Source: Alphaproteobacteria bacterium
GTDB lineage: Bacteria; Pseudomonadota; Alphaproteobacteria; Rhodobacterales; Rhodobacteraceae
Length of the DNA: 64,000 nucleotides
Direction of reading: 5' to 3'
Assembly (NCBI GenBank): GCA_030428355.1
Contig: JAUIBL010000022.1
Coordinates: forward strand, 1-64,000
Positions 1 to 64,000 of this stretch are shown here, one piece after another. Made by a program: the position numbers and the translations under genes. The notes below the pieces were generated by a model. It saw nothing but the letters and a program-made list of their open reading frames with translations, was not told the origin of the DNA and made no database searches. Within the stretch, counting starts at the first letter, position 1, and each line of letters starts with the position of its first letter.

Positions 1-149
1 TTGCGAGAGCCGCTGTGCACGACCTGTGAATTCAAACCCCGCCGCACCCCGCCTAGCTTGATTGGTGTCGGACAGACAGCCCGACGAAAGACACAAACCC
101 AACCGCGCCCCAAAGGCGCATCACACAAACACCTGAAAGGACCAACCCA

Positions 150-356
150 ATGAAAACCCTCATCGCAGCAACCGCTCTCGCCCTCACAGCCTTCTCGGCC
201 TCCGCCATGGTCGACACCTCGGCCGTCGATCAGTACGTCCCGGGCGCAGACATCTCCAGCCTGACCGAAGCCGAACAGAATCTGCTCGTCTCGATCATCC
301 ACTCCGGCGACAGCGAAGGCGAAAAGCGCTCGCAAATCTGGTCGCTGCTCAACTGA
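150..356 (+). CDS. Small secreted peptide, copy 1
   Basis: This 68-residue protein starts with a clear Sec signal peptide (Lys at position 3, hydrophobic core, probable cleavage after ASA near residue 19). The mature part is an acidic, polar peptide of about 49 residues with no cysteine and a motif SLTEAEQNLL followed by HSGDSEGEKRSQIWSLL. A GAAAGGA ribosome binding site sits ahead of the ATG. The next gene is a close paralogue. I do not recognise a characterised family; short secreted peptides of this shape are common in Rhodobacterales. Function is unknown; an exported peptide expressed in high amount is only a guess from the duplication. Confidence 0.8.
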   Translation: MKTLIAATALALTAFSASAMVDTSAVDQYVPGADISSLTEAEQNLLVSIIHSGDSEGEKRSQIWSLLN

Positions 357-419
357 GCCACCCCCAACCCAACCGCGCCAAAGGCGCATCACACAGACAC
401 ACTTGAAAGGACCAAACCC

Positions 420-626
420 ATGAAAACCCTCATCGCAGCAACCGCTCTTGCCCTCACAGCGTTCTCGGCCTCCGCCATGGTCGACACCTCCGCCGTCGAT
501 CAATACGTCCCGGGCGCAGACGTCTCCAGCCTGACCGAAGCCGAGCAGAACCTGCTTCTGACCATCATTCACTCCGGCGACAGCGAAGGCGAAAAGCGCT
601 CGCAGATCTGGTCGCTGCTCAATTGA
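420..626 (+). CDS. Small secreted peptide, copy 2
   Basis: This is the tandem paralogue of the preceding gene, also 68 residues with an identical signal peptide. The differences are Ile to Val in the GADxSS segment and VS to LT in the QNLLxxII segment. The C-terminal 20 residues are identical, which suggests that part is constrained. It has its own GAAAGGA ribosome binding site from the duplicated leader. There is no terminator between the copies, so the two are probably cotranscribed; hairpins follow this copy before the convergent acyltransferase gene. Confidence 0.8.
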   Translation: MKTLIAATALALTAFSASAMVDTSAVDQYVPGADVSSLTEAEQNLLLTIIHSGDSEGEKRSQIWSLLN

Positions 627-661
627 GACAGCATGGACCGCTGACGGTCCCGAACCACATC

Positions 662-728
662 CCGCGACGGACCCTCTGATCGAGGCCCGTCGCGGACGAT
701 GACAAGGCCGCCCCAACCCGGGCGGCCT
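662..728. terminator. Two hairpins between convergent genes
   Basis: The first hairpin pairs CCGCGACGG (662-670) with CCGTCGCGG (687-695). The second pairs AGGCCGCCC (705-713) with GGGCGGCCT (720-728) around a 6-base loop. They lie between the peptide genes and the convergent acyltransferase gene and probably end transcription from one or both sides. Neither has a good T run, so factor-independent termination is uncertain. Confidence 0.5.
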
Positions 729-736
729 GCAATCGG

Positions 737-1390
737 TCAGGGGGCACGACGCTCCAGCGCCGCGATGTTGCCACCGCAAATCTCGGCTTCGGCGGCAAGA
801 ACGGCCTCGATCGGCCAGTCCCACCACGCCAGTCGCTCGAGACGCGCAACCGTCGCAGCGTCGCACCGCATCCGCACGATCCGGGCAGGATTGCCCGCCA
901 CGACCGCATAAGACGGGATCTCTCCTGCAACGACGGCACCCGCACCGACGATCACGCCATTGCCGATCCGCGCGCCGGGCAGCACCTTGGCTCCGGTGCC
1001 GATCCAGACATCATTCCCGATGATCGTATCCCGACCGGCCCGGGGCATGCTGGGCCGCCCCACCGGATCGCCGCCCCCGAAGATCATGAACGGGAAGGTC
1101 GAAAACCCGTCATGCCGGTGATTGGCCGATGCGGTGATGAACTGCACGCCGTGGGCGATCTGGCAGAATTTGCCAAGGATCAGGCGTTCCGGCGAGAACG
1201 GATAGAGATAGGGTGCCAGATGCGCAGCCCAATCCTCGGGCGGGTGATGCGCGCTGGCATAGGTATAGGCCCCCGCTTCGATCCGGGGATGCGACAGGGC
1301 GGGTCCGAGGAAAACGGTTCCAGTGTGGGCGCTGCCATCGGGCAACGGAACAGGGTGCAGGGTGTCGGGATCTGCAAAAGCGACAGGCAT
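737..1390 (-). CDS. Hexapeptide-repeat acyltransferase (CatB/Vat-like xenobiotic acyltransferase family)
   Basis: The 217-residue protein carries hexapeptide repeats typical of left-handed parallel beta-helix acyltransferases, for example IIGNDVWIGTGAKVLPGARI and NGVIVGAGAVVAGEIPSYAVVAGNPARIVR near residues 120-170. The segment ANHRHDGFSTFPF contains the His-Arg-His region that holds the catalytic His in the chloramphenicol/streptogramin (CatB/Vat) subfamily. Proteins of this family transfer acetyl from acetyl-CoA to a hydroxyl; the natural substrate is often not an antibiotic. The gene stands alone, convergent with the small peptide genes and downstream of the tuf terminator. Resistance cannot be inferred from sequence alone. 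Confidence 0.85.
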   Translation of the reverse strand: MPVAFADPDTLHPVPLPDGSAHTGTVFLGPALSHPRIEAGAYTYASAHHPPEDWAAHLAPYLYPFSPERLILGKFCQIAHGVQFITASANHRHDGFSTFPFMIFGGGDPVGRPSMPRAGRDTIIGNDVWIGTGAKVLPGARIGNGVIVGAGAVVAGEIPSYAVVAGNPARIVRMRCDAATVARLERLAWWDWPIEAVLAAEAEICGGNIAALERRAP

Positions 1391-1496
1391 GATGGACCTC
1401 TTGATCTGGTTGCGGAAAATTGGCTCAGATCAGCAGATTGGTCACGTCACCCTCCATCGGTTGCACAGACGTCTTACCTGAAAGCCGCGCAAAACA

Positions 1497-1524
1497 AAAG
1501 GGCCACCCGCTGGGATGGCCCTTT
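1497..1524 (-). terminator. Rho-independent terminator of tuf
   Basis: A perfect 9-bp stem (AAAGGGCCA at 1497-1505 with TGGCCCTTT at 1516-1524) with a 10-base loop follows the tuf stop codon on the minus strand. On that strand it runs into TTTTGTTTTG, a good U tract. Confidence 0.9.
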
Positions 1525-1546
1525 GTCACCGCATGTGCGGCCTGTC

Positions 1547-2722
1547 TTACTCGACGATTTTGGACACGACGCCCGAGCCGACGGTGCGGCCGCCTTCGCG
1601 GATGGCGAAGCGGAGGCCGTCTTCCATGGCGATCGGGGCGATCAATTCCACGTCGAACTTCAGGTTGTCGCCCGGCATCACCATCTCGGTGCCTTCCGGC
1701 AGCGTCACGGTGCCCGTCACGTCGGTCGTGCGGAAGTAGAACTGCGGACGGTAGTTCGCGAAGAACGGGGTGTGGCGGCCGCCTTCTTCCTTGGTCAGGA
1801 TGTAGACCTCGGCTTCAAAGCGGGTGTGCGGCTTCACCGATTTCGGTGCGCACAGAACCTGGCCACGCTCAACGCCGTCACGGTCGATGCCGCGCAGCAG
1901 GGCGCCGATGTTGTCGCCCGCTTCACCACGGTCGAGCAGCTTGCGGAACATTTCCACACCGGTGCAGGTCGTGGTCTGGGTGTCGCGGATGCCGACGATC
2001 TCGATCGAGTCGCCCACGTTGATCACGCCACGCTCCACACGGCCGGTCACAACGGTACCACGGCCCGAGATCGAGAACACGTCTTCGATCGGCATCAGGA
2101 ACGGCTGGTCGATCGCACGCGCCGGCTGCGGAATGTAATCGTCGACAGCCTGCATCAGTTCGCGGATCTTGTTCTCGCCGATTTCCGGCTCGGTGCCGTT
2201 CATGGCGTGCAGGGCCGAGCCCGCGATGATCGGAATGTCGTCGCCCGGGAAGTCATAGGCCGACAGCAGCTCGCGGATTTCCATCTCGACGAGTTCCAGC
2301 AGTTCCGGATCGTCCACCTGGTCGACCTTGTTCATGAACACGACCATGGCGGGGATGCCCACCTGGCGGCCCAGCAGGATGTGCTCGCGGGTCTGCGGCA
2401 TCGGGCCGTCAGCCGCGTTCACCACGAGGATCGCGCCGTCCATCTGCGCCGCACCGGTGATCATGTTCTTCACATAGTCGGCGTGGCCGGGGCAGTCGAC
2501 GTGGGCGTAGTGACGCGCGTCGGTTTCGTATTCCACGTGCGCGGTCGAAATGGTGATGCCGCGGGCCTTCTCTTCGGGCGCGCCATCGATCTGGTCATAC
2601 GCCTTGAAGTCGCCGAAATACTTCGTGATCGCCGCCGTCAGCGTCGTCTTGCCGTGGTCAACGTGACCGATCGTGCCAATGTTGCAGTGCGGCTTGCCGC
2701 GCTCAAACTTTTCCTTGCCCAT
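1547..2722 (-). CDS. tuf: Elongation factor Tu
   Basis: This GTPase delivers aminoacyl-tRNA to the ribosomal A site. The 391-residue length and all key motifs fit EF-Tu: G1 GHVDHGKTT near residues 18-26, G3 DCPGHADY, G4 NKVD, G5 SAL, and the C-terminal beta-barrels ending GVVSKIVE. The start is placed at [10 protein letters not shown]; an in-frame upstream start would add an 11-residue extension not found in EF-Tu. The gene is alone, without rpsG/fusA or secE/nusG beside it. Many proteobacteria carry two tuf copies, so this may be one of two. A strong terminator follows. Confidence 0.98.
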
Positions 2723-2862
2723 CTCTTCAGACGCCTCGTGAATTGGGGGGTCCACCCGACCCGGTTTTCATCGCGGGCCAGATATGCGCAGAAAACCGGA
2801 AAATCAAGCCCAAACGCACGCGGCGTCGCGCCGTCGGTTCAGGGTGGCGTGACCGGCGCCGA

Positions 2863-3480
2863 TCAGCGCAGCGCAGAGACCGAAGACACCGCCGAACCTG
2901 CAGTCGTTGCAGCCTGCGGCAACGCCGCACCCGACACCTCGGGGGCACCCGGAAGAGTCGCATTCTCGGACCGTGTGAACCAGCCATCCGAGGCCTGCAT
3001 TTCGCGCAGCCAGACCTCGATTTCGCGCGCGGCCTCTTCGGCCAGACCGGTCAATTGCTGTTCGCGATTCTTGGAAATCCGGGATTCAAAGACCCGGATC
3101 ACCTGAATCTGTTTCGGCTCCGGGTTCATCTTGGCCTGCGCGGCATCGTCCCACAGGGTCACGTTCAGCGCGAGCGCGGATTTGCCCGGAATGATGGGCG
3201 GGGGCAGCGAATAGGCTTCGACGCTGACGCCGAGGTGATAGTACTTGTTGCCCTCGAACCGGCTGAACCGGTCGCCCAGCGCCTTGGTCACGGCGGCGAT
3301 CCATTCGTCTTCGGTGGCATCGCGTGACACCAGCAGCTTTTGCAGATTCGGCGCCACAACGCCGATATGCCCGATGCGGAAATCGCCCAGCGGTTCGGTC
3401 GGTTCGGCAAGATCGCGGGTGGCGCTGCCACAGGCGGCAAGCGCCAGGAGCACTGGCAAGGCGAAAAGAAAGCGGCGCAT
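2863..3480 (-). CDS. Outer-membrane or periplasmic lipoprotein of unknown function
   Basis: The protein has 205 residues. Its N-terminus is a lipoprotein signal, with LLALAACG placing the lipidated Cys near residue 17. The rest is a soluble alpha/beta domain with the segments KALGDRFSRFEGNKYYHLGVSVEAY and ALNVTLWDDAAQAKMNP, then a Ser/Ala-rich tail. The start is the ATG directly before this signal; a longer in-frame reading would run antisense through the P450 gene. The gene reads toward tuf and is divergent from the P450 gene. I do not recognise a characterised family. Confidence 0.8.
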   Translation of the reverse strand: MRRFLFALPVLLALAACGSATRDLAEPTEPLGDFRIGHIGVVAPNLQKLLVSRDATEDEWIAAVTKALGDRFSRFEGNKYYHLGVSVEAYSLPPPIIPGKSALALNVTLWDDAAQAKMNPEPKQIQVIRVFESRISKNREQQLTGLAEEAAREIEVWLREMQASDGWFTRSENATLPGAPEVSGAALPQAATTAGSAVSSVSALR

Positions 3481-3585
3481 CGCGGTCCCCCGGGCTGTCA
3501 TCCGGTTCTGTCTATCGCAGCGGGCGCACCGGTGCAACGCGGGCAGGCTGGCATCCGGCGGGCGCAGACCTAACTTTCCGGTGAT

Positions 3586-4968
3586 ATGCAAGACCGCCCG
3601 ACATCCGATCCCACAACATCCAGACGCACCCTGCCGGTGCGGGCGGAACTGGTGCGCGAACCGCTTAACGTGCTGCAAAGCTGGCAGGCCTCGCGGCGGA
3701 ACCTGCTCTGCATCATTCCAGAGGTCTCGACCAGGATGCCCATCGTGTCGGGCCGGACAGGCACGCCCTGGCACATGCTGACTGATCCCGACGGCATCCG
3801 GCATGTGCTGCTCGAGCAGGTCGACAGCTATCCGAAGTCGCGCGTGACCAAGAACCTGCTGCGCCCCGCGATCGGCGAGTCGCTGTTCATCGCCGAGGGA
3901 AAGCACTGGCGCTGGCAGCGGCGCACTGCGGCCCCCGCGTTTTCGCATCGCAACGTCACCGCCCTTGCCCCGGTGATGACCGGCGCCGCTGAGCGGTCTG
4001 CGGACCGGATAGCTCAGGCGGGCAAACGTGCCGTCAACATGCTCGACGAAATGATCACCGCGACCTTCGACGTGATTTCGGACGTCACTTTTTCCGGTGA
4101 CAGCGGGTTCGACCGCGATGCTGTGCACAAGGCCATCGACCTCTATATCTCTGACGCCGGCAAGGTGTCGCTGTTCGACGTTCTGGGCCTGCCCGACTGG
4201 ATTCCGCGCCCCGGACGCAACTTGGCCACCAACGGCATGGGAGACATGAAAGCCGCCGCAGACCGCGTGATCGACGCCCGCGAGGCAAAGGGCACCCATG
4301 ATACGCCCGATCTTCTTGACCTCCTTCTGCACGCCGAGGATCCGAAATCCGGCCGCCGCATGACGACGGAAGAAATCCGCGACAACCTTCTGACCTTCAT
4401 CGTCGCCGGGCACGAAACCACCGCGCTGACGCTGGCCTGGTCCTTCTACCTGTGCGCGTTCGACCCTGATGTGCAGGACCGCGCCCGCGCCGAGGCACAA
4501 TCGGTACTGCAAGGCCGCGCCGCCACCGCCCATGACCTGCCCAACCTGCCCTATATCCGGCAGATCATTGACGAAGCGCTGCGCCTGTATCCGCCCGCCG
4601 CCATCATCTCGCGCACGGCGATGGCGAAGGACACTCTTTGCGGCACACAGATCAATCCCGGCGACACCGTGATCATCCCGATCTATGCCCTGCACCGGTC
4701 ACATCTTCTGTGGACCGACCCTGACAGGTTCGACCCCGACCGCTGGGCAAATGGCGCAAAGCCCGACCGATACGCCTATCTGCCCTTTGGGGATGGTCCA
4801 CGCATCTGCATCGGTGCCAGCTTTGCCCTGCAGGAGGCGGTGATCATCCTTGCCACCTTGCTAAGGCGATTCCGTTTCAAATCGGTTAAGGGCGTCGATC
4901 CCGATCCGGTGATGATCATCACGCTGCGCCCCGAAGGCGGTGTCTGGCTCGAGGTCGAGCCGCTCTAG
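3586..4968 (+). CDS. Cytochrome P450 monooxygenase
   Basis: This 460-residue soluble P450 activates O2 to oxidise an unknown substrate. Visible signatures are the I-helix oxygen-binding motif AGHETT (274-279), the ExxR pair E330/R333 in EALRLYP, the DRFDPDRW segment, and the haem loop FGDGPRICIG (401-410) with the axial thiolate Cys408. There is no membrane anchor and no fused reductase, so it needs separate redox partners. No ferredoxin or ferredoxin reductase gene adjoins it. The stop codon overlaps that of the convergent oxidase gene through a shared CTAG. Family membership is certain, substrate unknown. Confidence 0.95.
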   Translation: MQDRPTSDPTTSRRTLPVRAELVREPLNVLQSWQASRRNLLCIIPEVSTRMPIVSGRTGTPWHMLTDPDGIRHVLLEQVDSYPKSRVTKNLLRPAIGESLFIAEGKHWRWQRRTAAPAFSHRNVTALAPVMTGAAERSADRIAQAGKRAVNMLDEMITATFDVISDVTFSGDSGFDRDAVHKAIDLYISDAGKVSLFDVLGLPDWIPRPGRNLATNGMGDMKAAADRVIDAREAKGTHDTPDLLDLLLHAEDPKSGRRMTTEEIRDNLLTFIVAGHETTALTLAWSFYLCAFDPDVQDRARAEAQSVLQGRAATAHDLPNLPYIRQIIDEALRLYPPAAIISRTAMAKDTLCGTQINPGDTVIIPIYALHRSHLLWTDPDRFDPDRWANGAKPDRYAYLPFGDGPRICIGASFALQEAVIILATLLRRFRFKSVKGVDPDPVMIITLRPEGGVWLEVEPL

Positions 4969-6161
4969 ATCACGGCTTTTTCGACCTTGGGCGCACCGCT
5001 CAGCAGGCGGTCAAAGTGGAACTCGGTCAGATCCAGCGACTGGTATCCACCATGGCAGATCCACTCGGCCAGCCCGCGCCCCATCGCCGGGGCCTGCTGC
5101 AGCCCGTGACCGGAAAACCCGTTTATGAACAGGTAGTTGCCCAAATCCGGGTGAGGCCCCAAAACCGCGTTATGGTCAAAGGTGTTCATCTCGTAATGCC
5201 CCACCCAGCTATGGGTCAGTCTGATCGCCTCGAACTGCGGAATACGCGCGGCCAGAAGCGGCCAGACCTCGGCCTCCCACAGCCCGTGATCCATTGCGAA
5301 GTCGTCGAAGGCCACCGCCGGGTCGGTGCCGAAATGCCCCCCTGCCTGATAGGTGCCCCCACCGTTTTCCCGCACGTGCAGGCCCGACGGATCAATCGTC
5401 AGCGGCAAATCGCGGTCGAGCGGCTGTTCCGCCTTGAACACCCAGGAATAGCGCTTGCGCGGCTCCACCGGCAGGTCGATCCCTGCCATACGGGCCACAT
5501 GCCCCGCGCGGGGACCGGCGGCGTTGATTATCTGCCCGCAGGCAATGCGCGTCCCATCCGCCAGCGTGACCGACTGCACCCGCTCGCCCGCAACCTCGAT
5601 CCCGATCACCTCCGCCTCGACATATTCGACACCGCGCTCCTGCGCCTGCCTGCGCAGCCATTCAAAGACCGCCATGCTGTCGAAATAGCCTTCGTCCCGC
5701 GTGTTGATCGACCCCAGAACAATGTCGTCCAGCGCGTAGAACGGATAAAGCCGCGCGATCTGGTCCCGCGACAAGAGCCGTGTCGCAGCGCCAGCCGCTT
5801 GCTGCACCGCAGCCCGCGCGCGCAGGTCGTCGGCAAAGGCGTCGGTGTCCGCCAGATAGAGATAGCCGAAATTGCGGATGCCCAACTGCGGCACACGCAC
5901 ATCGCCTCCCATGTAGTCGCGCAGATGGGTGACGAATTCCGCCCCGAACTGGCTGATCCGCACATTCAATTCGGTCGAAAACTGCTGCCGGATACAAGAG
6001 GTCGAGGTCGCCGTCGCCGTCTTCTCAAAGCTCATATCCCGGTCGACAACCAGAATACGCCCGTCAAACCCCAGATCGGTCAGGTACCACGCCACAGCCG
6101 ATCCCATGATCGCGCCGCCGACGATCACGACATCATAGCTGTCCCGCGCGGGTGTCCCCAT
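4965..6161 (-). CDS. FAD-dependent amine/D-amino-acid oxidoreductase (DAO family)
   Basis: The 398-residue protein begins with a dinucleotide-binding segment (DVVIVGGAIMGSAVAWYL, about residues 9-26) and continues with the substrate-binding fold of the glycine/sarcosine/D-amino-acid oxidase family, including IINAAGPRAGHVA and a C-terminal FINGFSGHGLQQAPAMGRGLAE motif that contacts FAD. Such enzymes oxidise the C-N bond of amino acids or N-methylated amines, giving an imine and H2O2 or a reduced acceptor. It lies 3 bases after the class IV aminotransferase gene on the same strand, so both are probably cotranscribed. That pairing favours a D-amino acid or related amine; the exact substrate is not visible. 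Confidence 0.85.
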   Translation of the reverse strand: MGTPARDSYDVVIVGGAIMGSAVAWYLTDLGFDGRILVVDRDMSFEKTATATSTSCIRQQFSTELNVRISQFGAEFVTHLRDYMGGDVRVPQLGIRNFGYLYLADTDAFADDLRARAAVQQAAGAATRLLSRDQIARLYPFYALDDIVLGSINTRDEGYFDSMAVFEWLRRQAQERGVEYVEAEVIGIEVAGERVQSVTLADGTRIACGQIINAAGPRAGHVARMAGIDLPVEPRKRYSWVFKAEQPLDRDLPLTIDPSGLHVRENGGGTYQAGGHFGTDPAVAFDDFAMDHGLWEAEVWPLLAARIPQFEAIRLTHSWVGHYEMNTFDHNAVLGPHPDLGNYLFINGFSGHGLQQAPAMGRGLAEWICHGGYQSLDLTEFHFDRLLSGAPKVEKAVI

Positions 6162-6164
6162 GGA

Positions 6165-7028
6165 TCAGACAGCGGCCTTGCGGCTTTCCTCAAGGTAGAT
6201 CTCGCGCAGGCGCGCGGTCCGGGCACCCGGCGTCCCGTCACCCAAGGACACACCGTCAATCTCGATCACCGGCATCACAAACGCCGAAGCCGAGGTGATG
6301 AACGCCTCATCCGCCTCTTTCGCCTCGTCGATGGTGAAGTTGCGCTCTTCCACCTGCATCTGCGCCTCACGCGCAAAGCGCAGCACGGCGGCACGGGTGA
6401 TCCCGTGCAGGATGTCGTTCGACAGGGCGCGTGTGATGATCGTGTTGCCCTTGATGATATAGGCGTTGTTCGAGGTGCCCTCGGTCACATGCCCATCCTG
6501 CACCATCCACGCGTCATCCGCACCCGCCTTCTTGGCCATCATCTTACCCATCGACGGGTAGAGAAGCTGCACCGTCTTGATGTCCCGCCGCCCCCAGCGC
6601 ACATCTTCGATGGAAATGATCTTCATGCCGGTCTTCGCCGCCGGGCTGTCCGCCAGACCGGGCTTGTTCTGCGTGAACAGCACGACAGTCGGCTCGGTCG
6701 TTTCCGGATCAGGGAACACGAAATCCCGATCACCCGGCGCGCCGCGCGTGACCTGGAGGTACACCAGACCATCCTCGATCCCGTTCACCCGCACCAATTC
6801 GCGGTGAATTTCCAGCAGATCGTCGAACACCGCCGGTTTCTTGATGTCGAGCTCGTTCAGAGACCGTTCCAGCCGCTTGGCATGCCCTGCGAAGTCGATC
6901 AGCTTGCCCCCGAGAACGGATGTCACCTCATAGACCCCGTCCGCCATCAGAAAGGCGCGGTCGAAGATCGACACCTTGGCTTCGTCTTCGGGCAGATACT
7001 CTCCGTTGACATATACGGTGCGGGTCAT
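6165..7028 (-). CDS. PLP class IV aminotransferase, probably D-amino-acid transaminase
   Basis: The 287-residue protein has the fold-type IV signature: the Schiff-base lysine is probably K151 in RRDIKT, followed by the EGTSNNAYII segment that grips the PLP ring. Length and the RDFVFPDPE region match D-alanine/D-amino-acid transaminase rather than branched-chain aminotransferase. D-amino-acid transaminase moves the amino group of D-Ala or D-Glu to 2-oxo acids. The start MTRTVYVNGEYL is preferred to a much longer in-frame extension that has no family resemblance. It is the first gene of a two-gene unit with the FAD oxidoreductase. A 4-amino-4-deoxychorismate lyase cannot be fully excluded. Confidence 0.8.
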   Translation of the reverse strand: MTRTVYVNGEYLPEDEAKVSIFDRAFLMADGVYEVTSVLGGKLIDFAGHAKRLERSLNELDIKKPAVFDDLLEIHRELVRVNGIEDGLVYLQVTRGAPGDRDFVFPDPETTEPTVVLFTQNKPGLADSPAAKTGMKIISIEDVRWGRRDIKTVQLLYPSMGKMMAKKAGADDAWMVQDGHVTEGTSNNAYIIKGNTIITRALSNDILHGITRAAVLRFAREAQMQVEERNFTIDEAKEADEAFITSASAFVMPVIEIDGVSLGDGTPGARTARLREIYLEESRKAAV

Positions 7029-7204
7029 GGGCGGGTCCTTCCTGCGGCAGGGATAACACGGGTCAGTTGCGGTTTCGTTTAGCGGGGCCAACGCCCCGGA
7101 TTCAAGGCAATTCGCGGCCCATCGGGCACCAGCGGCAAAAAGCCATTGACGCGGCCACGCTCTGCCCGTCCCTTTGGAGTAGCACATCGCAGTCCGGGAC
7201 CACC

Positions 7205-8212
7205 ATGTCGCCCTCTTCAGACCTAGCCCATTTTGTCCGTGACGCCCTGCGCGACGGACGGTCCGAAGCACAGATCCGCGCCAGCCTGCACACCGCCGGA
7301 TGGACCGAAACCGAGATCGACGCGGCCTTGTCCGGCTGGATGGTGTCGGACGACATCGGCGCGGTTCCGCGCCCGGTCCGGTCTTCGGCGGCGCGGGATG
7401 CGCTGTTCTACGCGCTTCTGTTCGTGGTCTTCGCCATGGTTGCGGGCAACACGCTGACGCTGCTGTTTGCCCAGATCAACCTCTGGCTGCCCGATCCGGA
7501 CGAACCCGCGCGCTATTCCCGTCTGGCCGGGCTGCGCTGGTCGATGGCGGCGCTGATCGTCTTCACCCCAGTCTTCTGGTGGATCGACCGAACCGACCGC
7601 CGCGCCACCGCCACCGACCCCGCTCGCAGGCACGGCACGATGCGCCGCTGGCTTTCGGCCATCGCGATGCTGGTGGCGGTGATCACGCTTCTGGGCGACG
7701 CGCTTTATCTCATCTACACATGGCTCGATGGTCAGATCACCCTGCGCTTTCTGGTGAAATCCGCGACAGTCGCAGTCATGGCGCTGATCGTTCTGGCCTA
7801 TTTCCGCGAAGACAGGGATGTGCCGCTGCCCCACCTGCCCCTTCCCGCCGCCTGGGGCCTCATCGCGCTTGCGGCGGTCGCTCTGGTCCTGACCTTTCGC
7901 GCGGTGGGCGGTCCGGCTCAGGGGCAGATGGAGCAACGCGACCAATGGCGTCTGTCCGACCTTCGGACCCTGTCAGAGGACATCCACTTGTGCCCCGGGA
8001 TTGATCGGACGGATCTGCCGGAAACCCTTGATCCAATGACCTGCGCCAGCAACCCGGCGCGCCTGACCGGATTTGCAAGCAGCGTTCGGTTCAGCCGGGT
8101 CGGGCCGACCGAATATACCCTGTGCACAGAGGTCGAGTTTCCCCCCGCGATCGAAGGCTACGGGCTGCGCGTCGATGGCAACACCGTCTGTATCCAGCAC
8201 CGCACCGACTGA
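7205..8212 (+). CDS. Multi-pass membrane protein with an N-terminal helical domain (DUF5671-like)
   Basis: The 335-residue protein opens with a helical segment (residues 5-45, FVRDALRDGRSEAQIRASL) of the type seen ahead of DUF5671 membrane domains. About five hydrophobic segments follow (near residues 63-83, 113-130, 155-178, 187-203 and 217-237), and then a C-terminal soluble domain with four Cys (LCPGIDRTDLP, MTCASNP, YTLCTEVEF, NTVCIQH) that could form disulfides outside the membrane. The ATG was chosen because translation from an earlier in-frame codon adds a low-complexity tail. Function is unknown. Its stop lies 3 bases from the convergent dgcA-like gene. Confidence 0.75.
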   Translation: MSPSSDLAHFVRDALRDGRSEAQIRASLHTAGWTETEIDAALSGWMVSDDIGAVPRPVRSSAARDALFYALLFVVFAMVAGNTLTLLFAQINLWLPDPDEPARYSRLAGLRWSMAALIVFTPVFWWIDRTDRRATATDPARRHGTMRRWLSAIAMLVAVITLLGDALYLIYTWLDGQITLRFLVKSATVAVMALIVLAYFREDRDVPLPHLPLPAAWGLIALAAVALVLTFRAVGGPAQGQMEQRDQWRLSDLRTLSEDIHLCPGIDRTDLPETLDPMTCASNPARLTGFASSVRFSRVGPTEYTLCTEVEFPPAIEGYGLRVDGNTVCIQHRTD

Positions 8213-8215
8213 GCG

Positions 8216-9178
8216 TTATCCCCAAAGCTCGGGCGCGGAGGGATGTACCCCGGCGGCATCGAAGGTCAGCGGCGTCTTTCGATCCTCGACCAGCAAGAGC
8301 GGACCATCGAGATCGGTGATCGCCGCCCCCTGCGCCACCAGCACCGCAGGCGCCATCGCCAGCGACGATCCGACCATACAGCCCACCATGACCTCATAGC
8401 CGTCGGCCCGCGCCGCATCCCGCAGCGCCAGCGCCTCGGTCAGACCACCCGTCTTGTCGAGCTTGATGTTCACCATGTCATACTTGCCTTTCAGTTTGGG
8501 CAAGGAGGCACGGTCATGGCAGCTTTCATCCGCACAGAGCGGCACCGGACGGTCGATCCCCAGAAGCGCCTCGTCCTCACCGGCTGGCAAGGGTTGCTCC
8601 ACGAGTGCCACGCCCAGCCGCAAGAGGTGCGGTGCCAGATCGGAATAGACCTCCGCCGACCAGCCCTCATTGGCATCGACAATGATCCGCGCATCAGGCG
8701 CACCCGCGCGCACCGCCTCAAGTCGCGGCATGTCATCCGGTGTGCCCAGCTTGATCTTCAGCAAGGGCCGATGCGCATGTTTCGCCGCCTGCGCCTGCAT
8801 CGCTTCGGGTGTGTCCAGCGACAGCGTGTAGGCCGTTACCTCAGGACCCGGCGCCGCCAAATCGGCAAGCTCCCACACCCGACGACCGGTCTGCTTGGCC
8901 TCCAGATCCCACAGCGCACAATCGACAGCATTCCGCGCCGCACCTGCTGGCAAGGCCTCCTGCAATGCCCTCCGGTCGATGCCCTCTGGCAAAGACCGGA
9001 TCTGCGCCTCGACACTCTCCAACGTCTCGTCATACCGCGCATAGGGCACACATTCGCCCCAGCCGGTCACGCCATTGCGCGTCACCCGCACCGTCAAAAC
9101 CTTGGCCTCGGTCCGGCTACCGCGTGAAATGGTGAACACCTGCGCCAGTCGGAAGACATCGCGCGTGACCTCGATCAT
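8216..9178 (-). CDS. dgcA: Enolase-superfamily racemase, DgcA-like (N-acetyl-D-glutamate racemase / dipeptide epimerase family)
   Basis: The 320-residue protein has the catalytic set of the muconate-lactonising subgroup: KxK (K141, K143), metal ligands D168 (VDAN), E194 (VEQP) and D217 (CADES), and the opposite-face lysines in NIKLDKTGG (K239, K242). Stand-alone homologues are usually labelled L-Ala-D/L-Glu epimerase. Here the gene follows a DgcN-like gene by 74 bases, and in the DgcN-DgcA pathway of marine bacteria the partner of DgcN is a racemase of this family that converts N-acetyl-D-glutamate to N-acetyl-L-glutamate. The specific role is inferred from that neighbour; muropeptide epimerase is the alternative. 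Confidence 0.8.
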   Translation of the reverse strand: MIEVTRDVFRLAQVFTISRGSRTEAKVLTVRVTRNGVTGWGECVPYARYDETLESVEAQIRSLPEGIDRRALQEALPAGAARNAVDCALWDLEAKQTGRRVWELADLAAPGPEVTAYTLSLDTPEAMQAQAAKHAHRPLLKIKLGTPDDMPRLEAVRAGAPDARIIVDANEGWSAEVYSDLAPHLLRLGVALVEQPLPAGEDEALLGIDRPVPLCADESCHDRASLPKLKGKYDMVNIKLDKTGGLTEALALRDAARADGYEVMVGCMVGSSLAMAPAVLVAQGAAITDLDGPLLLVEDRKTPLTFDAAGVHPSAPELWG

Positions 9179-9192
9179 GGGCTGCTCCCCCT

Positions 9193-9215
9193 GCTTTTTC
9201 TTTTCTCAAATATGC
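9193..9215. repeat. Short intergenic pyrimidine-rich repeat, copy 1
   Basis: The run GCTTTTTCTTTTCTC followed by AAATATGC lies between the dgcN- and dgcA-like genes. A second copy at 48022-48044 in the urease operon matches at 20 of 23 positions. Both copies lie between codirectional genes. They look like remnants of a dispersed element. Confidence 0.5.
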
Positions 9216-9252
9216 AGACGCGACGCCTTCAGAAGCGCCGCGCCAATGGTCG

Positions 9253-10254
9253 TCAAAGCGCGGCCAGCGCCTCGGCCAGCCGATCCGCCCCGTGGCGATA
9301 GGGATCGACCGCGGGCAACCCCATCCGGTCCTCCAATTCCTTGAGATAGGCCACCGCTTCGGCCTCTCCCATATGCTGTGTGTTGATCGAGATCCCCGCC
9401 ACCACACAGTCCGGGTTCGCAATCCGCGCCAATGGCAGCGCCATGTCGCGGAGCGCCTCGAGCGAGGGCAGGTCATATCCCGGCAGACCGCGCATATGGG
9501 TCCGAGTCGGCTCGTGACACAGGATCAGCGCATCGGGCTGCCCGCCATGGATCAGGGCCAGCGTCACACCCGAGAAGGAGACGTGGAACAGGCTTCCCTG
9601 CCCTTCGATCACGTCCCAATGGTCGGGGTCATTGTCCGGCGTCAGCCATTCGATGGAGCCCGCCATGAAATCCGCGATCACCGCGTCGAGCGGCACCCCG
9701 TCGCCGGTGATCAGGATGCCCGTCTGCCCGGTGGCGCGGAAGGTACTTTTCATCCCCATGGCGCGCATGGATTTGTCCAAAGCCAGGCCGGTATACATCT
9801 TGCCCACCGAACAATCGGTGCCGACACCCAGCACACGCTTGCCCGTGCGCTTCACGCCATCGGCGATGGGATAATCGACCTCCGGCACCCGCACATCATG
9901 CAGGGACCGCCCAGTCGCCTGTGCTACCGCCACCAGATCGGGTTCATTGCGCAGCAGGTTGTGCAGGCCCGACGCCAGGTCGAACCCTTCCTCGAGCGCC
10001 ATCACAAGTACCTTTTTCCACGCCTGGCTGATCTTGCCGCCCCGGTTGGCCACGCCGACCACAAGAGTCTTCGCACCGGCCTCTTTCGCCTCGGCAAGGG
10101 TCATGTCCGGAAGTTTCATATCGGCCTTGCAGCCCTCCATCCGGAACTGACCGACGCAATTCTCGGGACGCCAATCCTTGATGCCCTGTGCCACCTTGGC
10201 AGCCAGCCCGTCGGGCGCGTCGCCCAGAAACAAAAGATAAGGTGTCTTGATCAT
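9253..10254 (-). CDS. dgcN: DgcN-like protein (DUF1611 family), probable D-glutamate N-acetyltransferase
   Basis: The 333-residue protein belongs to the DUF1611 family, with an N-terminal Rossmann-like domain and a P-loop-like segment VLGVGTDCSVGKMYTGLAL (about residues 142-160), then GQTGILITGDGVPLDAVIADFMAG. DgcN from marine Proteobacteria acetylates D-glutamate, the first step of a catabolic route that continues with DgcA. The start is the ATG giving MIKTPYLLFLGDAP; a longer in-frame reading adds a non-conserved leader. It is the first gene of the dgcN-dgcA unit, divergent from malyl-CoA lyase. Family membership is firm; the reaction is inferred from family and neighbour. Confidence 0.8.
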   Translation of the reverse strand: MIKTPYLLFLGDAPDGLAAKVAQGIKDWRPENCVGQFRMEGCKADMKLPDMTLAEAKEAGAKTLVVGVANRGGKISQAWKKVLVMALEEGFDLASGLHNLLRNEPDLVAVAQATGRSLHDVRVPEVDYPIADGVKRTGKRVLGVGTDCSVGKMYTGLALDKSMRAMGMKSTFRATGQTGILITGDGVPLDAVIADFMAGSIEWLTPDNDPDHWDVIEGQGSLFHVSFSGVTLALIHGGQPDALILCHEPTRTHMRGLPGYDLPSLEALRDMALPLARIANPDCVVAGISINTQHMGEAEAVAYLKELEDRMGLPAVDPYRHGADRLAEALAAL

Positions 10255-10339
10255 TGCGGTTCCCCATGAAGCAGCGTGTTCCCTCGAAGAATGGCAGGCC
10301 GCCACGTGAATTGCATCGCTTTACACGCGCCCTGCCCCC

Positions 10340-10447
10340 CGTTTGCACAAAATTTCCCCGCAAACGGCCGAACTGATGGGAGAATCTTGCGCAGGCAAAC
10401 CGCGCTGCACAGCAGCGACGATTCCGCATGTGCAAAATGCGCTTGCA
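10340..10447. promoter_or_regulatory. Inverted repeats in the dgcN / malyl-CoA lyase intergenic region
   Basis: CGTTTGC (10340-10346) and GCAAACG (10360-10366) form a perfect inverted repeat with a 13-base spacer. A second partial dyad, TGCAA...TTGCA, lies at 10431-10447. The 258-base region separates two divergent genes. TTTGC/GCAAA half-sites suit a dimeric regulator. RamB-type regulators of acetate assimilation recognise TTTGCAAA-like sites, but the assignment here is a guess. Confidence 0.4.
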
Positions 10448-10512
10448 GAAAGACGCGCAATTTCATAACCCCACAGCAGCACGAAACGAAATATCCTTAC
10501 CAAGAGGCGCCC

Positions 10513-11475
10513 ATGTCCTTCCGCATCCAGCCCACCCCGCCATCCCGCCCGAACCGCTGCCAGTTGTTCGGCCCCGGCTCGCGCCCGGCGATCTTCGAGA
10601 AGATGGCTAAATCGGACGCGGATGTGATCAACCTCGATCTCGAAGACAGCGTCGCCCCCACCGACAAGGACAGCGCGCGCGAGAATATCATTCAGGCGAT
10701 CGGCGACATCGACTGGGGCAACAAGACGCTCAGCGTGCGCATCAACAGCCTTGATACGCCGTTCTGGTATCGCGATGTGGTCGACCTTCTGGAACGCGCG
10801 CCCGAGCGGCTCGATCAGATCATGATCCCCAAGGTGGGCTGCGGGGCCGATCTTTACGCTGTTGACGCACTGGTCAGTGCTGTCGAGGCCGCCAAGGGCC
10901 GCAAAAAGCGGCTCGGTTTCGAAGTGATCATCGAATCCGCCGCCGGCATCGCCCATGTCGAAGAGATCGCCTCTGCCACGCCGCGCCTTCAGGCGATGAG
11001 CCTCGGGGCCGCCGATTTCGCCGCATCCATGGGCATGCAGACCACCGGCATCGGGGGCACGCAGGCGAATTACTACATGCTGCATGAGGGCGCGAAATAC
11101 TGGTCCGATCCGTGGCATTGGGCACAGACCGCCATTGTCGCCGCCTGCCGCACCCATGGCGTGCTACCGGTCGACGGGCCGTTCGGCGACTTTTCAGATG
11201 ACGAAGGCTTCCGCGCGCAGGCGCTGCGGTCGGCGACGCTGGGGATGGTCGGCAAATGGGCGATCCACCCGAAACAGGTGGCGCTGGCCAATGAGGTCTT
11301 CACCCCGTCCGAGGAAGCCGTGACCGAGGCGCGCGAGATCCTTGCCGCCATGGAAGAGGCCAAGGCCAAGGGCGAAGGGGCAACGGTTTACAAAGGGCGT
11401 CTGGTCGACATCGCGTCGATCAAACAGGCCGAGGTGATTGTGCGCCAGTCCGAGATGATCGCCACGCCAGCCTGA
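10513..11475 (+). CDS. mcl1: L-malyl-CoA / beta-methylmalyl-CoA lyase
   Basis: This CitE-family lyase cleaves beta-methylmalyl-CoA to glyoxylate and propionyl-CoA and reversibly splits L-malyl-CoA; it is a central step of the ethylmalonyl-CoA pathway and of 3-hydroxypropionate metabolism. The 320-residue length fits the Rhodobacter enzyme. Motifs are INLDLEDSVAP with the Mg-binding acidic residues, KTLSVRIN, FEVIIESAAGI, the SLGAADFAASMGM loop and GKWAIHPKQV. The ATG after AAGAGG is the start; the longer in-frame reading lacks resemblance. It is monocistronic with its own terminator and lies divergent from dgcN. Confidence 0.9.
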   Translation: MSFRIQPTPPSRPNRCQLFGPGSRPAIFEKMAKSDADVINLDLEDSVAPTDKDSARENIIQAIGDIDWGNKTLSVRINSLDTPFWYRDVVDLLERAPERLDQIMIPKVGCGADLYAVDALVSAVEAAKGRKKRLGFEVIIESAAGIAHVEEIASATPRLQAMSLGAADFAASMGMQTTGIGGTQANYYMLHEGAKYWSDPWHWAQTAIVAACRTHGVLPVDGPFGDFSDDEGFRAQALRSATLGMVGKWAIHPKQVALANEVFTPSEEAVTEAREILAAMEEAKAKGEGATVYKGRLVDIASIKQAEVIVRQSEMIATPA

Positions 11476-11532
11476 TTGGGGGTGTCAGAGCCCTATCGGC
11501 GCTGAGACGACAATGCTCAGGGAACAAGCACC

Positions 11533-11566
11533 AAGGGCCTGCGCGTGATCCGGCGCGGGCCCTTTT
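11533..11566 (+). terminator. Rho-independent terminator after malyl-CoA lyase
   Basis: AAGGGCC (11533-11539) pairs with GGCCCTT (11558-11564). The stem extends by TGCGC/GCGCG with one wobble, and TTTT follows. Confidence 0.85.
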
Positions 11567-11581
11567 CCCTATCCGCCGTTG

Positions 11582-11626
11582 CCAGAATTTTATGGGCGGG
11601 GCCAAGAATCTTCGTACGAAGATTCT
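11582..11626. repeat. Dispersed palindromic intergenic element, copy 1
   Basis: A conserved block CCAGAATTTTATGG (11582-11595) is followed by a perfect 22-bp palindrome at 11605-11626 (left arm AGAATCTTCGT). The same arrangement, with identical block and near-identical spacing, recurs at 34745-34789. In both copies one frame reads LPEFYG, so the element may at times be annotated as a false ORF. It lies between malyl-CoA lyase and the convergent transglycosylase gene. Confidence 0.75.
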
Positions 11627-11653
11627 CAGCCAAAGGTTACGAAAGGGTTGACC

Positions 11654-12151
11654 TCACTCGGACCAGTCCTTGCGGCCATGGACCCCGGTCTCGTCCAGCA
11701 GCCCCAGGCGCTTGGCCTCGTAGTAATAGCCGCGTGCGTACCACATGACCGCCTCGGCCTCGTCGCCGCCCGAGACCAGCCACGCCCCGCGCAGATAGCG
11801 CACCGCATATTTCAGGTTGGTTTCCGCATCCAGAAGGTCGGACGGCTCCCCGCGAAACCCCATCGACCGCGCCGTGGCGGGCAGGATTTGCATCAACCCG
11901 TAATAAGGCCCGTTGCGCGCCTCGGGCCGGTGCGTGCTTTCGCGGATCACGACCCGCTGGACCAACGACACCGGCACATCATTGCGCGCGGCGGCCTCGA
12001 GGATGAGCGCCCGCAGCTCGGGTGTCTCGTTGGGGTAAAGGTCATGCACCGGGGCCGCCGCAAACGAGGCGGCGTCGGGCGTCGGGGTGCTGCAGGCGGC
12101 CAGACCGGCCACCAGACACACGCAGATCAGGGGAACACGCAGAACTCTCAT
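11654..12151 (-). CDS. Lytic transglycosylase-like lipoprotein (SLT domain)
   Basis: The 165-residue protein is a predicted lipoprotein (LVAGLAACST, Cys near residue 19) with a compact SLT/goose-lysozyme-like domain: VQRVVIRESTHRPEARNG carries the catalytic Glu in RES, then YYGLMQILPATARSMGF and LLDAETNLKYAVRYLRGA. Such enzymes cleave the MurNAc-GlcNAc bond of peptidoglycan to give 1,6-anhydro ends. The start is set at MRVLRVPLIC because the lipobox follows it directly; a longer reading buries the signal. At 165 residues it is minimal, with no cell-wall binding module. Confidence 0.85.
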   Translation of the reverse strand: MRVLRVPLICVCLVAGLAACSTPTPDAASFAAAPVHDLYPNETPELRALILEAAARNDVPVSLVQRVVIRESTHRPEARNGPYYGLMQILPATARSMGFRGEPSDLLDAETNLKYAVRYLRGAWLVSGGDEAEAVMWYARGYYYEAKRLGLLDETGVHGRKDWSE

Positions 12152-12251
12152 GAACAAAGCTCTGCGCCGACTTTCCGCCCAAGGCAATTCTGCAAATGTG
12201 CCATCGGCGGCCCTCCGCTCAGGACAGGGGCCGCCGGTGCGCAAAGCCGCA

Positions 12252-12410
12252 TCACGCGGCGTAGTATTCCTCGAAGACCGGCGAAGGCTGGCTGTTCTGC
12301 GCTGTCACCAGACGCGGACGCGGGGTGTAATAGGCCCAGGCTTCGTCAAGCAGGCGCAGGGCCTCCTGCGGGTCAACGGGGCGGGGGTTTGGCCGGGATG
12401 TCTGTGCCAT
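12252..12410 (-). CDS. Small conserved-looking protein, 52 residues
   Basis: This short gene has a good ribosome binding site (GGAGTGACCCC before ATG) and reads MAQTSRPNPRPVDPQEALRL, then LDEAWAYYTPRPRL, and ends EEYYAA. It is polar with several Tyr and Pro, and has no signal peptide or membrane segment. The codons are coherent with the high-G+C genome. It lies between the transglycosylase and the Lrp-type regulator, all on the minus strand. Function is unknown; I believe similar short proteins occur in other Rhodobacterales but cannot check. Confidence 0.65.
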   Translation of the reverse strand: MAQTSRPNPRPVDPQEALRLLDEAWAYYTPRPRLVTAQNSQPSPVFEEYYAA

Positions 12411-12517
12411 GGGGTCACTCCAATCTGTTCTGTGCCTCCCGTGGCTTGCAACCTATGCGCCCCATTTCCGGACACCAGAGACAGGACAGCAGCCTCGCCA
12501 TGCGACAGACGCATGGC

Positions 12518-12970
12518 TCAGGCGCGCTCGTCCTTGGGGGATCCCATCACCACATATGAGGTGATCGCATTCACCTGCGGCAGGACCCCAAGCACTTCGG
12601 TGTGGAAATGCTTGTAGGCGGCCAAATCGCGCGCCTCGACCCGCAGAAGATACTCCACCGATCCGGTGATGTTGTGACATTCCCGCACCTCGGGACTGCG
12701 CGAGATCGCCCGCTCGAACGCCTCCTGCGCCGCCTTGGTATGCTGGCTGAGCCCGACGGTGACATAGGCCACAAAGCCGATCCCGGTCTTCTCGGGGCTG
12801 AGCACCGCGCGATAGCCCGTGATCACGCCGGCCCGCTCCAGCGCGCTGACCCGGCGCAGACAGGCCGAGGGCGACAGCCCCACCTGTTCGGCAAGGGCAA
12901 GATTGCTGATCCGCCCGTCACGGGACAGAACACGCAATATCTGGCGATCTGTGCTGTCAATATTGGTCAT
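12518..12970 (-). CDS. Lrp/AsnC-family transcriptional regulator
   Basis: The 150-residue protein has the AsnC helix-turn-helix (residues about 6-55; DRQILRVLSRDGRISNLALAE and VGLSPSACLRRVSALERAGVI) and a RAM ligand-binding domain (residues 65-145, with the Gly-rich SVEYLLRVEARD). Family members bind an amino acid and act on adjacent genes. It is divergent from a LysE-type exporter, the usual arrangement in which Lrp or ArgP-type regulators switch on amino acid export. A perfect ATTGCGCAAT palindrome directly ahead of its start is a candidate operator. Confidence 0.92.
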   Translation of the reverse strand: MTNIDSTDRQILRVLSRDGRISNLALAEQVGLSPSACLRRVSALERAGVITGYRAVLSPEKTGIGFVAYVTVGLSQHTKAAQEAFERAISRSPEVRECHNITGSVEYLLRVEARDLAAYKHFHTEVLGVLPQVNAITSYVVMGSPKDERA

Positions 12971-12972
12971 TC

Positions 12973-12982
12973 ATTGCGCAAT
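12973..12982. promoter_or_regulatory. Candidate Lrp operator
   Basis: The perfect 10-bp palindrome ATTGCGCAAT lies 2 bases upstream of the Lrp-family start codon, in the 74-base divergent region shared with the LysE-type exporter. Position suggests autoregulation and control of the exporter; binding is not shown. Confidence 0.45.
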
Positions 12983-13044
12983 TTACGTCAGTTCAACACA
13001 ATAAAGCAATCTCTGCGCAGCGCTGTCGACACATATTGCCCGGC

Positions 13045-13641
13045 ATGACACCTGATCTTTTCCTTGCCCTTGCGGGCTTTGCCCTTGTCACCGTGATAAC
13101 ACCGGGACCGAACAACCTGATGTTGATGACATCGGGCGCGAATTTCGGATTCCGCCGGTCGATCCCGCACATGCTGGGCGTGGGTCTTGGCTTTCCGATG
13201 ATGATCGTTCCGGTGGGTCTGGGCGTGATGCAGATCTTCGATCTGTGGCCGGTTTCCTACACCATCCTCAAGGTGCTGTCCGTGCTTTACATGCTTTACC
13301 TCGCATGGCGTATCGCAAATGCCGCGCCGCCCGATGGCGCACCGACATCGGGCAGCAAACCTCTGTCCTTTGTTCAGGCCGCCGCATTTCAATGGGTCAA
13401 CCCCAAGGCATGGTCGATGGCGCTGGGGGCGATCACCCTCTACGCCACCGGGCGCGACATCGCCGCCGTGCTCTGGGTCGCGGGGACCTATGTGGCGATG
13501 GGGTGCATCTCGACCACCACATGGACGGTGATCGGCCAGCAACTGCGCCGCCTGCTCAACCGCCCGGCGCGCCTGCGGGTGTTCAACTGGGCGATGGCGG
13601 CGCTGCTGGTGGCCTCACTGATCCCCGTGATCTGGACCTGA
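13045..13641 (+). CDS. LysE/RhtB-family amino acid exporter
   Basis: The 198-residue inner-membrane protein has about six transmembrane segments and the LysE-family signature near the N-terminus ([24 protein letters not shown]), plus the conserved FQWVNPKAW segment around residue 115. It exports an amino acid or homoserine/threonine-like solute using the proton gradient. The ATG was chosen over a TTG three codons upstream. The divergent Lrp-family gene probably regulates it. Confidence 0.9.
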
Positions 13642-13717
13642 CCGGGTTGCGATTGCAAATCCCCGCCCGGACGGTCATATAAACCGCCAGCCGCAGGCAA
13701 CAGGGCACCGTCGGACC

Positions 13718-14680
13718 ATGACCAACTATCTCGATTTTGAAAAACCGCTGGCCGAGATCGAAGGCAAAGCCGAAGAGCTGCGCGCGATGGCGCGCAAGAA
13801 CGAAGAGATGGACATCGAGGACGAGGCCCGCGCGCTTGACGCCAAAGCGCAGGCGCTGCTGAAGGAGCTTTACAAGAAGCTGACCCCCTGGCGGAAATGC
13901 CAGATCGCCCGCCACCCCGAACGCCCGCATTGCAAAGACTATATCGACGCGCTGTTTTCCGAGTACACGCCGCTCGCCGGAGACCGGAACTTTGCCGATG
14001 ACGATGCGGTCATGGGCGGCCTTGCCCGGTTCGACGACAAACCGGTGGTCATCATCGGCCATGAAAAGGGCCACGACACCGAAAGCCGCATCAAGCGCAA
14101 TTTCGGCATGGCCCGCCCCGAAGGCTACCGCAAGGCGGTGCGCCTGATGGATCTGGCCGACCGCTTCCGCATTCCCGTGATCACCCTTGTCGACACCCCC
14201 GGCGCCTATCCCGGCAAGGGCGCCGAAGAGCGCGGTCAGTCCGAAGCCATCGCCCGCTCGACCGAGAAATGCCTGCAGATCGGTGTGCCGGTGATCTCTG
14301 TCGTGATCGGCGAAGGCGGATCAGGCGGGGCCGTGGCCTTTGCCACCGCCAACCGCGTGGCGATGCTGGAACATTCGGTCTATTCGGTGATTTCCCCAGA
14401 AGGCTGTGCGTCGATCCTCTGGAAAGACGCCGAAAAGATGCGCGAAGCGGCCGAAGCCCTGCGCCTCACGGCTCAGGACCTGCTCAATCTCGGCGTGGCC
14501 GATCAGGTGATCTCAGAACCGCTGGGCGGCGCACATCGCGGGCGCGAGGAAACCATCCGCTCGGTCGGCAACGCGCTGCGCGGCATGCTCAAGGACCTGT
14601 CCGACCAAAAGCCGAAGAAGCTGATCGCGGACCGCCGCCGCAAGTTCCTCGACATCGGCACCAAGGGACTGGCCGCCTGA
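13718..14680 (+). CDS. accA: Acetyl-CoA carboxylase carboxyltransferase subunit alpha
   Basis: AccA forms with AccD the carboxyltransferase that moves CO2 from biotin to acetyl-CoA, the first committed step of fatty acid synthesis. The 320-residue length is standard. Signatures are the N-terminal coiled region ([18 protein letters not shown]), [26 protein letters not shown], the oxyanion segment [21 protein letters not shown] and [17 protein letters not shown]. The dtd gene starts 2 bases after its stop, so the two are probably cotranscribed. Confidence 0.97.
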
Positions 14681-14681
14681 C

Positions 14682-15125
14682 ATGCGCGCGCTGATCCAAC
14701 GCGTGTCCGAGGCCTCGGTCTCCGTCGATGGCGAGGTTCTTGGCGAGATCGGCGCGGGCCTTCTGATCCTCATCTGCGCGATGCAAGGCGATACCGAGGC
14801 AGAGGCCGACAGGCTTGCCGCCAAGATCGCCAAGCTGCGCATCTTCAAGGATGACGAGGGCCGGATGAACCGCTCGGTGCTCGACATCGGCGGCAGCGCC
14901 CTTGTGGTCAGCCAGTTCACCCTTGCCGCCGACACCTCACGCGGCAACCGCCCTGGGTTCTCTACAGCCGCCGCGCCGGACGATGGCAATCGTCTATACG
15001 AATACTTCGCGGGTCAGGTGGCGTCACAGGGCATCCCCGTCGCAAAGGGTCGTTTTGGCGCGGATATGAAAGTCCGGTTACTGAATGACGGGCCGGTGAC
15101 GATCTGGATGGATACTGCGGACTGA
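14682..15125 (+). CDS. dtd: D-aminoacyl-tRNA deacylase
   Basis: This 147-residue homodimeric enzyme removes D-amino acids (and glycine) wrongly attached to tRNA. The two signature motifs are present: SQFTL (77-81) and the cis-Pro motif in NDGPVT (135-140; Gly137-Pro138) that excludes L-amino acids. The start [15 protein letters not shown] is canonical. It follows accA by 1-2 bases. The protection against D-aminoacyl-tRNA fits a genome that also carries D-amino acid metabolism genes a few kb upstream, though dtd is near universal. Confidence 0.96.
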
Positions 15126-15155
15126 CCTGACGGCCAACCGACGACCTGAGCCGCG

Positions 15156-16058
15156 CTAGCGGCCCAGCGCGGCCAGAACGTCTGACACCTCCTGCACCAC
15201 TTTGCCTGTCGCATCGCCAAGATTGTTGCCGCGGCAGATCGAAATACTGAGCGTTTCGGTCAGCCTGCGGTTGGCAAGCGGCCTGAAGTTCAGGCGTCCG
15301 GCGTGGACATCGTCACAGATGTCGGGCCATGTCAGAAACCCCACGCCCGCCCCCTGCCGCAGGAAGGTCAGAAGCGCGGTGATGGAGTTGGAGCTGATCC
15401 TGACCTGCGGATTGACCCGCTCGCTCAGAATCTCAGCCAGCAACCGCGTGTGCATCGAAAGCGCCGAGGAGGGCAGGCACAGCGGATACCTGAGTGCCTG
15501 TTCCAGCGGCAGCGGCCCGTCACCGGCCAGCGACAGACTGGGGGCAAACACCGCGCCGAGGTGATATTCCTGCGTTTCGACCACGATCAGCCGCGACAGA
15601 CGTGGCATGTTGAACGCGACGATCATGTCCAACTCAAGCGCCTCGGCCCGGCTGATGATGTCGCCGGTTGTGCCGACTGCCAGTTCCAGCTCGACCTCGC
15701 CGAAAATCGCCTGCAGCCGTTCGGTCAGCTTGGGGATCAACGTGCCCACAAGGCCTTCCATGATGCCAAGCCGCAGGCGCAGATCGGTCACTTTCCGGGA
15801 TTGGTGCAGCCGCTTGGTCAAGGCCGCGTCAGCAGCCAGCCAGCGCATCGCCTCGTCCCGCAACGCCTCGCCTTCGGCGGTCAGGGCAACGCCCCCGGCG
15901 CTGCGCACCAGCAATGTCGTATCGTAGCTGCGTTCCAGCATCTGCAACTGCCGCGACAGCGCAGGGGCCGAAATATTGAGGCGTTCCGCCGCAGCACGGA
16001 TGGAATCGGACTGCGACACGACAAGGAAAGACCTGATTTCACGAGAAAATGCGGACAT
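15156..16058 (-). CDS. LysR-family transcriptional regulator
   Basis: The 300-residue protein has an N-terminal winged helix-turn-helix (about residues 5-62; IRAAAERLNISAPALSRQLQ and LERSYDTTLLVRS) and a periplasmic-binding-type effector domain. It is divergent from the deaminase/ABC transporter operon, the standard arrangement for a LysR activator of the neighbouring genes. The shared intergenic region holds a direct repeat. The effector is probably the substrate or an intermediate of that operon. The gene is convergent with dtd. Confidence 0.92.
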   Translation of the reverse strand: MSAFSREIRSFLVVSQSDSIRAAAERLNISAPALSRQLQMLERSYDTTLLVRSAGGVALTAEGEALRDEAMRWLAADAALTKRLHQSRKVTDLRLRLGIMEGLVGTLIPKLTERLQAIFGEVELELAVGTTGDIISRAEALELDMIVAFNMPRLSRLIVVETQEYHLGAVFAPSLSLAGDGPLPLEQALRYPLCLPSSALSMHTRLLAEILSERVNPQVRISSNSITALLTFLRQGAGVGFLTWPDICDDVHAGRLNFRPLANRRLTETLSISICRGNNLGDATGKVVQEVSDVLAALGR

Positions 16059-16072
16059 GAGGTGAGTGTAAG

Positions 16073-16146
16073 GTTTTTTGCAACGCTATGTGAACTTCTT
16101 TCTACTTTTTGAAACACACAAGGCCTGTCTAGTTTTTCTGCAACGC
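16073..16146. promoter_or_regulatory. Direct repeat in the LysR / operon intergenic region
   Basis: GTTTTTTGCAACGC (16073-16086) recurs as GTTTTTCTGCAACGC (16132-16146), 59 bases apart, in the 105-base divergent region. The region is A+T-richer than its surroundings. It is a plausible pair of half-sites for the LysR protein or a shared promoter element. Confidence 0.4.
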
Positions 16147-16163
16147 AGAACAGGAATCAGACC

Positions 16164-16634
16164 GTGCCCGACGACATCGCTCTTCTCAAGGAATCCATAC
16201 GTGTCGGAGAGGCCGCGCGCGCCGAGGGCAACCACCCGTTTGGTGCCGTTCTGGCCGATGCCGATGGCACTATCCTGATGACGATGGGCAATGCCTATAC
16301 GACGGACAAGGGCCCCGGCCATGCCGAGACCAATCTGGCCCGCAAGGCCGCGGTGACCTATGACGAGGCCTTCCTGAGGACCTGCACGATCTATTCCGCA
16401 TTCGAGCCCTGTTCGATGTGCGCCGGCACGATCTACTGGGCCGGGATCGGCCGGGTCGTCTTTGGCGTGACCGAGGCACGCCTGCTCGAACTGACGGGCG
16501 ACAATCCCGAAAACCCGACCATGGCGCTGTCCTGCCGCGATGTGCTGGCCGCAGGGCAACGACAGGTGAAAGTCGAAGGCCCCTTCCCCGAGCTCGAGGA
16601 CGAAATCATCCGCTCGCATGACGGGTTCTGGTGA
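16164..16634 (+). CDS. Nucleoside/nucleobase deaminase (CMP/dCMP deaminase fold, guanine-deaminase-like)
   Basis: The 156-residue enzyme has the zinc signature of the cytidine deaminase superfamily: HAE (H53-A-E55, proton shuttle Glu) and PCSMC (Pro-Cys-x-x-Cys ligands, about residues 82-86), preceded by HPFGAVLADADG, which is typical of bacterial guanine deaminase (GuaD) and TadA relatives. It hydrolyses an exocyclic amino group. The start is a GTG preceded by CAGGAA. As the first gene of an ABC-transporter and amidohydrolase operon it probably deaminates an imported purine-like base rather than tRNA. Guanine to xanthine is the simplest guess. Confidence 0.85.
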   Translation: MPDDIALLKESIRVGEAARAEGNHPFGAVLADADGTILMTMGNAYTTDKGPGHAETNLARKAAVTYDEAFLRTCTIYSAFEPCSMCAGTIYWAGIGRVVFGVTEARLLELTGDNPENPTMALSCRDVLAAGQRQVKVEGPFPELEDEIIRSHDGFW

Positions 16635-16675
16635 CGGCCTGCCCCCATGTTTTTCTGTACCCGAAAGGACACCTG

Positions 16676-17671
16676 ATGACATCTACTCCCCGGTCACTCC
16701 TCGCCTCTGCCGCCCTTCTGGCCAGTGTTGCGCTGCCCGCGATGGCCGCCGACAAGGTCACCTATCAGCTTGACTGGCTGCCCGGTGGCGACAAGGCCCC
16801 GATCTATGTCTGCATCCACCAGGGCTTCTGCGCCGATGCCGGTCTCGAGGTGACGCTCGAACCGGGGCGCGGGTCCTCCGAGGCGATCACCAAGATCGCC
16901 ACCGGCACCTCGGACATCGGCAGCGCAGGTATCGAGGCCCTGATGGCTGCCCGCGTCACCGAAAGCGTGCCGGTCACGGCAGTGATGAACATCTTCAACA
17001 CCGGGCCGCATGCGTTCTACACGACAACCGAGTCGGGCATCACGACGCTGGCCGATGTGAAGGGCAAATCGGTCGCCACCTCGCCCTTTACGTCCTCCAA
17101 TGTGTTCCTGCCGCTGGTTCTGGAAGAGAACGGCATGACCGAGGCCGACATCACCCTGACCAAGGCCGATCCGGGCGCGTTGGGTCCGCTGCTGATGACC
17201 GGGCAAAGCGATGCGATCATCGCCTGGCTGACCGACGTGTCGCGCTATCAGGGTCAGGCCAACGAGGCGGGCAAGGACCTGGTGATCCTGCCCTGGGCCG
17301 ATGCCGGACTCGAGCTTTATTCCGCATCTCTCGTGGCGTCGGATACCTTCCTGACGGAACGCCCCGACGTGGCCAAACGCTTTATCGCGGCATTCAAGCA
17401 ATCGCTGGAATTCGCCAATGAAAACCCCGATGCCGCCGCCGAGGCCGTGGCCGCCATCGTTCCCGAACTCAAGGCAGAAGACGTCAAGGGGTCGTGGCTC
17501 GATGCGTCAAAGCTGGCCTTCAACGACGTGACCGCCACATTCGGACTGGGCGCGTTCGATGCCGACCGGCTGGCCGCGACCTGGACACGTGTGGCGGCGG
17601 CGCAGGGTCTGGACCCGGCGGCGCTTGATCCCGAGACGGTGGTCGACCGCAGCTTCATGCCGGCGGACTAA
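16676..17671 (+). CDS. ABC transporter substrate-binding protein (NitT/Tau, SsuA/THI5-like)
   Basis: The 331-residue protein has a Sec signal peptide (cleavage near AMAADK, residue 25) and the NMT1/THI5-like fold: YQLDWLPGGDKAPIYVCIHQGFCADAGL, then GRGSSEAITKIATGTSDIGSAG and LADVKGKSVATSPFTSSN. Members bind pyrimidine precursors, nitrate, sulfonates or riboflavin-like compounds in the periplasm. The start is the ATG preceded by AAAGGAC. ATPase and permease genes follow directly. Context with deaminases suggests a heterocyclic base as ligand; this is not shown by sequence. Confidence 0.9.
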   Translation: MTSTPRSLLASAALLASVALPAMAADKVTYQLDWLPGGDKAPIYVCIHQGFCADAGLEVTLEPGRGSSEAITKIATGTSDIGSAGIEALMAARVTESVPVTAVMNIFNTGPHAFYTTTESGITTLADVKGKSVATSPFTSSNVFLPLVLEENGMTEADITLTKADPGALGPLLMTGQSDAIIAWLTDVSRYQGQANEAGKDLVILPWADAGLELYSASLVASDTFLTERPDVAKRFIAAFKQSLEFANENPDAAAEAVAAIVPELKAEDVKGSWLDASKLAFNDVTATFGLGAFDADRLAATWTRVAAAQGLDPAALDPETVVDRSFMPAD

Positions 17672-17675
17672 GCCC

Positions 17676-18458
17676 ATGGGTCAGGGTCCGGACGCCATCC
17701 AGTTCGACGCTGTGGGCCAGACCTTCGCCACAGAGAGCGGTTCGCTGACCGCTCTCGACGGGGTGAATGTCTCGATTGCGCGGCATGAATTCGTGGCTGT
17801 CCTCGGCCCGTCAGGCTGCGGGAAATCGACCCTGCTCAGGCTGACTGCCGGGCTGATGGCACCCAGCAGGGGGCGCGTGTCCGTCTTTGGCCACACGGTG
17901 GATGCGCCGCGCGATGATGTGGGGATCGTGTTCCAGCAGGCGACCCTTCTGCCCTGGGCCAATGTGCTGGACAACGTGACTTTCCCGGCCAGGCACAAGC
18001 GCGGTCGGGTGGATGCGCTCGACCGGGACCGCGCCGCCGAGGTGATCGAAGCCGTGGGCCTCAAAGGGTTCGAGACGCGCCTGCCCGCCGAACTGTCGGG
18101 CGGGATGCAGCAGCGCGTCGGGATCGCCCGCGCGCTGTTTCTGAACCCGGACATTCTGTTGATGGACGAGCCCTTTTCCGCGCTGGACGCGCTGACGCGC
18201 GATGCCATGGGGTTCGAACTTCTCAAGCTCTGGCAGGCCAGCCCCAAGACCGTGATGTTCATCACCCATTCCATCCCCGAGGCGGTGCTGCTCGCCGACC
18301 GGATTGTCGTGATGAGCGCGCGCCCCGGCCGGATCATTGCCGACATGACCGTGCCGCTGGGGCGTCCCCGTGACGACCGCGCCCTGCGCGCGCCCGAGGT
18401 TCAGGACTTCGTCGGTCACCTGCGGGACCTGTTGATCACCAAGGAGGCCGTGCATTGA
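17676..18458 (+). CDS. ABC transporter ATP-binding protein (NitT/Tau family)
   Basis: The 260-residue ATPase drives the importer. It has Walker A GPSGCGKST (about residues 43-51), the Q-loop IVFQQATLLPW, signature LSGGMQQR, Walker B ILLMDEPFSALD and the H-loop THS. The start (MGQGPDAIQFDAV) is 4 bases after the stop of the binding-protein gene; the longer in-frame reading overlaps it. Its stop codon overlaps the TTG start of the permease gene. Confidence 0.95.
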   Translation: MGQGPDAIQFDAVGQTFATESGSLTALDGVNVSIARHEFVAVLGPSGCGKSTLLRLTAGLMAPSRGRVSVFGHTVDAPRDDVGIVFQQATLLPWANVLDNVTFPARHKRGRVDALDRDRAAEVIEAVGLKGFETRLPAELSGGMQQRVGIARALFLNPDILLMDEPFSALDALTRDAMGFELLKLWQASPKTVMFITHSIPEAVLLADRIVVMSARPGRIIADMTVPLGRPRDDRALRAPEVQDFVGHLRDLLITKEAVH

Positions 18459-19291
18459 CCGCCGATGCCGATTTCGCGCCGCCGCGCGACACCAAGGAAA
18501 CCGCGCCCGCCCGGTCGTTGACCGACCGTCTGACCGCGATGCCCGCCGCCCTGCCGCTGCTGACCTTCGCGGCGCTGCTGATCCTCTGGGAGGCCTCGGC
18601 CCGTGTGTTTGCGATCCCGACCTACATCCTGCCCGCACCCACCCGCATCCTGCAGGGTTTCGGCGCTGTCGAGGCCGGCCGCTGGGTGGAGCATGTCTGG
18701 GCAACGCTGCGGGTGGCGTTGATCGGCTACGCCGTGGCCATCGCGGTGTCGCTGCCGATCGCGGTGGGCCTCGCCAAGTCCAGACTGCTGAGCCGCGCGC
18801 TTTATCCCATCCTCGTGGTGATCCAGTCGGTTCCGGTGGTGGCGGTGGCCCCGATCATCATCGTCGTGCTGGGCACAGACGACGCACCGCGCGTGGTCAT
18901 CACCTTCATGATCGCGTTCTTTCCGCTGGTCGTGTCAATGACCACCGGGCTGATGGCCACCCCGCCGGAACTGATCGAGCTGTCGCGAAGCCTGCGCGCA
19001 CCGCAGCATCGCGAGATCACCCAGATCCGCCTGCCCTATGCCGTGCCCTACATCTTTTCGGGGCTGAAAATCTCGATCACTCTGGCGGTCATCGGAGCGG
19101 TCGTGGCGGAATTCGTCGCCGCCGAGGTGGGGATCGGGTACTTCATCCAGTTCTCGACCTCGATGTTCAAGCTGCCGCAGGCCTGGGCCGGGCTGCTGGT
19201 TCTGGTGACCATGTCGCTGACCCTGTTTCAGGCCGTGAGCATCGCGCAGCGCGTGTTCTTCCCGTGGTCCCTGCCGAAAGAGCGGCGCTGA
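18455..19291 (+). CDS. ABC transporter permease (NitT/Tau, SsuC-like)
   Basis: The 278-residue inner-membrane permease has about six transmembrane segments and the EAA coupling loop near ELIELSRSLRAPQHREITQIRLPYAVPYIFSGL. The start is an unusual TTG that overlaps the stop of the ATPase gene (TTGA); a perfect AAGGAGG lies 7 bases upstream at 18441-18447 and decides this start. The next gene begins with an ATG overlapping its TGA. It completes a binding-protein-dependent importer. Confidence 0.93.
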   Translation: MTADADFAPPRDTKETAPARSLTDRLTAMPAALPLLTFAALLILWEASARVFAIPTYILPAPTRILQGFGAVEAGRWVEHVWATLRVALIGYAVAIAVSLPIAVGLAKSRLLSRALYPILVVIQSVPVVAVAPIIIVVLGTDDAPRVVITFMIAFFPLVVSMTTGLMATPPELIELSRSLRAPQHREITQIRLPYAVPYIFSGLKISITLAVIGAVVAEFVAAEVGIGYFIQFSTSMFKLPQAWAGLLVLVTMSLTLFQAVSIAQRVFFPWSLPKERR

Positions 19292-20649
19292 TGCTGATCA
19301 CCGGGATTGCACATGGCTGGACCGGCGACGCCTTCGGCACGCGGTTTGCGGGCGCCATCCGGGTCGAAAACGGCCTGATCGCCGAGATCGGTGATCTTGC
19401 CCCGCGCCCCGGTGAGGACGTGCTCGACGCGGCGGGCTGTGTCGTCACTCCGGGCTTGGTCAACACGCATCACCATCTGTTCCAGTCGGTACTCAAGGGC
19501 ATCGCCATCGACTGCGCGCTCGACGACTGGCTGGCGCGGGTGCCCTATTTCTACTGGCCGCGTCTGGACGAAGAGGCGCTGCGCATCTCGGCCCGGATCG
19601 GGTTGGCCGAACTGGCGTTGACCGGCGCAACCACGGTCTGTGATCATCACTACGTTTTCTCCGAACGCTACGACTACGATCCGGCAGAGGTGCTGTTCGA
19701 AGAAGCTGCGCGGTTCGGCCTGCGCTTTGTTCTTGCCCGTGGCGGCATGGCAAGGGGCCGCGATTTCGGCGGGGAGGTGCCCCCGCCGCCGGTGGAACGC
19801 GTGGCGGATTTCCTTGATGGCATCGCAAGCGTTGCCGCGCGTTGGCATGATCCGTCACCGCACGCCCTGACCCGTGTGGCCTGCGCGCCGACCACCCCCA
19901 ATTTCAATTTCGCCCCCGAGGCGCTGCCCGAGATCGCCCAGGAGGCGCGCCGTCAGGGTTTACGGCTGCATGCCCATCTGTCCGAGAACACGGCTTACGC
20001 CGCCCAGACGCTTGGCGCGTTCGGACAGCGCCCGGTGCCGTGGCTCGCCGATTGCGGCTGGTTGGGGGACGATGTGTGGTTTGCGCATCTGGTGGACATC
20101 ACGGCGGATGAAATCGCCTTGCTGGCCGACACGGGCACCGCCATGGCCCATTGCCCGCAGGCCAATGCCCGGCTGGGATCCGGCATTGCCCCTGCCCCGG
20201 CGATGCACCTCGCTGGTGGGACGGTGTCGCTGGCGGTGGATGGCGCGGGGGCCAACGAAGCTGCCGATATGGGGGCAGCCCTTTATGCCGCCTTCGCGCT
20301 GCACCGCGCGGCGGGCGGCGTCGACGCAACCGCGCCCGGAACCGTGCTGCACTGGGCCACGATGGGCGGAGCAAAGGCTCTGGGTCTGACCGGCATTGGC
20401 GGCCTGCGCGTCGGCATGGCTGCGGATATTGCGCTCTTCGATCTGACCGCGCCCCGCAATTTCGGCCTGCACGACCTGGCACTTGCCCCCATGATCACTG
20501 GGGCCGCAACGGTGCGGCACAGCCTTGTCGGCGGGCGGATCGTGGTGCGCGACGGACGTCTGCCGCATCTCGATCTGGCCGATCTGGCCGAGGATGCCCG
20601 CCGCGTCACCGCGCGGCTTGCCGCCCGAAAGGAGGCCGTGCCCGCCTGA
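19291..20649 (+). CDS. Amidohydrolase, 8-oxoguanine-deaminase / chlorohydrolase-like
   Basis: The 452-residue protein is a metal-dependent amidohydrolase of the AtzA/TrzN/SsnA group. Visible metal and catalytic motifs are NTHHHLFQS (HxH, about residue 65), LHAHLSEN, WFAHLVD, MAHCPQANARLGSG and SLAVDGAGANEAADM. The NTHHHLFQS and VDGxxxNE segments resemble 8-oxoguanine deaminase more than cytosine deaminase or triazine hydrolases. The enzyme would turn 8-oxoguanine into urate, or deaminate a related heterocycle. It is translationally coupled to the permease gene (TGATG). Confidence 0.85.
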   Translation: MLITGIAHGWTGDAFGTRFAGAIRVENGLIAEIGDLAPRPGEDVLDAAGCVVTPGLVNTHHHLFQSVLKGIAIDCALDDWLARVPYFYWPRLDEEALRISARIGLAELALTGATTVCDHHYVFSERYDYDPAEVLFEEAARFGLRFVLARGGMARGRDFGGEVPPPPVERVADFLDGIASVAARWHDPSPHALTRVACAPTTPNFNFAPEALPEIAQEARRQGLRLHAHLSENTAYAAQTLGAFGQRPVPWLADCGWLGDDVWFAHLVDITADEIALLADTGTAMAHCPQANARLGSGIAPAPAMHLAGGTVSLAVDGAGANEAADMGAALYAAFALHRAAGGVDATAPGTVLHWATMGGAKALGLTGIGGLRVGMAADIALFDLTAPRNFGLHDLALAPMITGAATVRHSLVGGRIVVRDGRLPHLDLADLAEDARRVTARLAARKEAVPA

Positions 20650-20750
20650 TTTCAAACCCCGAAGTCACACTCGATTTCACACCCGGAGTAGAAGCTGTCA
20701 GCGCCTTGCGCAGGTCATTGCTCCCCTTTCCAACAAAAGGAGACCGAACC

Positions 20751-21746
20751 ATGACGACACAAGACTACGGCCTGGCCGAACTGAACAAGGAAGCCGGCAT
20801 TGGCGCCTATGGCGAAGAGATCGACCGCGAGGTGCCGCAGATCGACATATCCGACTATTTCAACCGCAGAGACGAGATCAGCGACGCCCTCTGGGAGGCG
20901 GCCACCGGCATCGGGTTCTTCCAGTTGACGGGCCACGGCATCCCGCAGACGCTGATCGACGACGCGTTTGCGCTGTCCGCCCGGTTCTTTGACCTACCGA
21001 CCGAGACCAAGGAAAAATACCCCCTGAAGCCGGGCACCAATGCAGGCTGGGAATACATGGCGCAGGTCCGTCCCTCGACCGGCACGGCGGATCGCAAGGA
21101 AAGCTACCAGATCACTTTGCCCAGGATGCGAGACCTCTGGCCAACGGGCGAAGAGGTTTTCGGCTTCAAGGAAACGATGCTCGCGTTTGAGCGGCACAAC
21201 TGGGCCGTGGCGATGAAGGTGCTGGACTGTTTTGCCGAACGGCTCAGCTTTCCGCCGGGGTTCTTTACCGAGGGCCACAACCCGGACACACCGGAGTACC
21301 AATCCACGTTGCGGCTGATCCATTACCTCGGGATGGAGGACGCCAAGCCCGAGGATTTCAAGTTCTGGCGGGCGGGGGCGCATACCGATTTCGACTGCCT
21401 GACGCTGCTGCACCAGAAGGACGGTCAGGGCGGGCTTCAGTTGTGCCCGGGCAAGGATGAAAAGGGCCGCGCGACGCAATGGACGGATGTGCCGCCCATC
21501 GGTGGAGTGATCACCTGCAATATCGGCGACATGCTGATGCGCTGGTCCGATGACAAGCTTCTGTCCAACCTGCACCGGGTGCGGATGCCCAAGCCGCAGG
21601 AATATCTCGGGCCGCGCTATTCGATCGCCTATTTCGCACAGGCCAATATGGACACGCTGCTGGCCGGTCCCGAAGGCAAATACGAACCGATGACGGGCCA
21701 TGACTATATCCAGATGCGTCTGGGCGCGAATTTCCGGAAGACGTGA
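20751..21746 (+). CDS. Fe(II)/2-oxoglutarate-type oxygenase, isopenicillin N synthase family (A)
   Basis: The 331-residue protein has the DIOX_N region (VPQIDISDYFNRR and GFFQLTGHGIPQTLIDDAF) and a C-terminal 2OG-Fe(II) domain: metal ligands in AHTDFDCLTLL (HxD) and the distal His in SNLHRV, then RYSIAYF with the 2-oxoglutarate-binding Arg-x-Ser. Such enzymes hydroxylate, desaturate or cyclise small molecules. The ATG follows AAAAGGAG. About 100 bases separate it from the amidohydrolase, and it is coupled (TGATG) to a second family member. A nucleobase or derivative is the likely substrate by context. Confidence 0.88.
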   Translation: MTTQDYGLAELNKEAGIGAYGEEIDREVPQIDISDYFNRRDEISDALWEAATGIGFFQLTGHGIPQTLIDDAFALSARFFDLPTETKEKYPLKPGTNAGWEYMAQVRPSTGTADRKESYQITLPRMRDLWPTGEEVFGFKETMLAFERHNWAVAMKVLDCFAERLSFPPGFFTEGHNPDTPEYQSTLRLIHYLGMEDAKPEDFKFWRAGAHTDFDCLTLLHQKDGQGGLQLCPGKDEKGRATQWTDVPPIGGVITCNIGDMLMRWSDDKLLSNLHRVRMPKPQEYLGPRYSIAYFAQANMDTLLAGPEGKYEPMTGHDYIQMRLGANFRKT

Positions 21747-22690
21747 TGGGACTTCCGGTCATCGACATCTCGGGGCTGGCCGCATCCGACCCTGCCGCGC
21801 GGCGCGCGGTGGGGGACGCCATGCGCGCCGCCTGTCTGGAACACGGCTTTTTCTACTGCACGGGCCATGGTGTGCCGCAAGGTCTGATCGACGCGGCAAT
21901 GGCACAGACGCAGGCGTTGTTCGATCTGCCGGAGACTGCCAAGCTTGCGCTGGACAAGGCGCAAAGCCCCGCCAATCGGGGCTATGAACATCTGGGTGGG
22001 CAGACCCTTCAGCCGGGGGCGATGCCGGATCGCAAGGAGGGCTTCTACATCGGCGAAGATCTCGGGCCGGATCATCCGCGGGTACGAGCAGGCGCGTTCA
22101 ACGCGGGGGCCAATCTCTGGCCCGATGACCTGCCTGCCTTCCGGCCTGTGATGGTCGCCTATTTCGCGGCGCTGAACGTGGTTGCCGCGCGTCTGATGCA
22201 GGGGCTGGCCCTGTCGCTGGAACTGCCGGAAGATCACTTCTCGGCTTTTACCACAGACCCCGCCGCAACGCTGCGTCTTTTGCACTATCCGCCGTCCCGC
22301 CCCGAGGTTCCGGACGAGTTGGGCGCAGGCGCGCATACGGATTTCGGCGGGCTGACGATCCTCTTGCAGGACGACAATGGCGGGTTGCAGGTCATGGGAC
22401 AGGACGGCTGGATCGAGGCCCCGCCTGTGCCCGGTGCCTATGTTGTGAACCTTGGCGACATGATCGCGCGGTGGACGAATGACCGCTACAGGTCGACCCT
22501 GCACCGCGTCATCAACCGATCCGGCAACGAGCGGTATTCGATCCCGTTCTTCTACAGCGGCAATCCCGATCACGAGGTGCGGTGCCTGCCCACCTGCCTT
22601 GCCGAAGGCGAACAGCCGAAATATCCGCCCGTCCGCGTTCAGGACCACCTGCGCGCGATGTATGCCCGCACCTATGCCGCAGCGTCCTGA
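21746..22690 (+). CDS. Fe(II)/2-oxoglutarate-type oxygenase, isopenicillin N synthase family (B)
   Basis: The 314-residue paralogue of the preceding gene has GFFYCTGHGVPQGLIDAAM at the N-terminus, metal ligands in AHTDFGGLTILLQD, the distal His in STLHRVIN and the co-substrate motif RYSIPFF. The two proteins are only distantly similar outside the motifs, so they probably catalyse different steps rather than being a recent duplication. The ATG overlaps the preceding stop; a GTG one codon earlier is possible. The 3' end overlaps the hydrolase start by 17 bases. Confidence 0.88.
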   Translation: MGLPVIDISGLAASDPAARRAVGDAMRAACLEHGFFYCTGHGVPQGLIDAAMAQTQALFDLPETAKLALDKAQSPANRGYEHLGGQTLQPGAMPDRKEGFYIGEDLGPDHPRVRAGAFNAGANLWPDDLPAFRPVMVAYFAALNVVAARLMQGLALSLELPEDHFSAFTTDPAATLRLLHYPPSRPEVPDELGAGAHTDFGGLTILLQDDNGGLQVMGQDGWIEAPPVPGAYVVNLGDMIARWTNDRYRSTLHRVINRSGNERYSIPFFYSGNPDHEVRCLPTCLAEGEQPKYPPVRVQDHLRAMYARTYAAAS

Positions 22691-23423
22691 TCGCCTGATC
22701 CTGATCCACGGCGCCTGGGCAGGGCCGTGGGTCTGGGATGCGCTCATCCCTGAACTGGTCGCACGCGGCGTGCGGGCCGAGGCACTGGCCCTGCCGGGGG
22801 ATGGCACCCATCCCATCGCCGCAGAAGACGCCACCGAGGCGGATTTCCACACCTGCCTTGCCGAGGCAATCACCGCCGAACCGGGACCGGTTGCGCTGGT
22901 TGGGCATTCCGGGGGCGGCACCCTGGTGACTGCCGGGGCCGAGGCGTTTCCGGACAAGGTAAGTCACGGTGTCTGGATCGCGGGCATGCTGATCCTGGAC
23001 GGGCGCAGCTTTGACGACATCCAGCACGACATCGCCGGGCCCGGCAAACGCTTTGGTGTCTCGGACCATGTCGTGCCCTCCGCCGACGGCCTGACCTCCT
23101 CGGTGCCTCCGGAACAGGCCGTGCGGTTTTTCTTTCAGGACGCCTCACCTGAGACCGCCGTAGACGCCGCGCGTCGGCTGACAGCGCAGCCTGCCACCGG
23201 GCATCGGTTGCGCACGAAAACCTCGGCGCGGTTCGACGCTCTGCCCAAACTCTATATTCTGGCCGAGCAGGACAAGTCCGTCATCCCGGAGGCACAAAAG
23301 GCAATGGCCGCAAGCGCGGCCAATGTTCTGACAAGATCCATCGCGTCCGGTCATGTGCCGCAACTGACCCAGCCCGCGCGTCTTGCGGGGATACTGGCGG
23401 ACTGGTTCGCGTCATGCGACTGA
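22674..23423 (+). CDS. Alpha/beta hydrolase
   Basis: The 249-residue enzyme has the oxyanion segment HGAWAGPWVWDALIPEL, the nucleophile elbow VGHSGGG (Ser near residue 85), and late acid/His positions in EQDKSVIPE and SGHVPQLTQP. The form is close to plant-type esterases (methyl-salicylate esterase group) and bacterial MenH-like hydrolases. It is the last gene of the operon, translated in overlap with oxygenase B. It could hydrolyse an ester, lactone or amide made by the oxygenases; the substrate is unknown. Confidence 0.87.
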   Translation: MPQRPDRLILIHGAWAGPWVWDALIPELVARGVRAEALALPGDGTHPIAAEDATEADFHTCLAEAITAEPGPVALVGHSGGGTLVTAGAEAFPDKVSHGVWIAGMLILDGRSFDDIQHDIAGPGKRFGVSDHVVPSADGLTSSVPPEQAVRFFFQDASPETAVDAARRLTAQPATGHRLRTKTSARFDALPKLYILAEQDKSVIPEAQKAMAASAANVLTRSIASGHVPQLTQPARLAGILADWFASCD

Positions 23424-23472
23424 CCGTTGCCTCCTGCGAAGGCACGTCATCCCGGCTAGCATAGGCAGGGCA

Positions 23473-24654
23473 TCAGCGCTCGCGCAGCGCCTCGCGGGAT
23501 TTGTAGAGCGGTTTGAGAAGGTATTGCAGCACCGTCCGTTCGCCGGTGTGCAATTCGACCGTGGCCTGCATGCCCGGGCGGATTTCCAATTGGCGTTGCC
23601 GGTCGGTCAGAGAGATCCTGTCGACCCGCACCGTCACCTTGTAATGCGCGGGCGCATCGGGGCGGCGTTCGTCCTTGAACGTGTCGGCAGATATAACGTC
23701 GACACGACCCTTGAGCGATCCGTAGACGGTGAAGTCATAGGCCGACAACTTGATCGTCGCCTGCTGACCCGGACGGATGCCCGCGATGTTTTCGGGCGCA
23801 ACCTTGGCCTCGACAAAAAGCTCTTCGCCCAGAGGAATGATCTGCAGGATCTCCTCGCCGGGGCGCACAACGCCGCCGATGGTGGTGACCCCCAGCTTGT
23901 TCACCACCCCATGCATCGGGCTGACCAGCACCGTGCGGTTCAACTGGTCCTGGCTGGCCCGTAGGTTCTGCCGCAGGGTCGCCAACTCCTTGAGCGTGTC
24001 GGAATATTCCTGCGCGCGGGTCAGTTCGGTCTGGGTGATGATCTCATCCATCTTGATCTGCGCATCCGCATGCGCCTTGCGGGCGCGGGTGACTTCGATC
24101 AGCGCGACGACCTTCTTGTCGAGAAGGTTCTCCATCAGTTTCTTTTCCTGCGCCGCCTGTTCCAGCACCTTGCGCGCGCCGTCATGGCGCGAGTTGAAAT
24201 CAAGCTGCCGCGCCGCCAGAAGCGCCTGTTCCGACGCGGCCATTTCCGGGCTGCGCTGCCGCAGGTCCCATGGGACTTCGAACTGCACCAGACCGGCCAT
24301 CTCGGCCTCGATCCGCAGGCGGCGGATTTCGAGTGCGGTGATCTGGTCTTCCAGATCATCCACCGACGACCGGAACTGCGTGCCATGCAACCGCGCCAGC
24401 ACATCGCCGCGCATCACCTCGTCGCCTTCCTTGACGAGCAATTCGGCCAGGATGCCGCCTTCGAGGTTCTGGATGATCTGCGGACGCGAGGTCGAGATGA
24501 ATTCCCCCTCGGCGCGGACGATCTCGTCGATCCAGGCATAGGCGGCCCAGACGATGAACAGCCACACCGCCGCCCCCGAGAGCCAGATCACCATCGACGG
24601 GCCACGCAGGCGGCGGCCAAGCTGGGCGTTGAGATCGGTTGTGCTGACGGCCAT
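23473..24654 (-). CDS. HlyD-family membrane-fusion protein of a type I secretion system
   Basis: The 393-residue adaptor has one N-terminal transmembrane helix (about residues 25-43), a biotinyl-lipoyl-like half (IIQNLEGGILAELLVKEGDEV), a long coiled-coil region (residues about 90-230, EKKLMENLLDKKVVALIEVTR) and the second lipoyl half (LVSPMHGVVNKLGVTTIGGVVRPGE). It links the inner-membrane exporter to the TolC-type channel. It is last in the adhesin-TolC-ABC-HlyD operon, 3 bases after the exporter gene. Confidence 0.95.
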   Translation of the reverse strand: MAVSTTDLNAQLGRRLRGPSMVIWLSGAAVWLFIVWAAYAWIDEIVRAEGEFISTSRPQIIQNLEGGILAELLVKEGDEVMRGDVLARLHGTQFRSSVDDLEDQITALEIRRLRIEAEMAGLVQFEVPWDLRQRSPEMAASEQALLAARQLDFNSRHDGARKVLEQAAQEKKLMENLLDKKVVALIEVTRARKAHADAQIKMDEIITQTELTRAQEYSDTLKELATLRQNLRASQDQLNRTVLVSPMHGVVNKLGVTTIGGVVRPGEEILQIIPLGEELFVEAKVAPENIAGIRPGQQATIKLSAYDFTVYGSLKGRVDVISADTFKDERRPDAPAHYKVTVRVDRISLTDRQRQLEIRPGMQATVELHTGERTVLQYLLKPLYKSREALRER

Positions 24655-24657
24655 CGT

Positions 24658-26877
24658 TTACGCCCCCTGTCCGGTGCGCAGGTGGTTCAGCACCTGATCG
24701 CGCGGGCCATCGACCACCAGCCGCCCCGAGGCAAGAACGCTGGTCCGATCCGCAAGCGCAAGGATCGGCACGCGGTGGGTGGCGACAATCGCGGTGCGAT
24801 CGGCAAGCCATGTCTCAAGCCGCGAAATCAGCGTCTTTTCCAGCGTCTGGTCCAGCGCCGCGGTCGGCTCGTCCAGCAGGCACACATCGGGGTCCTGCAG
24901 CCACAGCCGCGCCCAGCCGATGGACTGGCGCTGGCCGACCGACAGACCTTCGCCACCGTCCCGGATGGGCAGGTCCAGCCCCTGCGGATGGCCTTTCACG
25001 AACTGGCCCAGCCCGGCGAAGTCCAGCGCCTCGAACAGGCGATCGTCGTCACGCTCCATCATGTTGAGGTTCAGGTTGTCGCGCAGCGTGCCGTGGAAAA
25101 GGCGCACGTCCTGCCCCAGATAGCCCAGCGACCGGCGGACATCGCGCATGTCGATCTGGTTCATGTCGGTGCCGTCGATCAGGATCGACCCGGAGGTGGG
25201 CGCATAAAGCCCCGCAAGCATCTTGAGCAGCGTGGATTTGCCCGACCCGTTGGTGCCCAGAATGGCGAGCGTCTGGCCCGGCTGGATCACGAGGCTTGGA
25301 ATGTCGAGAACCGAAGGCATTTCCGGATCATAGCGGAACGTCACTTCGCGCAGTTCGAACCGGCCTTCCAGCTTTTCGCGCCGCAGGTACTTGCGGTTTT
25401 CCTGACGGTCCTGCGGCAGTGCCGCGATGCCGTCCAGCGCATCCAGTGCGGCCTTGACGTTGCCCCAACGCGCCATGATGCCCGCAAGCTGTGTCAGCGG
25501 GGCCAGCGTGCGCGAGGTCAGGATGCCGACTGCGATGATCGAGCCGACCGTGAATTCACCCGCGAAGACCAGATAGGTGCCCGCGATCACCGCACCCACA
25601 TAAGTGGCCTGCTGCACGCCCTGGCTCCAGAAGGTGAGTGCCGCGGCAAGGCGGCGCTGTTCGGACGACTTCAGCGCCTGAACCGAGGTCAGCTCTTCCC
25701 ACTGGCGGGCAAAGCGGTCTTCGGCGCGCTGGGTCTTGATCGTGTCAAGCTCGGTCACCGTTTCATTGAGCAGACGCGATTGCTTGGTCGACGCGCCCTG
25801 CATCTCGCGGGTGATGCGGATCATCTTTTTCTGCAGGAAGAAGCCGGGGATCACCATCAGAACGGCACCGGCCACCAGCACCCAGACTACACTGCCCGCG
25901 ATGGACCAGACCATCAGAAGGAAAAGCAGGATGAACGGGATGTCCGCCAACGCGCCAACCGTGCCTGCGGTGAAAAACTCGCGGACCGAGGAAAACTCGC
26001 GCATCGACGCGAAAAGCTGCGAGGGCGACCGACCGGCCGCATCCGACCGCATGCCCAGAAGACGGTTCAGCAACGTCTGCTGCACACCCGTTTCGATCTG
26101 CCGCCCGGCCCCATCCAGAAGCGTAGACCGCGCAACCTTGAGAAACGCCTCCAGCATCAGCGCCATTGCGGCCCCGATAGCCAGCACCCAAAGCGTGGCC
26201 GAAGATTGATGCGGAATCACCCGGTCGTAGACCTGAAGCGAGAACAGCGCGACGGACACGGCAAGGATATTGGCCACAAACGATCCCAGCGCCACCTCAC
26301 CGAACTGGCGGGTGTAATTGGTGAAGCTGCCCCAGAACCAATGCGACTTGCGCCCGTCCTGCGCATGCGTGTCGACCAGCGTCTGCACGGGCGCTTCGCC
26401 GCGCACCAGAACGCCGCTGTAGAACGGCGCGAATTCAGCCACATCGACGCGTTCGGTCTTGTCCTTGGCGGACGGGTCCCAGATCGACAGGGTCATGCGG
26501 TCCTGTTTCAGCACCAGCACCGCCTGCCCGTTGGTCATCAGCGCAATTGCGGGCCAGTGGTCGGGCGTCGGGCGCGGCACATGCAGCCCCTGCGCCAGCA
26601 ATCCGGCCGCCTTGGCCCCGGCGATGAGCGCCGCCTCGCCCACAAGGCCGTTCGGTTCCTGATGCAGGCTGATCGCCTCGGTGATGTCGCTGGCCACCGT
26701 GGTCAGGCCCAGACGGCCCGCATAGGTGCGGATCAGCTCGGTCCGGGCACGCACGCGGTCCGAATAGCGCGGGACGCGTTTCGGTTCGTTGGCCGGTTTG
26801 ATCCCCTGCGGGACCATGCGCAGAACGGCGTTTTTGGCGCGGCCTGACAGAAGGGTAATGTTGCTGACGCCGCTCAA
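24658..26877 (-). CDS. Type I secretion ABC exporter (permease-ATPase fusion)
   Basis: The 739-residue protein has an N-terminal C39-like region (residues about 40-165; the peptidase Cys is not evident, so it is probably a non-cleaving recognition domain), an ABC transmembrane domain with five or six helices (about 195-450) and an ATPase domain: Walker A GTNGSGKST, Q-loop GYLGQD, Walker B VCLLDEPTAALDQ and H-loop THR. The signature is degenerate, LSVGQ instead of LSGGQ. The TTG start overlaps the TGA of the TolC-type gene, with GGAG about 8 bases upstream. The LapB-type architecture fits export of a large adhesin. Confidence 0.94.
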   Translation of the reverse strand: MSGVSNITLLSGRAKNAVLRMVPQGIKPANEPKRVPRYSDRVRARTELIRTYAGRLGLTTVASDITEAISLHQEPNGLVGEAALIAGAKAAGLLAQGLHVPRPTPDHWPAIALMTNGQAVLVLKQDRMTLSIWDPSAKDKTERVDVAEFAPFYSGVLVRGEAPVQTLVDTHAQDGRKSHWFWGSFTNYTRQFGEVALGSFVANILAVSVALFSLQVYDRVIPHQSSATLWVLAIGAAMALMLEAFLKVARSTLLDGAGRQIETGVQQTLLNRLLGMRSDAAGRSPSQLFASMREFSSVREFFTAGTVGALADIPFILLFLLMVWSIAGSVVWVLVAGAVLMVIPGFFLQKKMIRITREMQGASTKQSRLLNETVTELDTIKTQRAEDRFARQWEELTSVQALKSSEQRRLAAALTFWSQGVQQATYVGAVIAGTYLVFAGEFTVGSIIAVGILTSRTLAPLTQLAGIMARWGNVKAALDALDGIAALPQDRQENRKYLRREKLEGRFELREVTFRYDPEMPSVLDIPSLVIQPGQTLAILGTNGSGKSTLLKMLAGLYAPTSGSILIDGTDMNQIDMRDVRRSLGYLGQDVRLFHGTLRDNLNLNMMERDDDRLFEALDFAGLGQFVKGHPQGLDLPIRDGGEGLSVGQRQSIGWARLWLQDPDVCLLDEPTAALDQTLEKTLISRLETWLADRTAIVATHRVPILALADRTSVLASGRLVVDGPRDQVLNHLRTGQGA

Positions 26878-28205
26878 ATCTTTGCTCCATCGGCAAGGAC
26901 GCCCAGCCGCTTGGCGGCGTCCAGTTCGGCCCGTGCGGCCTGGAATGTCAGGTCAAGCTGCTTTTCCAGCGCCCGAAGGAAGGTTTCATACACGCTGACC
27001 ACATCCATCACCTGACGCGTGCCCGCATCGTACTGGCGCTGGAAGAGGTCGAGATTGGTCTTGGCCTGCGCCGTCAGCGCCTCGGCCTCGGCGGCCTGTC
27101 GCTTCAGGGCGGCAATGCTCCGCTGGTCGGCTTCGATGGCGCGGCGCGAGATGTCCTCGGCCTCGGTCACCTTGCGATCCGCGGTGATCTTGGTGGCCTC
27201 GATGGCCTGCAGAGATGCGCCTGTGCCAAGGCCCAGCATCTGTTCGGTGCTGGCACTCAGGCCGAGACCCTCGCCGCCATTGCGGATGCTGCCACCTGCC
27301 GACAGCCCCGGCAGATGCGCCGCGCGGGCGATCTTGGCCTGCGCCAATTGCCGGTCACGTTCGACCTGCGCGCGCAGCACGTCCAGCGACTGATCCGACG
27401 ATGCCGTGCCCATGCCGCGCAATCCGCGCAGGTCCGCCAGAGACACCGCCGACATCGCGTTGAGTTCAGCCACCGCGCGGGTGGTCTTTTCGCGCGCCGC
27501 CGCATCGCGGGCGCGCAGATCGGCCAGTTTCTGTTTCAGCACGTTGAGATCCGAGAAATCCGACACGCCGCCTTTGACGCGTTCGTTCATCACCCATTCG
27601 AAATGGCCCATATCCTTGAGCGCCTGACCGTAAAGATCCGCCGCCGCGCGGCCTTCCTCGGCCTGCAGATACAGAACCAACCCGTCATAGACCCGGTCAT
27701 TGCTGCTTTCCGACAGCCTGACCGCCGCAAGTTCCACATCGGCCTTGGCCAGATCCCGTTCCGCTTTCTTGCGGCCATTGTCGAACAGCACCTGATTGAT
27801 CACCAGATCAGCGACCACATCACCCAAAGACGTGAGAGAGATGCGCGGTGAAATCGTCGGCCACCAGTTCTTCGACGCGGCCTCTGCGCGCAACTGGGCG
27901 ACCTGCAACTCGGCCTCGGCCACGCGCGCGTCGGCCGCCAGCACACCCGCTGCCACTTCGGCATAGGGCGTGCCCGGGATCAGCACGCTTTGCCGTGCCG
28001 CCAGATCCGCAATGACCGGAGAAACATCCTGCACCGCATCCGATTTGGGCGCGGCCGTTTTTGTCTCGCCTGTGATGTCCGAGGTGGTGTCGGGCTGCGC
28101 AGACAGGAACCGCGACACGGCCCCGTCCCCCATATCCTGCATACATCCCGATAGAGCCGTAACGGCAAGCACCGCTCCTGCCATGACCCGTGTTTTCTGC
28201 CTCAT
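26874..28205 (-). CDS. TolC-family outer-membrane channel lipoprotein
   Basis: The 443-residue protein has a lipoprotein signal (AVTALSGCMQD, Cys near residue 21) and the two repeated long helical segments of TolC-type channels, for example VAEAELQVAQLRAEAASKNWWPTISP and DLFQRQYDAGTRQVMDVVSVYETFLRALEKQ. It forms the outer-membrane exit duct of the type I system. The start MRQKTRVMAGAVL was chosen because it directly precedes the signal. The 3' end overlaps the exporter start by 4 bases, which implies coupled translation. Confidence 0.92.
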   Translation of the reverse strand: MRQKTRVMAGAVLAVTALSGCMQDMGDGAVSRFLSAQPDTTSDITGETKTAAPKSDAVQDVSPVIADLAARQSVLIPGTPYAEVAAGVLAADARVAEAELQVAQLRAEAASKNWWPTISPRISLTSLGDVVADLVINQVLFDNGRKKAERDLAKADVELAAVRLSESSNDRVYDGLVLYLQAEEGRAAADLYGQALKDMGHFEWVMNERVKGGVSDFSDLNVLKQKLADLRARDAAAREKTTRAVAELNAMSAVSLADLRGLRGMGTASSDQSLDVLRAQVERDRQLAQAKIARAAHLPGLSAGGSIRNGGEGLGLSASTEQMLGLGTGASLQAIEATKITADRKVTEAEDISRRAIEADQRSIAALKRQAAEAEALTAQAKTNLDLFQRQYDAGTRQVMDVVSVYETFLRALEKQLDLTFQAARAELDAAKRLGVLADGAKI

Positions 28206-28288
28206 CTCGATCGAGCCCCCGCCTTTGGCTTGTTTTTGTGTCGGGGCCCGGGCCATCGCTGAATGGCCCGAACAGTCTATCCTCTTGC

Positions 28289-31200
28289 TCAGATTGTGAC
28301 GTTGTTGATGTCGTCGTCGATGAGAACCGTGGCATCGCCCAGTTCATAAACATCGTAGCTTTGGCCGTCCTCGGTCCGGCTTCCGGTGCGCGTGGCGCCG
28401 GTAATGCGTACGGATTCGTCCCGGTTGCCCAGAACGCGGACGGTGTTGTCCTCGCCGGTCATCGCAACGATCTGCGCCTCGGTGATGGTCAGCGTCGCCT
28501 CTTCGGTGAACTCGAGGTCGATCACGTCGATCTCGCGCCCGCCGATATTGCTGGCGAGGCTCACATTGCTGCGGCTGACATCCGGATCGCCCAGCACCAC
28601 GTAAGTGCCGGTGCTGTTGCCCGCGCTGTCGGTTGCGGTGACCACAAGGTGCGATCCGTCGGGCACCACGTTGTTGAAGGTGTAGCTGGTCTCGCCGGAG
28701 GCGCGAATATCCTGATCGTCAAAGCCAACCGTCTGCACACCACCTGCACCGACCCGCACGATGGACACATCATGATCCGAGGTTTCGAGGAAAATTCCGC
28801 GCGGAGCCTGTGCCTGATCCCACAGGATCGCCGTCATATCCGGCGCGTCGGGGGCCACGTTGTCCACCACCATGGTTTCGGTGATCGACTTGGTGTTGCC
28901 CGCCCGGTCGGTCGCGGCGATCTGGATCGACACGGTGTCGCCATCGGCTGTCGGGATCACGCTGGCGGGAACCGCCACGGACCATGTGCTGCCGCTGACC
29001 TGCGCGGTCATGCGCTGGCCGCCGATCGTGACCTGCACGGTCGAGCCCTGCTCGACCTGACCGGTCAGGGTAAAGCCCTGTTCGGCCTCGGCTTCGCTGA
29101 CGACACCATCCGCGCCACCCGGTCGGCTGGTCGAGGTCAAAGGCACCACTTCGGTGTCGACCTGGAACGTCTTTGAGGTGGTCGCCGTATTGCCGGCCCG
29201 GTCTTCGGTGCTGATCTGTGCGGTGGTCGTGTATGTCCCATCCGGCAGATCGAGGCCCGAGAAGCGCGCGGTCCAGTTGCCGGCAGCGTCCACAGTTGCC
29301 ACGCGGCTCACGCCTTCGACAACCACGGTCACGGTTGCACCGGGTTCGGTAGTGCCGCTCAGTGTGACGCCCTGCCCCTGTTCGGCGGCGTTGACGATAT
29401 TGTCGGCAGTGACCGGGTTCGCGCTGACCGCAAAGTTCCGCACGAAGGTATCGACCATCACGGTGTCGGAGCGTGTCAGCTCGTTGCCCGCCGCATCGAC
29501 GGTATAGGCGGTGATCTGCGCCTCGTATTCGCCGGGGCGGATTTCACCGGCGGCATAATTGGCGCGCCATGTGCCGAACCCGTCGGTCTGGACGGTCTTG
29601 CTGACGCCGTCCAGCGTGACATCGACCATCGCAAACGGGGTCGAGGTGCCGGTGATCACAACGCCATCGGACGCTTCGACCTGGTTGATGATGTCATCGG
29701 TTTCGATCGGCGCGGGGCTGATCGTCAGAAGGCCCGCATCGGTGTCGAACACGACGTTGCGCGTCTCGATGGCCGTGTTGCCCGCAAGGTCGGTCGAGCT
29801 GGCCGTCAGCGTCGCGGTCTGTTCGCCGCTGGGCAGTTCGTTCGCGGTAAAGGTCACGGTCCAGTTGCCCTGCGCATCGACGCTGGCGCTGCGCGACACG
29901 CCGCCCAGCATGACGGAGACCGACGCGCCCGGCTCGGTTGTGCCGGTCACGACCATGCCCTGTGCGGCCTCTTCGGCGTTCACGATGCCGTCGGCACCGC
30001 CCGCCTGGCTGGTGATGTCGAAATTGCGCACCCATGTATCAAGCACGACCTGCCCGGTCGCGCTGCTGGTGTTGCCCACCTCGTCGGTCGAGGTCGCGTT
30101 GATCGTCAGGTTCTGTTCGCCCACCGGAATTTCCGTGGCGATGAAGGTCACCGACCAGTTGCCCTGCGCATCCACAAAGGCGGTGCGGGTATAGCCGTTC
30201 ATTTCCACGACGACAGTCGATCCCACATCCGTGGTCCCGGTGATCTGGACACCGTCCGACCGCTCGTCCGCGTTGATGATGCCATCGGTTTCGATGGTGG
30301 TGGTGTTGATCGTGACACCCGAGACCGTGTCGATCTCGATCCCGTCATTGATCGTGGTCGAGTTGTTGAAGCTGTCCGTTGCGATAACGCGGATGTCTTC
30401 GATATATTCACCCCGCTCGAAGGTCGAGCTGGTCAGCGTCACGCTCCAGTTGCCCTGGGCATCGACCTCTGCCACATGGCTCACGCCACCGGCAATCAGG
30501 ACAACACTCGCGCCGATTTCCGTGGTGCCGGTCACCGTCGCACCGCCGTCGAATTCGATCTCGGTGATGATGTCACCACTGGACGTGGTGCCGCTTGTGA
30601 TCACAAGCGGTGGAGGCGTTGTGTCGATGATCACGGTCGGGCCGGTCAGATCGGTTTTTGTTCCGCCGCCGCCCGTCACGGTGACGGTTGTTGTATAGCT
30701 GCCATCCGCCGGGAAGTTGGGACCGTTGAAGATCACCTGCCAGGTGCCATCTGTGCCGGTGGTGGTGGTCTGTGTCTTGTCGCCGATCACGACGACAACC
30801 GTATCCCCGGACTCAGCCGTGCCACTGACCAAAACCGAGCGGTCCTCTTCGGTCAGGCCATCGCCGCCGATCACGTATTCGCCGTCATTCACCGTGGGCG
30901 TCCGGGGGCCACCGCTTTCGCCGTCATTGCCGGTCAGGCTCCCGCCACCAGTGCCTCCGCCGCCATTGCCGTCGCCGCCCAGAACAGCCGCGCCCGTGGC
31001 AACCGCCGCACCGCCTGCCAGCCAGGGCAGCATCCCGCCACCCGCCAGAAGGCCCGCCGCCAGCATGGACACACCGCCTTCGTCTTCGGCGGCCACGTAA
31101 TCGGCTGCAACCACTTCGGCGCGGTCAAAGAAGATCAGGCTGTCATCCGGGCTCCATTTGCCCCAGGCCGCCACATCGGCATATTGCGCAAACAGCGCGC

Positions 31201-31489
31201 CGCCGTCGCCTTCGGCAAAGGCCACTTCGCTCAGGACCCCGTCGGTGCTGAGGAACAGTCGGCTGCCCGATCCGAAATAATCCTCGAGGACGATCACACG
31301 TCCGTCTGCCAGAAGGATGTGCAGGTCGTTTTCGGCGCGGTCGTAGCTGCGCAGATCACTTCTGTGAAGGTTCAGGGAAACTTCGCGGCCGCCGGACGCG
31401 TCGATCAGGTAGCCCAGATCGCTCTCACCAACAACACCACGCTCAACCCCACCCGTACGTGTACGGACCACGAAATTAATCGCATTCAT
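28289..31489 (-). CDS. Large Ig-repeat adhesin, probable type I secretion substrate (BapA-like)
   Basis: The 1066-residue protein has no Sec signal. Residues 1-130 resemble the BapA prefix domain (INFVVRTRTGG and LLADGRVIVLEDYFG). A hydrophobic Ala/Gly segment (about 140-185) contains AAG motifs of the kind cut in periplasmically retained adhesins. Seven or eight Ig-like repeats of about 95 residues follow, with the pattern VTGTTEPGASVxV, VDAQGNWxVTF, AGNT and VxxDT. The last 90 residues (LTITEAQIVAMTGEDNTVRVLGN to ATVLIDDDINNVTI) are the probable secretion module. No RTX nonapeptides are seen. It is first in the operon with its own secretion genes. A surface adhesion or biofilm role is inferred. 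Confidence 0.88.
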   Translation of the reverse strand: MNAINFVVRTRTGGVERGVVGESDLGYLIDASGGREVSLNLHRSDLRSYDRAENDLHILLADGRVIVLEDYFGSGSRLFLSTDGVLSEVAFAEGDGGALFAQYADVAAWGKWSPDDSLIFFDRAEVVAADYVAAEDEGGVSMLAAGLLAGGGMLPWLAGGAAVATGAAVLGGDGNGGGGTGGGSLTGNDGESGGPRTPTVNDGEYVIGGDGLTEEDRSVLVSGTAESGDTVVVVIGDKTQTTTTGTDGTWQVIFNGPNFPADGSYTTTVTVTGGGGTKTDLTGPTVIIDTTPPPLVITSGTTSSGDIITEIEFDGGATVTGTTEIGASVVLIAGGVSHVAEVDAQGNWSVTLTSSTFERGEYIEDIRVIATDSFNNSTTINDGIEIDTVSGVTINTTTIETDGIINADERSDGVQITGTTDVGSTVVVEMNGYTRTAFVDAQGNWSVTFIATEIPVGEQNLTINATSTDEVGNTSSATGQVVLDTWVRNFDITSQAGGADGIVNAEEAAQGMVVTGTTEPGASVSVMLGGVSRSASVDAQGNWTVTFTANELPSGEQTATLTASSTDLAGNTAIETRNVVFDTDAGLLTISPAPIETDDIINQVEASDGVVITGTSTPFAMVDVTLDGVSKTVQTDGFGTWRANYAAGEIRPGEYEAQITAYTVDAAGNELTRSDTVMVDTFVRNFAVSANPVTADNIVNAAEQGQGVTLSGTTEPGATVTVVVEGVSRVATVDAAGNWTARFSGLDLPDGTYTTTAQISTEDRAGNTATTSKTFQVDTEVVPLTSTSRPGGADGVVSEAEAEQGFTLTGQVEQGSTVQVTIGGQRMTAQVSGSTWSVAVPASVIPTADGDTVSIQIAATDRAGNTKSITETMVVDNVAPDAPDMTAILWDQAQAPRGIFLETSDHDVSIVRVGAGGVQTVGFDDQDIRASGETSYTFNNVVPDGSHLVVTATDSAGNSTGTYVVLGDPDVSRSNVSLASNIGGREIDVIDLEFTEEATLTITEAQIVAMTGEDNTVRVLGNRDESVRITGATRTGSRTEDGQSYDVYELGDATVLIDDDINNVTI

Positions 31490-31543
31490 AACGACACCGC
31501 TCTACCTCAACGCCGCCCGTTTTCGGGTTCGGCTTATTTTTGC

Positions 31544-31559
31544 TCTATCTTTTGATAGA
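31544..31559. promoter_or_regulatory. Inverted repeat in the A+T-rich region upstream of the adhesin
   Basis: TCTATC (31544-31549) and GATAGA (31554-31559) form an inverted repeat with a 4-base T spacer. It lies 55 bases before the adhesin start in a 167-base region that is clearly A+T-richer than average, where the secretion-operon promoter is expected. It could be an operator; binding is not shown. Confidence 0.3.
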
Positions 31560-31656
31560 TGAAAAAACATTTTGGTCAAAGCGGAGATTATGGCGAAATT
31601 AAGATTTATTCCCCTTTACGACAAAGTGTTGCGAGAAAAACCCGCATTGAAAGTGG

Positions 31657-32748
31657 TCAGAAAACGTCGATAACGCTATGATTTTGTGCGGATTCCTGCG
31701 CCGCAATCCCCATTCGGACAGCCCATGCACCGTCTTGCAGCGACACTTCCGGAACCCCACCATTTCGCACCAGATCCAGGAACCGCGCATGCTGATAGAA
31801 GGTCGATCCATTGTGATCGCCCGCATCAAGGATGGTCGGATCGACCGGAATATCCACCGCTTGCGGCCCTTTCGGATGGCGCGGGCTGATGATCACCTGC
31901 GCCACCGGGGGCGCGCCCAGATGGGTCGGCCAGAACCGGCCCGGACCGGGCACAAAGGCCTCGATCTTGCCGTTCGGCCCCACCGCGCTGATCTCTTCCT
32001 GGTACTTGGAGCCTTCCGCATACATGCACAATTCCAGCATCGCCCGCGCGCCATTGGCGAAATCGACGATCACGTAGGCGGTGTCCCAGATGTCGGGCAC
32101 TTCGCCATTATACGCCTCATCCAGATGGTTCACCTCCTGCCCCGCGCTGGCCGTCACCCGCACCGGGTCCGAGCCAAGGATCAGTCGCATGAGGTCGAAG
32201 AAGTGACAGCACTTCTCGACCAAAGTCCCCCCGGTGTTCCGGTTGAAGCGGTTCCAGTCCCCCACCTTGTGCAGGAAGGGAAAGCGGTGCTCGCGGATGG
32301 TCAGCATCTTCACCCCACCGGTGGCGCGCTGCACCTCCTCGGCAAAGGTCTGGATCGGGGGCATGTAGCGGTATTCCATCGCCACCCAAATCGGTGCGGG
32401 GTAGCTCGCCGCAATCGCGTCGATGCGCGCGATGTCGGCGGGGTCGGTATAAAGCGGCTTTTCCATCAAGAGCGGCAGCGGGTTGAGTTCCGCGATCTGC
32501 TCCAGCGCGTCGATGTGGCAATGGTTGGGGCTCGCTACGAGCAGACAGTCAAGATCATCGCGCGCCAGAAGATCGGCTATCGACGCCTCGAGCGTTGCGT
32601 TCACCGCAATCGCCTTGGCCGCGGCCGCCATGATCTCGTCCGGCTCATAGATCGCCGCCACCCGCGCGCCGTCAAGCAGGGCGATATTGCGCAGGTGCTC
32701 TTGTCCCATCATGCCGCATCCGATGATGCCGTAGTTGATGACTTTCAT
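31657..32748 (-). CDS. Gfo/Idh/MocA-family protein, candidate NAD-dependent sulfoquinovosidase (SqgA/GH188-like)
   Basis: The 363-residue protein has an N-terminal NAD-binding Rossmann domain (YGIIGCGMMGQEHLRNIALL, about residues 5-24), the EKPLYTD motif near residue 95 that supplies the conserved Lys of the family, and a C-terminal domain with GGTLVEKCCHFFDLMRLILG. Family members oxidise sugars, but related NAD-dependent glycosidases use transient oxidation to cut glycosides, and GH188 members (SqgA) act on sulfoquinovosyl glycerol. The three enzymes beside it match sulfoquinovose monooxygenation, and no GH31 sulfoquinovosidase is present, so this is the natural candidate. A simple sugar dehydrogenase remains possible. 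Confidence 0.7.
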   Translation of the reverse strand: MKVINYGIIGCGMMGQEHLRNIALLDGARVAAIYEPDEIMAAAAKAIAVNATLEASIADLLARDDLDCLLVASPNHCHIDALEQIAELNPLPLLMEKPLYTDPADIARIDAIAASYPAPIWVAMEYRYMPPIQTFAEEVQRATGGVKMLTIREHRFPFLHKVGDWNRFNRNTGGTLVEKCCHFFDLMRLILGSDPVRVTASAGQEVNHLDEAYNGEVPDIWDTAYVIVDFANGARAMLELCMYAEGSKYQEEISAVGPNGKIEAFVPGPGRFWPTHLGAPPVAQVIISPRHPKGPQAVDIPVDPTILDAGDHNGSTFYQHARFLDLVRNGGVPEVSLQDGAWAVRMGIAAQESAQNHSVIDVF

Positions 32749-32762
32749 GTCTGTCCTTCAGG

Positions 32763-32815
32763 TGATGCGCGCGACATCGCGCGACTTAAGTGATGCGCGC
32801 GACATAGCGCGCGAC
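32763..32815. repeat. Short tandem duplication at the 3' end of the GntR gene
   Basis: TGATGCGCGCGACAT followed by (A)GCGCGCGAC-type sequence occurs twice, at 32763-32785 and 32791-32815, separated by TTAAG. The second copy encodes the last residues (DVARYVARIT) of the GntR protein on the minus strand; the first lies just after its stop and still reads RDVARIT in another frame. It looks like a local duplication of the gene end. Confidence 0.7.
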
Positions 32816-33487
32816 GTCTGTGTTGATCCAGTTCCACGAGGCTTCGGCCGCCTCGCCCTCGGGGCCGTAACTGACGCGCGTGGCCCGCATGCAGGGTTGT
32901 CCGGCGGACAGGCCAAAACTGGCAGGGGCCCAGTCCGGCACGGTATCCAGATCCAGCCGGTCCACCGCCTTGGTGATCCAGAGACCCAGCGATTCCCGGT
33001 AGTAGAGGTAGAGCGACTCGCGCAGGGCCACGGCGTCGATCTGATCGACGTAACTGCCATCAAGCCAGATCTCTTCGAGCACCGCCGGGACACCATTCAA
33101 CCGCCGCAAGCGGCGAATCCGGTGGCCTTCGTCAGAGCTGCCAAAGCGCGGCAAGCCGTCAGGTTTGGCAAGCCGCGTCACCGACAGAAGCTCTGCCGTC
33201 GGCAATCCGCCCCCCTCGATCAGCTCGACCCGGAAGAAGGCATAGACCGACTGCGTGTCCTCCTGCGCGCAGACATAATTGCCCGACCCCTGCACCCGCT
33301 CGAGCAGGCCCAGCGCCGTCAATTCATCCAGCGATTTCCGCAAGGTGCCCACCGAAATGCCAAGCCGCGCCGCCATGTCCCGTTCGGGCGGCAGGCGTTC
33401 ACCATCGACCAGACGACCAGCCTGAATGTCGCGGATCAGCAATTCGCTGATCTGCACGTATTTCGGCAGGGCGTGGGTGTCGGACAT
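32786..33487 (-). CDS. GntR-family regulator (HutC/UTRA type) of the sulfoquinovose-type operon
   Basis: The 233-residue protein has a GntR winged helix (about residues 5-70; KYVQISELLIRDIQAGRL, ERLPPERDMAARLGIS and VGTLRKSLDELTALGLLERVQGSG) and a UTRA effector domain (about 85-230) that binds sugars or small acids. It is divergent from the monooxygenase gene, and an inverted repeat between them is a likely operator. The ATG giving MSDTHALPK was preferred to a GTG eight codons upstream. Sulfo-SMO clusters in Agrobacterium also carry a GntR-type regulator, from memory. Confidence 0.88.
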   Translation of the reverse strand: MSDTHALPKYVQISELLIRDIQAGRLVDGERLPPERDMAARLGISVGTLRKSLDELTALGLLERVQGSGNYVCAQEDTQSVYAFFRVELIEGGGLPTAELLSVTRLAKPDGLPRFGSSDEGHRIRRLRRLNGVPAVLEEIWLDGSYVDQIDAVALRESLYLYYRESLGLWITKAVDRLDLDTVPDWAPASFGLSAGQPCMRATRVSYGPEGEAAEASWNWINTDVARYVARIT

Positions 33488-33495
33488 TTCTCGCA

Positions 33496-33530
33496 CCAAA
33501 AATTGATACACTATTGATCTACATTTTTGG
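33496..33530. promoter_or_regulatory. Candidate GntR operator
   Basis: CCAAAAAT (33496-33503) and ATTTTTGG (33523-33530) form a perfect 8-bp inverted repeat with a 19-base spacer that itself holds TTGATA and TTGATC. It sits in the 85-base divergent region between the GntR gene and the monooxygenase gene, and the sequence is markedly A+T-rich. Confidence 0.5.
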
Positions 33531-33572
33531 CAGTGCTACGCAAGAGGAAATGATGCGCCCCGGAGACACCTT

Positions 33573-34727
33573 ATGACCATCGTGCCGATCACCTCACCCG
33601 ACCTCGACGCGGTGGAGGTTTCGTGGTTCGCGGCGCTGTGTTCGGATGACTACGAATTCCTCGGCGTGCCTGACGGAAAACTGCGCTCCAGCTTTGCGCA
33701 TTGCTCCTCCATCGTGAAAGAGGCCGAGGCGCAGGGCTTCCGCAACATCCTTTGCCCGTCGTCTTATCAGGTTGGACAGGACACGTTGTCCTTTGTCGCC
33801 GGCTGCGCGCCGATCACCGAGAAGATCAACATGCTGGCCGCCGTGCGCTGCGGCGAGATGCAACCGATCATGCTGGCCCGCACGATTGCCACGCTCGACC
33901 ACATGCTCGAAGGGCGGTTGACGGTGAACATCATCTCCTCGGACTTCCCGGGCGAGAAGGAAGACAGCAAGCTCCGCTACCAGCGGTCGCGCGAGGTGGT
34001 GGAGATCCTCAAGCAGGCCTGGACGCAGGGCGAGATCACCTACAAGGGCGATGTCTACAATTTCGAAGGGCTGACCACCGATCCGGCGGTGCCGTATCAG
34101 ACAGGTGGCCCGCTCCTCTATTTCGGCGGCTATTCCCCCGACGCACTGGAACTCTGTGGCCAGCATTGCGATGTCTACCTCATGTGGCCCGAGCCGAAAG
34201 AGGCGCTGGCCCAGCGGATGAAAGACGTGAACGCGGTGGCCGAACGCTATGGACGCACGCTGGATTACGGTCTGCGCGTGCATGTCATCGTCCGCGACAC
34301 CGAGGCCGAAGCGCGCGAATACGCGCAGCACATCGTGAGCAAGCTGGACGACGAACAGGGCAGGACGATCCGCGAACGGGCACTGGACGCGACCTCGCTT
34401 GGCGTGTCGCATCAGGCCAAGAACCGCGAACTGGCGGATATGGAAGGCTTTGTGGAGCCGCATCTCTGGACCGGTGTGGGCCGGGCGCGGTCGGGCTGTG
34501 GTGCGGCGCTGGTGGGGTCCACCGATCAGGTGCTGAGCGAATTGGAGCAGTACCAGAAGATGGGCATCCGCGCCTTCATCCTGTCGGGCTATCCGCATCT
34601 GGACGAATGCCGCCATTTCGGCAGCCGGGTCTTGCCGCAACTGAAGACCGTGCAACTGAACCATGCCTACGGCCGTGTGCCCGCGGGCACGCCGATGACG
34701 CCTCTGGGCGCCGGGGAGCGTCGCTGA
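33573..34727 (+). CDS. smoC: LLM-class flavin-dependent monooxygenase, probable sulfoquinovose monooxygenase (SmoC-like)
   Basis: The 384-residue enzyme belongs to the SsuD branch of the bacterial luciferase-like family (FAHCSSIVKEAEAQGFRNILCPSS, LTVNIISSDFPGEKEDSKLRYQRSREVVEIL, then RARSGCGAALVGSTDQV). SsuD-type enzymes use FMNH2 and O2 to cleave C-S bonds of sulfonates, releasing sulfite. In the sulfo-SMO pathway SmoC turns sulfoquinovose into 6-oxo-glucose. The following aldo/keto reductase and flavin reductase are exactly the other two pathway enzymes, which makes this assignment stronger than the generic alkanesulfonate monooxygenase label. The start follows CCGGAG. Confidence 0.82.
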   Translation: MTIVPITSPDLDAVEVSWFAALCSDDYEFLGVPDGKLRSSFAHCSSIVKEAEAQGFRNILCPSSYQVGQDTLSFVAGCAPITEKINMLAAVRCGEMQPIMLARTIATLDHMLEGRLTVNIISSDFPGEKEDSKLRYQRSREVVEILKQAWTQGEITYKGDVYNFEGLTTDPAVPYQTGGPLLYFGGYSPDALELCGQHCDVYLMWPEPKEALAQRMKDVNAVAERYGRTLDYGLRVHVIVRDTEAEAREYAQHIVSKLDDEQGRTIRERALDATSLGVSHQAKNRELADMEGFVEPHLWTGVGRARSGCGAALVGSTDQVLSELEQYQKMGIRAFILSGYPHLDECRHFGSRVLPQLKTVQLNHAYGRVPAGTPMTPLGAGERR

Positions 34728-34744
34728 TGCCGCTGCACGGTTTA

Positions 34745-34789
34745 CCAGAATTTTATGGAGCGCGTTTAGATTCTTCTACGAAGAATCTA
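34745..34789. repeat. Dispersed palindromic intergenic element, copy 2
   Basis: CCAGAATTTTATGG (34745-34758) is followed by an inverted repeat, TAGATTCTTC (34767-34776) with GAAGAATCTA (34780-34789). Block and spacing match the copy at 11582-11626, while the palindrome arms differ by paired changes. It sits inside the operon between the monooxygenase and the aldo/keto reductase, so it is transcribed. A 54-codon frame (34727-34891) crosses it, starts at the preceding stop (TGATG) and ends at the next gene; this is probably fortuitous. Confidence 0.75.
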
Positions 34790-34893
34790 GCCACAAGGCG
34801 CAAATCAAACCGCAAAGCAAATGCGTCCCAAGCAACGGCGCGCGGCATGTCTCAGCTCCACAAACCGAAAACTACGAACGCACAAGGATGACC

Positions 34894-35781
34894 ATGGACC
34901 GCGTAAAACTCAACGACGCCCTTGAAATGAGCCGCCTTGTCTATGGAATGTGGCGGCTGGGTGACGATGCCGACACCAGCGTGGACCACATCCGCAACAA
35001 GATCAGCGCCTGCCTCGATCAGGGTATCACCACAATGGATCAGGCGGATATCTATGGTGGCTACGAGGCCGAGGAAATACTGGGCACCGCGCTCACCCCC
35101 GAGCTGCGCAACCGGATCGAGATCGTCACCAAATGCGATATCGTGGCCCCGGTGGGGCGCTATTCAAACGCACGGGTCAAATACTACGACACGTCACGCG
35201 CGCACATCCTGTCTTCAGTCGACCATTCGCTGCGGCTGATGAAGATCGACCATATCGACCTTCTGCTGATCCACCGCCCCGACCCGCTGATGGATGCCTG
35301 CGAAACCGGAGCGGCGCTGGACGAGGTTGTGGCAAGCGGCAAGGTCCGCGCGGTTGGCGTGTCGAACTTCCGTCCCTGGGATTGGGAGCTGTTGCAGGCG
35401 TCAATGAAGACCCCGCTCGTCACCAATCAGATCGAGATCAGCCTGTTGCATCACGCGCCCTTCACCAATGGCGACATCGCGTTCCACCAGAAGAACGGCC
35501 AGCCGCCGATGGCGTGGTCGCCGCTGGGGGGCGGTGCGCTTTTCGAACAGCACAACGCGGCGCTGCGCACCGCGCTCAAGACCATCGGCGATGATCACGG
35601 TGTCGATGAAGCGGCCGTGGCGGTCGCTTGGCTCTTGGCGCATCCGGCGCGCATTCTACCTGTCCTCGGCACCAACAATCTGGACCGCATCGCCCGCATC
35701 GGCGATGCTGCGAAGATACAGATCGACCGGGAGACATGGTTTGACCTTTACACCCACGCCCTTGGCCATGAAGTGGCCTGA
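34894..35781 (+). CDS. smoB: Aldo/keto reductase, probable 6-oxo-glucose reductase (SmoB-like)
   Basis: The 295-residue TIM-barrel reductase has the aldo/keto reductase tetrad at D49, Y54, K80 and H127 (MDQADIYGGY, IVTKCDI, LLIHRPDP) and the C-terminal cofactor region GTNNLDRIARIGDA, where phosphate-binding residues of NADPH usually lie. It resembles the YdhF subgroup. In the sulfo-SMO pathway SmoB reduces 6-oxo-glucose to glucose with NADPH. The ATG at this position has AAGG at 7 bases; another ATG two codons upstream is possible. It is flanked by the monooxygenase and flavin reductase genes. Confidence 0.82.
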   Translation: MDRVKLNDALEMSRLVYGMWRLGDDADTSVDHIRNKISACLDQGITTMDQADIYGGYEAEEILGTALTPELRNRIEIVTKCDIVAPVGRYSNARVKYYDTSRAHILSSVDHSLRLMKIDHIDLLLIHRPDPLMDACETGAALDEVVASGKVRAVGVSNFRPWDWELLQASMKTPLVTNQIEISLLHHAPFTNGDIAFHQKNGQPPMAWSPLGGGALFEQHNAALRTALKTIGDDHGVDEAAVAVAWLLAHPARILPVLGTNNLDRIARIGDAAKIQIDRETWFDLYTHALGHEVA

Positions 35782-35789
35782 GACACGCG

Positions 35790-36296
35790 ATGAACGCCTT
35801 GACGCATAGCTTCGATCCCGCACAGGACAACAGCCGCGACTTTCGCGATGCGCTTGGCCGTTTCGGAACCGGGGTCACGATCGTCACCTGCGATGCGGGC
35901 GACGGGCCTCTGGGCATCACCGCCAACAGCTTTGCCAGCGTGTCGCTTGACCCGCCGCTGGTGCTGTGGTCGCCGGCGAAATCGTCAAGCCGCTATCCCT
36001 TCTTCATGGCGGCCGATCATTTTGCGATCCACGTCGTAGGGGCAGAGCAGGCCGGGCTGTGCACCGCCTTTGCCCGCAACGGCAACGCGTTCGATCAGTG
36101 CGACTGGGACACAGGCGACAAGGGCGTGCCGCTGCTTCACGGCTGTCTGAGCCGGTTCGAATGCACCAAGGTGGCCGAGCATGACGGCGGCGATCATTCC
36201 ATCGTCGTCGCGCGTGTGCGCCGGGTGACCACGCGGGCAGGAGACCCGCTTCTGTTTTTCAGCGGACGCTACGGAGGATTTACCGAAGCGACATAA
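35790..36296 (+). CDS. smoA: Flavin reductase, probable SmoA-like FMN reductase
   Basis: The 168-residue protein has the split-barrel flavin reductase fold (DIM6/NTAB family): RDALGRFGTGVTIVTCDAG, GITANSFASVSLDPPLVLWSPAKSS and the terminal LLFFSGRYGGF. These enzymes reduce FMN with NAD(P)H and hand FMNH2 to a two-component monooxygenase. The partner is evidently the LLM monooxygenase two genes upstream. It begins 8 bases after the aldo/keto reductase stop. Confidence 0.85.
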   Translation: MNALTHSFDPAQDNSRDFRDALGRFGTGVTIVTCDAGDGPLGITANSFASVSLDPPLVLWSPAKSSSRYPFFMAADHFAIHVVGAEQAGLCTAFARNGNAFDQCDWDTGDKGVPLLHGCLSRFECTKVAEHDGGDHSIVVARVRRVTTRAGDPLLFFSGRYGGFTEAT

Positions 36297-36365
36297 ACCG
36301 CCCCGAGAAAACACAAAAAACGGGGCCACCGGCGGGAGACCGGTGTGGGACTGGGAGGAGGCCTG

Positions 36366-36944
36366 ATGGCCATTTTGCTTTGGCTCTTGAAGCCATTGGA
36401 AGCCATGCTCGACATCGTTCTGCGGGTCGGTCGCTGGATTGCGGTGGTCGCCATTGGGATGATGGTCTGCGCCATTCTCCTGCAGGTCTTTTGTCGGTAT
36501 GTCCTCGGCAACGCCCTGCCCTGGCCCGAGGAAGCGGCCATCTTCCTGATGCTCTGGATGACCGCCGTCATCGCGCCCTCGGCCTACAGGCGGGGTGGCT
36601 TTGTCGCGCTGGAGTTCCTGTCCTCGGCGCTGCCCCAACGCGGCGCGGCTGTGCTGGCGCTGGTTCTACTGCTGATCTCGGGCATGGTGCTTTATATCGG
36701 CGCACAGATGGGGCTGACCGAAATGAGCGGCCTGGCCGGCAAGTTCAAAAGCGCCTCTCTCAAATATCCCACGCTGGAGGGTTGGGAAAAGATGCCGAAC
36801 TCCTGGCAGATTGCGTCGCTGGTGACCGGGCTGTGGCTGCTCTTCATCGTCAACATCGAATTGATCCTGCGCAACCTCATCACTCTGGCCGGAGGGGGCG
36901 ACCGGTTGCGCTCGCCTCTCGATGCCGAGCTGACGGTGGAGTGA
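36366..36944 (+). CDS. dctQ: TRAP transporter small permease (DctQ type)
   Basis: The 192-residue inner-membrane protein has four transmembrane helices and the DctQ signature around VFCRYVLGNALPWPEEAAIFLMLWM. It pairs with the large DctM subunit to form a Na+-driven importer served by a periplasmic binding protein. The ATG is preceded by GGAGGAGG. Gene order Q-M-P is contiguous with the monooxygenase genes, so the transporter probably brings in the sulfonated sugar or its glycoside. Confidence 0.92.
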   Translation: MAILLWLLKPLEAMLDIVLRVGRWIAVVAIGMMVCAILLQVFCRYVLGNALPWPEEAAIFLMLWMTAVIAPSAYRRGGFVALEFLSSALPQRGAAVLALVLLLISGMVLYIGAQMGLTEMSGLAGKFKSASLKYPTLEGWEKMPNSWQIASLVTGLWLLFIVNIELILRNLITLAGGGDRLRSPLDAELTVE

Positions 36945-36948
36945 TCCC

Positions 36949-38238
36949 ATGCTGGTCTGGTTCCTGCCTCTCTTCCTGCTGTTCCTGATGATCGGCCTGC
37001 CGGTGTTCTTCGGCATGCTCGCGGCCCCCGGCATTCTGCTCTGGCTTAATGGTCAGGACCGCGATCTGATCCTGCTCTATCGCAACGTCTATAACGGCAT
37101 GGCGTCTTTTCCGCTGATGGCGATCCCGTTCTTCATGCTGGCGGGCGAGCTGATGAACCGCGGCGGCATCACCATGCGGCTGGTCGAATTCAGCCAGGCG
37201 ATGATGGGCCATTTCCGCGGCGGTCTGGCGCATGTGAACGTGCTCAGCTCGATGCTGTTTGCGGGTCTGTCCGGATCTGCCGTAGCGGACACCTCGGCGC
37301 TTGGGTCGATGCTGATCCCAGCGATGGAGAAAGAAGGCTATACCCGCAAATTCGCCGCCGCGATCACCGCCGCAAGTTCGGTGATCGGCCCGATCATCCC
37401 GCCCTCGGGCATCATGATCATCTACGCCTACGTCATGGGCGAATCCGTCGCGGCCCTGTTCCTTGCGGGCATCGTCCCGGGCATCCTTGTCGGTGTCGGC
37501 CTGATGATCATGGTCAAGTTCATGGCCGACAAATACGACTTCCCCGCCTCGCGCCAAAAGGCAAGCTGGGGCGAACGCGGCAATGCCTCGCTCAAGGCGT
37601 TCTTCCCGCTGATGACCCCGGTGATCATCCTGGGCGGCATCCTGGGCGGTGTCTTTACCCCGACCGAGGCCGCTGCCGTGGCTGTGGGCTATGCGATCAT
37701 CGTCGGCATGTTCATTCTGCGCACCCTGTCGATCCGCGATCTGCCGGATGTGTTCATGCGCGCCGCCATGACATCCGCCACGGTTCTTCTGCTCGTGGGG
37801 GCTGCGATGGCGTTCAAGACGGTGGTGTCGCTGTCACACACCCCCGAGATCTTGGCCGAATTCGTGCTGGGCCTGAGCCAGAACCCGTTGATCCTGCTCT
37901 TCCTGATCAACCTGCTTCTGTTCGTCGTGGGCATGTTCCTCGATGCAGGTCCGGCGATCATCATCCTCGGGCCGATCCTCGGGCCGATCTTCGTCGATCT
38001 GGGGGTCGATCCGATCCATTTCGCGATCATCATGTCCGTCAACCTGACAGTGGGTCTGGCCACACCGCCGATGGGACTCGTTCTTTTCGTCGCCTCAAGC
38101 GTGTCCGGCGAACGGGTCGAGACCATCTCCAAGGCGATCCTGCCGTTCCTTTTCATCGAAATCGTGGTGATCTTCCTGATCACCTTCATCCCGGAAATCT
38201 CCATGACCATTCCGCGCCTGACCGGGTTCGCGGACTGA
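36949..38238 (+). CDS. dctM: TRAP transporter large permease (DctM type)
   Basis: The 429-residue protein is a 12-13-helix membrane subunit of the ion-transporter superfamily, with the conserved FAGLSGSAVADTSALGSMLIPAMEKEGY, SVIGPIIPPSGIMIIYAY and GLATPPMGLVLFVASSVSG segments. It forms the elevator-type transport path with DctQ. It starts 4 bases after the dctQ stop. Confidence 0.96.
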   Translation: MLVWFLPLFLLFLMIGLPVFFGMLAAPGILLWLNGQDRDLILLYRNVYNGMASFPLMAIPFFMLAGELMNRGGITMRLVEFSQAMMGHFRGGLAHVNVLSSMLFAGLSGSAVADTSALGSMLIPAMEKEGYTRKFAAAITAASSVIGPIIPPSGIMIIYAYVMGESVAALFLAGIVPGILVGVGLMIMVKFMADKYDFPASRQKASWGERGNASLKAFFPLMTPVIILGGILGGVFTPTEAAAVAVGYAIIVGMFILRTLSIRDLPDVFMRAAMTSATVLLLVGAAMAFKTVVSLSHTPEILAEFVLGLSQNPLILLFLINLLLFVVGMFLDAGPAIIILGPILGPIFVDLGVDPIHFAIIMSVNLTVGLATPPMGLVLFVASSVSGERVETISKAILPFLFIEIVVIFLITFIPEISMTIPRLTGFAD

Positions 38239-38296
38239 CATCTGCGGGTCACACGGCCCGTGTAACCGACCACGAGAAAGCAACAGGGAGTACACC

Positions 38297-39355
38297 ATGC
38301 TCAAAGGTCTTACAAAAGTGGCACTGACGGCGGCCTTGCTCGCCGGAAGCGCAATGACAGCGGCGGCACAGGATTTCACCATCCGCGCCACGGCCAACTC
38401 GAACGAAAACGACGAGGATTATGACGGCCTCGTGGTCTTCAAGAACCATGTCGAGAACGCTTCGAACGGCCGCATCGCGGTGGAGCTGTTCATCGGCACG
38501 CAGCTTTGCTCGGGCGGTGCGGAATGTCTGCAGGGTGTGTCCGACGGCTCCATCGACGTCTTCGTGACAACCTCGGGCGGTGCGGCGGGCATCTTCCCCT
38601 ACGTTCAGGTGCTCGACCTGCCCTACCTGATGTCGGATGACCGCGTGGCAGAGCACGTGCTGTCGGGCGATTTCACCCGCACCATGCGCAACATGGCGCT
38701 TGAGGATTCGGGCGACACGATCCGCATCATGACCATCGGCAACACCGGCGGCTGGCGTAACTTTGCCAACACGCAGCGCCGCATCACCAAGCCCGAGGAT
38801 CTGGCCGGTCTCAAGATCCGCACCGTCGTCGCCGACCTGCCGCAGGAGCTGGTCAAGGTGCTGGGTGCCGCCCCGACCCCGATCAGCTGGCCGGAACTCT
38901 TCACCTCGATCCAGACCGGTGTGGTGGACGGCTCCAAGAACGGCATCACCGACATCATGGGGATGAAGTTCCCGGATGCGGGTCTGCAATACCTGACGCT
39001 CGACGGCCACGCCTATATGGGCGCCATCTGGGTGATGAACAACGCCAAGTTCATGGACATGCCCGAAGACCTGCGCCGCGTCGTGGTCGACGGCTTTGCA
39101 GCACTCCAGCAGGCGACCTTCGCCTCGCCCAAGCGCAAGTCGATCCAGGCCTACGAGGAATTCGTCGCGGGTGGCGGTGATCTCTACGTGCCGACGCCGG
39201 AGGAAAAGGAAGCCTTCCGCGAGGCAGCCGCCCCGGTCTTTGACTGGTTCCAGGAAAACGTCGACGGCGGTCCGGAAATCTTCGAGGCGCTGATGAAAGC
39301 CGTGGCTGAAGCCGAGGCCGATCTGGCGGCAGAATACGAAGCTGACCTGAACTGA
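38297..39355 (+). CDS. dctP: TRAP transporter substrate-binding protein (DctP type)
   Basis: The 352-residue periplasmic protein has a Sec signal peptide (cleavage after AAAQ or TAAA near residue 24) and the DctP fold with the ligand-arginine region DLAGLKIRTVVADLPQELVKVLGAAPTPISWPELFTSIQTGVVDG. In most TRAP proteins an Arg in this IR motif binds the carboxylate of the ligand; a sulfonate could be held in the same way. It is the last gene of the operon and has a terminator. Ligand identity is inferred from the neighbours only. Confidence 0.93.
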   Translation: MLKGLTKVALTAALLAGSAMTAAAQDFTIRATANSNENDEDYDGLVVFKNHVENASNGRIAVELFIGTQLCSGGAECLQGVSDGSIDVFVTTSGGAAGIFPYVQVLDLPYLMSDDRVAEHVLSGDFTRTMRNMALEDSGDTIRIMTIGNTGGWRNFANTQRRITKPEDLAGLKIRTVVADLPQELVKVLGAAPTPISWPELFTSIQTGVVDGSKNGITDIMGMKFPDAGLQYLTLDGHAYMGAIWVMNNAKFMDMPEDLRRVVVDGFAALQQATFASPKRKSIQAYEEFVAGGGDLYVPTPEEKEAFREAAAPVFDWFQENVDGGPEIFEALMKAVAEAEADLAAEYEADLN

Positions 39356-39377
39356 TCAGGTTCGGATAGCGCGATGG

Positions 39378-39405
39378 GGCCTCGGAGGACACTCCGGGGC
39401 CTTTT
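39378..39405 (+). terminator. Rho-independent terminator after dctP
   Basis: GGCCTCGGAG (39378-39387) pairs with CTCCGGGGCC (39392-39401) with one wobble around a 4-base loop, followed by TTTT. Confidence 0.88.
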
Positions 39406-39426
39406 CATGTGCCGGAACAGGGTATC

Positions 39427-39539
39427 GTCATCCTCGGGCCTGACCCGAGGAACTGTGTTGCACATCTTGCCGTCATCCTCGGGCTTGACCCGAGGATCTC
39501 CGGGTCCTGAGGTCCTCGGGTCAAGCCCGAGGATGACGG
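39427..39539. repeat. Palindromic repeats, with a perfect 27-bp inverted pair
   Basis: The core TCATCCTCGGGC-TTGACCCGAGGA occurs three times: once at 39427-39450 (with CC for CT), once at 39470-39496, and inverted at 39513-39539. The last two are perfect 27-bp inverted repeats with a 16-base loop. Each arm also folds on itself (CCTCGGG with CCCGAGG). This is a typical alphaproteobacterial extragenic palindrome cluster. Confidence 0.85.
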
Positions 39540-39933
39540 TGTAAACGAGAAGAAGCGGCGCCGCCCCGTTGGGCCTGACGGTTCTCTCAACATCCCCGAT
39601 TCAACGGGCGACCTGTACTTGGGGGAGACCCAAGCCTGTACGGAAACCGGTCTCTCATGGTCAGCCTTCCGGCGTGTGAGAGGGTGTCAGTTGTCGTCCA
39701 CGCGGCCTGGGAGTGACCCTACCCGCTCGATGCGCATCGTGGGCGGGGGTATGGGGGAAGGTTGGTTAACGGGGCGGAAATGGGGCGTGCGGTGAAAACG
39801 AGACTATTCCACTTGCGACATGGCAGTCGGTTGTCACACTCTTGTTGGCCATACTTTCGCATTCTCGAATAACAAGCGTCTATGCCGACATGCCACAACA
39901 TGGTATGGTAGCTCATTAAAAGAGGAATTTGAG

Positions 39934-40413
39934 ATGCGTTATCATTTTTCAACGCTTGTATTATCTCTGACTCTCGGAGCAACAAGCCCAGTCGCGACGT
40001 CTGCTTTGGCTGACGAGGTGCCCGACCCTATCGCTGTGATGACCGAACTGACGGAAGTTGTCTGCATAGCTCCACAGAACACCGGGAGTTATTCAGAAAC
40101 CCTTGTTCGCGCCGATGCAGAAGTCGAGGTTGCAAAAATATTGAAGTCACTCGTCGGAGCGGGCGCTTCCGCCGAATTCCTCGACAAACAAATCAGCTAC
40201 GTAAACGCGCTACGCGATGGTGAACTGGCCAATCAGATCCAGTCGGCCCAAGACTGCCGACTTATGGTCTTCAACCATTACAGCCCGTTGGTGCAAGATT
40301 GGATTAAGCAAGGAATGCAGGGATCAAACGACGGCTCTGTTTCGGTGACTGGAGATTGTAATGCGACAACGGTCGATGCCTCAGGCAACACAGTTACCGT
40401 GGCTTGTAACTAA
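39934..40413 (+). CDS. Secreted protein of unknown function with C-terminal Cys motif
   Basis: The 159-residue protein has a Sec signal peptide (cleavage near SALA, residue 26). The mature part has scattered Cys and ends in a motif at residues 138-158: VTGDCNAT, then NTVTV and a final Cys, with Cys142 and Cys158 16 residues apart. The next gene carries the same motif with identical spacing. AGAGGA precedes the ATG. The base composition of this gene pair is visibly A+T-richer than its neighbours, suggesting recent acquisition. I recognise no family. Confidence 0.75.
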   Translation: MRYHFSTLVLSLTLGATSPVATSALADEVPDPIAVMTELTEVVCIAPQNTGSYSETLVRADAEVEVAKILKSLVGAGASAEFLDKQISYVNALRDGELANQIQSAQDCRLMVFNHYSPLVQDWIKQGMQGSNDGSVSVTGDCNATTVDASGNTVTVACN

Positions 40414-40987
40414 GGCATCCGTTTGCGGACTTCTGTTCTGCGGGCTCGGTTCCATTGCCATAGCTCAAGATGCAACACCTTCGGTTGACGTAAAAGGCAA
40501 CTGCAACGCAACGATATCGGGGGGATCGTCGAATGTCGTGAACGTCTACTGCGGGTCCGCGGAAGATGTTCCGAACTCGGAGACGACATCTTCAAACACG
40601 CTTGTCATTCATGCGAATGGCCCAACCGTTCTTCTGTATCAACCAGACGGAATTGGTGGGTTCACGCCGTTTCAGTTTTACCCCGATGTCGTCAACTTCT
40701 CGGCAAGCACTTTTCGTCTCGAAATCGGTGATGATGTTTTTCGAAACGATTTCGTTGATCAATTTAGTTTTGGCAAAATCGAGAGCAAAGACAGCCTGAA
40801 GCCGTTTGAGATGAAGCTGCGCCTTCAATATTTCAATGGTATGGCAACAGAAGCGAATTGTGCCGGTTTTCTCAACATCGAATCTGACGCCGTCATTAGC
40901 CCCAAGATAAATGTGGTGGTCGACGCTATGACGGGGCAGACCTATGCACCGAATTGCTGGTTCGACGTGAGTTCTGCGACGGGATAA
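40361..40987 (+). CDS. Secreted protein of unknown function sharing the Cys motif
   Basis: The 208-residue protein has a signal-like hydrophobic segment (about residues 18-35, cleavage near AIAQDA) and then VKGNCNAT...NVVNVYC at residues 44-64, matching the C-terminal motif of the preceding protein with the same Cys spacing (Cys48, Cys64). The rest is beta-rich and acidic (FQFYPDVVNFSASTFRLEIGDD) with a Cys pair near the C-terminus. GGAG lies 6 bases before the ATG. The gene overlaps the previous one by 53 bases in another frame, within the motif-coding part. Function unknown. Confidence 0.72.
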   Translation: MRQRSMPQATQLPWLVTKASVCGLLFCGLGSIAIAQDATPSVDVKGNCNATISGGSSNVVNVYCGSAEDVPNSETTSSNTLVIHANGPTVLLYQPDGIGGFTPFQFYPDVVNFSASTFRLEIGDDVFRNDFVDQFSFGKIESKDSLKPFEMKLRLQYFNGMATEANCAGFLNIESDAVISPKINVVVDAMTGQTYAPNCWFDVSSATG

Positions 40988-41037
40988 GCAACCGCCACAC
41001 TCCTGCCACTTGCCCCTGCTAGAGCAATCCGCAACAC

Positions 41038-41514
41038 TTACCGAAACGGGTAGAGCCAGACCCTGTAGTCATCCACGAGCTGTTGCGCATGTTCGATCTG
41101 ATCCGGCGTCATTTTCTTGACCACCTCCTCGACCGAAATGGCCGCGTCGGGGTCTCCGCCGATGGTGCTGAGCTGGTACCAGAGGAACGCGCGGACGAGG
41201 TCCGGGGCGGGCAGGCCGAGGCCGGTTTCATAGTACCAGCCGACGCCCGATTGTGCGCCCGCATGGCCCTTCATGGCCGACCGCAGATACCAGTCGAAGG
41301 CGCGGACATAGTCCTGATCGACGCCCAGACCCAGCGCGTACATGACGCCGATCAGTTCCTCGGCCTCGGCATTGCCCGACCGCGCGGCGGGCCAGAGGCG
41401 GTCATAGGCCTCTTCAAAGCGGCCCTCTTCCATCAGGTCGCGCGCGTCTTCGATGTCGGCCAGCACCGGGGTCGCGAGCAGGGTGAGGGCAAACATCCAA
41501 TGGGTCAGCTTCAT
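41038..41514 (-). CDS. Secreted Sel1-repeat protein
   Basis: The 158-residue protein has a Sec signal (cleavage after VLA, near residue 19) and two or three Sel1/TPR-like helical repeats: ARSGNAEAEELIGVMYALGLGV, DYVRAFDWYLRSAMKGHAGAQSGVGWYYE and DLVRAFLWYQLS. Such solenoids mediate protein contacts in the periplasm. The start codon lies inside the 5' end of the divergent peroxidase gene. The partner is unknown. Confidence 0.85.
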   Translation of the reverse strand: MKLTHWMFALTLLATPVLADIEDARDLMEEGRFEEAYDRLWPAARSGNAEAEELIGVMYALGLGVDQDYVRAFDWYLRSAMKGHAGAQSGVGWYYETGLGLPAPDLVRAFLWYQLSTIGGDPDAAISVEEVVKKMTPDQIEHAQQLVDDYRVWLYPFR

Positions 41515-42807
41515 CTTGGTTTGCTCGTCTCTTTGTCTCTGGCCGCACCTGCCGTGGCCCAACCGATCAGCGCCGAGGATTTCATCGCCTTCGATGCCGA
41601 TCAGGCGCGGCTGGGTCAACTCCTTTTCTACGACAAGATTTTAAGCGGGAACAAGAACATCTCCTGCGGCACATGCCATCATCACGACCTTGGCGGGACC
41701 GATGGTCTCTCGCTGGGTATTGGCGAGGGCGGCGTCGGGCTGGGGCCCAAGCGCACACCCGGCGACGGCGCGGATCGCATCCGCAAGCGCATCCCGCGCA
41801 ACGCGCCGGCGCTGTGGAACCTCGGGCACAAGGACGTGCGGGTGCTGTTCCATGACGGGCGGCTGGAAATCTCGGACATCTACGGCAACGGATTCGACAG
41901 CCCCGCTGAGGAATGGCTGCCGCAAGGGCTGGAGACGATCCTTGCCGCGCAGGCGCTGTTCCCGATGACGGCGCAGTTCGAAATGGCCGGGAATACCGGC
42001 GAGAACGAGGTGATCGGCGCGGTGACCGACCGGATCGACCTGGGCTGGCCGATCCTTGCCAAACGGGTCCGGACGATCCCGGAATACGGGCAGATGTTCG
42101 TTGACGCGTTCGACCATATCGACAGACCCGAGGACGTGACCATCGTCGAGATCGGCAATGCGCTGGCCGCGTTCATAGGCACCGAATGGGCGAATTACGA
42201 CAGCCCCTATGATGTGTTCCTGACCGACGGCACGCCCCTGCCCGAGGATGCCGAACGCGGGCGGCAGTTGTTCTTTGGCGAGGCGCGTTGTGCGCAATGC
42301 CACAACGGCCCGCTGCTGACGGATCAAGACTTTCACGCGATGGCCCTGCCCCCGTTTGGCCCCGGTCGGACCCGTCAGTGGGATCCGATCCCGCGCGATG
42401 TCGGGCGGATGGGCGCGACCGATGATCTGGAGGACGCCTATCGGTTCCGCACGCCCCCGTTGCGCAATGTGGCGCTGACCGCGCCCTATGGGCATAACGG
42501 TGCCTATGCGAGCCTGCGGGACATGGTGCGTCACATGGCCGATCCCGTGTCGATGCGCGCCGACTGGACACCGGCGCGCGCGGCGCTGCCAGAGGTGCCG
42601 TGGTTGCAGCAGATCGACTATGTCATTCAGTCCGACCGGCTGGAGATGGAGCGCCATGCAGCCACATTGGATGTGCGCCCCGTGTCCCTGACCGAGGCGC
42701 AGGTGGACGATCTGGTGGCGTTTCTGGAAAGCCTCACCGGGGTGACGGCACTGGAGCGTCCATTGGGGCGTCCGGATCGGGTGCCCAGCGGGCTGCCGGT
42801 GGATTGA
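41500..42807 (+). CDS. Di-haem cytochrome c peroxidase / MauG-like protein
   Basis: The 435-residue periplasmic protein has a signal peptide (cleavage near AVAQ, residue 21) and two c-type haem sites: CGTCHH near residues 56-61 and CAQCHN near 265-270. The fold is that of bacterial cytochrome c peroxidases (NAPALWNLGHKDVRVLFHDGR; RFRTPPLRNVALTAPYGHNGAYASLRDMV). It reduces H2O2 or performs MauG-like oxidation using electrons from small cytochromes. The ATG, with GAGGG upstream, overlaps the start of the divergent Sel1 gene by 15 bases; a TTG seven codons in would avoid this but shortens the signal peptide. Confidence 0.9.
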   Translation: MGQLHLGLLVSLSLAAPAVAQPISAEDFIAFDADQARLGQLLFYDKILSGNKNISCGTCHHHDLGGTDGLSLGIGEGGVGLGPKRTPGDGADRIRKRIPRNAPALWNLGHKDVRVLFHDGRLEISDIYGNGFDSPAEEWLPQGLETILAAQALFPMTAQFEMAGNTGENEVIGAVTDRIDLGWPILAKRVRTIPEYGQMFVDAFDHIDRPEDVTIVEIGNALAAFIGTEWANYDSPYDVFLTDGTPLPEDAERGRQLFFGEARCAQCHNGPLLTDQDFHAMALPPFGPGRTRQWDPIPRDVGRMGATDDLEDAYRFRTPPLRNVALTAPYGHNGAYASLRDMVRHMADPVSMRADWTPARAALPEVPWLQQIDYVIQSDRLEMERHAATLDVRPVSLTEAQVDDLVAFLESLTGVTALERPLGRPDRVPSGLPVD

Positions 42808-42809
42808 CG

Positions 42810-42837
42810 CGCCAAAACGCGATGGCGCGTTTTGGCG
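42810..42837. terminator. Bidirectional terminator between peroxidase and Nudix genes
   Basis: CGCCAAAACGCG (42810-42821) and CGCGTTTTGGCG (42826-42837) form a perfect 12-bp stem with a 4-base loop between two convergent genes. The embedded A/T runs serve both directions. Confidence 0.7.
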
Positions 42838-42850
42838 AATCCTTTGCGGC

Positions 42851-43309
42851 TCAGGACGCCTCGAGGAATTCCCGGATCACCGGTTGTTGCGCGGGCTTTT
42901 TCGCCAACCCCTTGAGCAGCTTTGCTAGCTTGGGCTCGACCACCCGTTTTGCAGCACTTTTCGGGCTGAACCACCGTCGTTTGCGCTGATGCCGCTCTTT
43001 CCAGTTCCGCTTGAGCGTCTCGACCACCATCGGATAGACGTCGACCTCGCATTTCAGAAGCGATCCGTCCGCCATCCGTTTCTTGTAGGTGTAGGTGCCG
43101 ATCACCTCGGTCCCGATATACCCAAGCGCACCGGCTTCTTCCAAGGCCTCGATCTCGGCCGCGTGCCAGGGTTTTTTGCCATCCATCGTCCAGCCTTTCG
43201 GCATGATCCAACGGCGGGTTTCCCGCGAGGTTACCATGAGAACCTGAAAGGTCCCGTCCTTCTTCCAACGCATCGGAAGGGCGGCGATTTGACGTCCGAT
43301 TTCGGGCAT
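42851..43309 (-). CDS. Nudix hydrolase (diphosphoinositol-polyphosphate-phosphohydrolase-like)
   Basis: The 152-residue enzyme has the Nudix fold with motif GWTMDGKKPWHAAEIEALEEAGALG; the box is slightly degenerate because the Arg of REUxEE is replaced by Ile while the Mg-binding EE pair remains. The sequence WIMPKGW and the C-terminal basic region (KERHQRKRRWFSPKSAAKRV) resemble the DIPP subgroup, which cleaves diphosphoinositol or dinucleoside polyphosphates. It is a single gene, convergent with the peroxidase. Confidence 0.88.
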   Translation of the reverse strand: MPEIGRQIAALPMRWKKDGTFQVLMVTSRETRRWIMPKGWTMDGKKPWHAAEIEALEEAGALGYIGTEVIGTYTYKKRMADGSLLKCEVDVYPMVVETLKRNWKERHQRKRRWFSPKSAAKRVVEPKLAKLLKGLAKKPAQQPVIREFLEAS

Positions 43310-43407
43310 GTTTGCCCCCGGAAATTATTGTTGTTCTTGCTGCTGCATATACAACATACGCCAGAACCCGCTATTTTACAAATCCACGTAACAAATGAAT
43401 GACGCGG

Positions 43408-44019
43408 TCAGAGGCCGGACACCCGTTTCAGGTGGCCCAGGATTTCGTCCACCCCCTGATCGTGGCGGATGGCGGCAAAAACAAAGGGACGGCCTTCGCG
43501 CATCTTGGTGGCGTCGCGGTCCATCACCTCGAGCGAGGCACCGACATGCGGCGCGAGGTCGGTCTTGTTGATCACAAGGATGTCCGACCGGGTCAGCGCG
43601 GGCCCGCCCTTGCGGGGGATCTCCTCACCCGCCGCCACGTCGATCACATAGAGCGTCACATCCGCCAGTTCCGGGCTGAACGTGGCCGAGAGGTTGTCAC
43701 CGCCGCTTTCGATCAGCACGACTTCGACATCGGGATGACGTTTGACCATCTCAGCGACGGCCGCAAGGTTGATCGACGCGTCCTCGCGGATGGCGGTGTG
43801 CGGGCAGCCGCCGGTTTCGACCCCGATCACCCGATCCTGCGGCAGGATCTGCATCCGCATCAGCGCCTCGGCGTCTTCCTGCGTGTAGATGTCATTTGTG
43901 ATCACACCCACCGAATGGGTGTCCTTGAGCCGTTTCGCCAAGGCTGCAGTGAGCGAGGTTTTCCCCGCACCGACAGGGCCACCGATGCCTACTCGAAGGG
44001 GTCCGTTGCGGGGGCTCAT
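43408..44019 (-). CDS. ureG: Urease accessory GTPase
   Basis: UreG hydrolyses GTP to drive nickel insertion into the urease active site. The 203-residue protein has the P-loop [11 protein letters not shown] (13-23), the Ni-binding [13 protein letters not shown] motif (Cys-Pro-His), DIESGGDNL-type Walker region ([19 protein letters not shown]) and NKTDL. It is last in the urease operon; the start overlaps the ureF stop by 4 bases. Confidence 0.97.
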
Positions 44020-44672
44020 GTGCGGAAAATCCTTGGGCTGAGGGTTTCGTGACGCATCGCTGCGATGTCGGCAGCAAAGCTCTGGCTGGTCAGATCGTCA
44101 AGCGTTTGGGCCTCGGTCTGAGCGGCAATCTCTGAACAGAGCGGCGACAGGGCCGCGACGATGCGCTGCGCTTCGGTCTGGCCCAGCGCCATCAGGCGTT
44201 GGCAGGCGGCGACCACGGCGGCGACCCAGGCGTGCAGGTACATCTGCACCGCCATTGTCACAGGCAGGTTCAGGTGCATGATCCCGACGCCCAGCGCCAC
44301 CGGATAGGTGAGGTTCGTCACGTCGATCCCCCAGTTTGCGCGCAACTGGTCGCAGAAGGCGGCACCCTGCGCGTCGATCTCCAACAGCCGTTCGCGGCTG
44401 GGACAGAAAGCGCGCGCGGTCTGGTCCACCTCATCTGGGTCCATCCCGCTGGCCGCAGCACGGATCAGGATCGCATCGCTCACGCCATTGCCCTCGCGCA
44501 GCATGTCGGACAGCCAGTCCTCCACGTTGATGGGTGTCACCAGTTTGTCGGCAATCGCCTGCTCCAGCCCGCTGGAATAGGCGAAAGCCCCGATAGGGAA
44601 ACCCGGCGACAGCCATTGCGCCAGCGTGAGGATCGGATCAGTGGGCGTGCGAATGGGTCCGTCCATGGCCAT
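44016..44672 (-). CDS. ureF: Urease accessory protein UreF
   Basis: The 218-residue all-helical protein works with UreD/H as scaffold and gate for UreG during nickel delivery. Diagnostic segments are [21 protein letters not shown] and the C-terminal [21 protein letters not shown], whose tail contacts UreH/UreG. Its 5' end overlaps ureE by 35 bases. Confidence 0.95.
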
Positions 44673-45090
44673 AGGCTCCTCCCTCCGGGGTGAAAGGTTC
44701 CACGACCTCTGTCACATCCGCGCCCAAGAGGTTCAGCATGTCGCGAATGACGTGATCGCGCTGGATCAGCAATCGCGTCTCTTCGATCTGGCAGGGGGTG
44801 TGGCGGTTGCCGATGTGCCAAGCAAGCCGGTGCAGGGACTTGCCTTTGACGTCCAGCAAGGGTTCCGGAGCGGCAACGACGGCGATTTCGGACCCGTCTT
44901 CCAGAACAAGCACGCCGCCATGGTTGAGAGACGTGGTTTTGGGAAGGTCCACCAGAACGCGGCTGCCATCCACAAGATCAAGCACCTTGCGACGCAGGAA
45001 GCGATCCTCATAGGTCAACTGGACCTGCCCCACCGGGGTCTGGTGGGCATGGTCGTGATAGACCTGTGCGATGCGATCGGGGGCCGTCAT
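44638..45090 (-). CDS. ureE: Urease nickel chaperone UreE
   Basis: The 150-residue metallochaperone has an N-terminal peptide-binding-like domain (QVQLTYEDRFLRRKVLDLVDGSRVLVDLPKT), the metal-binding domain with GNRHTPCQIEETRLLI, and a short His-rich tail ending [10 protein letters not shown] that binds extra nickel. The start is the ATG giving MTAPDRIAQVYHDHAH; a longer in-frame reading has no resemblance. Confidence 0.95.
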   Translation of the reverse strand: MTAPDRIAQVYHDHAHQTPVGQVQLTYEDRFLRRKVLDLVDGSRVLVDLPKTTSLNHGGVLVLEDGSEIAVVAAPEPLLDVKGKSLHRLAWHIGNRHTPCQIEETRLLIQRDHVIRDMLNLLGADVTEVVEPFTPEGGAYGHGRTHSHAH

Positions 45091-45112
45091 AGCGCCCCCC
45101 GCAGAGTGTGGC

Positions 45113-45310
45113 TTACAGTGCGCCGCCGGACAGGGCGCGCTGGACAAGCTGCGCGCGCGTGATGCCCATGGAGGCCAGTTGTTCGTCCGACACGGCGTTC
45201 AGACGTTTCACGGTCTGCGCGCGCGACGAATTTTCGCCCATCCGAACAATCGCATTCCAGATGCGTGCCAGAAGCGAGGTGGACGGAACGTGGTCGAGTG
45301 TGTGTGCCAT
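45113..45310 (-). CDS. DUF1127-type small protein inside the urease operon
   Basis: The 65-residue protein has the DUF1127 (YjiS-like) pattern: RIWNAIVRMGENSSRAQTVKRL, then LNAVSDEQLASMGITRAQLV. Such short Arg-containing proteins are abundant in alphaproteobacteria; some bind RNA and affect phosphate or stress regulation. Its position between ureC and ureE, same strand, is unusual. About 139 gene-free bases separate it from ureC, so it may have its own promoter. No direct link to urease is known to me. Confidence 0.85.
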   Translation of the reverse strand: MAHTLDHVPSTSLLARIWNAIVRMGENSSRAQTVKRLNAVSDEQLASMGITRAQLVQRALSGGAL

Positions 45311-45449
45311 GAGACAGGTCCTTGGAATCGGTCAGACTGTCTCCTCCCTGAAGGTGCGGGTAACACGGCGGCTCCGGCACCAGTAGCACCATGACGGCAT
45401 GCCGGGATTGCACGGAATGCATATGCGGACCTCTTTGCATCATCATCTG

Positions 45450-47210
<1,761 letters not shown>

Positions 47211-47211
47211 A

Positions 47212-47526
47212 TCAGGCCCTTTTCAGTCCGCGTTTGGTGAGGCGTTTGTGATTGGAGCGGGTGGCTTGCCGGATCGGTTTGATCGCGAGGGACGCCACCA
47301 CATCGGGGCTTTTCCCGGCCAACATGGCCAGAGACGCATCCGTCCCCCCTTTCACAAAGGCAAAGATCTTTTCGTTCAACATCCGGCTGTTTTCGGACTT
47401 GGGCACCGACCAGAGCCCCATCGCCCCCATCATGCGCATGGCGATCACGCCCTGCGCTTCGGCGATGACCCACCCCACCTGCATGGCGTTGGCCCAGTAA
47501 TCCATCGGAGTGAACAGACGGCCCAT
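47212..47526 (-). CDS. Conserved-looking 104-residue protein between ureB and ureC
   Basis: The protein starts [20 protein letters not shown] and is mostly helical with many Ala and Met, no signal peptide and a basic C-terminus ([23 protein letters not shown]). It has the look of a small helical, phasin-like or scaffold protein. Its ATG overlaps the ureB stop (TGATG) and ureC follows by 1 base, so it is made in step with the structural subunits. It is not a known urease component; its insertion between them suggests an assembly role or simple hitch-hiking. Confidence 0.75.
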
Positions 47527-47831
47527 CAGAGATCTCCCATAACCTGTTGGTTGAAGCCGATCACCCGGCGCGCGCCGGAGAGCGGGATCAACTGCACCTC
47601 GCGCCTCTGGCCCGGCTCGAACCGCACGGCGGTGCCCGGAGCGATGTCAAGCCTGTGGCCCCGCGCGGCGTCGCGGTCGAAATCGAGTGCCGGGTTGGTT
47701 TCGGCGAAATGGTAATGGCTGCCGACCTGCACAGGGCGATCGCCGGTGTTGGCCACCATCAGCGTGATCGCCGGGCGGTCGGGGTTCAGGGTCAGCGACC
47801 CTTCCGCCGGAAACAGCTCTCCGGGGATCAT
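47526..47831 (-). CDS. ureB: Urease beta subunit
   Basis: The 101-residue structural subunit begins [16 protein letters not shown] and has the family core [19 protein letters not shown] and [19 protein letters not shown]. It forms the (alpha-beta-gamma)3 complex with UreA and UreC. It overlaps the preceding small gene by 4 bases (ATGA). Confidence 0.98.
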
Positions 47832-48007
47832 TTGCGCTTCCGGATTTTGCCAAAGGCCAGCCCGCCCGCGACGGCGATCAGACCCAGAGCGCTGACAATC
47901 GCCAGCCAGTGCGCGCCATCATGCGGGTGCACATGGGCACCGGGATGCGCCATCGCGGAGGATGCCCAAGCCAGTGTCACCGCCGTCAAAGCCAGACCTT
48001 TTTTCAT
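47828..48007 (-). CDS. Small His-rich exported membrane peptide in the ureJ position
   Basis: The 59-residue product has a signal peptide ([20 protein letters not shown]), then a His-rich segment [14 protein letters not shown] (five His), one transmembrane helix ([19 protein letters not shown]) and a basic tail KIRKRK. In many alphaproteobacterial urease operons the slot between ureA and ureB holds ureJ, a HupE-type nickel permease. The His cluster after the signal sequence recalls the start of HupE/UreJ, but the rest is missing. A metal-binding periplasmic role is inferred, not shown. Confidence 0.72.
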
Positions 48008-48021
48008 CTCGAAACCCTTTC

Positions 48022-48044
48022 GCTTCTTCTTTTTCCAAATATGC
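48022..48044. repeat. Short intergenic pyrimidine-rich repeat, copy 2
   Basis: GCTTCTTCTTTTTCC followed by AAATATGC lies between ureA and the small membrane peptide gene. It matches 20 of 23 positions of the copy at 9193-9215. Confidence 0.5.
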
Positions 48045-48048
48045 AAAG

Positions 48049-48351
48049 TCACCGGATCGGATTGTGCACGGTCACCAGTTTGGTGCCGTCCGGAAACGTC
48101 GCCTCCACCTGCACCTCGTGGATCATCTCGGGCACGCCTTCCATGCACTGATCGCGGGTGATCACCTGCGCGCCCGCCTGCATCATGTCGGCGACGCTGC
48201 GCCCGTCGCGCGCGCCTTCGACCACCGCATCGGTGATGAGCGCAATCGCTTCGGGGTGGTTGAGCTTCACACCCCGTTCGAGGCGTTTGCGCGCGACCAT
48301 CGCGGCCATGGCGACCAGCAGCTTGTCTTTTTCGCGGGGGGTCAGGTTCAT
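48049..48351 (-). CDS. ureA: Urease gamma subunit
   Basis: The 100-residue helical subunit has the full family pattern: [36 protein letters not shown] and the C-terminal [20 protein letters not shown]. It starts 3 bases after the ureD stop. Confidence 0.98.
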
Positions 48352-48354
48352 GTC

Positions 48355-49179
48355 TTACAGTCTCCAGGATCGCGGCAGGGCGTCACCGCTCAGCCGATCA
48401 AGAACAGGAATGAGGGTGCGGCGCAGGTCGTAGCCGTCTTTCGCCAGTGCGCGGAGGACCAGAACGCCGTCCTGCACCAGCGACACGCCTGCGGTCGGCG
48501 GCAGCATGGCACGGATCGGATCAAGATGCGCCTCGGCCTCGGGGGCGGCGAAAACGACCAGAGCCATGGCACGGGCACCGCCGCCCAAAGCGGGTTTGTC
48601 GAGGATCGCCGTGATGTCACCATTCAGGGTGCTGGCATCGCGGAACACCAGTTCGCCGTCACGCTCCAGCGTCAGGCTGTCGGCAAAGCGGGCCTGTGTG
48701 ACCACTTCGCCCATCGCCAGACGGCCAAAGAGGACGGGTTCGACGACCAGCACGCGGGCATCGGACGCCATCCTTATGGTCAACGACCGGCGCAGTGCGC
48801 CGTTCTGAAAAAGAATGGTTTCCTGCGGCAGCCAGTCGACGCGTCCGCCCGACTCGACCGTCACGATGTTGCGCACCCGTGCGGTGGTGTCGTCGGCGGT
48901 GCGATACACCCGTTCGGCGGCCTGCGTCGTCAGGCGCAGCCGTGCGCCTGTCTGGGCCGTTGCCGCGATGGACAGGGTGTCGCCCCCGGTCAGGCCACCG
49001 GAGGTGTTGAGGATCACGCCTTCTACCGCATCGCGGGCCGGGGTCATCAGGATCTTGGCAGACCCCGTCTGGTGCAGATCGGCCAGCGCCGACACCCCGT
49101 CGCCCCGCGCCTTGGCGGCGATGGTCAGCTTGCCATGGGAACGCGGCGGCAAGGTGGTGAGGGCGGTCAGGTGAGTCAT
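48355..49179 (-). CDS. ureD: Urease accessory protein UreD
   Basis: The 274-residue beta-helical protein binds apo-urease and, with UreF and UreG, carries nickel to the active site. Diagnostic segments are GVILNTSGGLTGGDTLSI, TTQAAERVYR and WLPQETILFQNGALRRSLTIRM. It is the first gene of the operon; the 172 bases upstream are gene-free and must hold the promoter. No urea-transporter genes adjoin. Confidence 0.95.
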   Translation of the reverse strand: MTHLTALTTLPPRSHGKLTIAAKARGDGVSALADLHQTGSAKILMTPARDAVEGVILNTSGGLTGGDTLSIAATAQTGARLRLTTQAAERVYRTADDTTARVRNIVTVESGGRVDWLPQETILFQNGALRRSLTIRMASDARVLVVEPVLFGRLAMGEVVTQARFADSLTLERDGELVFRDASTLNGDITAILDKPALGGGARAMALVVFAAPEAEAHLDPIRAMLPPTAGVSLVQDGVLVLRALAKDGYDLRRTLIPVLDRLSGDALPRSWRL

Positions 49180-49351
49180 CTTGGCGAAACGCTAGCAATC
49201 GGTGTGACCCGAGTTCCAACGCATTTCTTGGAAGCGCACCACAACTGAGCGAAAGCATCGCAGAAAGCGGCCAGCATCAAAACTCTGCGCCCGATAAATG
49301 GGCAATCAGGTCATAAATGCCCACAAATTCATCAAAAATGAATCGCCGAAA

Positions 49352-49801
49352 TCAGGACTCTGGCGCACATTCGGGCAGTTGGTTCAACACCATGTCGCGG
49401 GACGGGCGAAACCCGTCCGGCAGGTCTTGCAGCACCTCGTCCACCACTTCGGCACTCAGCGAAGCCACCTCGCAGGAATAGTCGGCAAATGTGCCGTCGG
49501 GATTGTCGACCTGCCAGTCGCGGAAATCCTGCGCCTCGAACGCGACGGCGGCCCCGGCACCGACCACGGGAACCGCAACCAGCATCCGGCGCAGACGCGC
49601 CTTGGCTTTGGTACGTGCGATGGCCTTGGCGAGATCCTTGCGATGGCTCAGTGCAGCGGCTGAGGCGCTTGCGGTGACGGTGGCCACCTGCGCCGTTAGC
49701 GTCACCGCCTGCACCGCGAGGGCCACCGTGCTGAACAGAAGGGCCGCGCAGAGCCATATCAGCACAACCGTGTTGCGCAGCCACCTGAGCACGCGGAACA
49801 C
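49352..49801 (-). CDS. Membrane-anchored protein of unknown function
   Basis: The 149-residue protein has an N-terminal hydrophobic helix (residues about 10-45), a basic stretch (LSHRKDLAKAIARTKAKARLRRMLV), a second short hydrophobic segment (VAVPVVGAGAAVAFEA) and an acidic C-terminus with two Cys (YSCEVASL, PECAPES). It starts with GTG, 4 bases after the MltB-type gene stop. I recognise no family. Confidence 0.65.
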   Translation of the reverse strand: MFRVLRWLRNTVVLIWLCAALLFSTVALAVQAVTLTAQVATVTASASAAALSHRKDLAKAIARTKAKARLRRMLVAVPVVGAGAAVAFEAQDFRDWQVDNPDGTFADYSCEVASLSAEVVDEVLQDLPDGFRPSRDMVLNQLPECAPES

Positions 49802-49805
49802 CGGG

Positions 49806-50939
49806 CTAGCGGAGGCTTTGCAACAGCGCCTGCGACGGCGTGCCGGTGACCGGCAATCCCCGGCTGGCCTGATAGGCGCGGATCGCGGCTTCGGTATTCG
49901 ACCCGATCACCCCGTCTGCCCCCTGCGTGTCGAACCCCCGTGCGGTGAGGCGTTGCTGCAGCGCGATCCGATCCTCTTTGGTCAGCCCATTGGCATCGGG
50001 CGGGAACGGCGTGCGCAGCGGCCCGGCGCCGCCGATCCGGTCGGACAGGTGGCCCACGCCAATCGCGTAGGCGTCGGAATTGTTATAGCGCTTGATCACC
50101 CTGAAATTCGCCGTGGTGGCAAAGCGCGGCCCGCCCGGTTGCGGCTGAAGCGACCCGTTGGGGGATTCAGCCCCCCAAGACACACCGCGCTGCCAGCCAT
50201 TGCGCTGCAGGTAGGCAGCGGCAGAGGCCAGCGCGTCGGTCGGATCGTCCGACCAGATGTCGCGGCGGCCGTCGCCATCGTGATCCACGGCAAATTGCAG
50301 GAAGGAGGTCGGGATGAACTGTGTGTGCCCCATGGCCCCCGCCCAGCTTCCGGTCATGCGCGAGGCGGGAATGTCTCCGTTCTGGAGGATTCGCAGCGCC
50401 GCGATCAGTTGCTGCTCAAAGAACCGCCCGCGCCGCCCGTCAAAGGCCAGCGTCGAGGTGGCCGAGATCACCGGCACCTCGCCGCGCCGTTCGCCGTAAA
50501 AACTTTCCAGTCCCCAGATCGCGCAGATGATCCGCGCATCGACGCCATAGCGGCTTTCGAGTTCGGTGAGCGTGCCGCGATAACGGGCAAAGGCCGCCCG
50601 GCCTTTTGCCACGCGTTCCTCGGACGCCGCGATGGCGAGGTAGTCCTCGAGACTGCGGCTGAACTCGGTCTGGTTGCGGTCGCGCGTCACGACACCTGGC
50701 AGGTATCCCGTACCGCGAAAGGCCGCAGCCAGCGTGGATTGCGAAATCCCCTGCGCTGCGGCGCGTCCCTGAAACGCCGCGACCCATGCGTCATAGGCGG
50801 CGTTGGGCACGGGCCTCAGATCGGCGGGCAGACCGGTGGGTGTGCTTGTGCTCACGTTGCCCGCCGGCATGGCACGTGAACATGCGGAAAGGCCAAGGCC
50901 CAAAAGCCCCAGCCCGAATAGGCGTCGATTGATCTGCAT
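49806..50939 (-). CDS. MltB-type lytic murein transglycosylase lipoprotein with peptidoglycan-binding domain
   Basis: The 377-residue protein has a lipoprotein signal (LLGLGLSACS, Cys near residue 20), an SLT-like MltB domain with catalytic Glu in IWGLESFYGE and the SWAGAMGHTQFIPTSF signature, and a C-terminal PG_binding_1 domain (residues about 315-377; LQQRLTARGFDTQGADGVIGSNTEAAIRAYQ). It cleaves peptidoglycan glycan strands with anhydro-muramyl products. The ATG before the lipobox was chosen over very long in-frame extensions antisense to the desaturase. Confidence 0.93.
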   Translation of the reverse strand: MQINRRLFGLGLLGLGLSACSRAMPAGNVSTSTPTGLPADLRPVPNAAYDAWVAAFQGRAAAQGISQSTLAAAFRGTGYLPGVVTRDRNQTEFSRSLEDYLAIAASEERVAKGRAAFARYRGTLTELESRYGVDARIICAIWGLESFYGERRGEVPVISATSTLAFDGRRGRFFEQQLIAALRILQNGDIPASRMTGSWAGAMGHTQFIPTSFLQFAVDHDGDGRRDIWSDDPTDALASAAAYLQRNGWQRGVSWGAESPNGSLQPQPGGPRFATTANFRVIKRYNNSDAYAIGVGHLSDRIGGAGPLRTPFPPDANGLTKEDRIALQQRLTARGFDTQGADGVIGSNTEAAIRAYQASRGLPVTGTPSQALLQSLR

Positions 50940-51143
50940 CGGTCTGCTCACCTCTGTGATGCGTTTTGCTGCCATTGTGAGGCCAAGTCGCCCGCCGCAC
51001 AATGGCTGGCTTGGCCCGACACGGTTTTGCGCGGATGCCCGCAAATCCGGCAACTGCGTCAACCGCCCGGGGACAGCAGCGCTCGGGACTTTTCTTTTGC
51101 AGCAATCCCGGCCAGTCTTACTCAAACAGATCCGGAGGGAGTG

Positions 51144-52127
51144 ATGGAAGCCAGTTTCTCGCGCCGCAAACTGCTGACGCCGACCGAGTTGCGCAGCCTC
51201 ACCGAACGGTCGGACCTGATGGGCGCGCTTCAGATGGCGAGCCATGTGGGGGCGATCCTTGTGGTGGGCGTTCTGCACGCGCAGGCGATGGGCACGGGGT
51301 GGGTCTGGGTCACCGGGTTCGCCCTTGGGGTGCTGATCAACTTCCTCTATGCCGCGCAGCACGAATTGAGCCATGCCACGGTGTTCAAGACCCGCAGCCT
51401 GAACGAGCTCTTCGGCCGGATCATCGGGTTCATCCAAATCTTCCCGCGCGACTATGACCAGATCATGCATTTCGCGCATCACCAGTACACGCAGGACTGG
51501 GAACGCGACGGCGAGCTGGTGCGCGAGCCTTATACTCTGACCACCTACCTGCTCTGGCTGTTTGGCATCACATATTGGCGCAACCGGGTGTTCGGCGTGG
51601 TGCGCCGCGCGCGCGGGGTGATCGTGGAGCCGTTCATCCGGCCCGAGGAGGAGGCCAAGGTGATCCGGGAAAGCCGGATTCACCTGGCGGGATATGCGCT
51701 GATCGCGCTCGTGTCGGTGGTGACGGGAAGCTGGGCCGCGCTGACCTTTTGGATTCTGCCGATGGTGCTGACAAAGCCGGTGCACCAGTTGCAGAACACC
51801 ATCGAACATCTGGGCTTGAGCCACGAGAACGACATTCTGGAAAACACCCGTTCCACTCGCACCAACGCGTTTTTCCGCTGGCTCTGCTGGCAGATGCCCT
51901 ACCACACAGCCCATCACACATTCCCCGCCGTGCCGTTCTGGAAGCTGCGCGCGCTGAACGACAAGATCGAAGACAAGGCGGGAGACGTGCACCGCATGGG
52001 CTGGATCGAGTTCCAGATCGAAGTCATCAAGAAGCTGCTGGCCAAGGATGAAAGCCAGTACCCGATGAACGAGGTCTGGATCGTGCCCATGTCGGGCGGC
52101 CGCACCCGCCGGGTGCCTGCCGAGTGA
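51144..52127 (+). CDS. Membrane fatty-acid desaturase-type protein
   Basis: The 327-residue membrane di-iron protein has the three His boxes of the family: HELSH, HFAHH and HTAHH, spaced by hydrophobic segments (residues about 28-75 and 175-215). Members insert double bonds or hydroxyls into acyl chains or related hydrophobic substrates. The ATG follows GGAGGGA. It is translationally coupled (GTGA) to a sugar-phosphate-isomerase-like gene and followed by a BKACE gene, which hints at catabolism of a small molecule rather than membrane-lipid desaturation. Confidence 0.88.
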   Translation: MEASFSRRKLLTPTELRSLTERSDLMGALQMASHVGAILVVGVLHAQAMGTGWVWVTGFALGVLINFLYAAQHELSHATVFKTRSLNELFGRIIGFIQIFPRDYDQIMHFAHHQYTQDWERDGELVREPYTLTTYLLWLFGITYWRNRVFGVVRRARGVIVEPFIRPEEEAKVIRESRIHLAGYALIALVSVVTGSWAALTFWILPMVLTKPVHQLQNTIEHLGLSHENDILENTRSTRTNAFFRWLCWQMPYHTAHHTFPAVPFWKLRALNDKIEDKAGDVHRMGWIEFQIEVIKKLLAKDESQYPMNEVWIVPMSGGRTRRVPAE

Positions 52128-52966
52128 GGAGGCTGCAGGTCTACACCTCGCTCTGGGCGATGCAGCCGCATGACCAGACCGGGGTCCAACTGCCCTATGA
52201 TCAGGTCTGCGAGATGGTCGCCGGGGCCGGGTTTGACGGGATGGCGATTGATCTGGGCGCGTCGGATGTGGCGGTCGCCCACGCCGTGCGCCCGCATATG
52301 GAGGCCAACGGCCTGACGCCGCTCATCGTGGCGTTTCCGAAGACCATTGAAAGCCTTGAGGACACGCTGCACATGGCCGTCGATTTCGGCGCGCCGTTTG
52401 TGGATGTGATCGGGCAGGTGATGCCCATTGCCTTGGACGATATGGTTCCGGTGATCGAAACCTGGATGGCGATGTCGGATCGCATCGGGATGCCGATCCA
52501 GTTCGAAACCCACCGCAACTGCATCACCAACGATCTTTATACGACGCTGCAACTGCTCGACCGCATCCCCGAGATGCGGATTTGCGCGGACCTGTCACAT
52601 TATGTGGTGGACCGGGAATTCTGGTTTCCGCTGTCAGAGCATGACCTCGGGCTGATCTCTCGCATCCTGAAACGCTCGGACAGTTTTCAGGGCCGGGTGG
52701 CCAGCCGTCAGCAGATCCAGCTGCAACTGGATTTCCCGCAGCACCAGAAATGGGTGGAGCTTTTCAAGGGCTGGTGGCGCGCAGGCATGGCCGATTGGCG
52801 CGCACGGAACGCGTCGGGTGACTGCATTTTCGTCTGCGAGCTGGGCCCGCCGGAATACGCCATGACCGGGCCGGACGGGCGCGAGATGTCGAACCGCTGG
52901 CACGAGGCGCAGGTGATCAAGGGCTGGGTCCGGGAGATCTGGGAGGACCTCGGCGGAGACATTTGA
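52124..52966 (+). CDS. Sugar phosphate isomerase/epimerase-like TIM-barrel protein
   Basis: The 280-residue protein has the AP-endonuclease-2/xylose-isomerase-like barrel: VCEMVAGAGFDGMAIDLG, IQFETHRNCITND (metal-binding Glu and His), RICADLSHYVVDREFW and a distal CELGPPEY. Such proteins isomerise or epimerise sugars, keto acids or inositols with a divalent metal. The GTG start overlaps the desaturase stop. The real substrate is unknown. Confidence 0.85.
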   Translation: MRRLQVYTSLWAMQPHDQTGVQLPYDQVCEMVAGAGFDGMAIDLGASDVAVAHAVRPHMEANGLTPLIVAFPKTIESLEDTLHMAVDFGAPFVDVIGQVMPIALDDMVPVIETWMAMSDRIGMPIQFETHRNCITNDLYTTLQLLDRIPEMRICADLSHYVVDREFWFPLSEHDLGLISRILKRSDSFQGRVASRQQIQLQLDFPQHQKWVELFKGWWRAGMADWRARNASGDCIFVCELGPPEYAMTGPDGREMSNRWHEAQVIKGWVREIWEDLGGDI

Positions 52967-53024
52967 CACGCTTGCGTTTCCTGCCAGAGTGCGCGCAACG
53001 AACACCAGAGGACGTACCGATCCC

Positions 53025-53861
53025 ATGACCACCCCCTGCATCATCTGCGTCGCCATCACCGGATCTTTGCCGACCAAGGCGGACAATCCCGCCGTTCCGA
53101 CCGCTGTGTCCGAACAGATCGAAAGCACCCATGAAGCGTTCGAGGCGGGGGCCACGATCATGCACGCCCATGTGCGCAACGACGATGAAACCCCCAGCTC
53201 GGATCCGGACAAGTTCGCCCTGCTCAAGGAGGGTGTGGAAAAGCACTGCCCAGGCATGATCATTCAGCTTTCCACCGGGGGGCGGTCCGGTGCGGGCAAG
53301 ACGCGGGGCGGGATGCTGCCGCTGCGTCCTGACATGGCGTCGCTGTCGGTTGGGTCAAACAACTTTCCAACGCGGGTTTACGAGAACCCGCCCGATCTTG
53401 TCGCGTGGCTCGCATCCGAGATGAAGACCTACGACATCAAGCCCGAGATCGAGGCATTTGACCTGTCGCACATCTTCCGCGCCGCCGCGATGTACGAGGC
53501 GGGAGAGATCGCCGAAACGCCCTATGTGCAATTCGTCATGGGTGTGAAGAACGCGATGCCGGTGGACCGCGAGGTGTTCGATTTCTACATCCACACCGTC
53601 AAGCGCCTCTTTGGAGAGGATGCGCCCTGGTGTGCGGCGGGGATCGGGCCGAACCAGATCGTGCTGAACGAATGGGCGATTTCCTCGGGTGGCCATGCGC
53701 GGACGGGGCTGGAGGACAATATCCGTCTGGATCGCAACACCTTGGCACCGTCGAACGCGGCGCTGGTCAAACGTGCGGTTGAGCTCTGCGAAAAGTACGA
53801 ACGTCCGGTCGCCACGTGGCAGCAGGCGCGCGAGATGCTGGGCCTGCGCGAGGTCGCCTGA
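53025..53861 (+). CDS. BKACE-family beta-keto acid cleavage enzyme (DUF849)
   Basis: The 278-residue TIM-barrel protein has the zinc-binding MHAHVRND motif (about residues 46-53), GMIIQLSTGGRSGAGKTRGGM and GGHARTGLEDNIRL near the C-terminus. BKACE enzymes react a beta-keto acid with acetyl-CoA to yield acetoacetate and a new CoA ester; known substrates include 3-keto-5-aminohexanoate and dehydrocarnitine. It follows the isomerase gene by 58 bases. Substrate cannot be read from the sequence. Confidence 0.88.
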   Translation: MTTPCIICVAITGSLPTKADNPAVPTAVSEQIESTHEAFEAGATIMHAHVRNDDETPSSDPDKFALLKEGVEKHCPGMIIQLSTGGRSGAGKTRGGMLPLRPDMASLSVGSNNFPTRVYENPPDLVAWLASEMKTYDIKPEIEAFDLSHIFRAAAMYEAGEIAETPYVQFVMGVKNAMPVDREVFDFYIHTVKRLFGEDAPWCAAGIGPNQIVLNEWAISSGGHARTGLEDNIRLDRNTLAPSNAALVKRAVELCEKYERPVATWQQAREMLGLREVA

Positions 53862-53932
53862 CAGGGACCGGGCCTTCTCCGGTAAAGACAAATTTTGGGA
53901 AGTCCACGTTGCGCGGATGGCGCGGGGGTGCT

Positions 53933-54120
53933 GTTTCCGTCAACGGAAACAAGCTATGCGTTGACGCGTCGCTGTCCCGCCATGACCTGACTCATTTTGT
54001 GATCCTTGTTTCCGTCAACGGAAACAGGCGATGCGTCGACGCATCGCTACGCGGGCATCGGATCATCGCGCCAAAGCGTTCCGTCAATGGAACGCGGAAG
54101 ATGCGTCGACGCATCTTCCG
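53933..54120. repeat. Three-unit double-hairpin repeat array in a 336-base gene-free stretch
   Basis: Each unit has a small palindrome and then a larger one. Unit 1: GTTTCCGT/ACGGAAAC (53933-53950) then an imperfect dyad to 53973. Unit 2: the same first palindrome (54008-54025) then a perfect 20-bp palindrome (54028-54047). Unit 3: CGTTCC/GGAACG (54077-54094) then a perfect 26-bp palindrome (54095-54120). All second palindromes share the core ATGCGTYGACGC. Between units 2 and 3 both arms of each stem change together. The rest of the gap (53862-54197) holds only the rpsA terminator. Confidence 0.85.
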
Positions 54121-54142
54121 CCCAGCGTGAGTCCGTGAAACG

Positions 54143-54172
54143 AAAAACCCCCGCATCCGGGATGCGGGGGTT
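54143..54172 (-). terminator. Rho-independent terminator of rpsA
   Basis: AACCCCCGCATC (54146-54157) and GATGCGGGGGTT (54161-54172) form a perfect 12-bp stem with a 3-base loop. On the minus strand it runs into TTTTT. Confidence 0.93.
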
Positions 54173-54197
54173 CTGGTGTCTCATCTGATCACGTGGA

Positions 54198-55883
54198 TCA
54201 GTTGTCGTCGCCCGACTTGAGCGCCGCGCCAAGGATGTCGCCCAGCGATGCGCCGGAATCCGACGAACCGTACTGCTCGACCGCTTCCTTCTCTTCGGCG
54301 ATCTCGCGGGCCTTGATCGACAGGCCCAGACGACGGGTCTTGCTGTCCACGTTGGTCACGCGCACATCGACCTTGTCACCGACCGAGAACCGTTCGGGGC
54401 GCTGTTCGGCACGGTCACGCGACAGATCGGAGCGGCGGATGAAGGACTTCATGCCCTCGTATTCCACTTCGATGCCGCCATCTTCGATGGCTGTGACCTG
54501 AACGGTGATGATCGAGCCGCGCTTTACGCCGCCCACGGCATCCGCGAACTTGTCGCCACCCAGTGCCTTGACCGAAAGCGAGATGCGCTCTTTCTCGACA
54601 TCCACTTCGGTGACCACGGCCTGAACCATGTCGCCCTTGCGGTAGTTCTGGATCGCGTCTTCGCCACGCTCGTCCCATGACAGGTCCGAAAGGTGAACCA
54701 TGCCGTCGATGTCGCCGTCGAGGCCAACGAACAGACCGAATTCGGTGATGTTCTTGACTTCGCCTTCGACCTCGGTGCCCTCGGGGTGTGTTTCTGCAAA
54801 CACTTCCCACGGGTTGCGCATGGTCTGCTTGAGGCCCAGAGACACGCGGCGCTTGGCGCCGTCGATTTCCAGAACCATGACTTCGACTTCCTGCGAGGTC
54901 GACACGATCTTGCCCGGGTGGACGTTCTTCTTGGTCCAGGACATCTCGGAGACGTGCACGAGACCCTCGACACCCGGCTCCAGCTCAACAAATGCGCCGT
55001 AATCGGTGATGTTGGTCACGCGGCCCATATGCACCGACTCGAGCGGATACTTGGCAGCCACCAGATCCCACGGATCTTCCTGAAGCTGCTTCATGCCGAG
55101 GCTGATGCGGTGGGTGTCCTTGTTGATCTTGATGACCTGAACCTTGACGGTTTCGCCGATCGTCAGGATCTCGGACGGATGGTTGACGCGGCGCCATGCC
55201 ATGTCGGTCACGTGCAGCAGGCCGTCTACGCCACCAAGGTCCACGAACGCACCGTATTCGGTGATGTTCTTGACCACGCCGTCGACTGCCTGACCTTCAG
55301 TGAGGTTGCCGATGACTTCGGCGCGCTGTTCGGCGCGGGATTCCTCGAGGATCGCGCGGCGCGACACAACGATGTTGCCCCGGCGGCGGTCCATCTTGAG
55401 GATCTGGAACGGCTGCTTGAGACCCATGAGCGGGCCAGCGTCACGCACCGGGCGCACGTCAACCTGAGAGCCGGGCAGGAAGGCCACGGCACCGCCGAGA
55501 TCGACAGTGAAGCCGCCTTTGACACGGCCGAAGATCGCGCCATCGACGCGGGCGTCGTCGGCATAGGCCTTTTCCAGGCGATCCCATGCTTCTTCACGGC
55601 GCGCCATCTCGCGCGAGATGACCGCTTCGCCGCGCGCGTTTTCTGCAGAGCGCAGAAACACCTCGACTTCGTCACCGACGCTCAGGTCGGGCGCTTCGCC
55701 GGGGTTTGCAAATTCCTTGAGATCAACGCGGCCTTCCATCTTGTAGCCGACGTCGATGATGGCCTGGCCCGCTTCGATCGCGATGACCTTGCCTTTGACA
55801 ACGGACCCTTCGTCCGGTGTGTCCATTTCGAGGCTTTCGTTCAGCAGTGCCTCGAATTCTTCCATAGATGCGTTCTGAGCCAT
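54198..55883 (-). CDS. rpsA: 30S ribosomal protein S1
   Basis: The 561-residue RNA-binding protein has six S1 domains (start MAQNASMEEFEALLNESLEM; repeats such as GAVAFLPGSQVDVRPVRD, GAFVDLGGVDGLLHVTDMAW and GAFVELEPGVEGLVHVSEMSW). It helps mRNA bind the 30S subunit. The ATG was chosen at the conserved MAQN start; an upstream in-frame codon adds a basic stretch. Cmk lies upstream on the same strand, the classical cmk-rpsA order, separated by 267 gene-free bases that should hold the rpsA promoter. Confidence 0.98.
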   Translation of the reverse strand: MAQNASMEEFEALLNESLEMDTPDEGSVVKGKVIAIEAGQAIIDVGYKMEGRVDLKEFANPGEAPDLSVGDEVEVFLRSAENARGEAVISREMARREEAWDRLEKAYADDARVDGAIFGRVKGGFTVDLGGAVAFLPGSQVDVRPVRDAGPLMGLKQPFQILKMDRRRGNIVVSRRAILEESRAEQRAEVIGNLTEGQAVDGVVKNITEYGAFVDLGGVDGLLHVTDMAWRRVNHPSEILTIGETVKVQVIKINKDTHRISLGMKQLQEDPWDLVAAKYPLESVHMGRVTNITDYGAFVELEPGVEGLVHVSEMSWTKKNVHPGKIVSTSQEVEVMVLEIDGAKRRVSLGLKQTMRNPWEVFAETHPEGTEVEGEVKNITEFGLFVGLDGDIDGMVHLSDLSWDERGEDAIQNYRKGDMVQAVVTEVDVEKERISLSVKALGGDKFADAVGGVKRGSIITVQVTAIEDGGIEVEYEGMKSFIRRSDLSRDRAEQRPERFSVGDKVDVRVTNVDSKTRRLGLSIKAREIAEEKEAVEQYGSSDSGASLGDILGAALKSGDDN

Positions 55884-56150
55884 GTGGCGTCTGTTTCCTT
55901 TACGTATCATTTTCTGGCCGAGCGGTTGTCTCCGCCGGTCTGGGGTTGGTGCCCACGCTTGCGGTGAGGCGATTGGTCAAGGCATCCGCAAAACAAAGAG
56001 GGCCGGTGTGTGCCGACCCCTGCTCGATCTTCGTGCGCGGCATTGTTTGCCTTCTAGCGACGCGGGGGCGATAGCAGAGTAGACCGCGCAGCGCAAGACA
56101 AACACGCGGGACCGCCCTCGATTGGCCTGTTTCAGCGCAAGAGAGGCGCT

Positions 56151-56768
56151 TCAGGTGGCTTTACGTGCGCTCACGGCTTCGATGGCCGCCGCAATCGCGG
56201 CCTGCACATCGAGTTCGGAGGTGTCGATCACCACGGCATCCTCGGCCGGACGCAGCGGGGCATCGGCACGAGTCATGTCGCGGTCGTCGCGGGTTTTGAC
56301 GTCTGAGAGGACGGTATCGAAATCGGTGTCGAACCCGTTTGCGACAAGTTCGGCCAAACGGCGTTGCGCCCTTACTTCGGCGCTGGCGGTGACAAAGAGC
56401 TTCACCTCGGCCTGTGGGCAGATCACCGTACCGATGTCGCGGCCATCAAGAACAGCCCCGCCAGAGCGGCGTGCAAAGGCGCGCTGGAAATCCAGAAGGG
56501 CGGCACGCACCTCGGGGATCACCGCGACCTTGGAGGCGGCTTGCGCGACGGCGGCCGTGCGCAGATCGGTGTTTTCGAGGTCCCCCGCCACAAGGTTCTG
56601 TGCTGCCGCAATCGGGTCTTCCCCCTGCAACATCCGCGCGCCGACCGCACGGTAGAGCAGACCTGTGTCGAGATGGGCAAGGTCGAAATGCGCGGCGACC
56701 GCCTTGCTGATCGTGCCTTTGCCGGCGGCGGCGGGGCCATCGATGGCGACTGTGAACGGGGACATCAT
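56151..56768 (-). CDS. cmk: Cytidylate kinase
   Basis: The 205-residue kinase phosphorylates CMP and dCMP. It has the P-loop [17 protein letters not shown] (about residues 9-25), [33 protein letters not shown] and [25 protein letters not shown]. The start is one of two consecutive ATG codons overlapping the trmB stop. The usual upstream partner aroA is absent; trmB takes that place. Confidence 0.97.
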
Positions 56769-57481
56769 GCCGGTTTCCGGAATGTCATGTAATGCGGCGT
56801 TCGTCCTTCGCGCAGGGCTTTGGTCTCGTACCGGGTCGAGATCCAGTCATCCCAAGGCTGCCGCCAGTCGCCTGGGCCTTCGGCGCGCCAGTCGAACCTG
56901 GCTTTCGGCACTTCGATCAGGGTCTGGCGGACGTAGTCGGGGATGTCCGTGGCCACGCGGAATTCCGCGCCGGGCTTCAGTACCTGGAACAGCGGAACGA
57001 GATGCTCCTGCGTGACGAAGCGGCGGCGGTGGTGACGTTTCTTGGGCCACGGGTCGGGGTAGAGCAAAAACGCCTTCTCGACCGATCCGGCGGGCAGCAC
57101 ATCGAAGAGATCGCGAGCGTCGCCGGGATGAACGCGCAGGTTGGTCACGCCAGCTTCGCGGATCTTGCCCAAAAGCATCGCCACGCCATTGATGAACGGC
57201 TCGCAGCCGATGATGCCAACATCCGGATAGGTCTGCGCCTGATGTACGAGGTGTTCACCCCCGCCGAACCCGATCTCGACCCAGAGCGGCTTGTCCCCGA
57301 AGACCGCGTCGACGTCTAGAGGCGTTCGCTCCGGGTTTTCCTCCCAAGACACGGCACCGGGGCTGAGCGCGTCGAGGTCGTGTTCGAGGTAATCTTTCTG
57401 GTTCGGGCGCAGGGTCTTGCCCTTGAACCGGCCATAAAAGTTGCGCCACGGCGCGCCCGAGGGGTGTTTGGTATCATTCAT
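56765..57481 (-). CDS. trmB: tRNA (guanine-N7-)-methyltransferase
   Basis: The 238-residue enzyme methylates G46 of tRNA with S-adenosylmethionine. Motifs are [16 protein letters not shown] (SAM site), [21 protein letters not shown], and the signature [18 protein letters not shown]. The start MNDTKHPSG was chosen; an upstream in-frame start adds 12 residues. It overlaps cmk by 4 bases. Its cofactor is made by metK about 0.7 kb upstream. Confidence 0.97.
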
Positions 57482-57541
57482 GGCGCGCGGTTTAGCGATT
57501 GCGACAGGGTCTCGCAACGGCGGTCTTTTCTGATGTGGGGC

Positions 57542-58054
57542 TTATGGGTCGATCAGGATCGAACCCAGCACATCGAGTGTGTCGCCTGCATGGCGCACGA
57601 TCAGGACTTCGCCGGACCGCGTGGTCTGGCCGGTCAGCGCACGGATGTTGACCTGATGTGTGACGATGAAAGGGCGGTCTGTGCGATCCGCCAAGAGTTC
57701 CAGCGCCTCGGCGGTCTGGCTGTCGCGGGTCGAAAAATCCTGAAAGAAGGAATTGAAGGCGGGCACCTCTTCGACCGGGCCAAGGGCCAGCAATTCGGCG
57801 GTTTCGCGGCAGCGGCACCACTGGCTGGTCAGCACGATGTCAAAGGCATGGCCGCGATCCCGGAATGCCTGACCGATGCGGGTGGCCTGATCCCTGCCCT
57901 GCTGGCTTAGATTGCGCTGGGTGCTGCAATCGCCCACGGTCAGGTTGGCTGGATCGCCAGTGCCGGGGGCCAGCGCGTGGCGCATGATGGCAAACGCACC
58001 GAGGGTGTCGAGCGCCTCCCAGTCATTGGCAAGTGCTGCACCCGGCAGCATCAA
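57542..58054 (-). CDS. Histidine phosphatase family protein with an apparently lost start codon
   Basis: The 170-residue reading has the phosphoglycerate-mutase-like core: FAIMRHALAPGTGDP (catalytic His in RH), RRxxQ-type LSQQGRDQATRIGQAFRDRG, VLTSQWCRCRETAELL and FIVTHQVNI. Upstream of the first usable codon the frame still reads LKHLLFLILMLPGAALAND, a good signal peptide, but its first codon is ATC and no ATG, GTG or TTG precedes it before a stop. Starting at the TTG or ATG inside the signal leaves only a stub of it. Either an unusual start is used or export is lost. Confidence 0.8.
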   Translation of the reverse strand: MMLPGAALANDWEALDTLGAFAIMRHALAPGTGDPANLTVGDCSTQRNLSQQGRDQATRIGQAFRDRGHAFDIVLTSQWCRCRETAELLALGPVEEVPAFNSFFQDFSTRDSQTAEALELLADRTDRPFIVTHQVNIRALTGQTTRSGEVLIVRHAGDTLDVLGSILIDP

Positions 58055-58140
58055 GATCAGAAAGAGTAGATGTTTAAGGATACCCGGCCCCGTTTGATGA
58101 TCTCACCACGGGACATAGGCTTGTGCTGCAAAAGGAAAAT

Positions 58141-58166
58141 CGGGCCGGGCTTTTCAGCCCGACCCG
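58141..58166 (-). terminator. Rho-independent terminator of metK
   Basis: On the minus strand CGGGTCGGGCT pairs with AGCCCGGCCCG (one wobble) around a GAAA loop, followed by ATTTTCCTTTT. Confidence 0.88.
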
Positions 58167-58173
58167 AATAGTC

Positions 58174-59355
58174 TCAGACAGACGCCTTGAGCGCGTCCAC
58201 CAGATCGGTGCGTTCCCAACTGAACCCGCCATCCGCTTCGGGCGCGCGGCCAAAGTGGCCGTAGGCTGCGGTGCGTTCATAGATCGGTTTGTTCAGCTCC
58301 AGATGCGTGCGGATGCCGCGCGGGGTGAGGTCCATCACCTTGGGGATCGCTGCCTCGATGGCGGCGGCATCGACATCGCCGGTGCCATGGGTGTCGGCAT
58401 AGATCGACAGCGGTTTGGAGACACCAATCGCATAGGAGAGCTGGATCGTGCAGCGTTCGGCCATACCCGCCGCGACGACGTTCTTGGCCAGATAGCGCGC
58501 AGCGTAAGCGGCAGAGCGGTCCACCTTGGTCGGGTCTTTGCCCGAGAATGCACCGCCACCATGCGGGGCCGCACCGCCATAGGTGTCGACGATGATCTTG
58601 CGGCCTGTGAGGCCTGCGTCGCCGTCCGGGCCGCCGATCACGAAGGTGCCGGTCGGGTTGACCCACCATTCGGTCGCGTCGGTGATCCAGCCTTCGGGCA
58701 GCGTTTCGCGGATATACGGCTCCACAATCGCACGGATGTCGGCGGAGCTTTGGCCTTCATCGGCATGCTGTGTCGACAGAACGATCGAGGTCACGCCCAC
58801 CGGCTTGCCGTTTTCGTAGCGCACGGAAATCTGCGATTTCGCATCGGGGCGCAGAAGCGGTTCCTGCCCCGATTTGCGCACCTCGGCCAGACGACGCAGG
58901 ATCGCGTGGCTGAATTGGATCGGCGCGGGCATCAGCGCGTCGGTCTCGTTCGTGGCGTAGCCGAACATGATGCCCTGATCGCCTGCGCCTTCGTCCTTGT
59001 CACCGCTGGCGTTCACGCCCTGCGCGATATGGGCCGACTGCTGGTGCAGAAGGTTGGTGATCTCGCAGGTGGCGTGGTGGAATTCGTCCTGCTCGTAGCC
59101 GATGTCCTTGATACAGGCGCGGGCGATGTCCGGAATACGCTCCATATAGGTGGCAAGACGGTTCTGGTCCGACAGCCCCACCTCTCCACCGATCACGACG
59201 CGGTTGGTCGTGGCAAAGGTTTCGCAGGCGACCCGCGCTTCGGGTTCTTCGGAAAGAAAGGCGTCAAGGATCGCGTCCGAGATACGGTCGCAGACCTTAT
59301 CCGGGTGGCCCTCGGACACGGATTCCGAGGTGAAGGTGTAGTTCTGTCGGGACAT
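58174..59355 (-). CDS. metK: S-adenosylmethionine synthetase
   Basis: MetK makes S-adenosylmethionine from ATP and methionine. The 393-residue length and motifs are canonical: [41 protein letters not shown], the P-loop-like [16 protein letters not shown] and DLVDALK at the end. The start MSRQNYTF was chosen; an upstream in-frame ATG lies inside the riboswitch. Expression is evidently controlled by the SAM/SAH riboswitch that covers the ribosome binding site. Confidence 0.99.
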
Positions 59356-59358
59356 AGG

Positions 59359-59402
59359 TGCTCCATTAGGGTCTGCCGTCACGTCAGGAAGCCGTTGTGA
59401 CG
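59359..59402 (-). promoter_or_regulatory. SAM/SAH riboswitch upstream of metK
   Basis: On the minus strand the leader reads CGTCAC, then AACGGCTTCCTGA, then CGTGACG, a variable linker and AATGGAGCA just before the metK start. CGTCAC (59397-59402) pairs with GTGACG (59377-59382) to form the helix; GGCTTCC of the loop can pair with GGAGC to form the pseudoknot. This matches the conserved core of the SAM/SAH riboswitch class known upstream of metK in Rhodobacterales. GGAG is the metK Shine-Dalgarno sequence, so ligand binding should block translation. Confidence 0.93.
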
Positions 59403-59418
59403 GGAATGATGATCTGCG

Positions 59419-60906
59419 TTACGCCTGCGCGTGCGCGGGGTCAATGGGGTTGCGCCGTTTCCAGAAAAGCAGCGCCGCAAATACCACGATCAGGGCGGCC
59501 AGCGCGAGCCAGTCGCCAGTGCGGCTGTAGGGCGTCGGCGCAAGCGGATATGGCAACGGCAGATCCCGGAACCCGGCGCGGCCCAATGGCACGTCAGCAA
59601 CGATCCGCCCCGCCGGGTCGATCACCGCCGAAATGCCGGTATTGGCGACACGGATCATCGGCAATCCCTGTTCAATGGCCCTGAGACGGGCCTGAGCGAG
59701 GTGCTGTTGCGGACCGGCATTGATGCCGAACCATGCATCGTTGGTGATCTGAAGCAGCATGTCGGGGCGTGCGGGTGCGCCGTTTACGTCCTGCGGGAAC
59801 ACCGCCTCGTAGCAGATCAGCGGCAAGGCTGTGCCAAGCGGACCAAGGTCGATCAGCGCGGGTCCGGGACCGGGGGAATACCCTGCCTCGGCCCGTGCGG
59901 CGAGGCCCAGAATATTGAACCGCGCAAACAGGGACGCTGCGGGCATGTATTCACCGAACGGTACGAGGTGGTGCTTGTCATATAGACCATCCACCTGCCC
60001 CGCCGCGTCAAGCGTGATCAGAGAATTGTAGTAGCGTCCCTCTTCTTCGCGCTGGATGCCCAGAACCACGGGCGTGCCAGCGGCGGCATCCGCGATCACT
60101 TCGAGCGCCGGACCTGCAGTGTCCAGCAGGTTCGGCACCGCCGTTTCCGGCCAGACGATCAGATCGGGTTTCGGCAGTTGCGCGGTGAAATCCACCTGGC
60201 GGTTGAAGAAGACCGGAATGTAGTCACGGTCCCATTTCTGGTGCTGCGGCGCGTTGGGCTGGATCAGGCGCACGATGGGACGCTCTGTCAGATCCTGCAC
60301 AGGCGGTACGATCACGGTGCCACCGATCCAGAGCACGATGAGAGCCGCCACGGCGGTCAATCCGTGTTTCACCGTTCTGGCCGTGGTGACGCTGGCCAAG
60401 AGCGCGGCCAGACCAAGGGTGAGAAGCGTCAGCCCATGTGGGCCGATGATCGCATGCCATTGCGCCACAGGAGTAAGCGACCAGAGATACCCGACAAGAC
60501 CCCAGGGAAAACCGGTGAGGATATAGGCGCGCGCCAGTTCGATGGCCGCCCAGCACAGCGCAATGCCAAATGCGCTTGGGTGCAGACGCCGGCCAGCCCA
60601 GAACGCCACGGCCCAGAGCAGCGCCAGTCCCGCAGCCAATCCGACCAGAGCAAAGGGTGCCATCCATCCTGTTGCCTCCGGGTCGACTGCAAAGGGTTCG
60701 ACGATCCAGTGCATCGACGCGGCAAAATAGCCAAGGCCGAACAACCAGCCGGTCCACCCCGCCGATCGCGCGTCCGGGTCGCGCCAAGCGAGAGACAGGA
60801 TGGCGACCAGCGCGGCAAAGGCCAGCGCCCAGAGATCGAACGGGGGCTGACCCAGTGCAAAGACGCCCCCCAGACAAAGTGCGCCAAGGCGGCGGAGTAC
60901 GTGCAT
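59419..60906 (-). CDS. lnt: Apolipoprotein N-acyltransferase
   Basis: Lnt adds the third acyl chain to lipoproteins in the inner membrane. The 495-residue protein has about six N-terminal transmembrane helices (residues 1-200) and a periplasmic nitrilase domain with the catalytic triad E254 (WPETAVP), K311 (YDKHHLVPFGEY) and C365 (LICYEAVF). A last helix lies at the C-terminus. It starts 4 bases after the CorC-like gene stop; lnt and corC are neighbours in many proteobacteria. Confidence 0.97.
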   Translation of the reverse strand: MHVLRRLGALCLGGVFALGQPPFDLWALAFAALVAILSLAWRDPDARSAGWTGWLFGLGYFAASMHWIVEPFAVDPEATGWMAPFALVGLAAGLALLWAVAFWAGRRLHPSAFGIALCWAAIELARAYILTGFPWGLVGYLWSLTPVAQWHAIIGPHGLTLLTLGLAALLASVTTARTVKHGLTAVAALIVLWIGGTVIVPPVQDLTERPIVRLIQPNAPQHQKWDRDYIPVFFNRQVDFTAQLPKPDLIVWPETAVPNLLDTAGPALEVIADAAAGTPVVLGIQREEEGRYYNSLITLDAAGQVDGLYDKHHLVPFGEYMPAASLFARFNILGLAARAEAGYSPGPGPALIDLGPLGTALPLICYEAVFPQDVNGAPARPDMLLQITNDAWFGINAGPQQHLAQARLRAIEQGLPMIRVANTGISAVIDPAGRIVADVPLGRAGFRDLPLPYPLAPTPYSRTGDWLALAALIVVFAALLFWKRRNPIDPAHAQA

Positions 60907-60910
60907 CGGT

Positions 60911-61852
60911 TCAGGCGGACTGTGCGGTGACTCTTGCAACGTCGGAGGCTTCGCGGGCGCGGGCGGCATCGCCTGCCGCTGTCGCCTTGAGCCTGACGCG
61001 CATCCGTTTGATGCGGCGCGGATCGGCGTCGATCACCTCGAATTCGGGGCCTTCGGGGTGCGGGACGACTTCGCCCCGGGCGGGCACATGCCCTGCCAGC
61101 ATGAAGACCAGCCCACCAAGCGTGTCGATCTCTTCACCGTCGATGTCGTCGTGATCCGTGAGGTTGAGGCCGATTTCGGCTTCGAACTCTTCCAGCGGGG
61201 TGCGGGCAAAGGCCATGTAGACGCCCGGTTTCTCTCGGGTGAAGTTGTTGGCCTCATCAAGGTCATGCTCGTCCTCGATTTCGCCGATCACCTGTTCGAT
61301 CAGGTCTTCGATGGTCACAAGGCCGTCAACCCCGCCATATTCGTCGATCACCAGTGCCATGTGCCGACGTTCCGTCTGCATCTTGGCCAAGAGCACGCCG
61401 ATCGGCATGGATGGGGGCACGAACAGCAGGGGCCGTAGCATCTGCTTGAGATCGAAATCGGCCCCTTTGCCGTTGAACCCGTGTTTCAGAGCCAGATCCT
61501 TAAGGTGCGCCATTCCGATGGGTGTGTCGAGCGTGCCTGTGTAGACCGGAAGCCGGGTCAGACCGCTTTCGCGGAAAACATTCACCAGTTCTGCCTTGGT
61601 GATGGTGTCCGGAACCGACACGATGTCAGCGCGAGGCACGGATACATCGTAGACGCGCATGCGCCGCAGGTTCATCATGCCATCTATCGGAGACATTGAC
61701 CGGGATATTTCAGCCGCTGGCGCGGTTTCAGCGACCTTCGGCGTGCCGCCCATCCAGTGCCTCAGGCGTGCGAAAAATCCACGTCCCGGTTGTTTTTCAG
61801 TCATCTCGTGCGCGCGATGCGCTGCGTTAGACGAGTCGTCGTTGTCGCCCAT
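60911..61852 (-). CDS. CorC/TlyC-like CBS-domain protein
   Basis: The 313-residue soluble protein has two CBS domains (about residues 70-195; VPRADIVSVPDTITKAELVNVFRESGLTRLPVYTG and MALVIDEYGGVDGLVTIEDLIEQVIGEIEDEHD) and a C-terminal transporter-associated CorC_HlyC domain. E. coli CorC is linked to Mg/Co efflux. There is no membrane domain. The ATG giving MGDNDDSS was chosen; another ATG at 61885, 2 bases after ybeY with AGGGG upstream, is a serious alternative and adds 11 residues. Confidence 0.9.
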   Translation of the reverse strand: MGDNDDSSNAAHRAHEMTEKQPGRGFFARLRHWMGGTPKVAETAPAAEISRSMSPIDGMMNLRRMRVYDVSVPRADIVSVPDTITKAELVNVFRESGLTRLPVYTGTLDTPIGMAHLKDLALKHGFNGKGADFDLKQMLRPLLFVPPSMPIGVLLAKMQTERRHMALVIDEYGGVDGLVTIEDLIEQVIGEIEDEHDLDEANNFTREKPGVYMAFARTPLEEFEAEIGLNLTDHDDIDGEEIDTLGGLVFMLAGHVPARGEVVPHPEGPEFEVIDADPRRIKRMRVRLKATAAGDAARAREASDVARVTAQSA

Positions 61853-61886
61853 GTTTCCCGTTCCAGTGAAGGCCGATTGGCCCATA

Positions 61887-62396
61887 TTACCCCTTATATG
61901 GGTCCGCGATACCCATTTTGCCAAGTATCCGGGTTTCCAACCCTTCCATCAGCGTGGCATCGCGGTCACGGACGTGATCATATCCCAGAAGATGTAACAC
62001 GCCGTGAACGATCAGATGGGTGACATGATCGGTCATGGTTTTGCCCGCAGTTTCGGCTTCGCGCTGGCAGGTGTCATAGGCTATCGCGATGTCCCCAAGG
62101 CTTTCCCCCATCATCGGATCGGGCGGTGGCGGGGGTGTTGGCTCTGCGCCGTCTTCCGGCGCTGCGAGGTCGAAGGCGGGCCAGCTCAGGACATTGGTGG
62201 GCATCGGTTTGCCGCGGAATTCGGCGTTCAGTTCGGCGATGCGGTCGTCGTCGCAGGCGAGGATCGCGATTTCGTAGCCGTCAATCGGAAAACTTAAGTA
62301 TTCCATGACCTTGACGGCTGCCACCTCGGCAACAGTCACAAGCCCCGCTGCTTCCCAGCGGGGGTCTTCGATCACGATGTCGGTCAGAGTGGTCAA
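61887..62396 (-). CDS. ybeY: Endoribonuclease YbeY (rRNA maturation factor)
   Basis: The 169-residue zinc RNase acts in 16S rRNA 3' end maturation and ribosome quality control. The signature HGVLHLLGYDH gives ligands H131, H135 and H141; PTNVLSWPAF and GDIAIAYDTC are also typical. A Pro-rich insertion (about residues 86-94) is unusual. The start is a TTG. It lies between phoH-like and corC-like genes, the standard phoH-ybeY-corC-lnt order. Confidence 0.96.
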   Translation of the reverse strand: MTTLTDIVIEDPRWEAAGLVTVAEVAAVKVMEYLSFPIDGYEIAILACDDDRIAELNAEFRGKPMPTNVLSWPAFDLAAPEDGAEPTPPPPPDPMMGESLGDIAIAYDTCQREAETAGKTMTDHVTHLIVHGVLHLLGYDHVRDRDATLMEGLETRILGKMGIADPYKG

Positions 62397-62407
62397 TGCT
62401 TATTGAT

Positions 62408-62424
62408 CGGGGGCTCTGCCCCCG
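62408..62424. repeat. G+C-rich hairpin between ybeY and the phoH-like gene
   Basis: CGGGGGC (62408-62414) and GCCCCCG (62418-62424) form a 7-bp stem with a TCT loop, followed by CCCCGGAGTTTATTC. Similar hairpins recur between genes in Rhodobacterales. It could weaken transcription between the two genes or fold near the ybeY start and limit its translation. Confidence 0.5.
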
Positions 62425-62455
62425 AACCCCCGGAGTTTATTCGGCAAGATGAAGA

Positions 62456-63433
62456 TCAGGGCGTTTCAGCGTCTTTTTCGTAGGCTTCGATGATCGCCGC
62501 CACAAGCGGGTGGCGCACCACGTCCTTCGATGTGAAGTAGTTGAAGCTGATCTTCGGGATGGATTTCAGCAGACGTTCCGCATCTGCCAGCCCCGAAGCC
62601 ACTCCGCGCGGCAGGTCGATCTGGGTGCGGTCGCCTGTGATCACCATGCGCGAACCTTCGCCGAGACGGGTCAGGAACATCTTCATCTGCATGGACGTGG
62701 CGTTCTGCGCCTCGTCGAGAACCACGAATGCGTTGGAGAGCGTACGTCCCCGCATGAAGGCAAGCGGTGCGATTTCGACGGTCTTTTCCTCGATCATCTT
62801 GGCAAGCTGCTTGCCCGGCAGAAAATCGTTCAGCGCGTCATAGAGCGGCTGCATGTAGGGATCGACCTTGTCCTTCATGTCGCCGGGCAGGTAGCCCAGC
62901 TTTTCGCCCGCTTCGACCGCAGGACGGCTGAGGATGATCTTGTCCACCTGGCCTGTGATGAACATGTTCACGCCCACGGCGACCGCCAGATAGGTCTTGC
63001 CGGTGCCCGCCGGGCCGATGCCGAAGGCCAGTTCATGATCGAAGAGCGAGCGGACATAGGCTTTCTGCGCATCGGTGCGCGGCTCGACCAGTTTCTTGCG
63101 AGTCTTGATCTCGACCGGGCCACCTTCGAACATTTCGATCTGCGCATCGGGGCCGACCTCGTCGGGGGCCATGCGGAACTGGCGGTCGATGTCGCCGGGT
63201 GAGACACTGCGCCCCTGTTCGAGCCGCTGGTAGAGCGCCATGAGCACATCGCGGGCCTCGGACTGGGCGTCGGCCTCGCCGTGAATGGCCAACTGATTCC
63301 CACGGCGCAGGATCTGCACGCCAAGCCGGGTTTCGATTTCGGTGAGGTTGCGGTCATATTCGCCGCAAAGGTCGATGAGCAAACGGTTATCTGGAAATTC
63401 TACAAGCGCTTGTGACAAGGTGTCTGTGGTCAC
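62456..63433 (-). CDS. PhoH-family ATPase (PhoL/YbeZ type)
   Basis: The 325-residue protein has an N-terminal KH-like region (residues about 15-75) and the PhoH ATPase domain: Walker A GPAGTGKT (140-147), RPAVEAGEKLGYLPGDMKDKVDPYMQPLYDAL, Walker B VVLDEAQN and TRLGEGSRMVITGDRTQIDLPRG. YbeZ-type members work with YbeY in RNA metabolism. The GTG start is preceded by GGAG. It is the first gene of the phoH-ybeY-corC-lnt series here. Confidence 0.95.
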   Translation of the reverse strand: MTTDTLSQALVEFPDNRLLIDLCGEYDRNLTEIETRLGVQILRRGNQLAIHGEADAQSEARDVLMALYQRLEQGRSVSPGDIDRQFRMAPDEVGPDAQIEMFEGGPVEIKTRKKLVEPRTDAQKAYVRSLFDHELAFGIGPAGTGKTYLAVAVGVNMFITGQVDKIILSRPAVEAGEKLGYLPGDMKDKVDPYMQPLYDALNDFLPGKQLAKMIEEKTVEIAPLAFMRGRTLSNAFVVLDEAQNATSMQMKMFLTRLGEGSRMVITGDRTQIDLPRGVASGLADAERLLKSIPKISFNYFTSKDVVRHPLVAAIIEAYEKDAETP

Positions 63434-63508
63434 GCGGGTCTCCGGTGCAAGGGTGTCAAGAACAGGGTGTCAAGTTCCGTCACGCAGTGCAAGCGGTCAC
63501 CCTTTCCG

Positions 63509-63805
63509 TCACAATGCGTCTCCGAAGGACGAACCGCCTTTGAAGTCCCCGATGGCGGTGTTCCGCTCGGAGCTGTTGCCCGAACAGACCGGCCTGCCTG
63601 TCGGATCGAGCCGAGGGGAGAGATAGCCCTCGAGGCCATCGTCGATGATCCAATGGTCACAGCCGTTCGGATCGATCCAGATGCCCGCCTGAAGCTGGCT
63701 GAGCGGGCCGCTGTCGATACCGCGGTCAAAGCTCTTGTCTTCGCCGACGCTCTCGCATGCGGCCAGTGTTGCGCAAAGGCCGACAAGAGCAAGGGCGCGG
63801 AACAT
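63509..63805 (-). CDS. Small lipoprotein
   Basis: The 98-residue protein has a lipoprotein signal (LCATLAACES, Cys near residue 17) and a short domain with two Cys: GIWIDPNGCDHWIIDDGLEGYLSPRLD and GRPVCSGNSS. The start at MFRALALVGL sits directly before the signal. It follows the ompA-like gene on the same strand by 11 bases, so the two are probably one operon. The conserved Trp/Asp/Gly pattern suggests a family, but I cannot name one. Confidence 0.78.
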   Translation of the reverse strand: MFRALALVGLCATLAACESVGEDKSFDRGIDSGPLSQLQAGIWIDPNGCDHWIIDDGLEGYLSPRLDPTGRPVCSGNSSERNTAIGDFKGGSSFGDAL

Positions 63806-63816
63806 GGGGGATCTCC

Positions 63817-64000
63817 TCAGCGCAGGCACAGGATTTCCACCCGGCGGTTCTTGGCCATTCCGGCCGCGGTTGCATTTGTCGCGACGGGACGGCTTTCCCC
63901 GAAGCCACGCACGGAATACACACGCGCGCCTGTTTGTTGTGCGACCTGCGCCACGGCGCGGGCGCGACGTTCGCTCAGCGCCTGATTGGAGGCGTCGGAT
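63817..64000 (-). CDS. OmpA-family protein, C-terminal part (5' end outside the window)
   Basis: The last 60 residues are visible: SDASNQALSERRARAVAQ, then VRGFGESRPVATNATAAGMAKNRRVEI and LCLR. This is the end of an OmpA-like peptidoglycan-binding domain; LSxxRAxAV and NRRVEI are its hallmarks. The protein anchors the outer membrane to peptidoglycan. The beginning is cut by the window edge. The small lipoprotein gene follows. Confidence 0.93.
   Translation of the reverse strand, partial: SDASNQALSERRARAVAQVAQQTGARVYSVRGFGESRPVATNATAAGMAKNRRVEILCLR

Follow-up and report, generated by a model that had tools for sequence, protein, structure and literature searches.

A stretch of 64,000 nucleotides from a Marivita-like marine roseobacter (assembly of 3.56 Mb, 87% complete), here called the window, carries an operon that very probably serves the utilization of sulfoquinovose (SQ) by the sulfo-SMO route and imports SQ glycosides, most likely sulfoquinovosyl glycerol (SQGro), through a TRAP transporter. 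SQ, which forms the sugar head group of sulfolipids in plants and algae, is consumed by marine roseobacters among others; its production amounts to ~10 billion tons a year (Kaur 2023, PMC10755693). The roseobacter sulfo-SMO clusters reported in that study, in which GH188 is near-universal, belong to the same clade and have the same enzymes as the locus described here, and a term search of its main text met no mention of TRAP or transporter. No account of SQ uptake by marine roseobacters was found in the literature examined.

Gene content and conservation of the locus

Eight intact open reading frames, with family matches over the Pfam cut-offs, lie in the order Gfo/Idh/MocA and GntR-UTRA (minus strand), followed by Bac_luciferase, Aldo_ket_red, Flavin_Reduct, DctQ, DctM, and DctP (plus strand), matching in position and family the block placed by the first-pass annotation. 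The block had been ended at 39355; the genes inside it stand, but the conserved unit reaches about 42807, so that end does not, and a divergent Sel1/peroxidase pair lying beyond it had been missed. The features are as follows.

31657–32748, minus: predicted GH188 NAD+-dependent sulfoquinovosidase, SqgA-type, Gfo/Idh/MocA fold (8zn9, 542 bits, 66.8% identity)
32786–33511, minus: GntR-type regulator with UTRA domain (Pfam GntR, UTRA)
33502–33524, plus: operator-like site ATTGATACACTATTGATCTACAT, 23 bp, between divergent gntR and smoC (0 mismatches to consensus)
33573–34727, plus: SmoC, predicted FMNH2-dependent sulfoquinovose monooxygenase (7oh2, 691 bits, 77.5% identity)
34888–35781, plus: SmoB, predicted 6-oxo-glucose reductase, aldo/keto reductase (7bbz/7bby, 420/419 bits)
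35790–36296, plus: SmoA-type flavin reductase (Flavin_Reduct PF01613, 135.6 bits)
36345–36944, plus: DctQ, TRAP small permease (PF04290)
36949–38238, plus: DctM, TRAP large permease (PF06808, TIGR00786)
38297–39355, plus: DctP-type solute-binding protein, proposed SQ/SQGro receptor (PF03480)
41038–41514, minus: Sel1-repeat secreted protein, C-terminal WxYPFR nearly invariant (PF08238)
41500–42807, plus: MauG-like di-heme cytochrome c peroxidase (PF03150, 118.1 bits vs. cut-off 25.6)

The genes from 33573 to 39355 are on the same strand, with gaps of 160, 8, 48, 4, and 58 bp from smoC to dctP, and are predicted to form an operon; a promoter/terminator scan returned counts close to those from shuffled sequence. 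Comparisons drew on related loci of 21,152 bases, taken as the best 80 matches listed, and on a survey of 149 Rhodobacterales genomes; alignments A1, A2, and A3 took in part of the sequences (28 of 70, 18 of 52, and 31 of 51, respectively). Among the best 80 loci listed, SmoB follows SmoC in all 80, GH188 lies upstream in 78, and a complete DctQMP lies downstream, at the equivalent position, in 54. Because this order is kept across the best 80 loci listed, the grouping of the genes is not due to chance.

Sulfo-SMO enzymes

The LLM-type monooxygenase scores 691 bits against 7oh2, which we take to be a SmoC structure, and 677 bits against 7olf, compared with 184–194 bits against SsuD structures (1m41, 184 bits); it does not group with generic alkanesulfonate monooxygenases. 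For the aldo/keto reductase, the next-best structure after 7bbz (presumably SmoB) and 7bby is YdhF, at 210 bits. The flavin reductase, a putative SmoA by family match, has 4xhy as its best structure (160 bits). The LLM enzyme also matches the SsuD families TIGR03565 (242 bits) and NF001939 (237 bits), which speaks for SsuDE-like scavenging by an ordinary alkanesulfonate monooxygenase under sulfur limitation; however, these matches fall short of the cut-offs (518 and 510, respectively), SmoC structures outscore SsuD more than 3.5-fold, SmoB and GH188 adjoin the gene, and no ABC importer is found among the eight genes. Generic alkanesulfonate monooxygenase identity was rejected on these scores, and the scavenging explanation is almost certainly wrong. 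Sequence thus identifies the LLM enzyme as SmoC, the aldo/keto reductase as SmoB, and the whole block as a genuine sulfo-SMO operon, as first proposed, with SmoC, SmoB, and GH188 each set apart by large score gaps.

The sulfo-SMO pathway of Agrobacterium and Novosphingobium is reportedly the subject of a 2022 study by Sharma. In these systems (sulfo-SMO or sulfo-ASMO; PMC9594981), SmoC, SmoB, and a SmoA-type flavin reductase likewise share one operon, and the route is the same, from SQ to sulfite and 6-oxo-glucose and then to glucose. The present locus has a TRAP transporter in place of the ABC importer of Agrobacterium and GH188 in place of a GH31 SQase, contains no exporter gene (the absence of an adjoining sulfite exporter had been recorded at first reading), and is followed downstream by the Sel1/peroxidase pair.

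GH188 sulfoquinovosidase

The product of the gene at 31657–32748 had been correctly placed in the Gfo/Idh/MocA family, but its identity as a GH188 sulfoquinovosidase had been missed: after 8zn9, its best structures are ArSqgA 8qc3 (366 bits) and FlSqgA 8qc2 (363 bits), and the next structure scores 68 bits. The eight residues given by Kaur 2023 (PMC10755693), in ArSqgA numbering, are all conserved (8/8), comprising a sulfonate-binding set of R166, L170 (backbone), and K172 and an active-site set of K107, Y136, E189, H193, and H321. E163 of that paper corresponds to a V of ArSqgA in the numbering used here, and an adjacent E is conserved. No signal peptide was found by inspection and GH188 requires NAD+, so the glycoside would have to enter the cell whole. 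It is literally correct that no GH31 SQase adjoins, and a search for one elsewhere in the own genome gave no match; because the assembly is 87% complete, this absence and that of YeiH (see below) are provisional.

TRAP transporter and its probable substrate

DctP, DctQ, and DctM exceed the cut-offs of PF03480, PF04290, and PF06808, respectively; DctP is also over the cut-off of NF037995 and under that of TIGR00787 dctP (148 vs. 175). The DctP family occurs in 61 of the 149 genomes, all 61 of which have GH188 (Fisher p = 1.9e-23), and DctP lies ≤5 kb from SmoC in 50 of the 52 genomes having both. The remaining nine of the 61 have no SmoC match, and their TRAP belongs to a sulfoglycolytic operon of the sulfo-EMP/EMP2 type, in which DctP stands beside GH188, a sugar isomerase, and a PfkB kinase, with a LacD-type aldolase in eight of nine. 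One isomerase was scanned and matched the NCBIfam 'sulfoquinovose isomerase' at 238 bits, under the cut-off of 700. These Rhodobacterales loci thus share the TRAP, the Sel1/peroxidase pair, and GH188 with the present operon and differ in their enzymes and in their regulator, which is DeoR-type in seven of nine (tblastn) and GntR here. Since one TRAP is found in two unrelated SQ pathways, it would carry the compound by which both are entered; there is strong indirect evidence, from gene content, that the substrate is this common entry compound, most likely SQGro.

The receptor itself is less specific. R154, R175, N215, W198, C71, and C77 are invariant in 70 of 70 aligned DctP family members, and the first, second, and third of these make up the Arg/Arg/Asn site of DctP-type TRAP receptors, a site that, according to PMC11668362, is generic to receptors for carboxylates, phosphates, and sulfonates. 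The isethionate receptor IseP (8t9t/8te9; PMC11668362) resembles the present DctP as a DctP-type sulfonate receptor with two Arg, Asn, and Trp, but identity is 23%, the sulfonate contacts S95, N98, and Y153 are not kept (they align with T, G, and G), and SQ is a far larger ligand. With the 50 structures that match it best, DctP shares 17–28% identity, and its predicted structure resembles many TRAP receptors alike, sugar-acid and isethionate receptors among them; the modeled fold is that of an ordinary TRAP receptor and is not informative for the ligand. The generic triad and these neighbors, together with 20 DctP-family matches in the own genome, would suit a TRAP that is merely located in the operon and imports a sugar acid, a short sulfonate, or another non-SQ ligand. 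Such a transporter is improbable, as the family is confined to GH188-bearing genomes among the 149 searched and sits in two different SQ gene clusters that have entry and the hydrolysis of SQGro in common.

Most ligands known for TRAP transporters are small, a point in favor of a TRAP that carries free SQ only, with GH188 acting on another substrate or on glycosides entering otherwise. An earlier study (Liu 2023), as relayed by Kaur 2023 (PMC10755693), proposed that free SQ is the only form on which roseobacters grow. Against this stand the presence of GH188 in every genome with the TRAP and its need for cytosolic NAD+, which, from Kaur 2023 and the N-terminus of the protein, would fit the import of intact SQGro; transport of free SQ alone is unlikely, though it deserves more weight than a non-SQ ligand.

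Among the best 80 loci listed, 19 have space for a TRAP and none there, and ABC-type genes flank 12 of these 19 (among the matches listed), a count resting on clusters scanned through sample members. Five of the 12 (L014, L023, L025, L030, and L034) share a cluster whose sample, L025, includes an alpha-amylase-type gene, so these loci may import another sugar. A TRAP of the DctP family is missing from 22 of 74 SmoC genomes; DctQMP is therefore not the sole possible importer. The TRAP importer suggested by the first-pass annotation nevertheless gains support from its conserved position, the ABC-type genes near TRAP-free loci, the recurrence of this TRAP in another SQ pathway, and, in one genome, an SMO-type operator before an unlinked TRAP (see below). 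The family, accompanied by GH188 in 61 of 61 genomes and found with two catabolic routes, may be useful as a marker of sulfoquinovoside uptake.

GntR regulator and operator-like site

The operator-like site is kept at ≥19 of 23 positions in 74 of the best 80 loci listed and falls below this in six, the consensus having been drawn by eye from the same loci that were later scored. No second match at ≤3 mismatches occurs in the window or the 3.56-Mb assembly. In genome G084, where the TRAP and smoC are on separate contigs, a sequence ~200 bp before dctQ agrees with the SMO operator at 19/23 positions, while the best 80 loci listed (21,152 bases) have no such match beyond the promoter region of smoC; G077, in which the TRAP is also unlinked, has no match near it. 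The true start of gntR is probably an internal ATG near 33487, as read from the sequence. GntR may repress at this site in the divergent promoter until its ligand comes.

Sel1-repeat protein and di-heme peroxidase

The Sel1 and peroxidase genes are divergent, and their starts overlap by ~15 nt. PF08238 was found in all 31 Sel1 members scanned (out of 51), and both CxxCH motifs of the peroxidase (C56/C59/H60 and C264/C267/H268) are invariant in the 18 sequences aligned (out of 52); the structure model of the peroxidase is poor (mean pLDDT 64). MauG proper, of TTQ biosynthesis, was rejected as an identity (TIGR03791 equivalog, 112 bits vs. cut-off 444). No mention of the pair was met in the literature texts searched.

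By occurrence, the pair goes with the TRAP. With the orthologue line at ≥59% identity (next 52%), set after viewing the identities, the peroxidase is present in 41 of 52 genomes with SMO and TRAP, 0 of 22 with SMO and no TRAP, and 9 of 9 with sulfoglycolytic genes and TRAP; DctP is present in 50 of 51 genomes having the peroxidase orthologue and in 51 of 52 Sel1 genomes. Peroxidase counts at the related loci were restricted to 10-kb flanks. A role as an H2O2 guard for the monooxygenase is unlikely, because all 22 TRAP-free SMO genomes lack the peroxidase orthologue, whereas all nine TRAP genomes with no SmoC match have it.

This association could reflect shared ancestry, the pair being a passenger with no role in SQ use, a reading that is somewhat doubtful but has several observations behind it. 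The orthologue is missing from 11 of 61 DctP genomes, so the peroxidase is dispensable; a relatedness-controlled test of peroxidase against TRAP on the SmoC tree, which had 5 supported pairs and no power, was not significant (median p 0.25); locus L011 has the peroxidase and no TRAP; and G064 has a remotely similar divergent pair (identities of 43% and 46%) without SQ genes and G087 a lone peroxidase. The neighbors of these two SQ-unrelated peroxidase loci gave no lead. The all-or-none split of the peroxidase between TRAP-free SMO genomes and sulfoglycolytic TRAP genomes argues otherwise, as do its position in the sulfoglycolytic loci, where it separates dctP from the kinase gene (its stop overlapping the kinase start by 4 nt in each of three loci inspected), and G021, G025, and G026, in which the pair stays joined though away from dctP.

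As a companion of the transporter, the pair hints that sulfolipid use may include a step in the periplasm. Tentatively, and with a lower likelihood than the passenger reading, TRAP, Sel1, and peroxidase may make up a single periplasmic module for capturing sulfoquinovosides that has been joined to two unrelated cytosolic pathways, with redox work by the peroxidase needed for uptake; the peroxidase would oxidize an aromatic residue in the Sel1 C-terminal WxYPFR or act on a sulfolipid-derived substrate, so that SQGro would be passed to DctP. In PMC5812351, the TPAT system (Treponema TatT) similarly has a TRAP accompanied by a secreted helical-repeat protein; here, in contrast, the repeat protein is Sel1, not of the TAtT family, and is divergently transcribed. 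A TPAT T-component (TAtT family, PF16811) was rejected: 2 of 31 Sel1 members scanned match, weakly, with a best E of 0.011, and one shorter Sel1 ortholog gave E 0.0089 (15.8 bits vs. cut-off 26.5).

Proposed pathway and fate of sulfite

In the sulfo-SMO pathway favored here, SQ glycosides, most likely SQGro, would bind periplasmic DctP through the two arginines and the asparagine and enter through DctQM, with an ion gradient as the likely driving force. Cytosolic NAD+-dependent GH188 would split SQGro into SQ and glycerol; SmoA would supply FMNH2 to SmoC, which would cleave the C–S bond of SQ to yield sulfite and 6-oxo-glucose, and SmoB would reduce the latter to glucose. The oxidation of sulfite probably falls to SoxC or a SorA-like enzyme, with its gene at another site in the genome. 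In the own genome (87% complete), no YeiH exporter was found, and there are eight TauE matches, seven over the cut-off and none inside the operon. Among the matches listed, YeiH occurs in 9 of 58 loci with the TRAP and in 3 of 19 without it. SmoC matches also occur in 24 plasmid records, four of which were examined.

Operon Organization and Enzymes

All eight ORFs of the sulfoquinovose (SQ) operon proposed by the first-pass annotation (31657..39355) are intact, with coordinates as annotated, and match their assigned Pfam families above cut-off (Gfo/Idh/MocA, GntR-UTRA, Bac_luciferase, Aldo_ket_red, Flavin_Reduct, DctQ, DctM, and DctP). By ORF coordinates, a 61-bp gap separates two divergent arms, two genes on the − strand and six on the + strand; spacers within the + arm are 160, 8, 48, 4, and 58 bp. 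The 160-bp smoC–smoB spacer (34728–34887) holds a near-perfect hairpin at 34768–34788, whereas smoB lies almost directly 3′ of smoC in most relatives (best 80 of 555 loci). The source assembly comprises 3.56 Mb in 83 contigs, the window being number 65, and is 87% complete; SmoC shares 97% identity with its Marivita cryptomonadis counterpart.

Against 7oh2 and 7olf, SmoC structures titled alkanesulfonate monooxygenase and methanesulfonate sulfonatase in the PDB, the LLM protein reaches 691 and 677 bits, vs. 184–194 bits against SsuD structures; it is thus not grouped with generic alkanesulfonate monooxygenases, and 297 of 383 positions (77.5%) are identical to 7oh2. The aldo/keto reductase matches 7bbz (420 bits) and 7bby (419 bits), both SmoB structures, and YdhF at 210 bits. 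The flavin reductase belongs to the family expected for SmoA and is a putative SmoA, assigned at family level.

The Gfo/Idh/MocA protein is present as annotated; left unassigned at first, it scores as a GH188 sulfoquinovosidase (8zn9, 542 bits; 8qc3, ArSqgA, 366; 8qc2, FlSqgA, 363; next structure, 68). ArSqgA and FlSqgA are described as NAD+-dependent GH188 sulfoquinovosidases (Kaur 2023, PMC10755693), with sulfonate contacts R166, L170, and K172, further contacts K107, Y136, E189, H193, and H321, and GH188 near-universal in Roseobacter sulfo-SMO clusters. All eight contact residues are kept in the window protein when aligned to ArSqgA. With GH188 assigned, the operon can begin at SQ glycosides. 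Because GH188 requires NAD+ and no signal peptide is seen by inspection, the glycoside would have to enter the cell whole. The observation that no GH31 sulfoquinovosidase adjoins extends to the whole assembly searched (87% complete), which yielded no GH31 match. Judged by sequence, this is an authentic sulfo-SMO operon with GH188, and its enzymology is already known.

The TRAP Importer and Its Probable Ligand

Inclusion of a TRAP importer in the operon is borne out among relatives: complete DctQMP genes lie 3′ of the SMO genes in 54/80 loci (the best 80 of 555 confirmed SmoC relatives, hence close relatives only). The others are cut within TRAP (2), end too early (5), or lack TRAP despite more than 6 kb of room (19). 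ABC-type transporter genes flank 12 of these 19, as judged by ORF clustering with sample members family-scanned, and in 5 of the 12 the ABC-type cluster may serve another sugar; in L078, a non-TRAP locus, an MFS-like gene occupies the place of GH188. On the SmoC tree the TRAP label requires 14 changes, at least six of them on well-supported branches, so the importer was gained or lost repeatedly. Four of 24 plasmid records with a SmoC match were examined, from Ruegeria sp. TM1040, Salipiger, Roseivivax, and a Rhizobium; all four share this TRAP arrangement, bringing the totals to 84 loci, 58 with TRAP. DctM falls into length classes of 420–439 aa (36/59) and 480–499 aa (22/59), with one further protein cut; the longer class has additional residues mid-protein, and the two-length pattern was noted for L009, L015–L019, L031, and others.

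Among 149 Rhodobacterales genomes searched for DctP (E ≤ 1e-90), SmoC, GH188, peroxidase, and Sel1 (see below), DctP occurs in 61, SmoC in 74, and GH188 in 83, the last being the exact union of the first two. DctP and SmoC lie 4.4–4.9 kb apart in 50 of the 52 genomes having both and on separate contigs in G077 and G084. Nine genomes have DctP and GH188 and no SmoC match; their loci (L118–L126) all carry TRAP, a fucose-isomerase-like protein, a PfkB kinase, peroxidase, and Sel1, with GH188 inside or just past the stretch (9/9) and a LacD-type aldolase in 8/9. These loci, family-scanned for L124 and L118, are read as putative sulfo-EMP2-like sulfoglycolytic operons; the L124 isomerase scores 238 bits against NCBIfam "sulfoquinovose isomerase," below the cut-off of 700, and a review describes the isomerase SqvD as common to such routes (PMC9594981). 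Their DctPs are 66–79% identical to the window DctP and 71–86% to the best SMO-linked match.

In the window DctP, R154, R175, N215, and W198 align with residues R156, R177, N217, and W200 of IseP, an isethionate receptor (PMC11668362), and these four DctP residues, with C71 and C77, are invariant in 70/70 aligned family members. IseP's additional sulfonate contacts S95, N98, and Y153, however, are replaced by T, G, and G, so the DctP sequence is no proof of a sulfonate ligand; the predicted fold is that of an ordinary TRAP receptor (mean pLDDT 76). Since the two different catabolic routes have their entry compound and GH188 in common, SQ or sulfoquinovosyl glycerol (SQGro) is indicated as the ligand. 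The TRAP importer, common among relatives of this operon, very probably carries SQ/SQGro.

A Linked Sel1/Peroxidase Pair

Further genes follow dctP, beyond the operon end first annotated:

39820–40987, + strand, two overlapping ORFs of 197 and 208 aa, neither matching Pfam, between dctP and the pair
41038–41514, − strand, Sel1-repeat secreted protein
41500–42807, + strand, MauG-like di-heme peroxidase, its start overlapping that of Sel1

The top profile match of the peroxidase is the di-heme enzyme 6e1c (134 bits), described as MauG-like and linked to copper homeostasis; because ordinary cytochrome c peroxidases score 121–133 bits, these scores do not fix its subtype. Sel1 ends in a nearly invariant WxYPFR. 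Peroxidase orthologues (at least 59% identity) occur in 51/149 genomes and Sel1 in 52/149; both occur in 50, less than 3 kb apart every time. By context, the peroxidase is found in 41/52 genomes with SMO and TRAP, 0/22 with SMO without TRAP, and 9/9 with sulfoglycolytic TRAP. Among fetched loci (best 80 of 555 plus four plasmid), it accompanies 40/58 with TRAP and 1/19 without (L011, an SMO cluster lacking Sel1), and Sel1 40/58 and 0/19. Peroxidase and kinase genes overlap by 4 nt in the three sulfoglycolytic loci read. A relatedness-controlled peroxidase–TRAP test had five supported pairs (median p 0.25) and no power. The pair is dispensable, since 11/61 DctP genomes have no peroxidase orthologue. 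A paralogue (43–50% identity) lies ~9–24 kb from the SMO cluster in G102, G136, G131, G111, G043, G032, G002, and G047.

The one paper matching both sulfoquinovose and TRAP transporter treats its TRAP as a putative sulfolactate importer; "sulfoquinovose" also occurs, among the matches listed more widely, in PMC6386719 and in none of those listed for the peroxidase. A term search of the main texts of PMC13372026, PMC12890257, PMC9594981, and PMC10755693 did not find "TRAP." In main texts we found no account of the TRAP link and, above all, of the Sel1/peroxidase pair; we claim no priority.

Regulation, Sulfite Handling, and Neighboring Genes

A 23-bp operator-like site, ATTGATACACYATTGATSTACAT, between gntR and smoC (33502–33524) matches perfectly in the window and is the sole match in the genome at up to 3 mismatches. 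At least 19/23 positions are kept in 74/80 loci (best 80 of 555), and the 21,152-base loci have no such match outside the promoter region. In G084 a 19/23 match lies ~200 bp upstream of the unlinked dctQ; G077, its TRAP likewise unlinked, has none in the stretch examined.

The source genome encodes SoxC (582 bits, above cut-off), a SorA-like enzyme (164 bits, below cut-off), and several TauE proteins, one with coordinates ~2.7 kb from the SorA-like gene; no YeiH match was found in this 87% complete genome. A YeiH-type putative sulfate exporter is commoner in TRAP loci without flanking peroxidase (6/18; L020, L029, L047, L071, L106, L108) than with it (3/40).

Other neighbors are:

26874–28256, − strand, TolC-like outer-membrane protein, assigned by eye
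28289–31489, − strand, protein of 1066 aa carrying repeated bacterial Ig domains (weak BapA_N match just below cut-off)
43408–44672, − strand, UreG-like gene and other probable urease accessory genes, immediately past the NUDIX gene, assigned by eye

The − strand gene pair at 26874–31489 resembles a system for a type I secreted adhesin.
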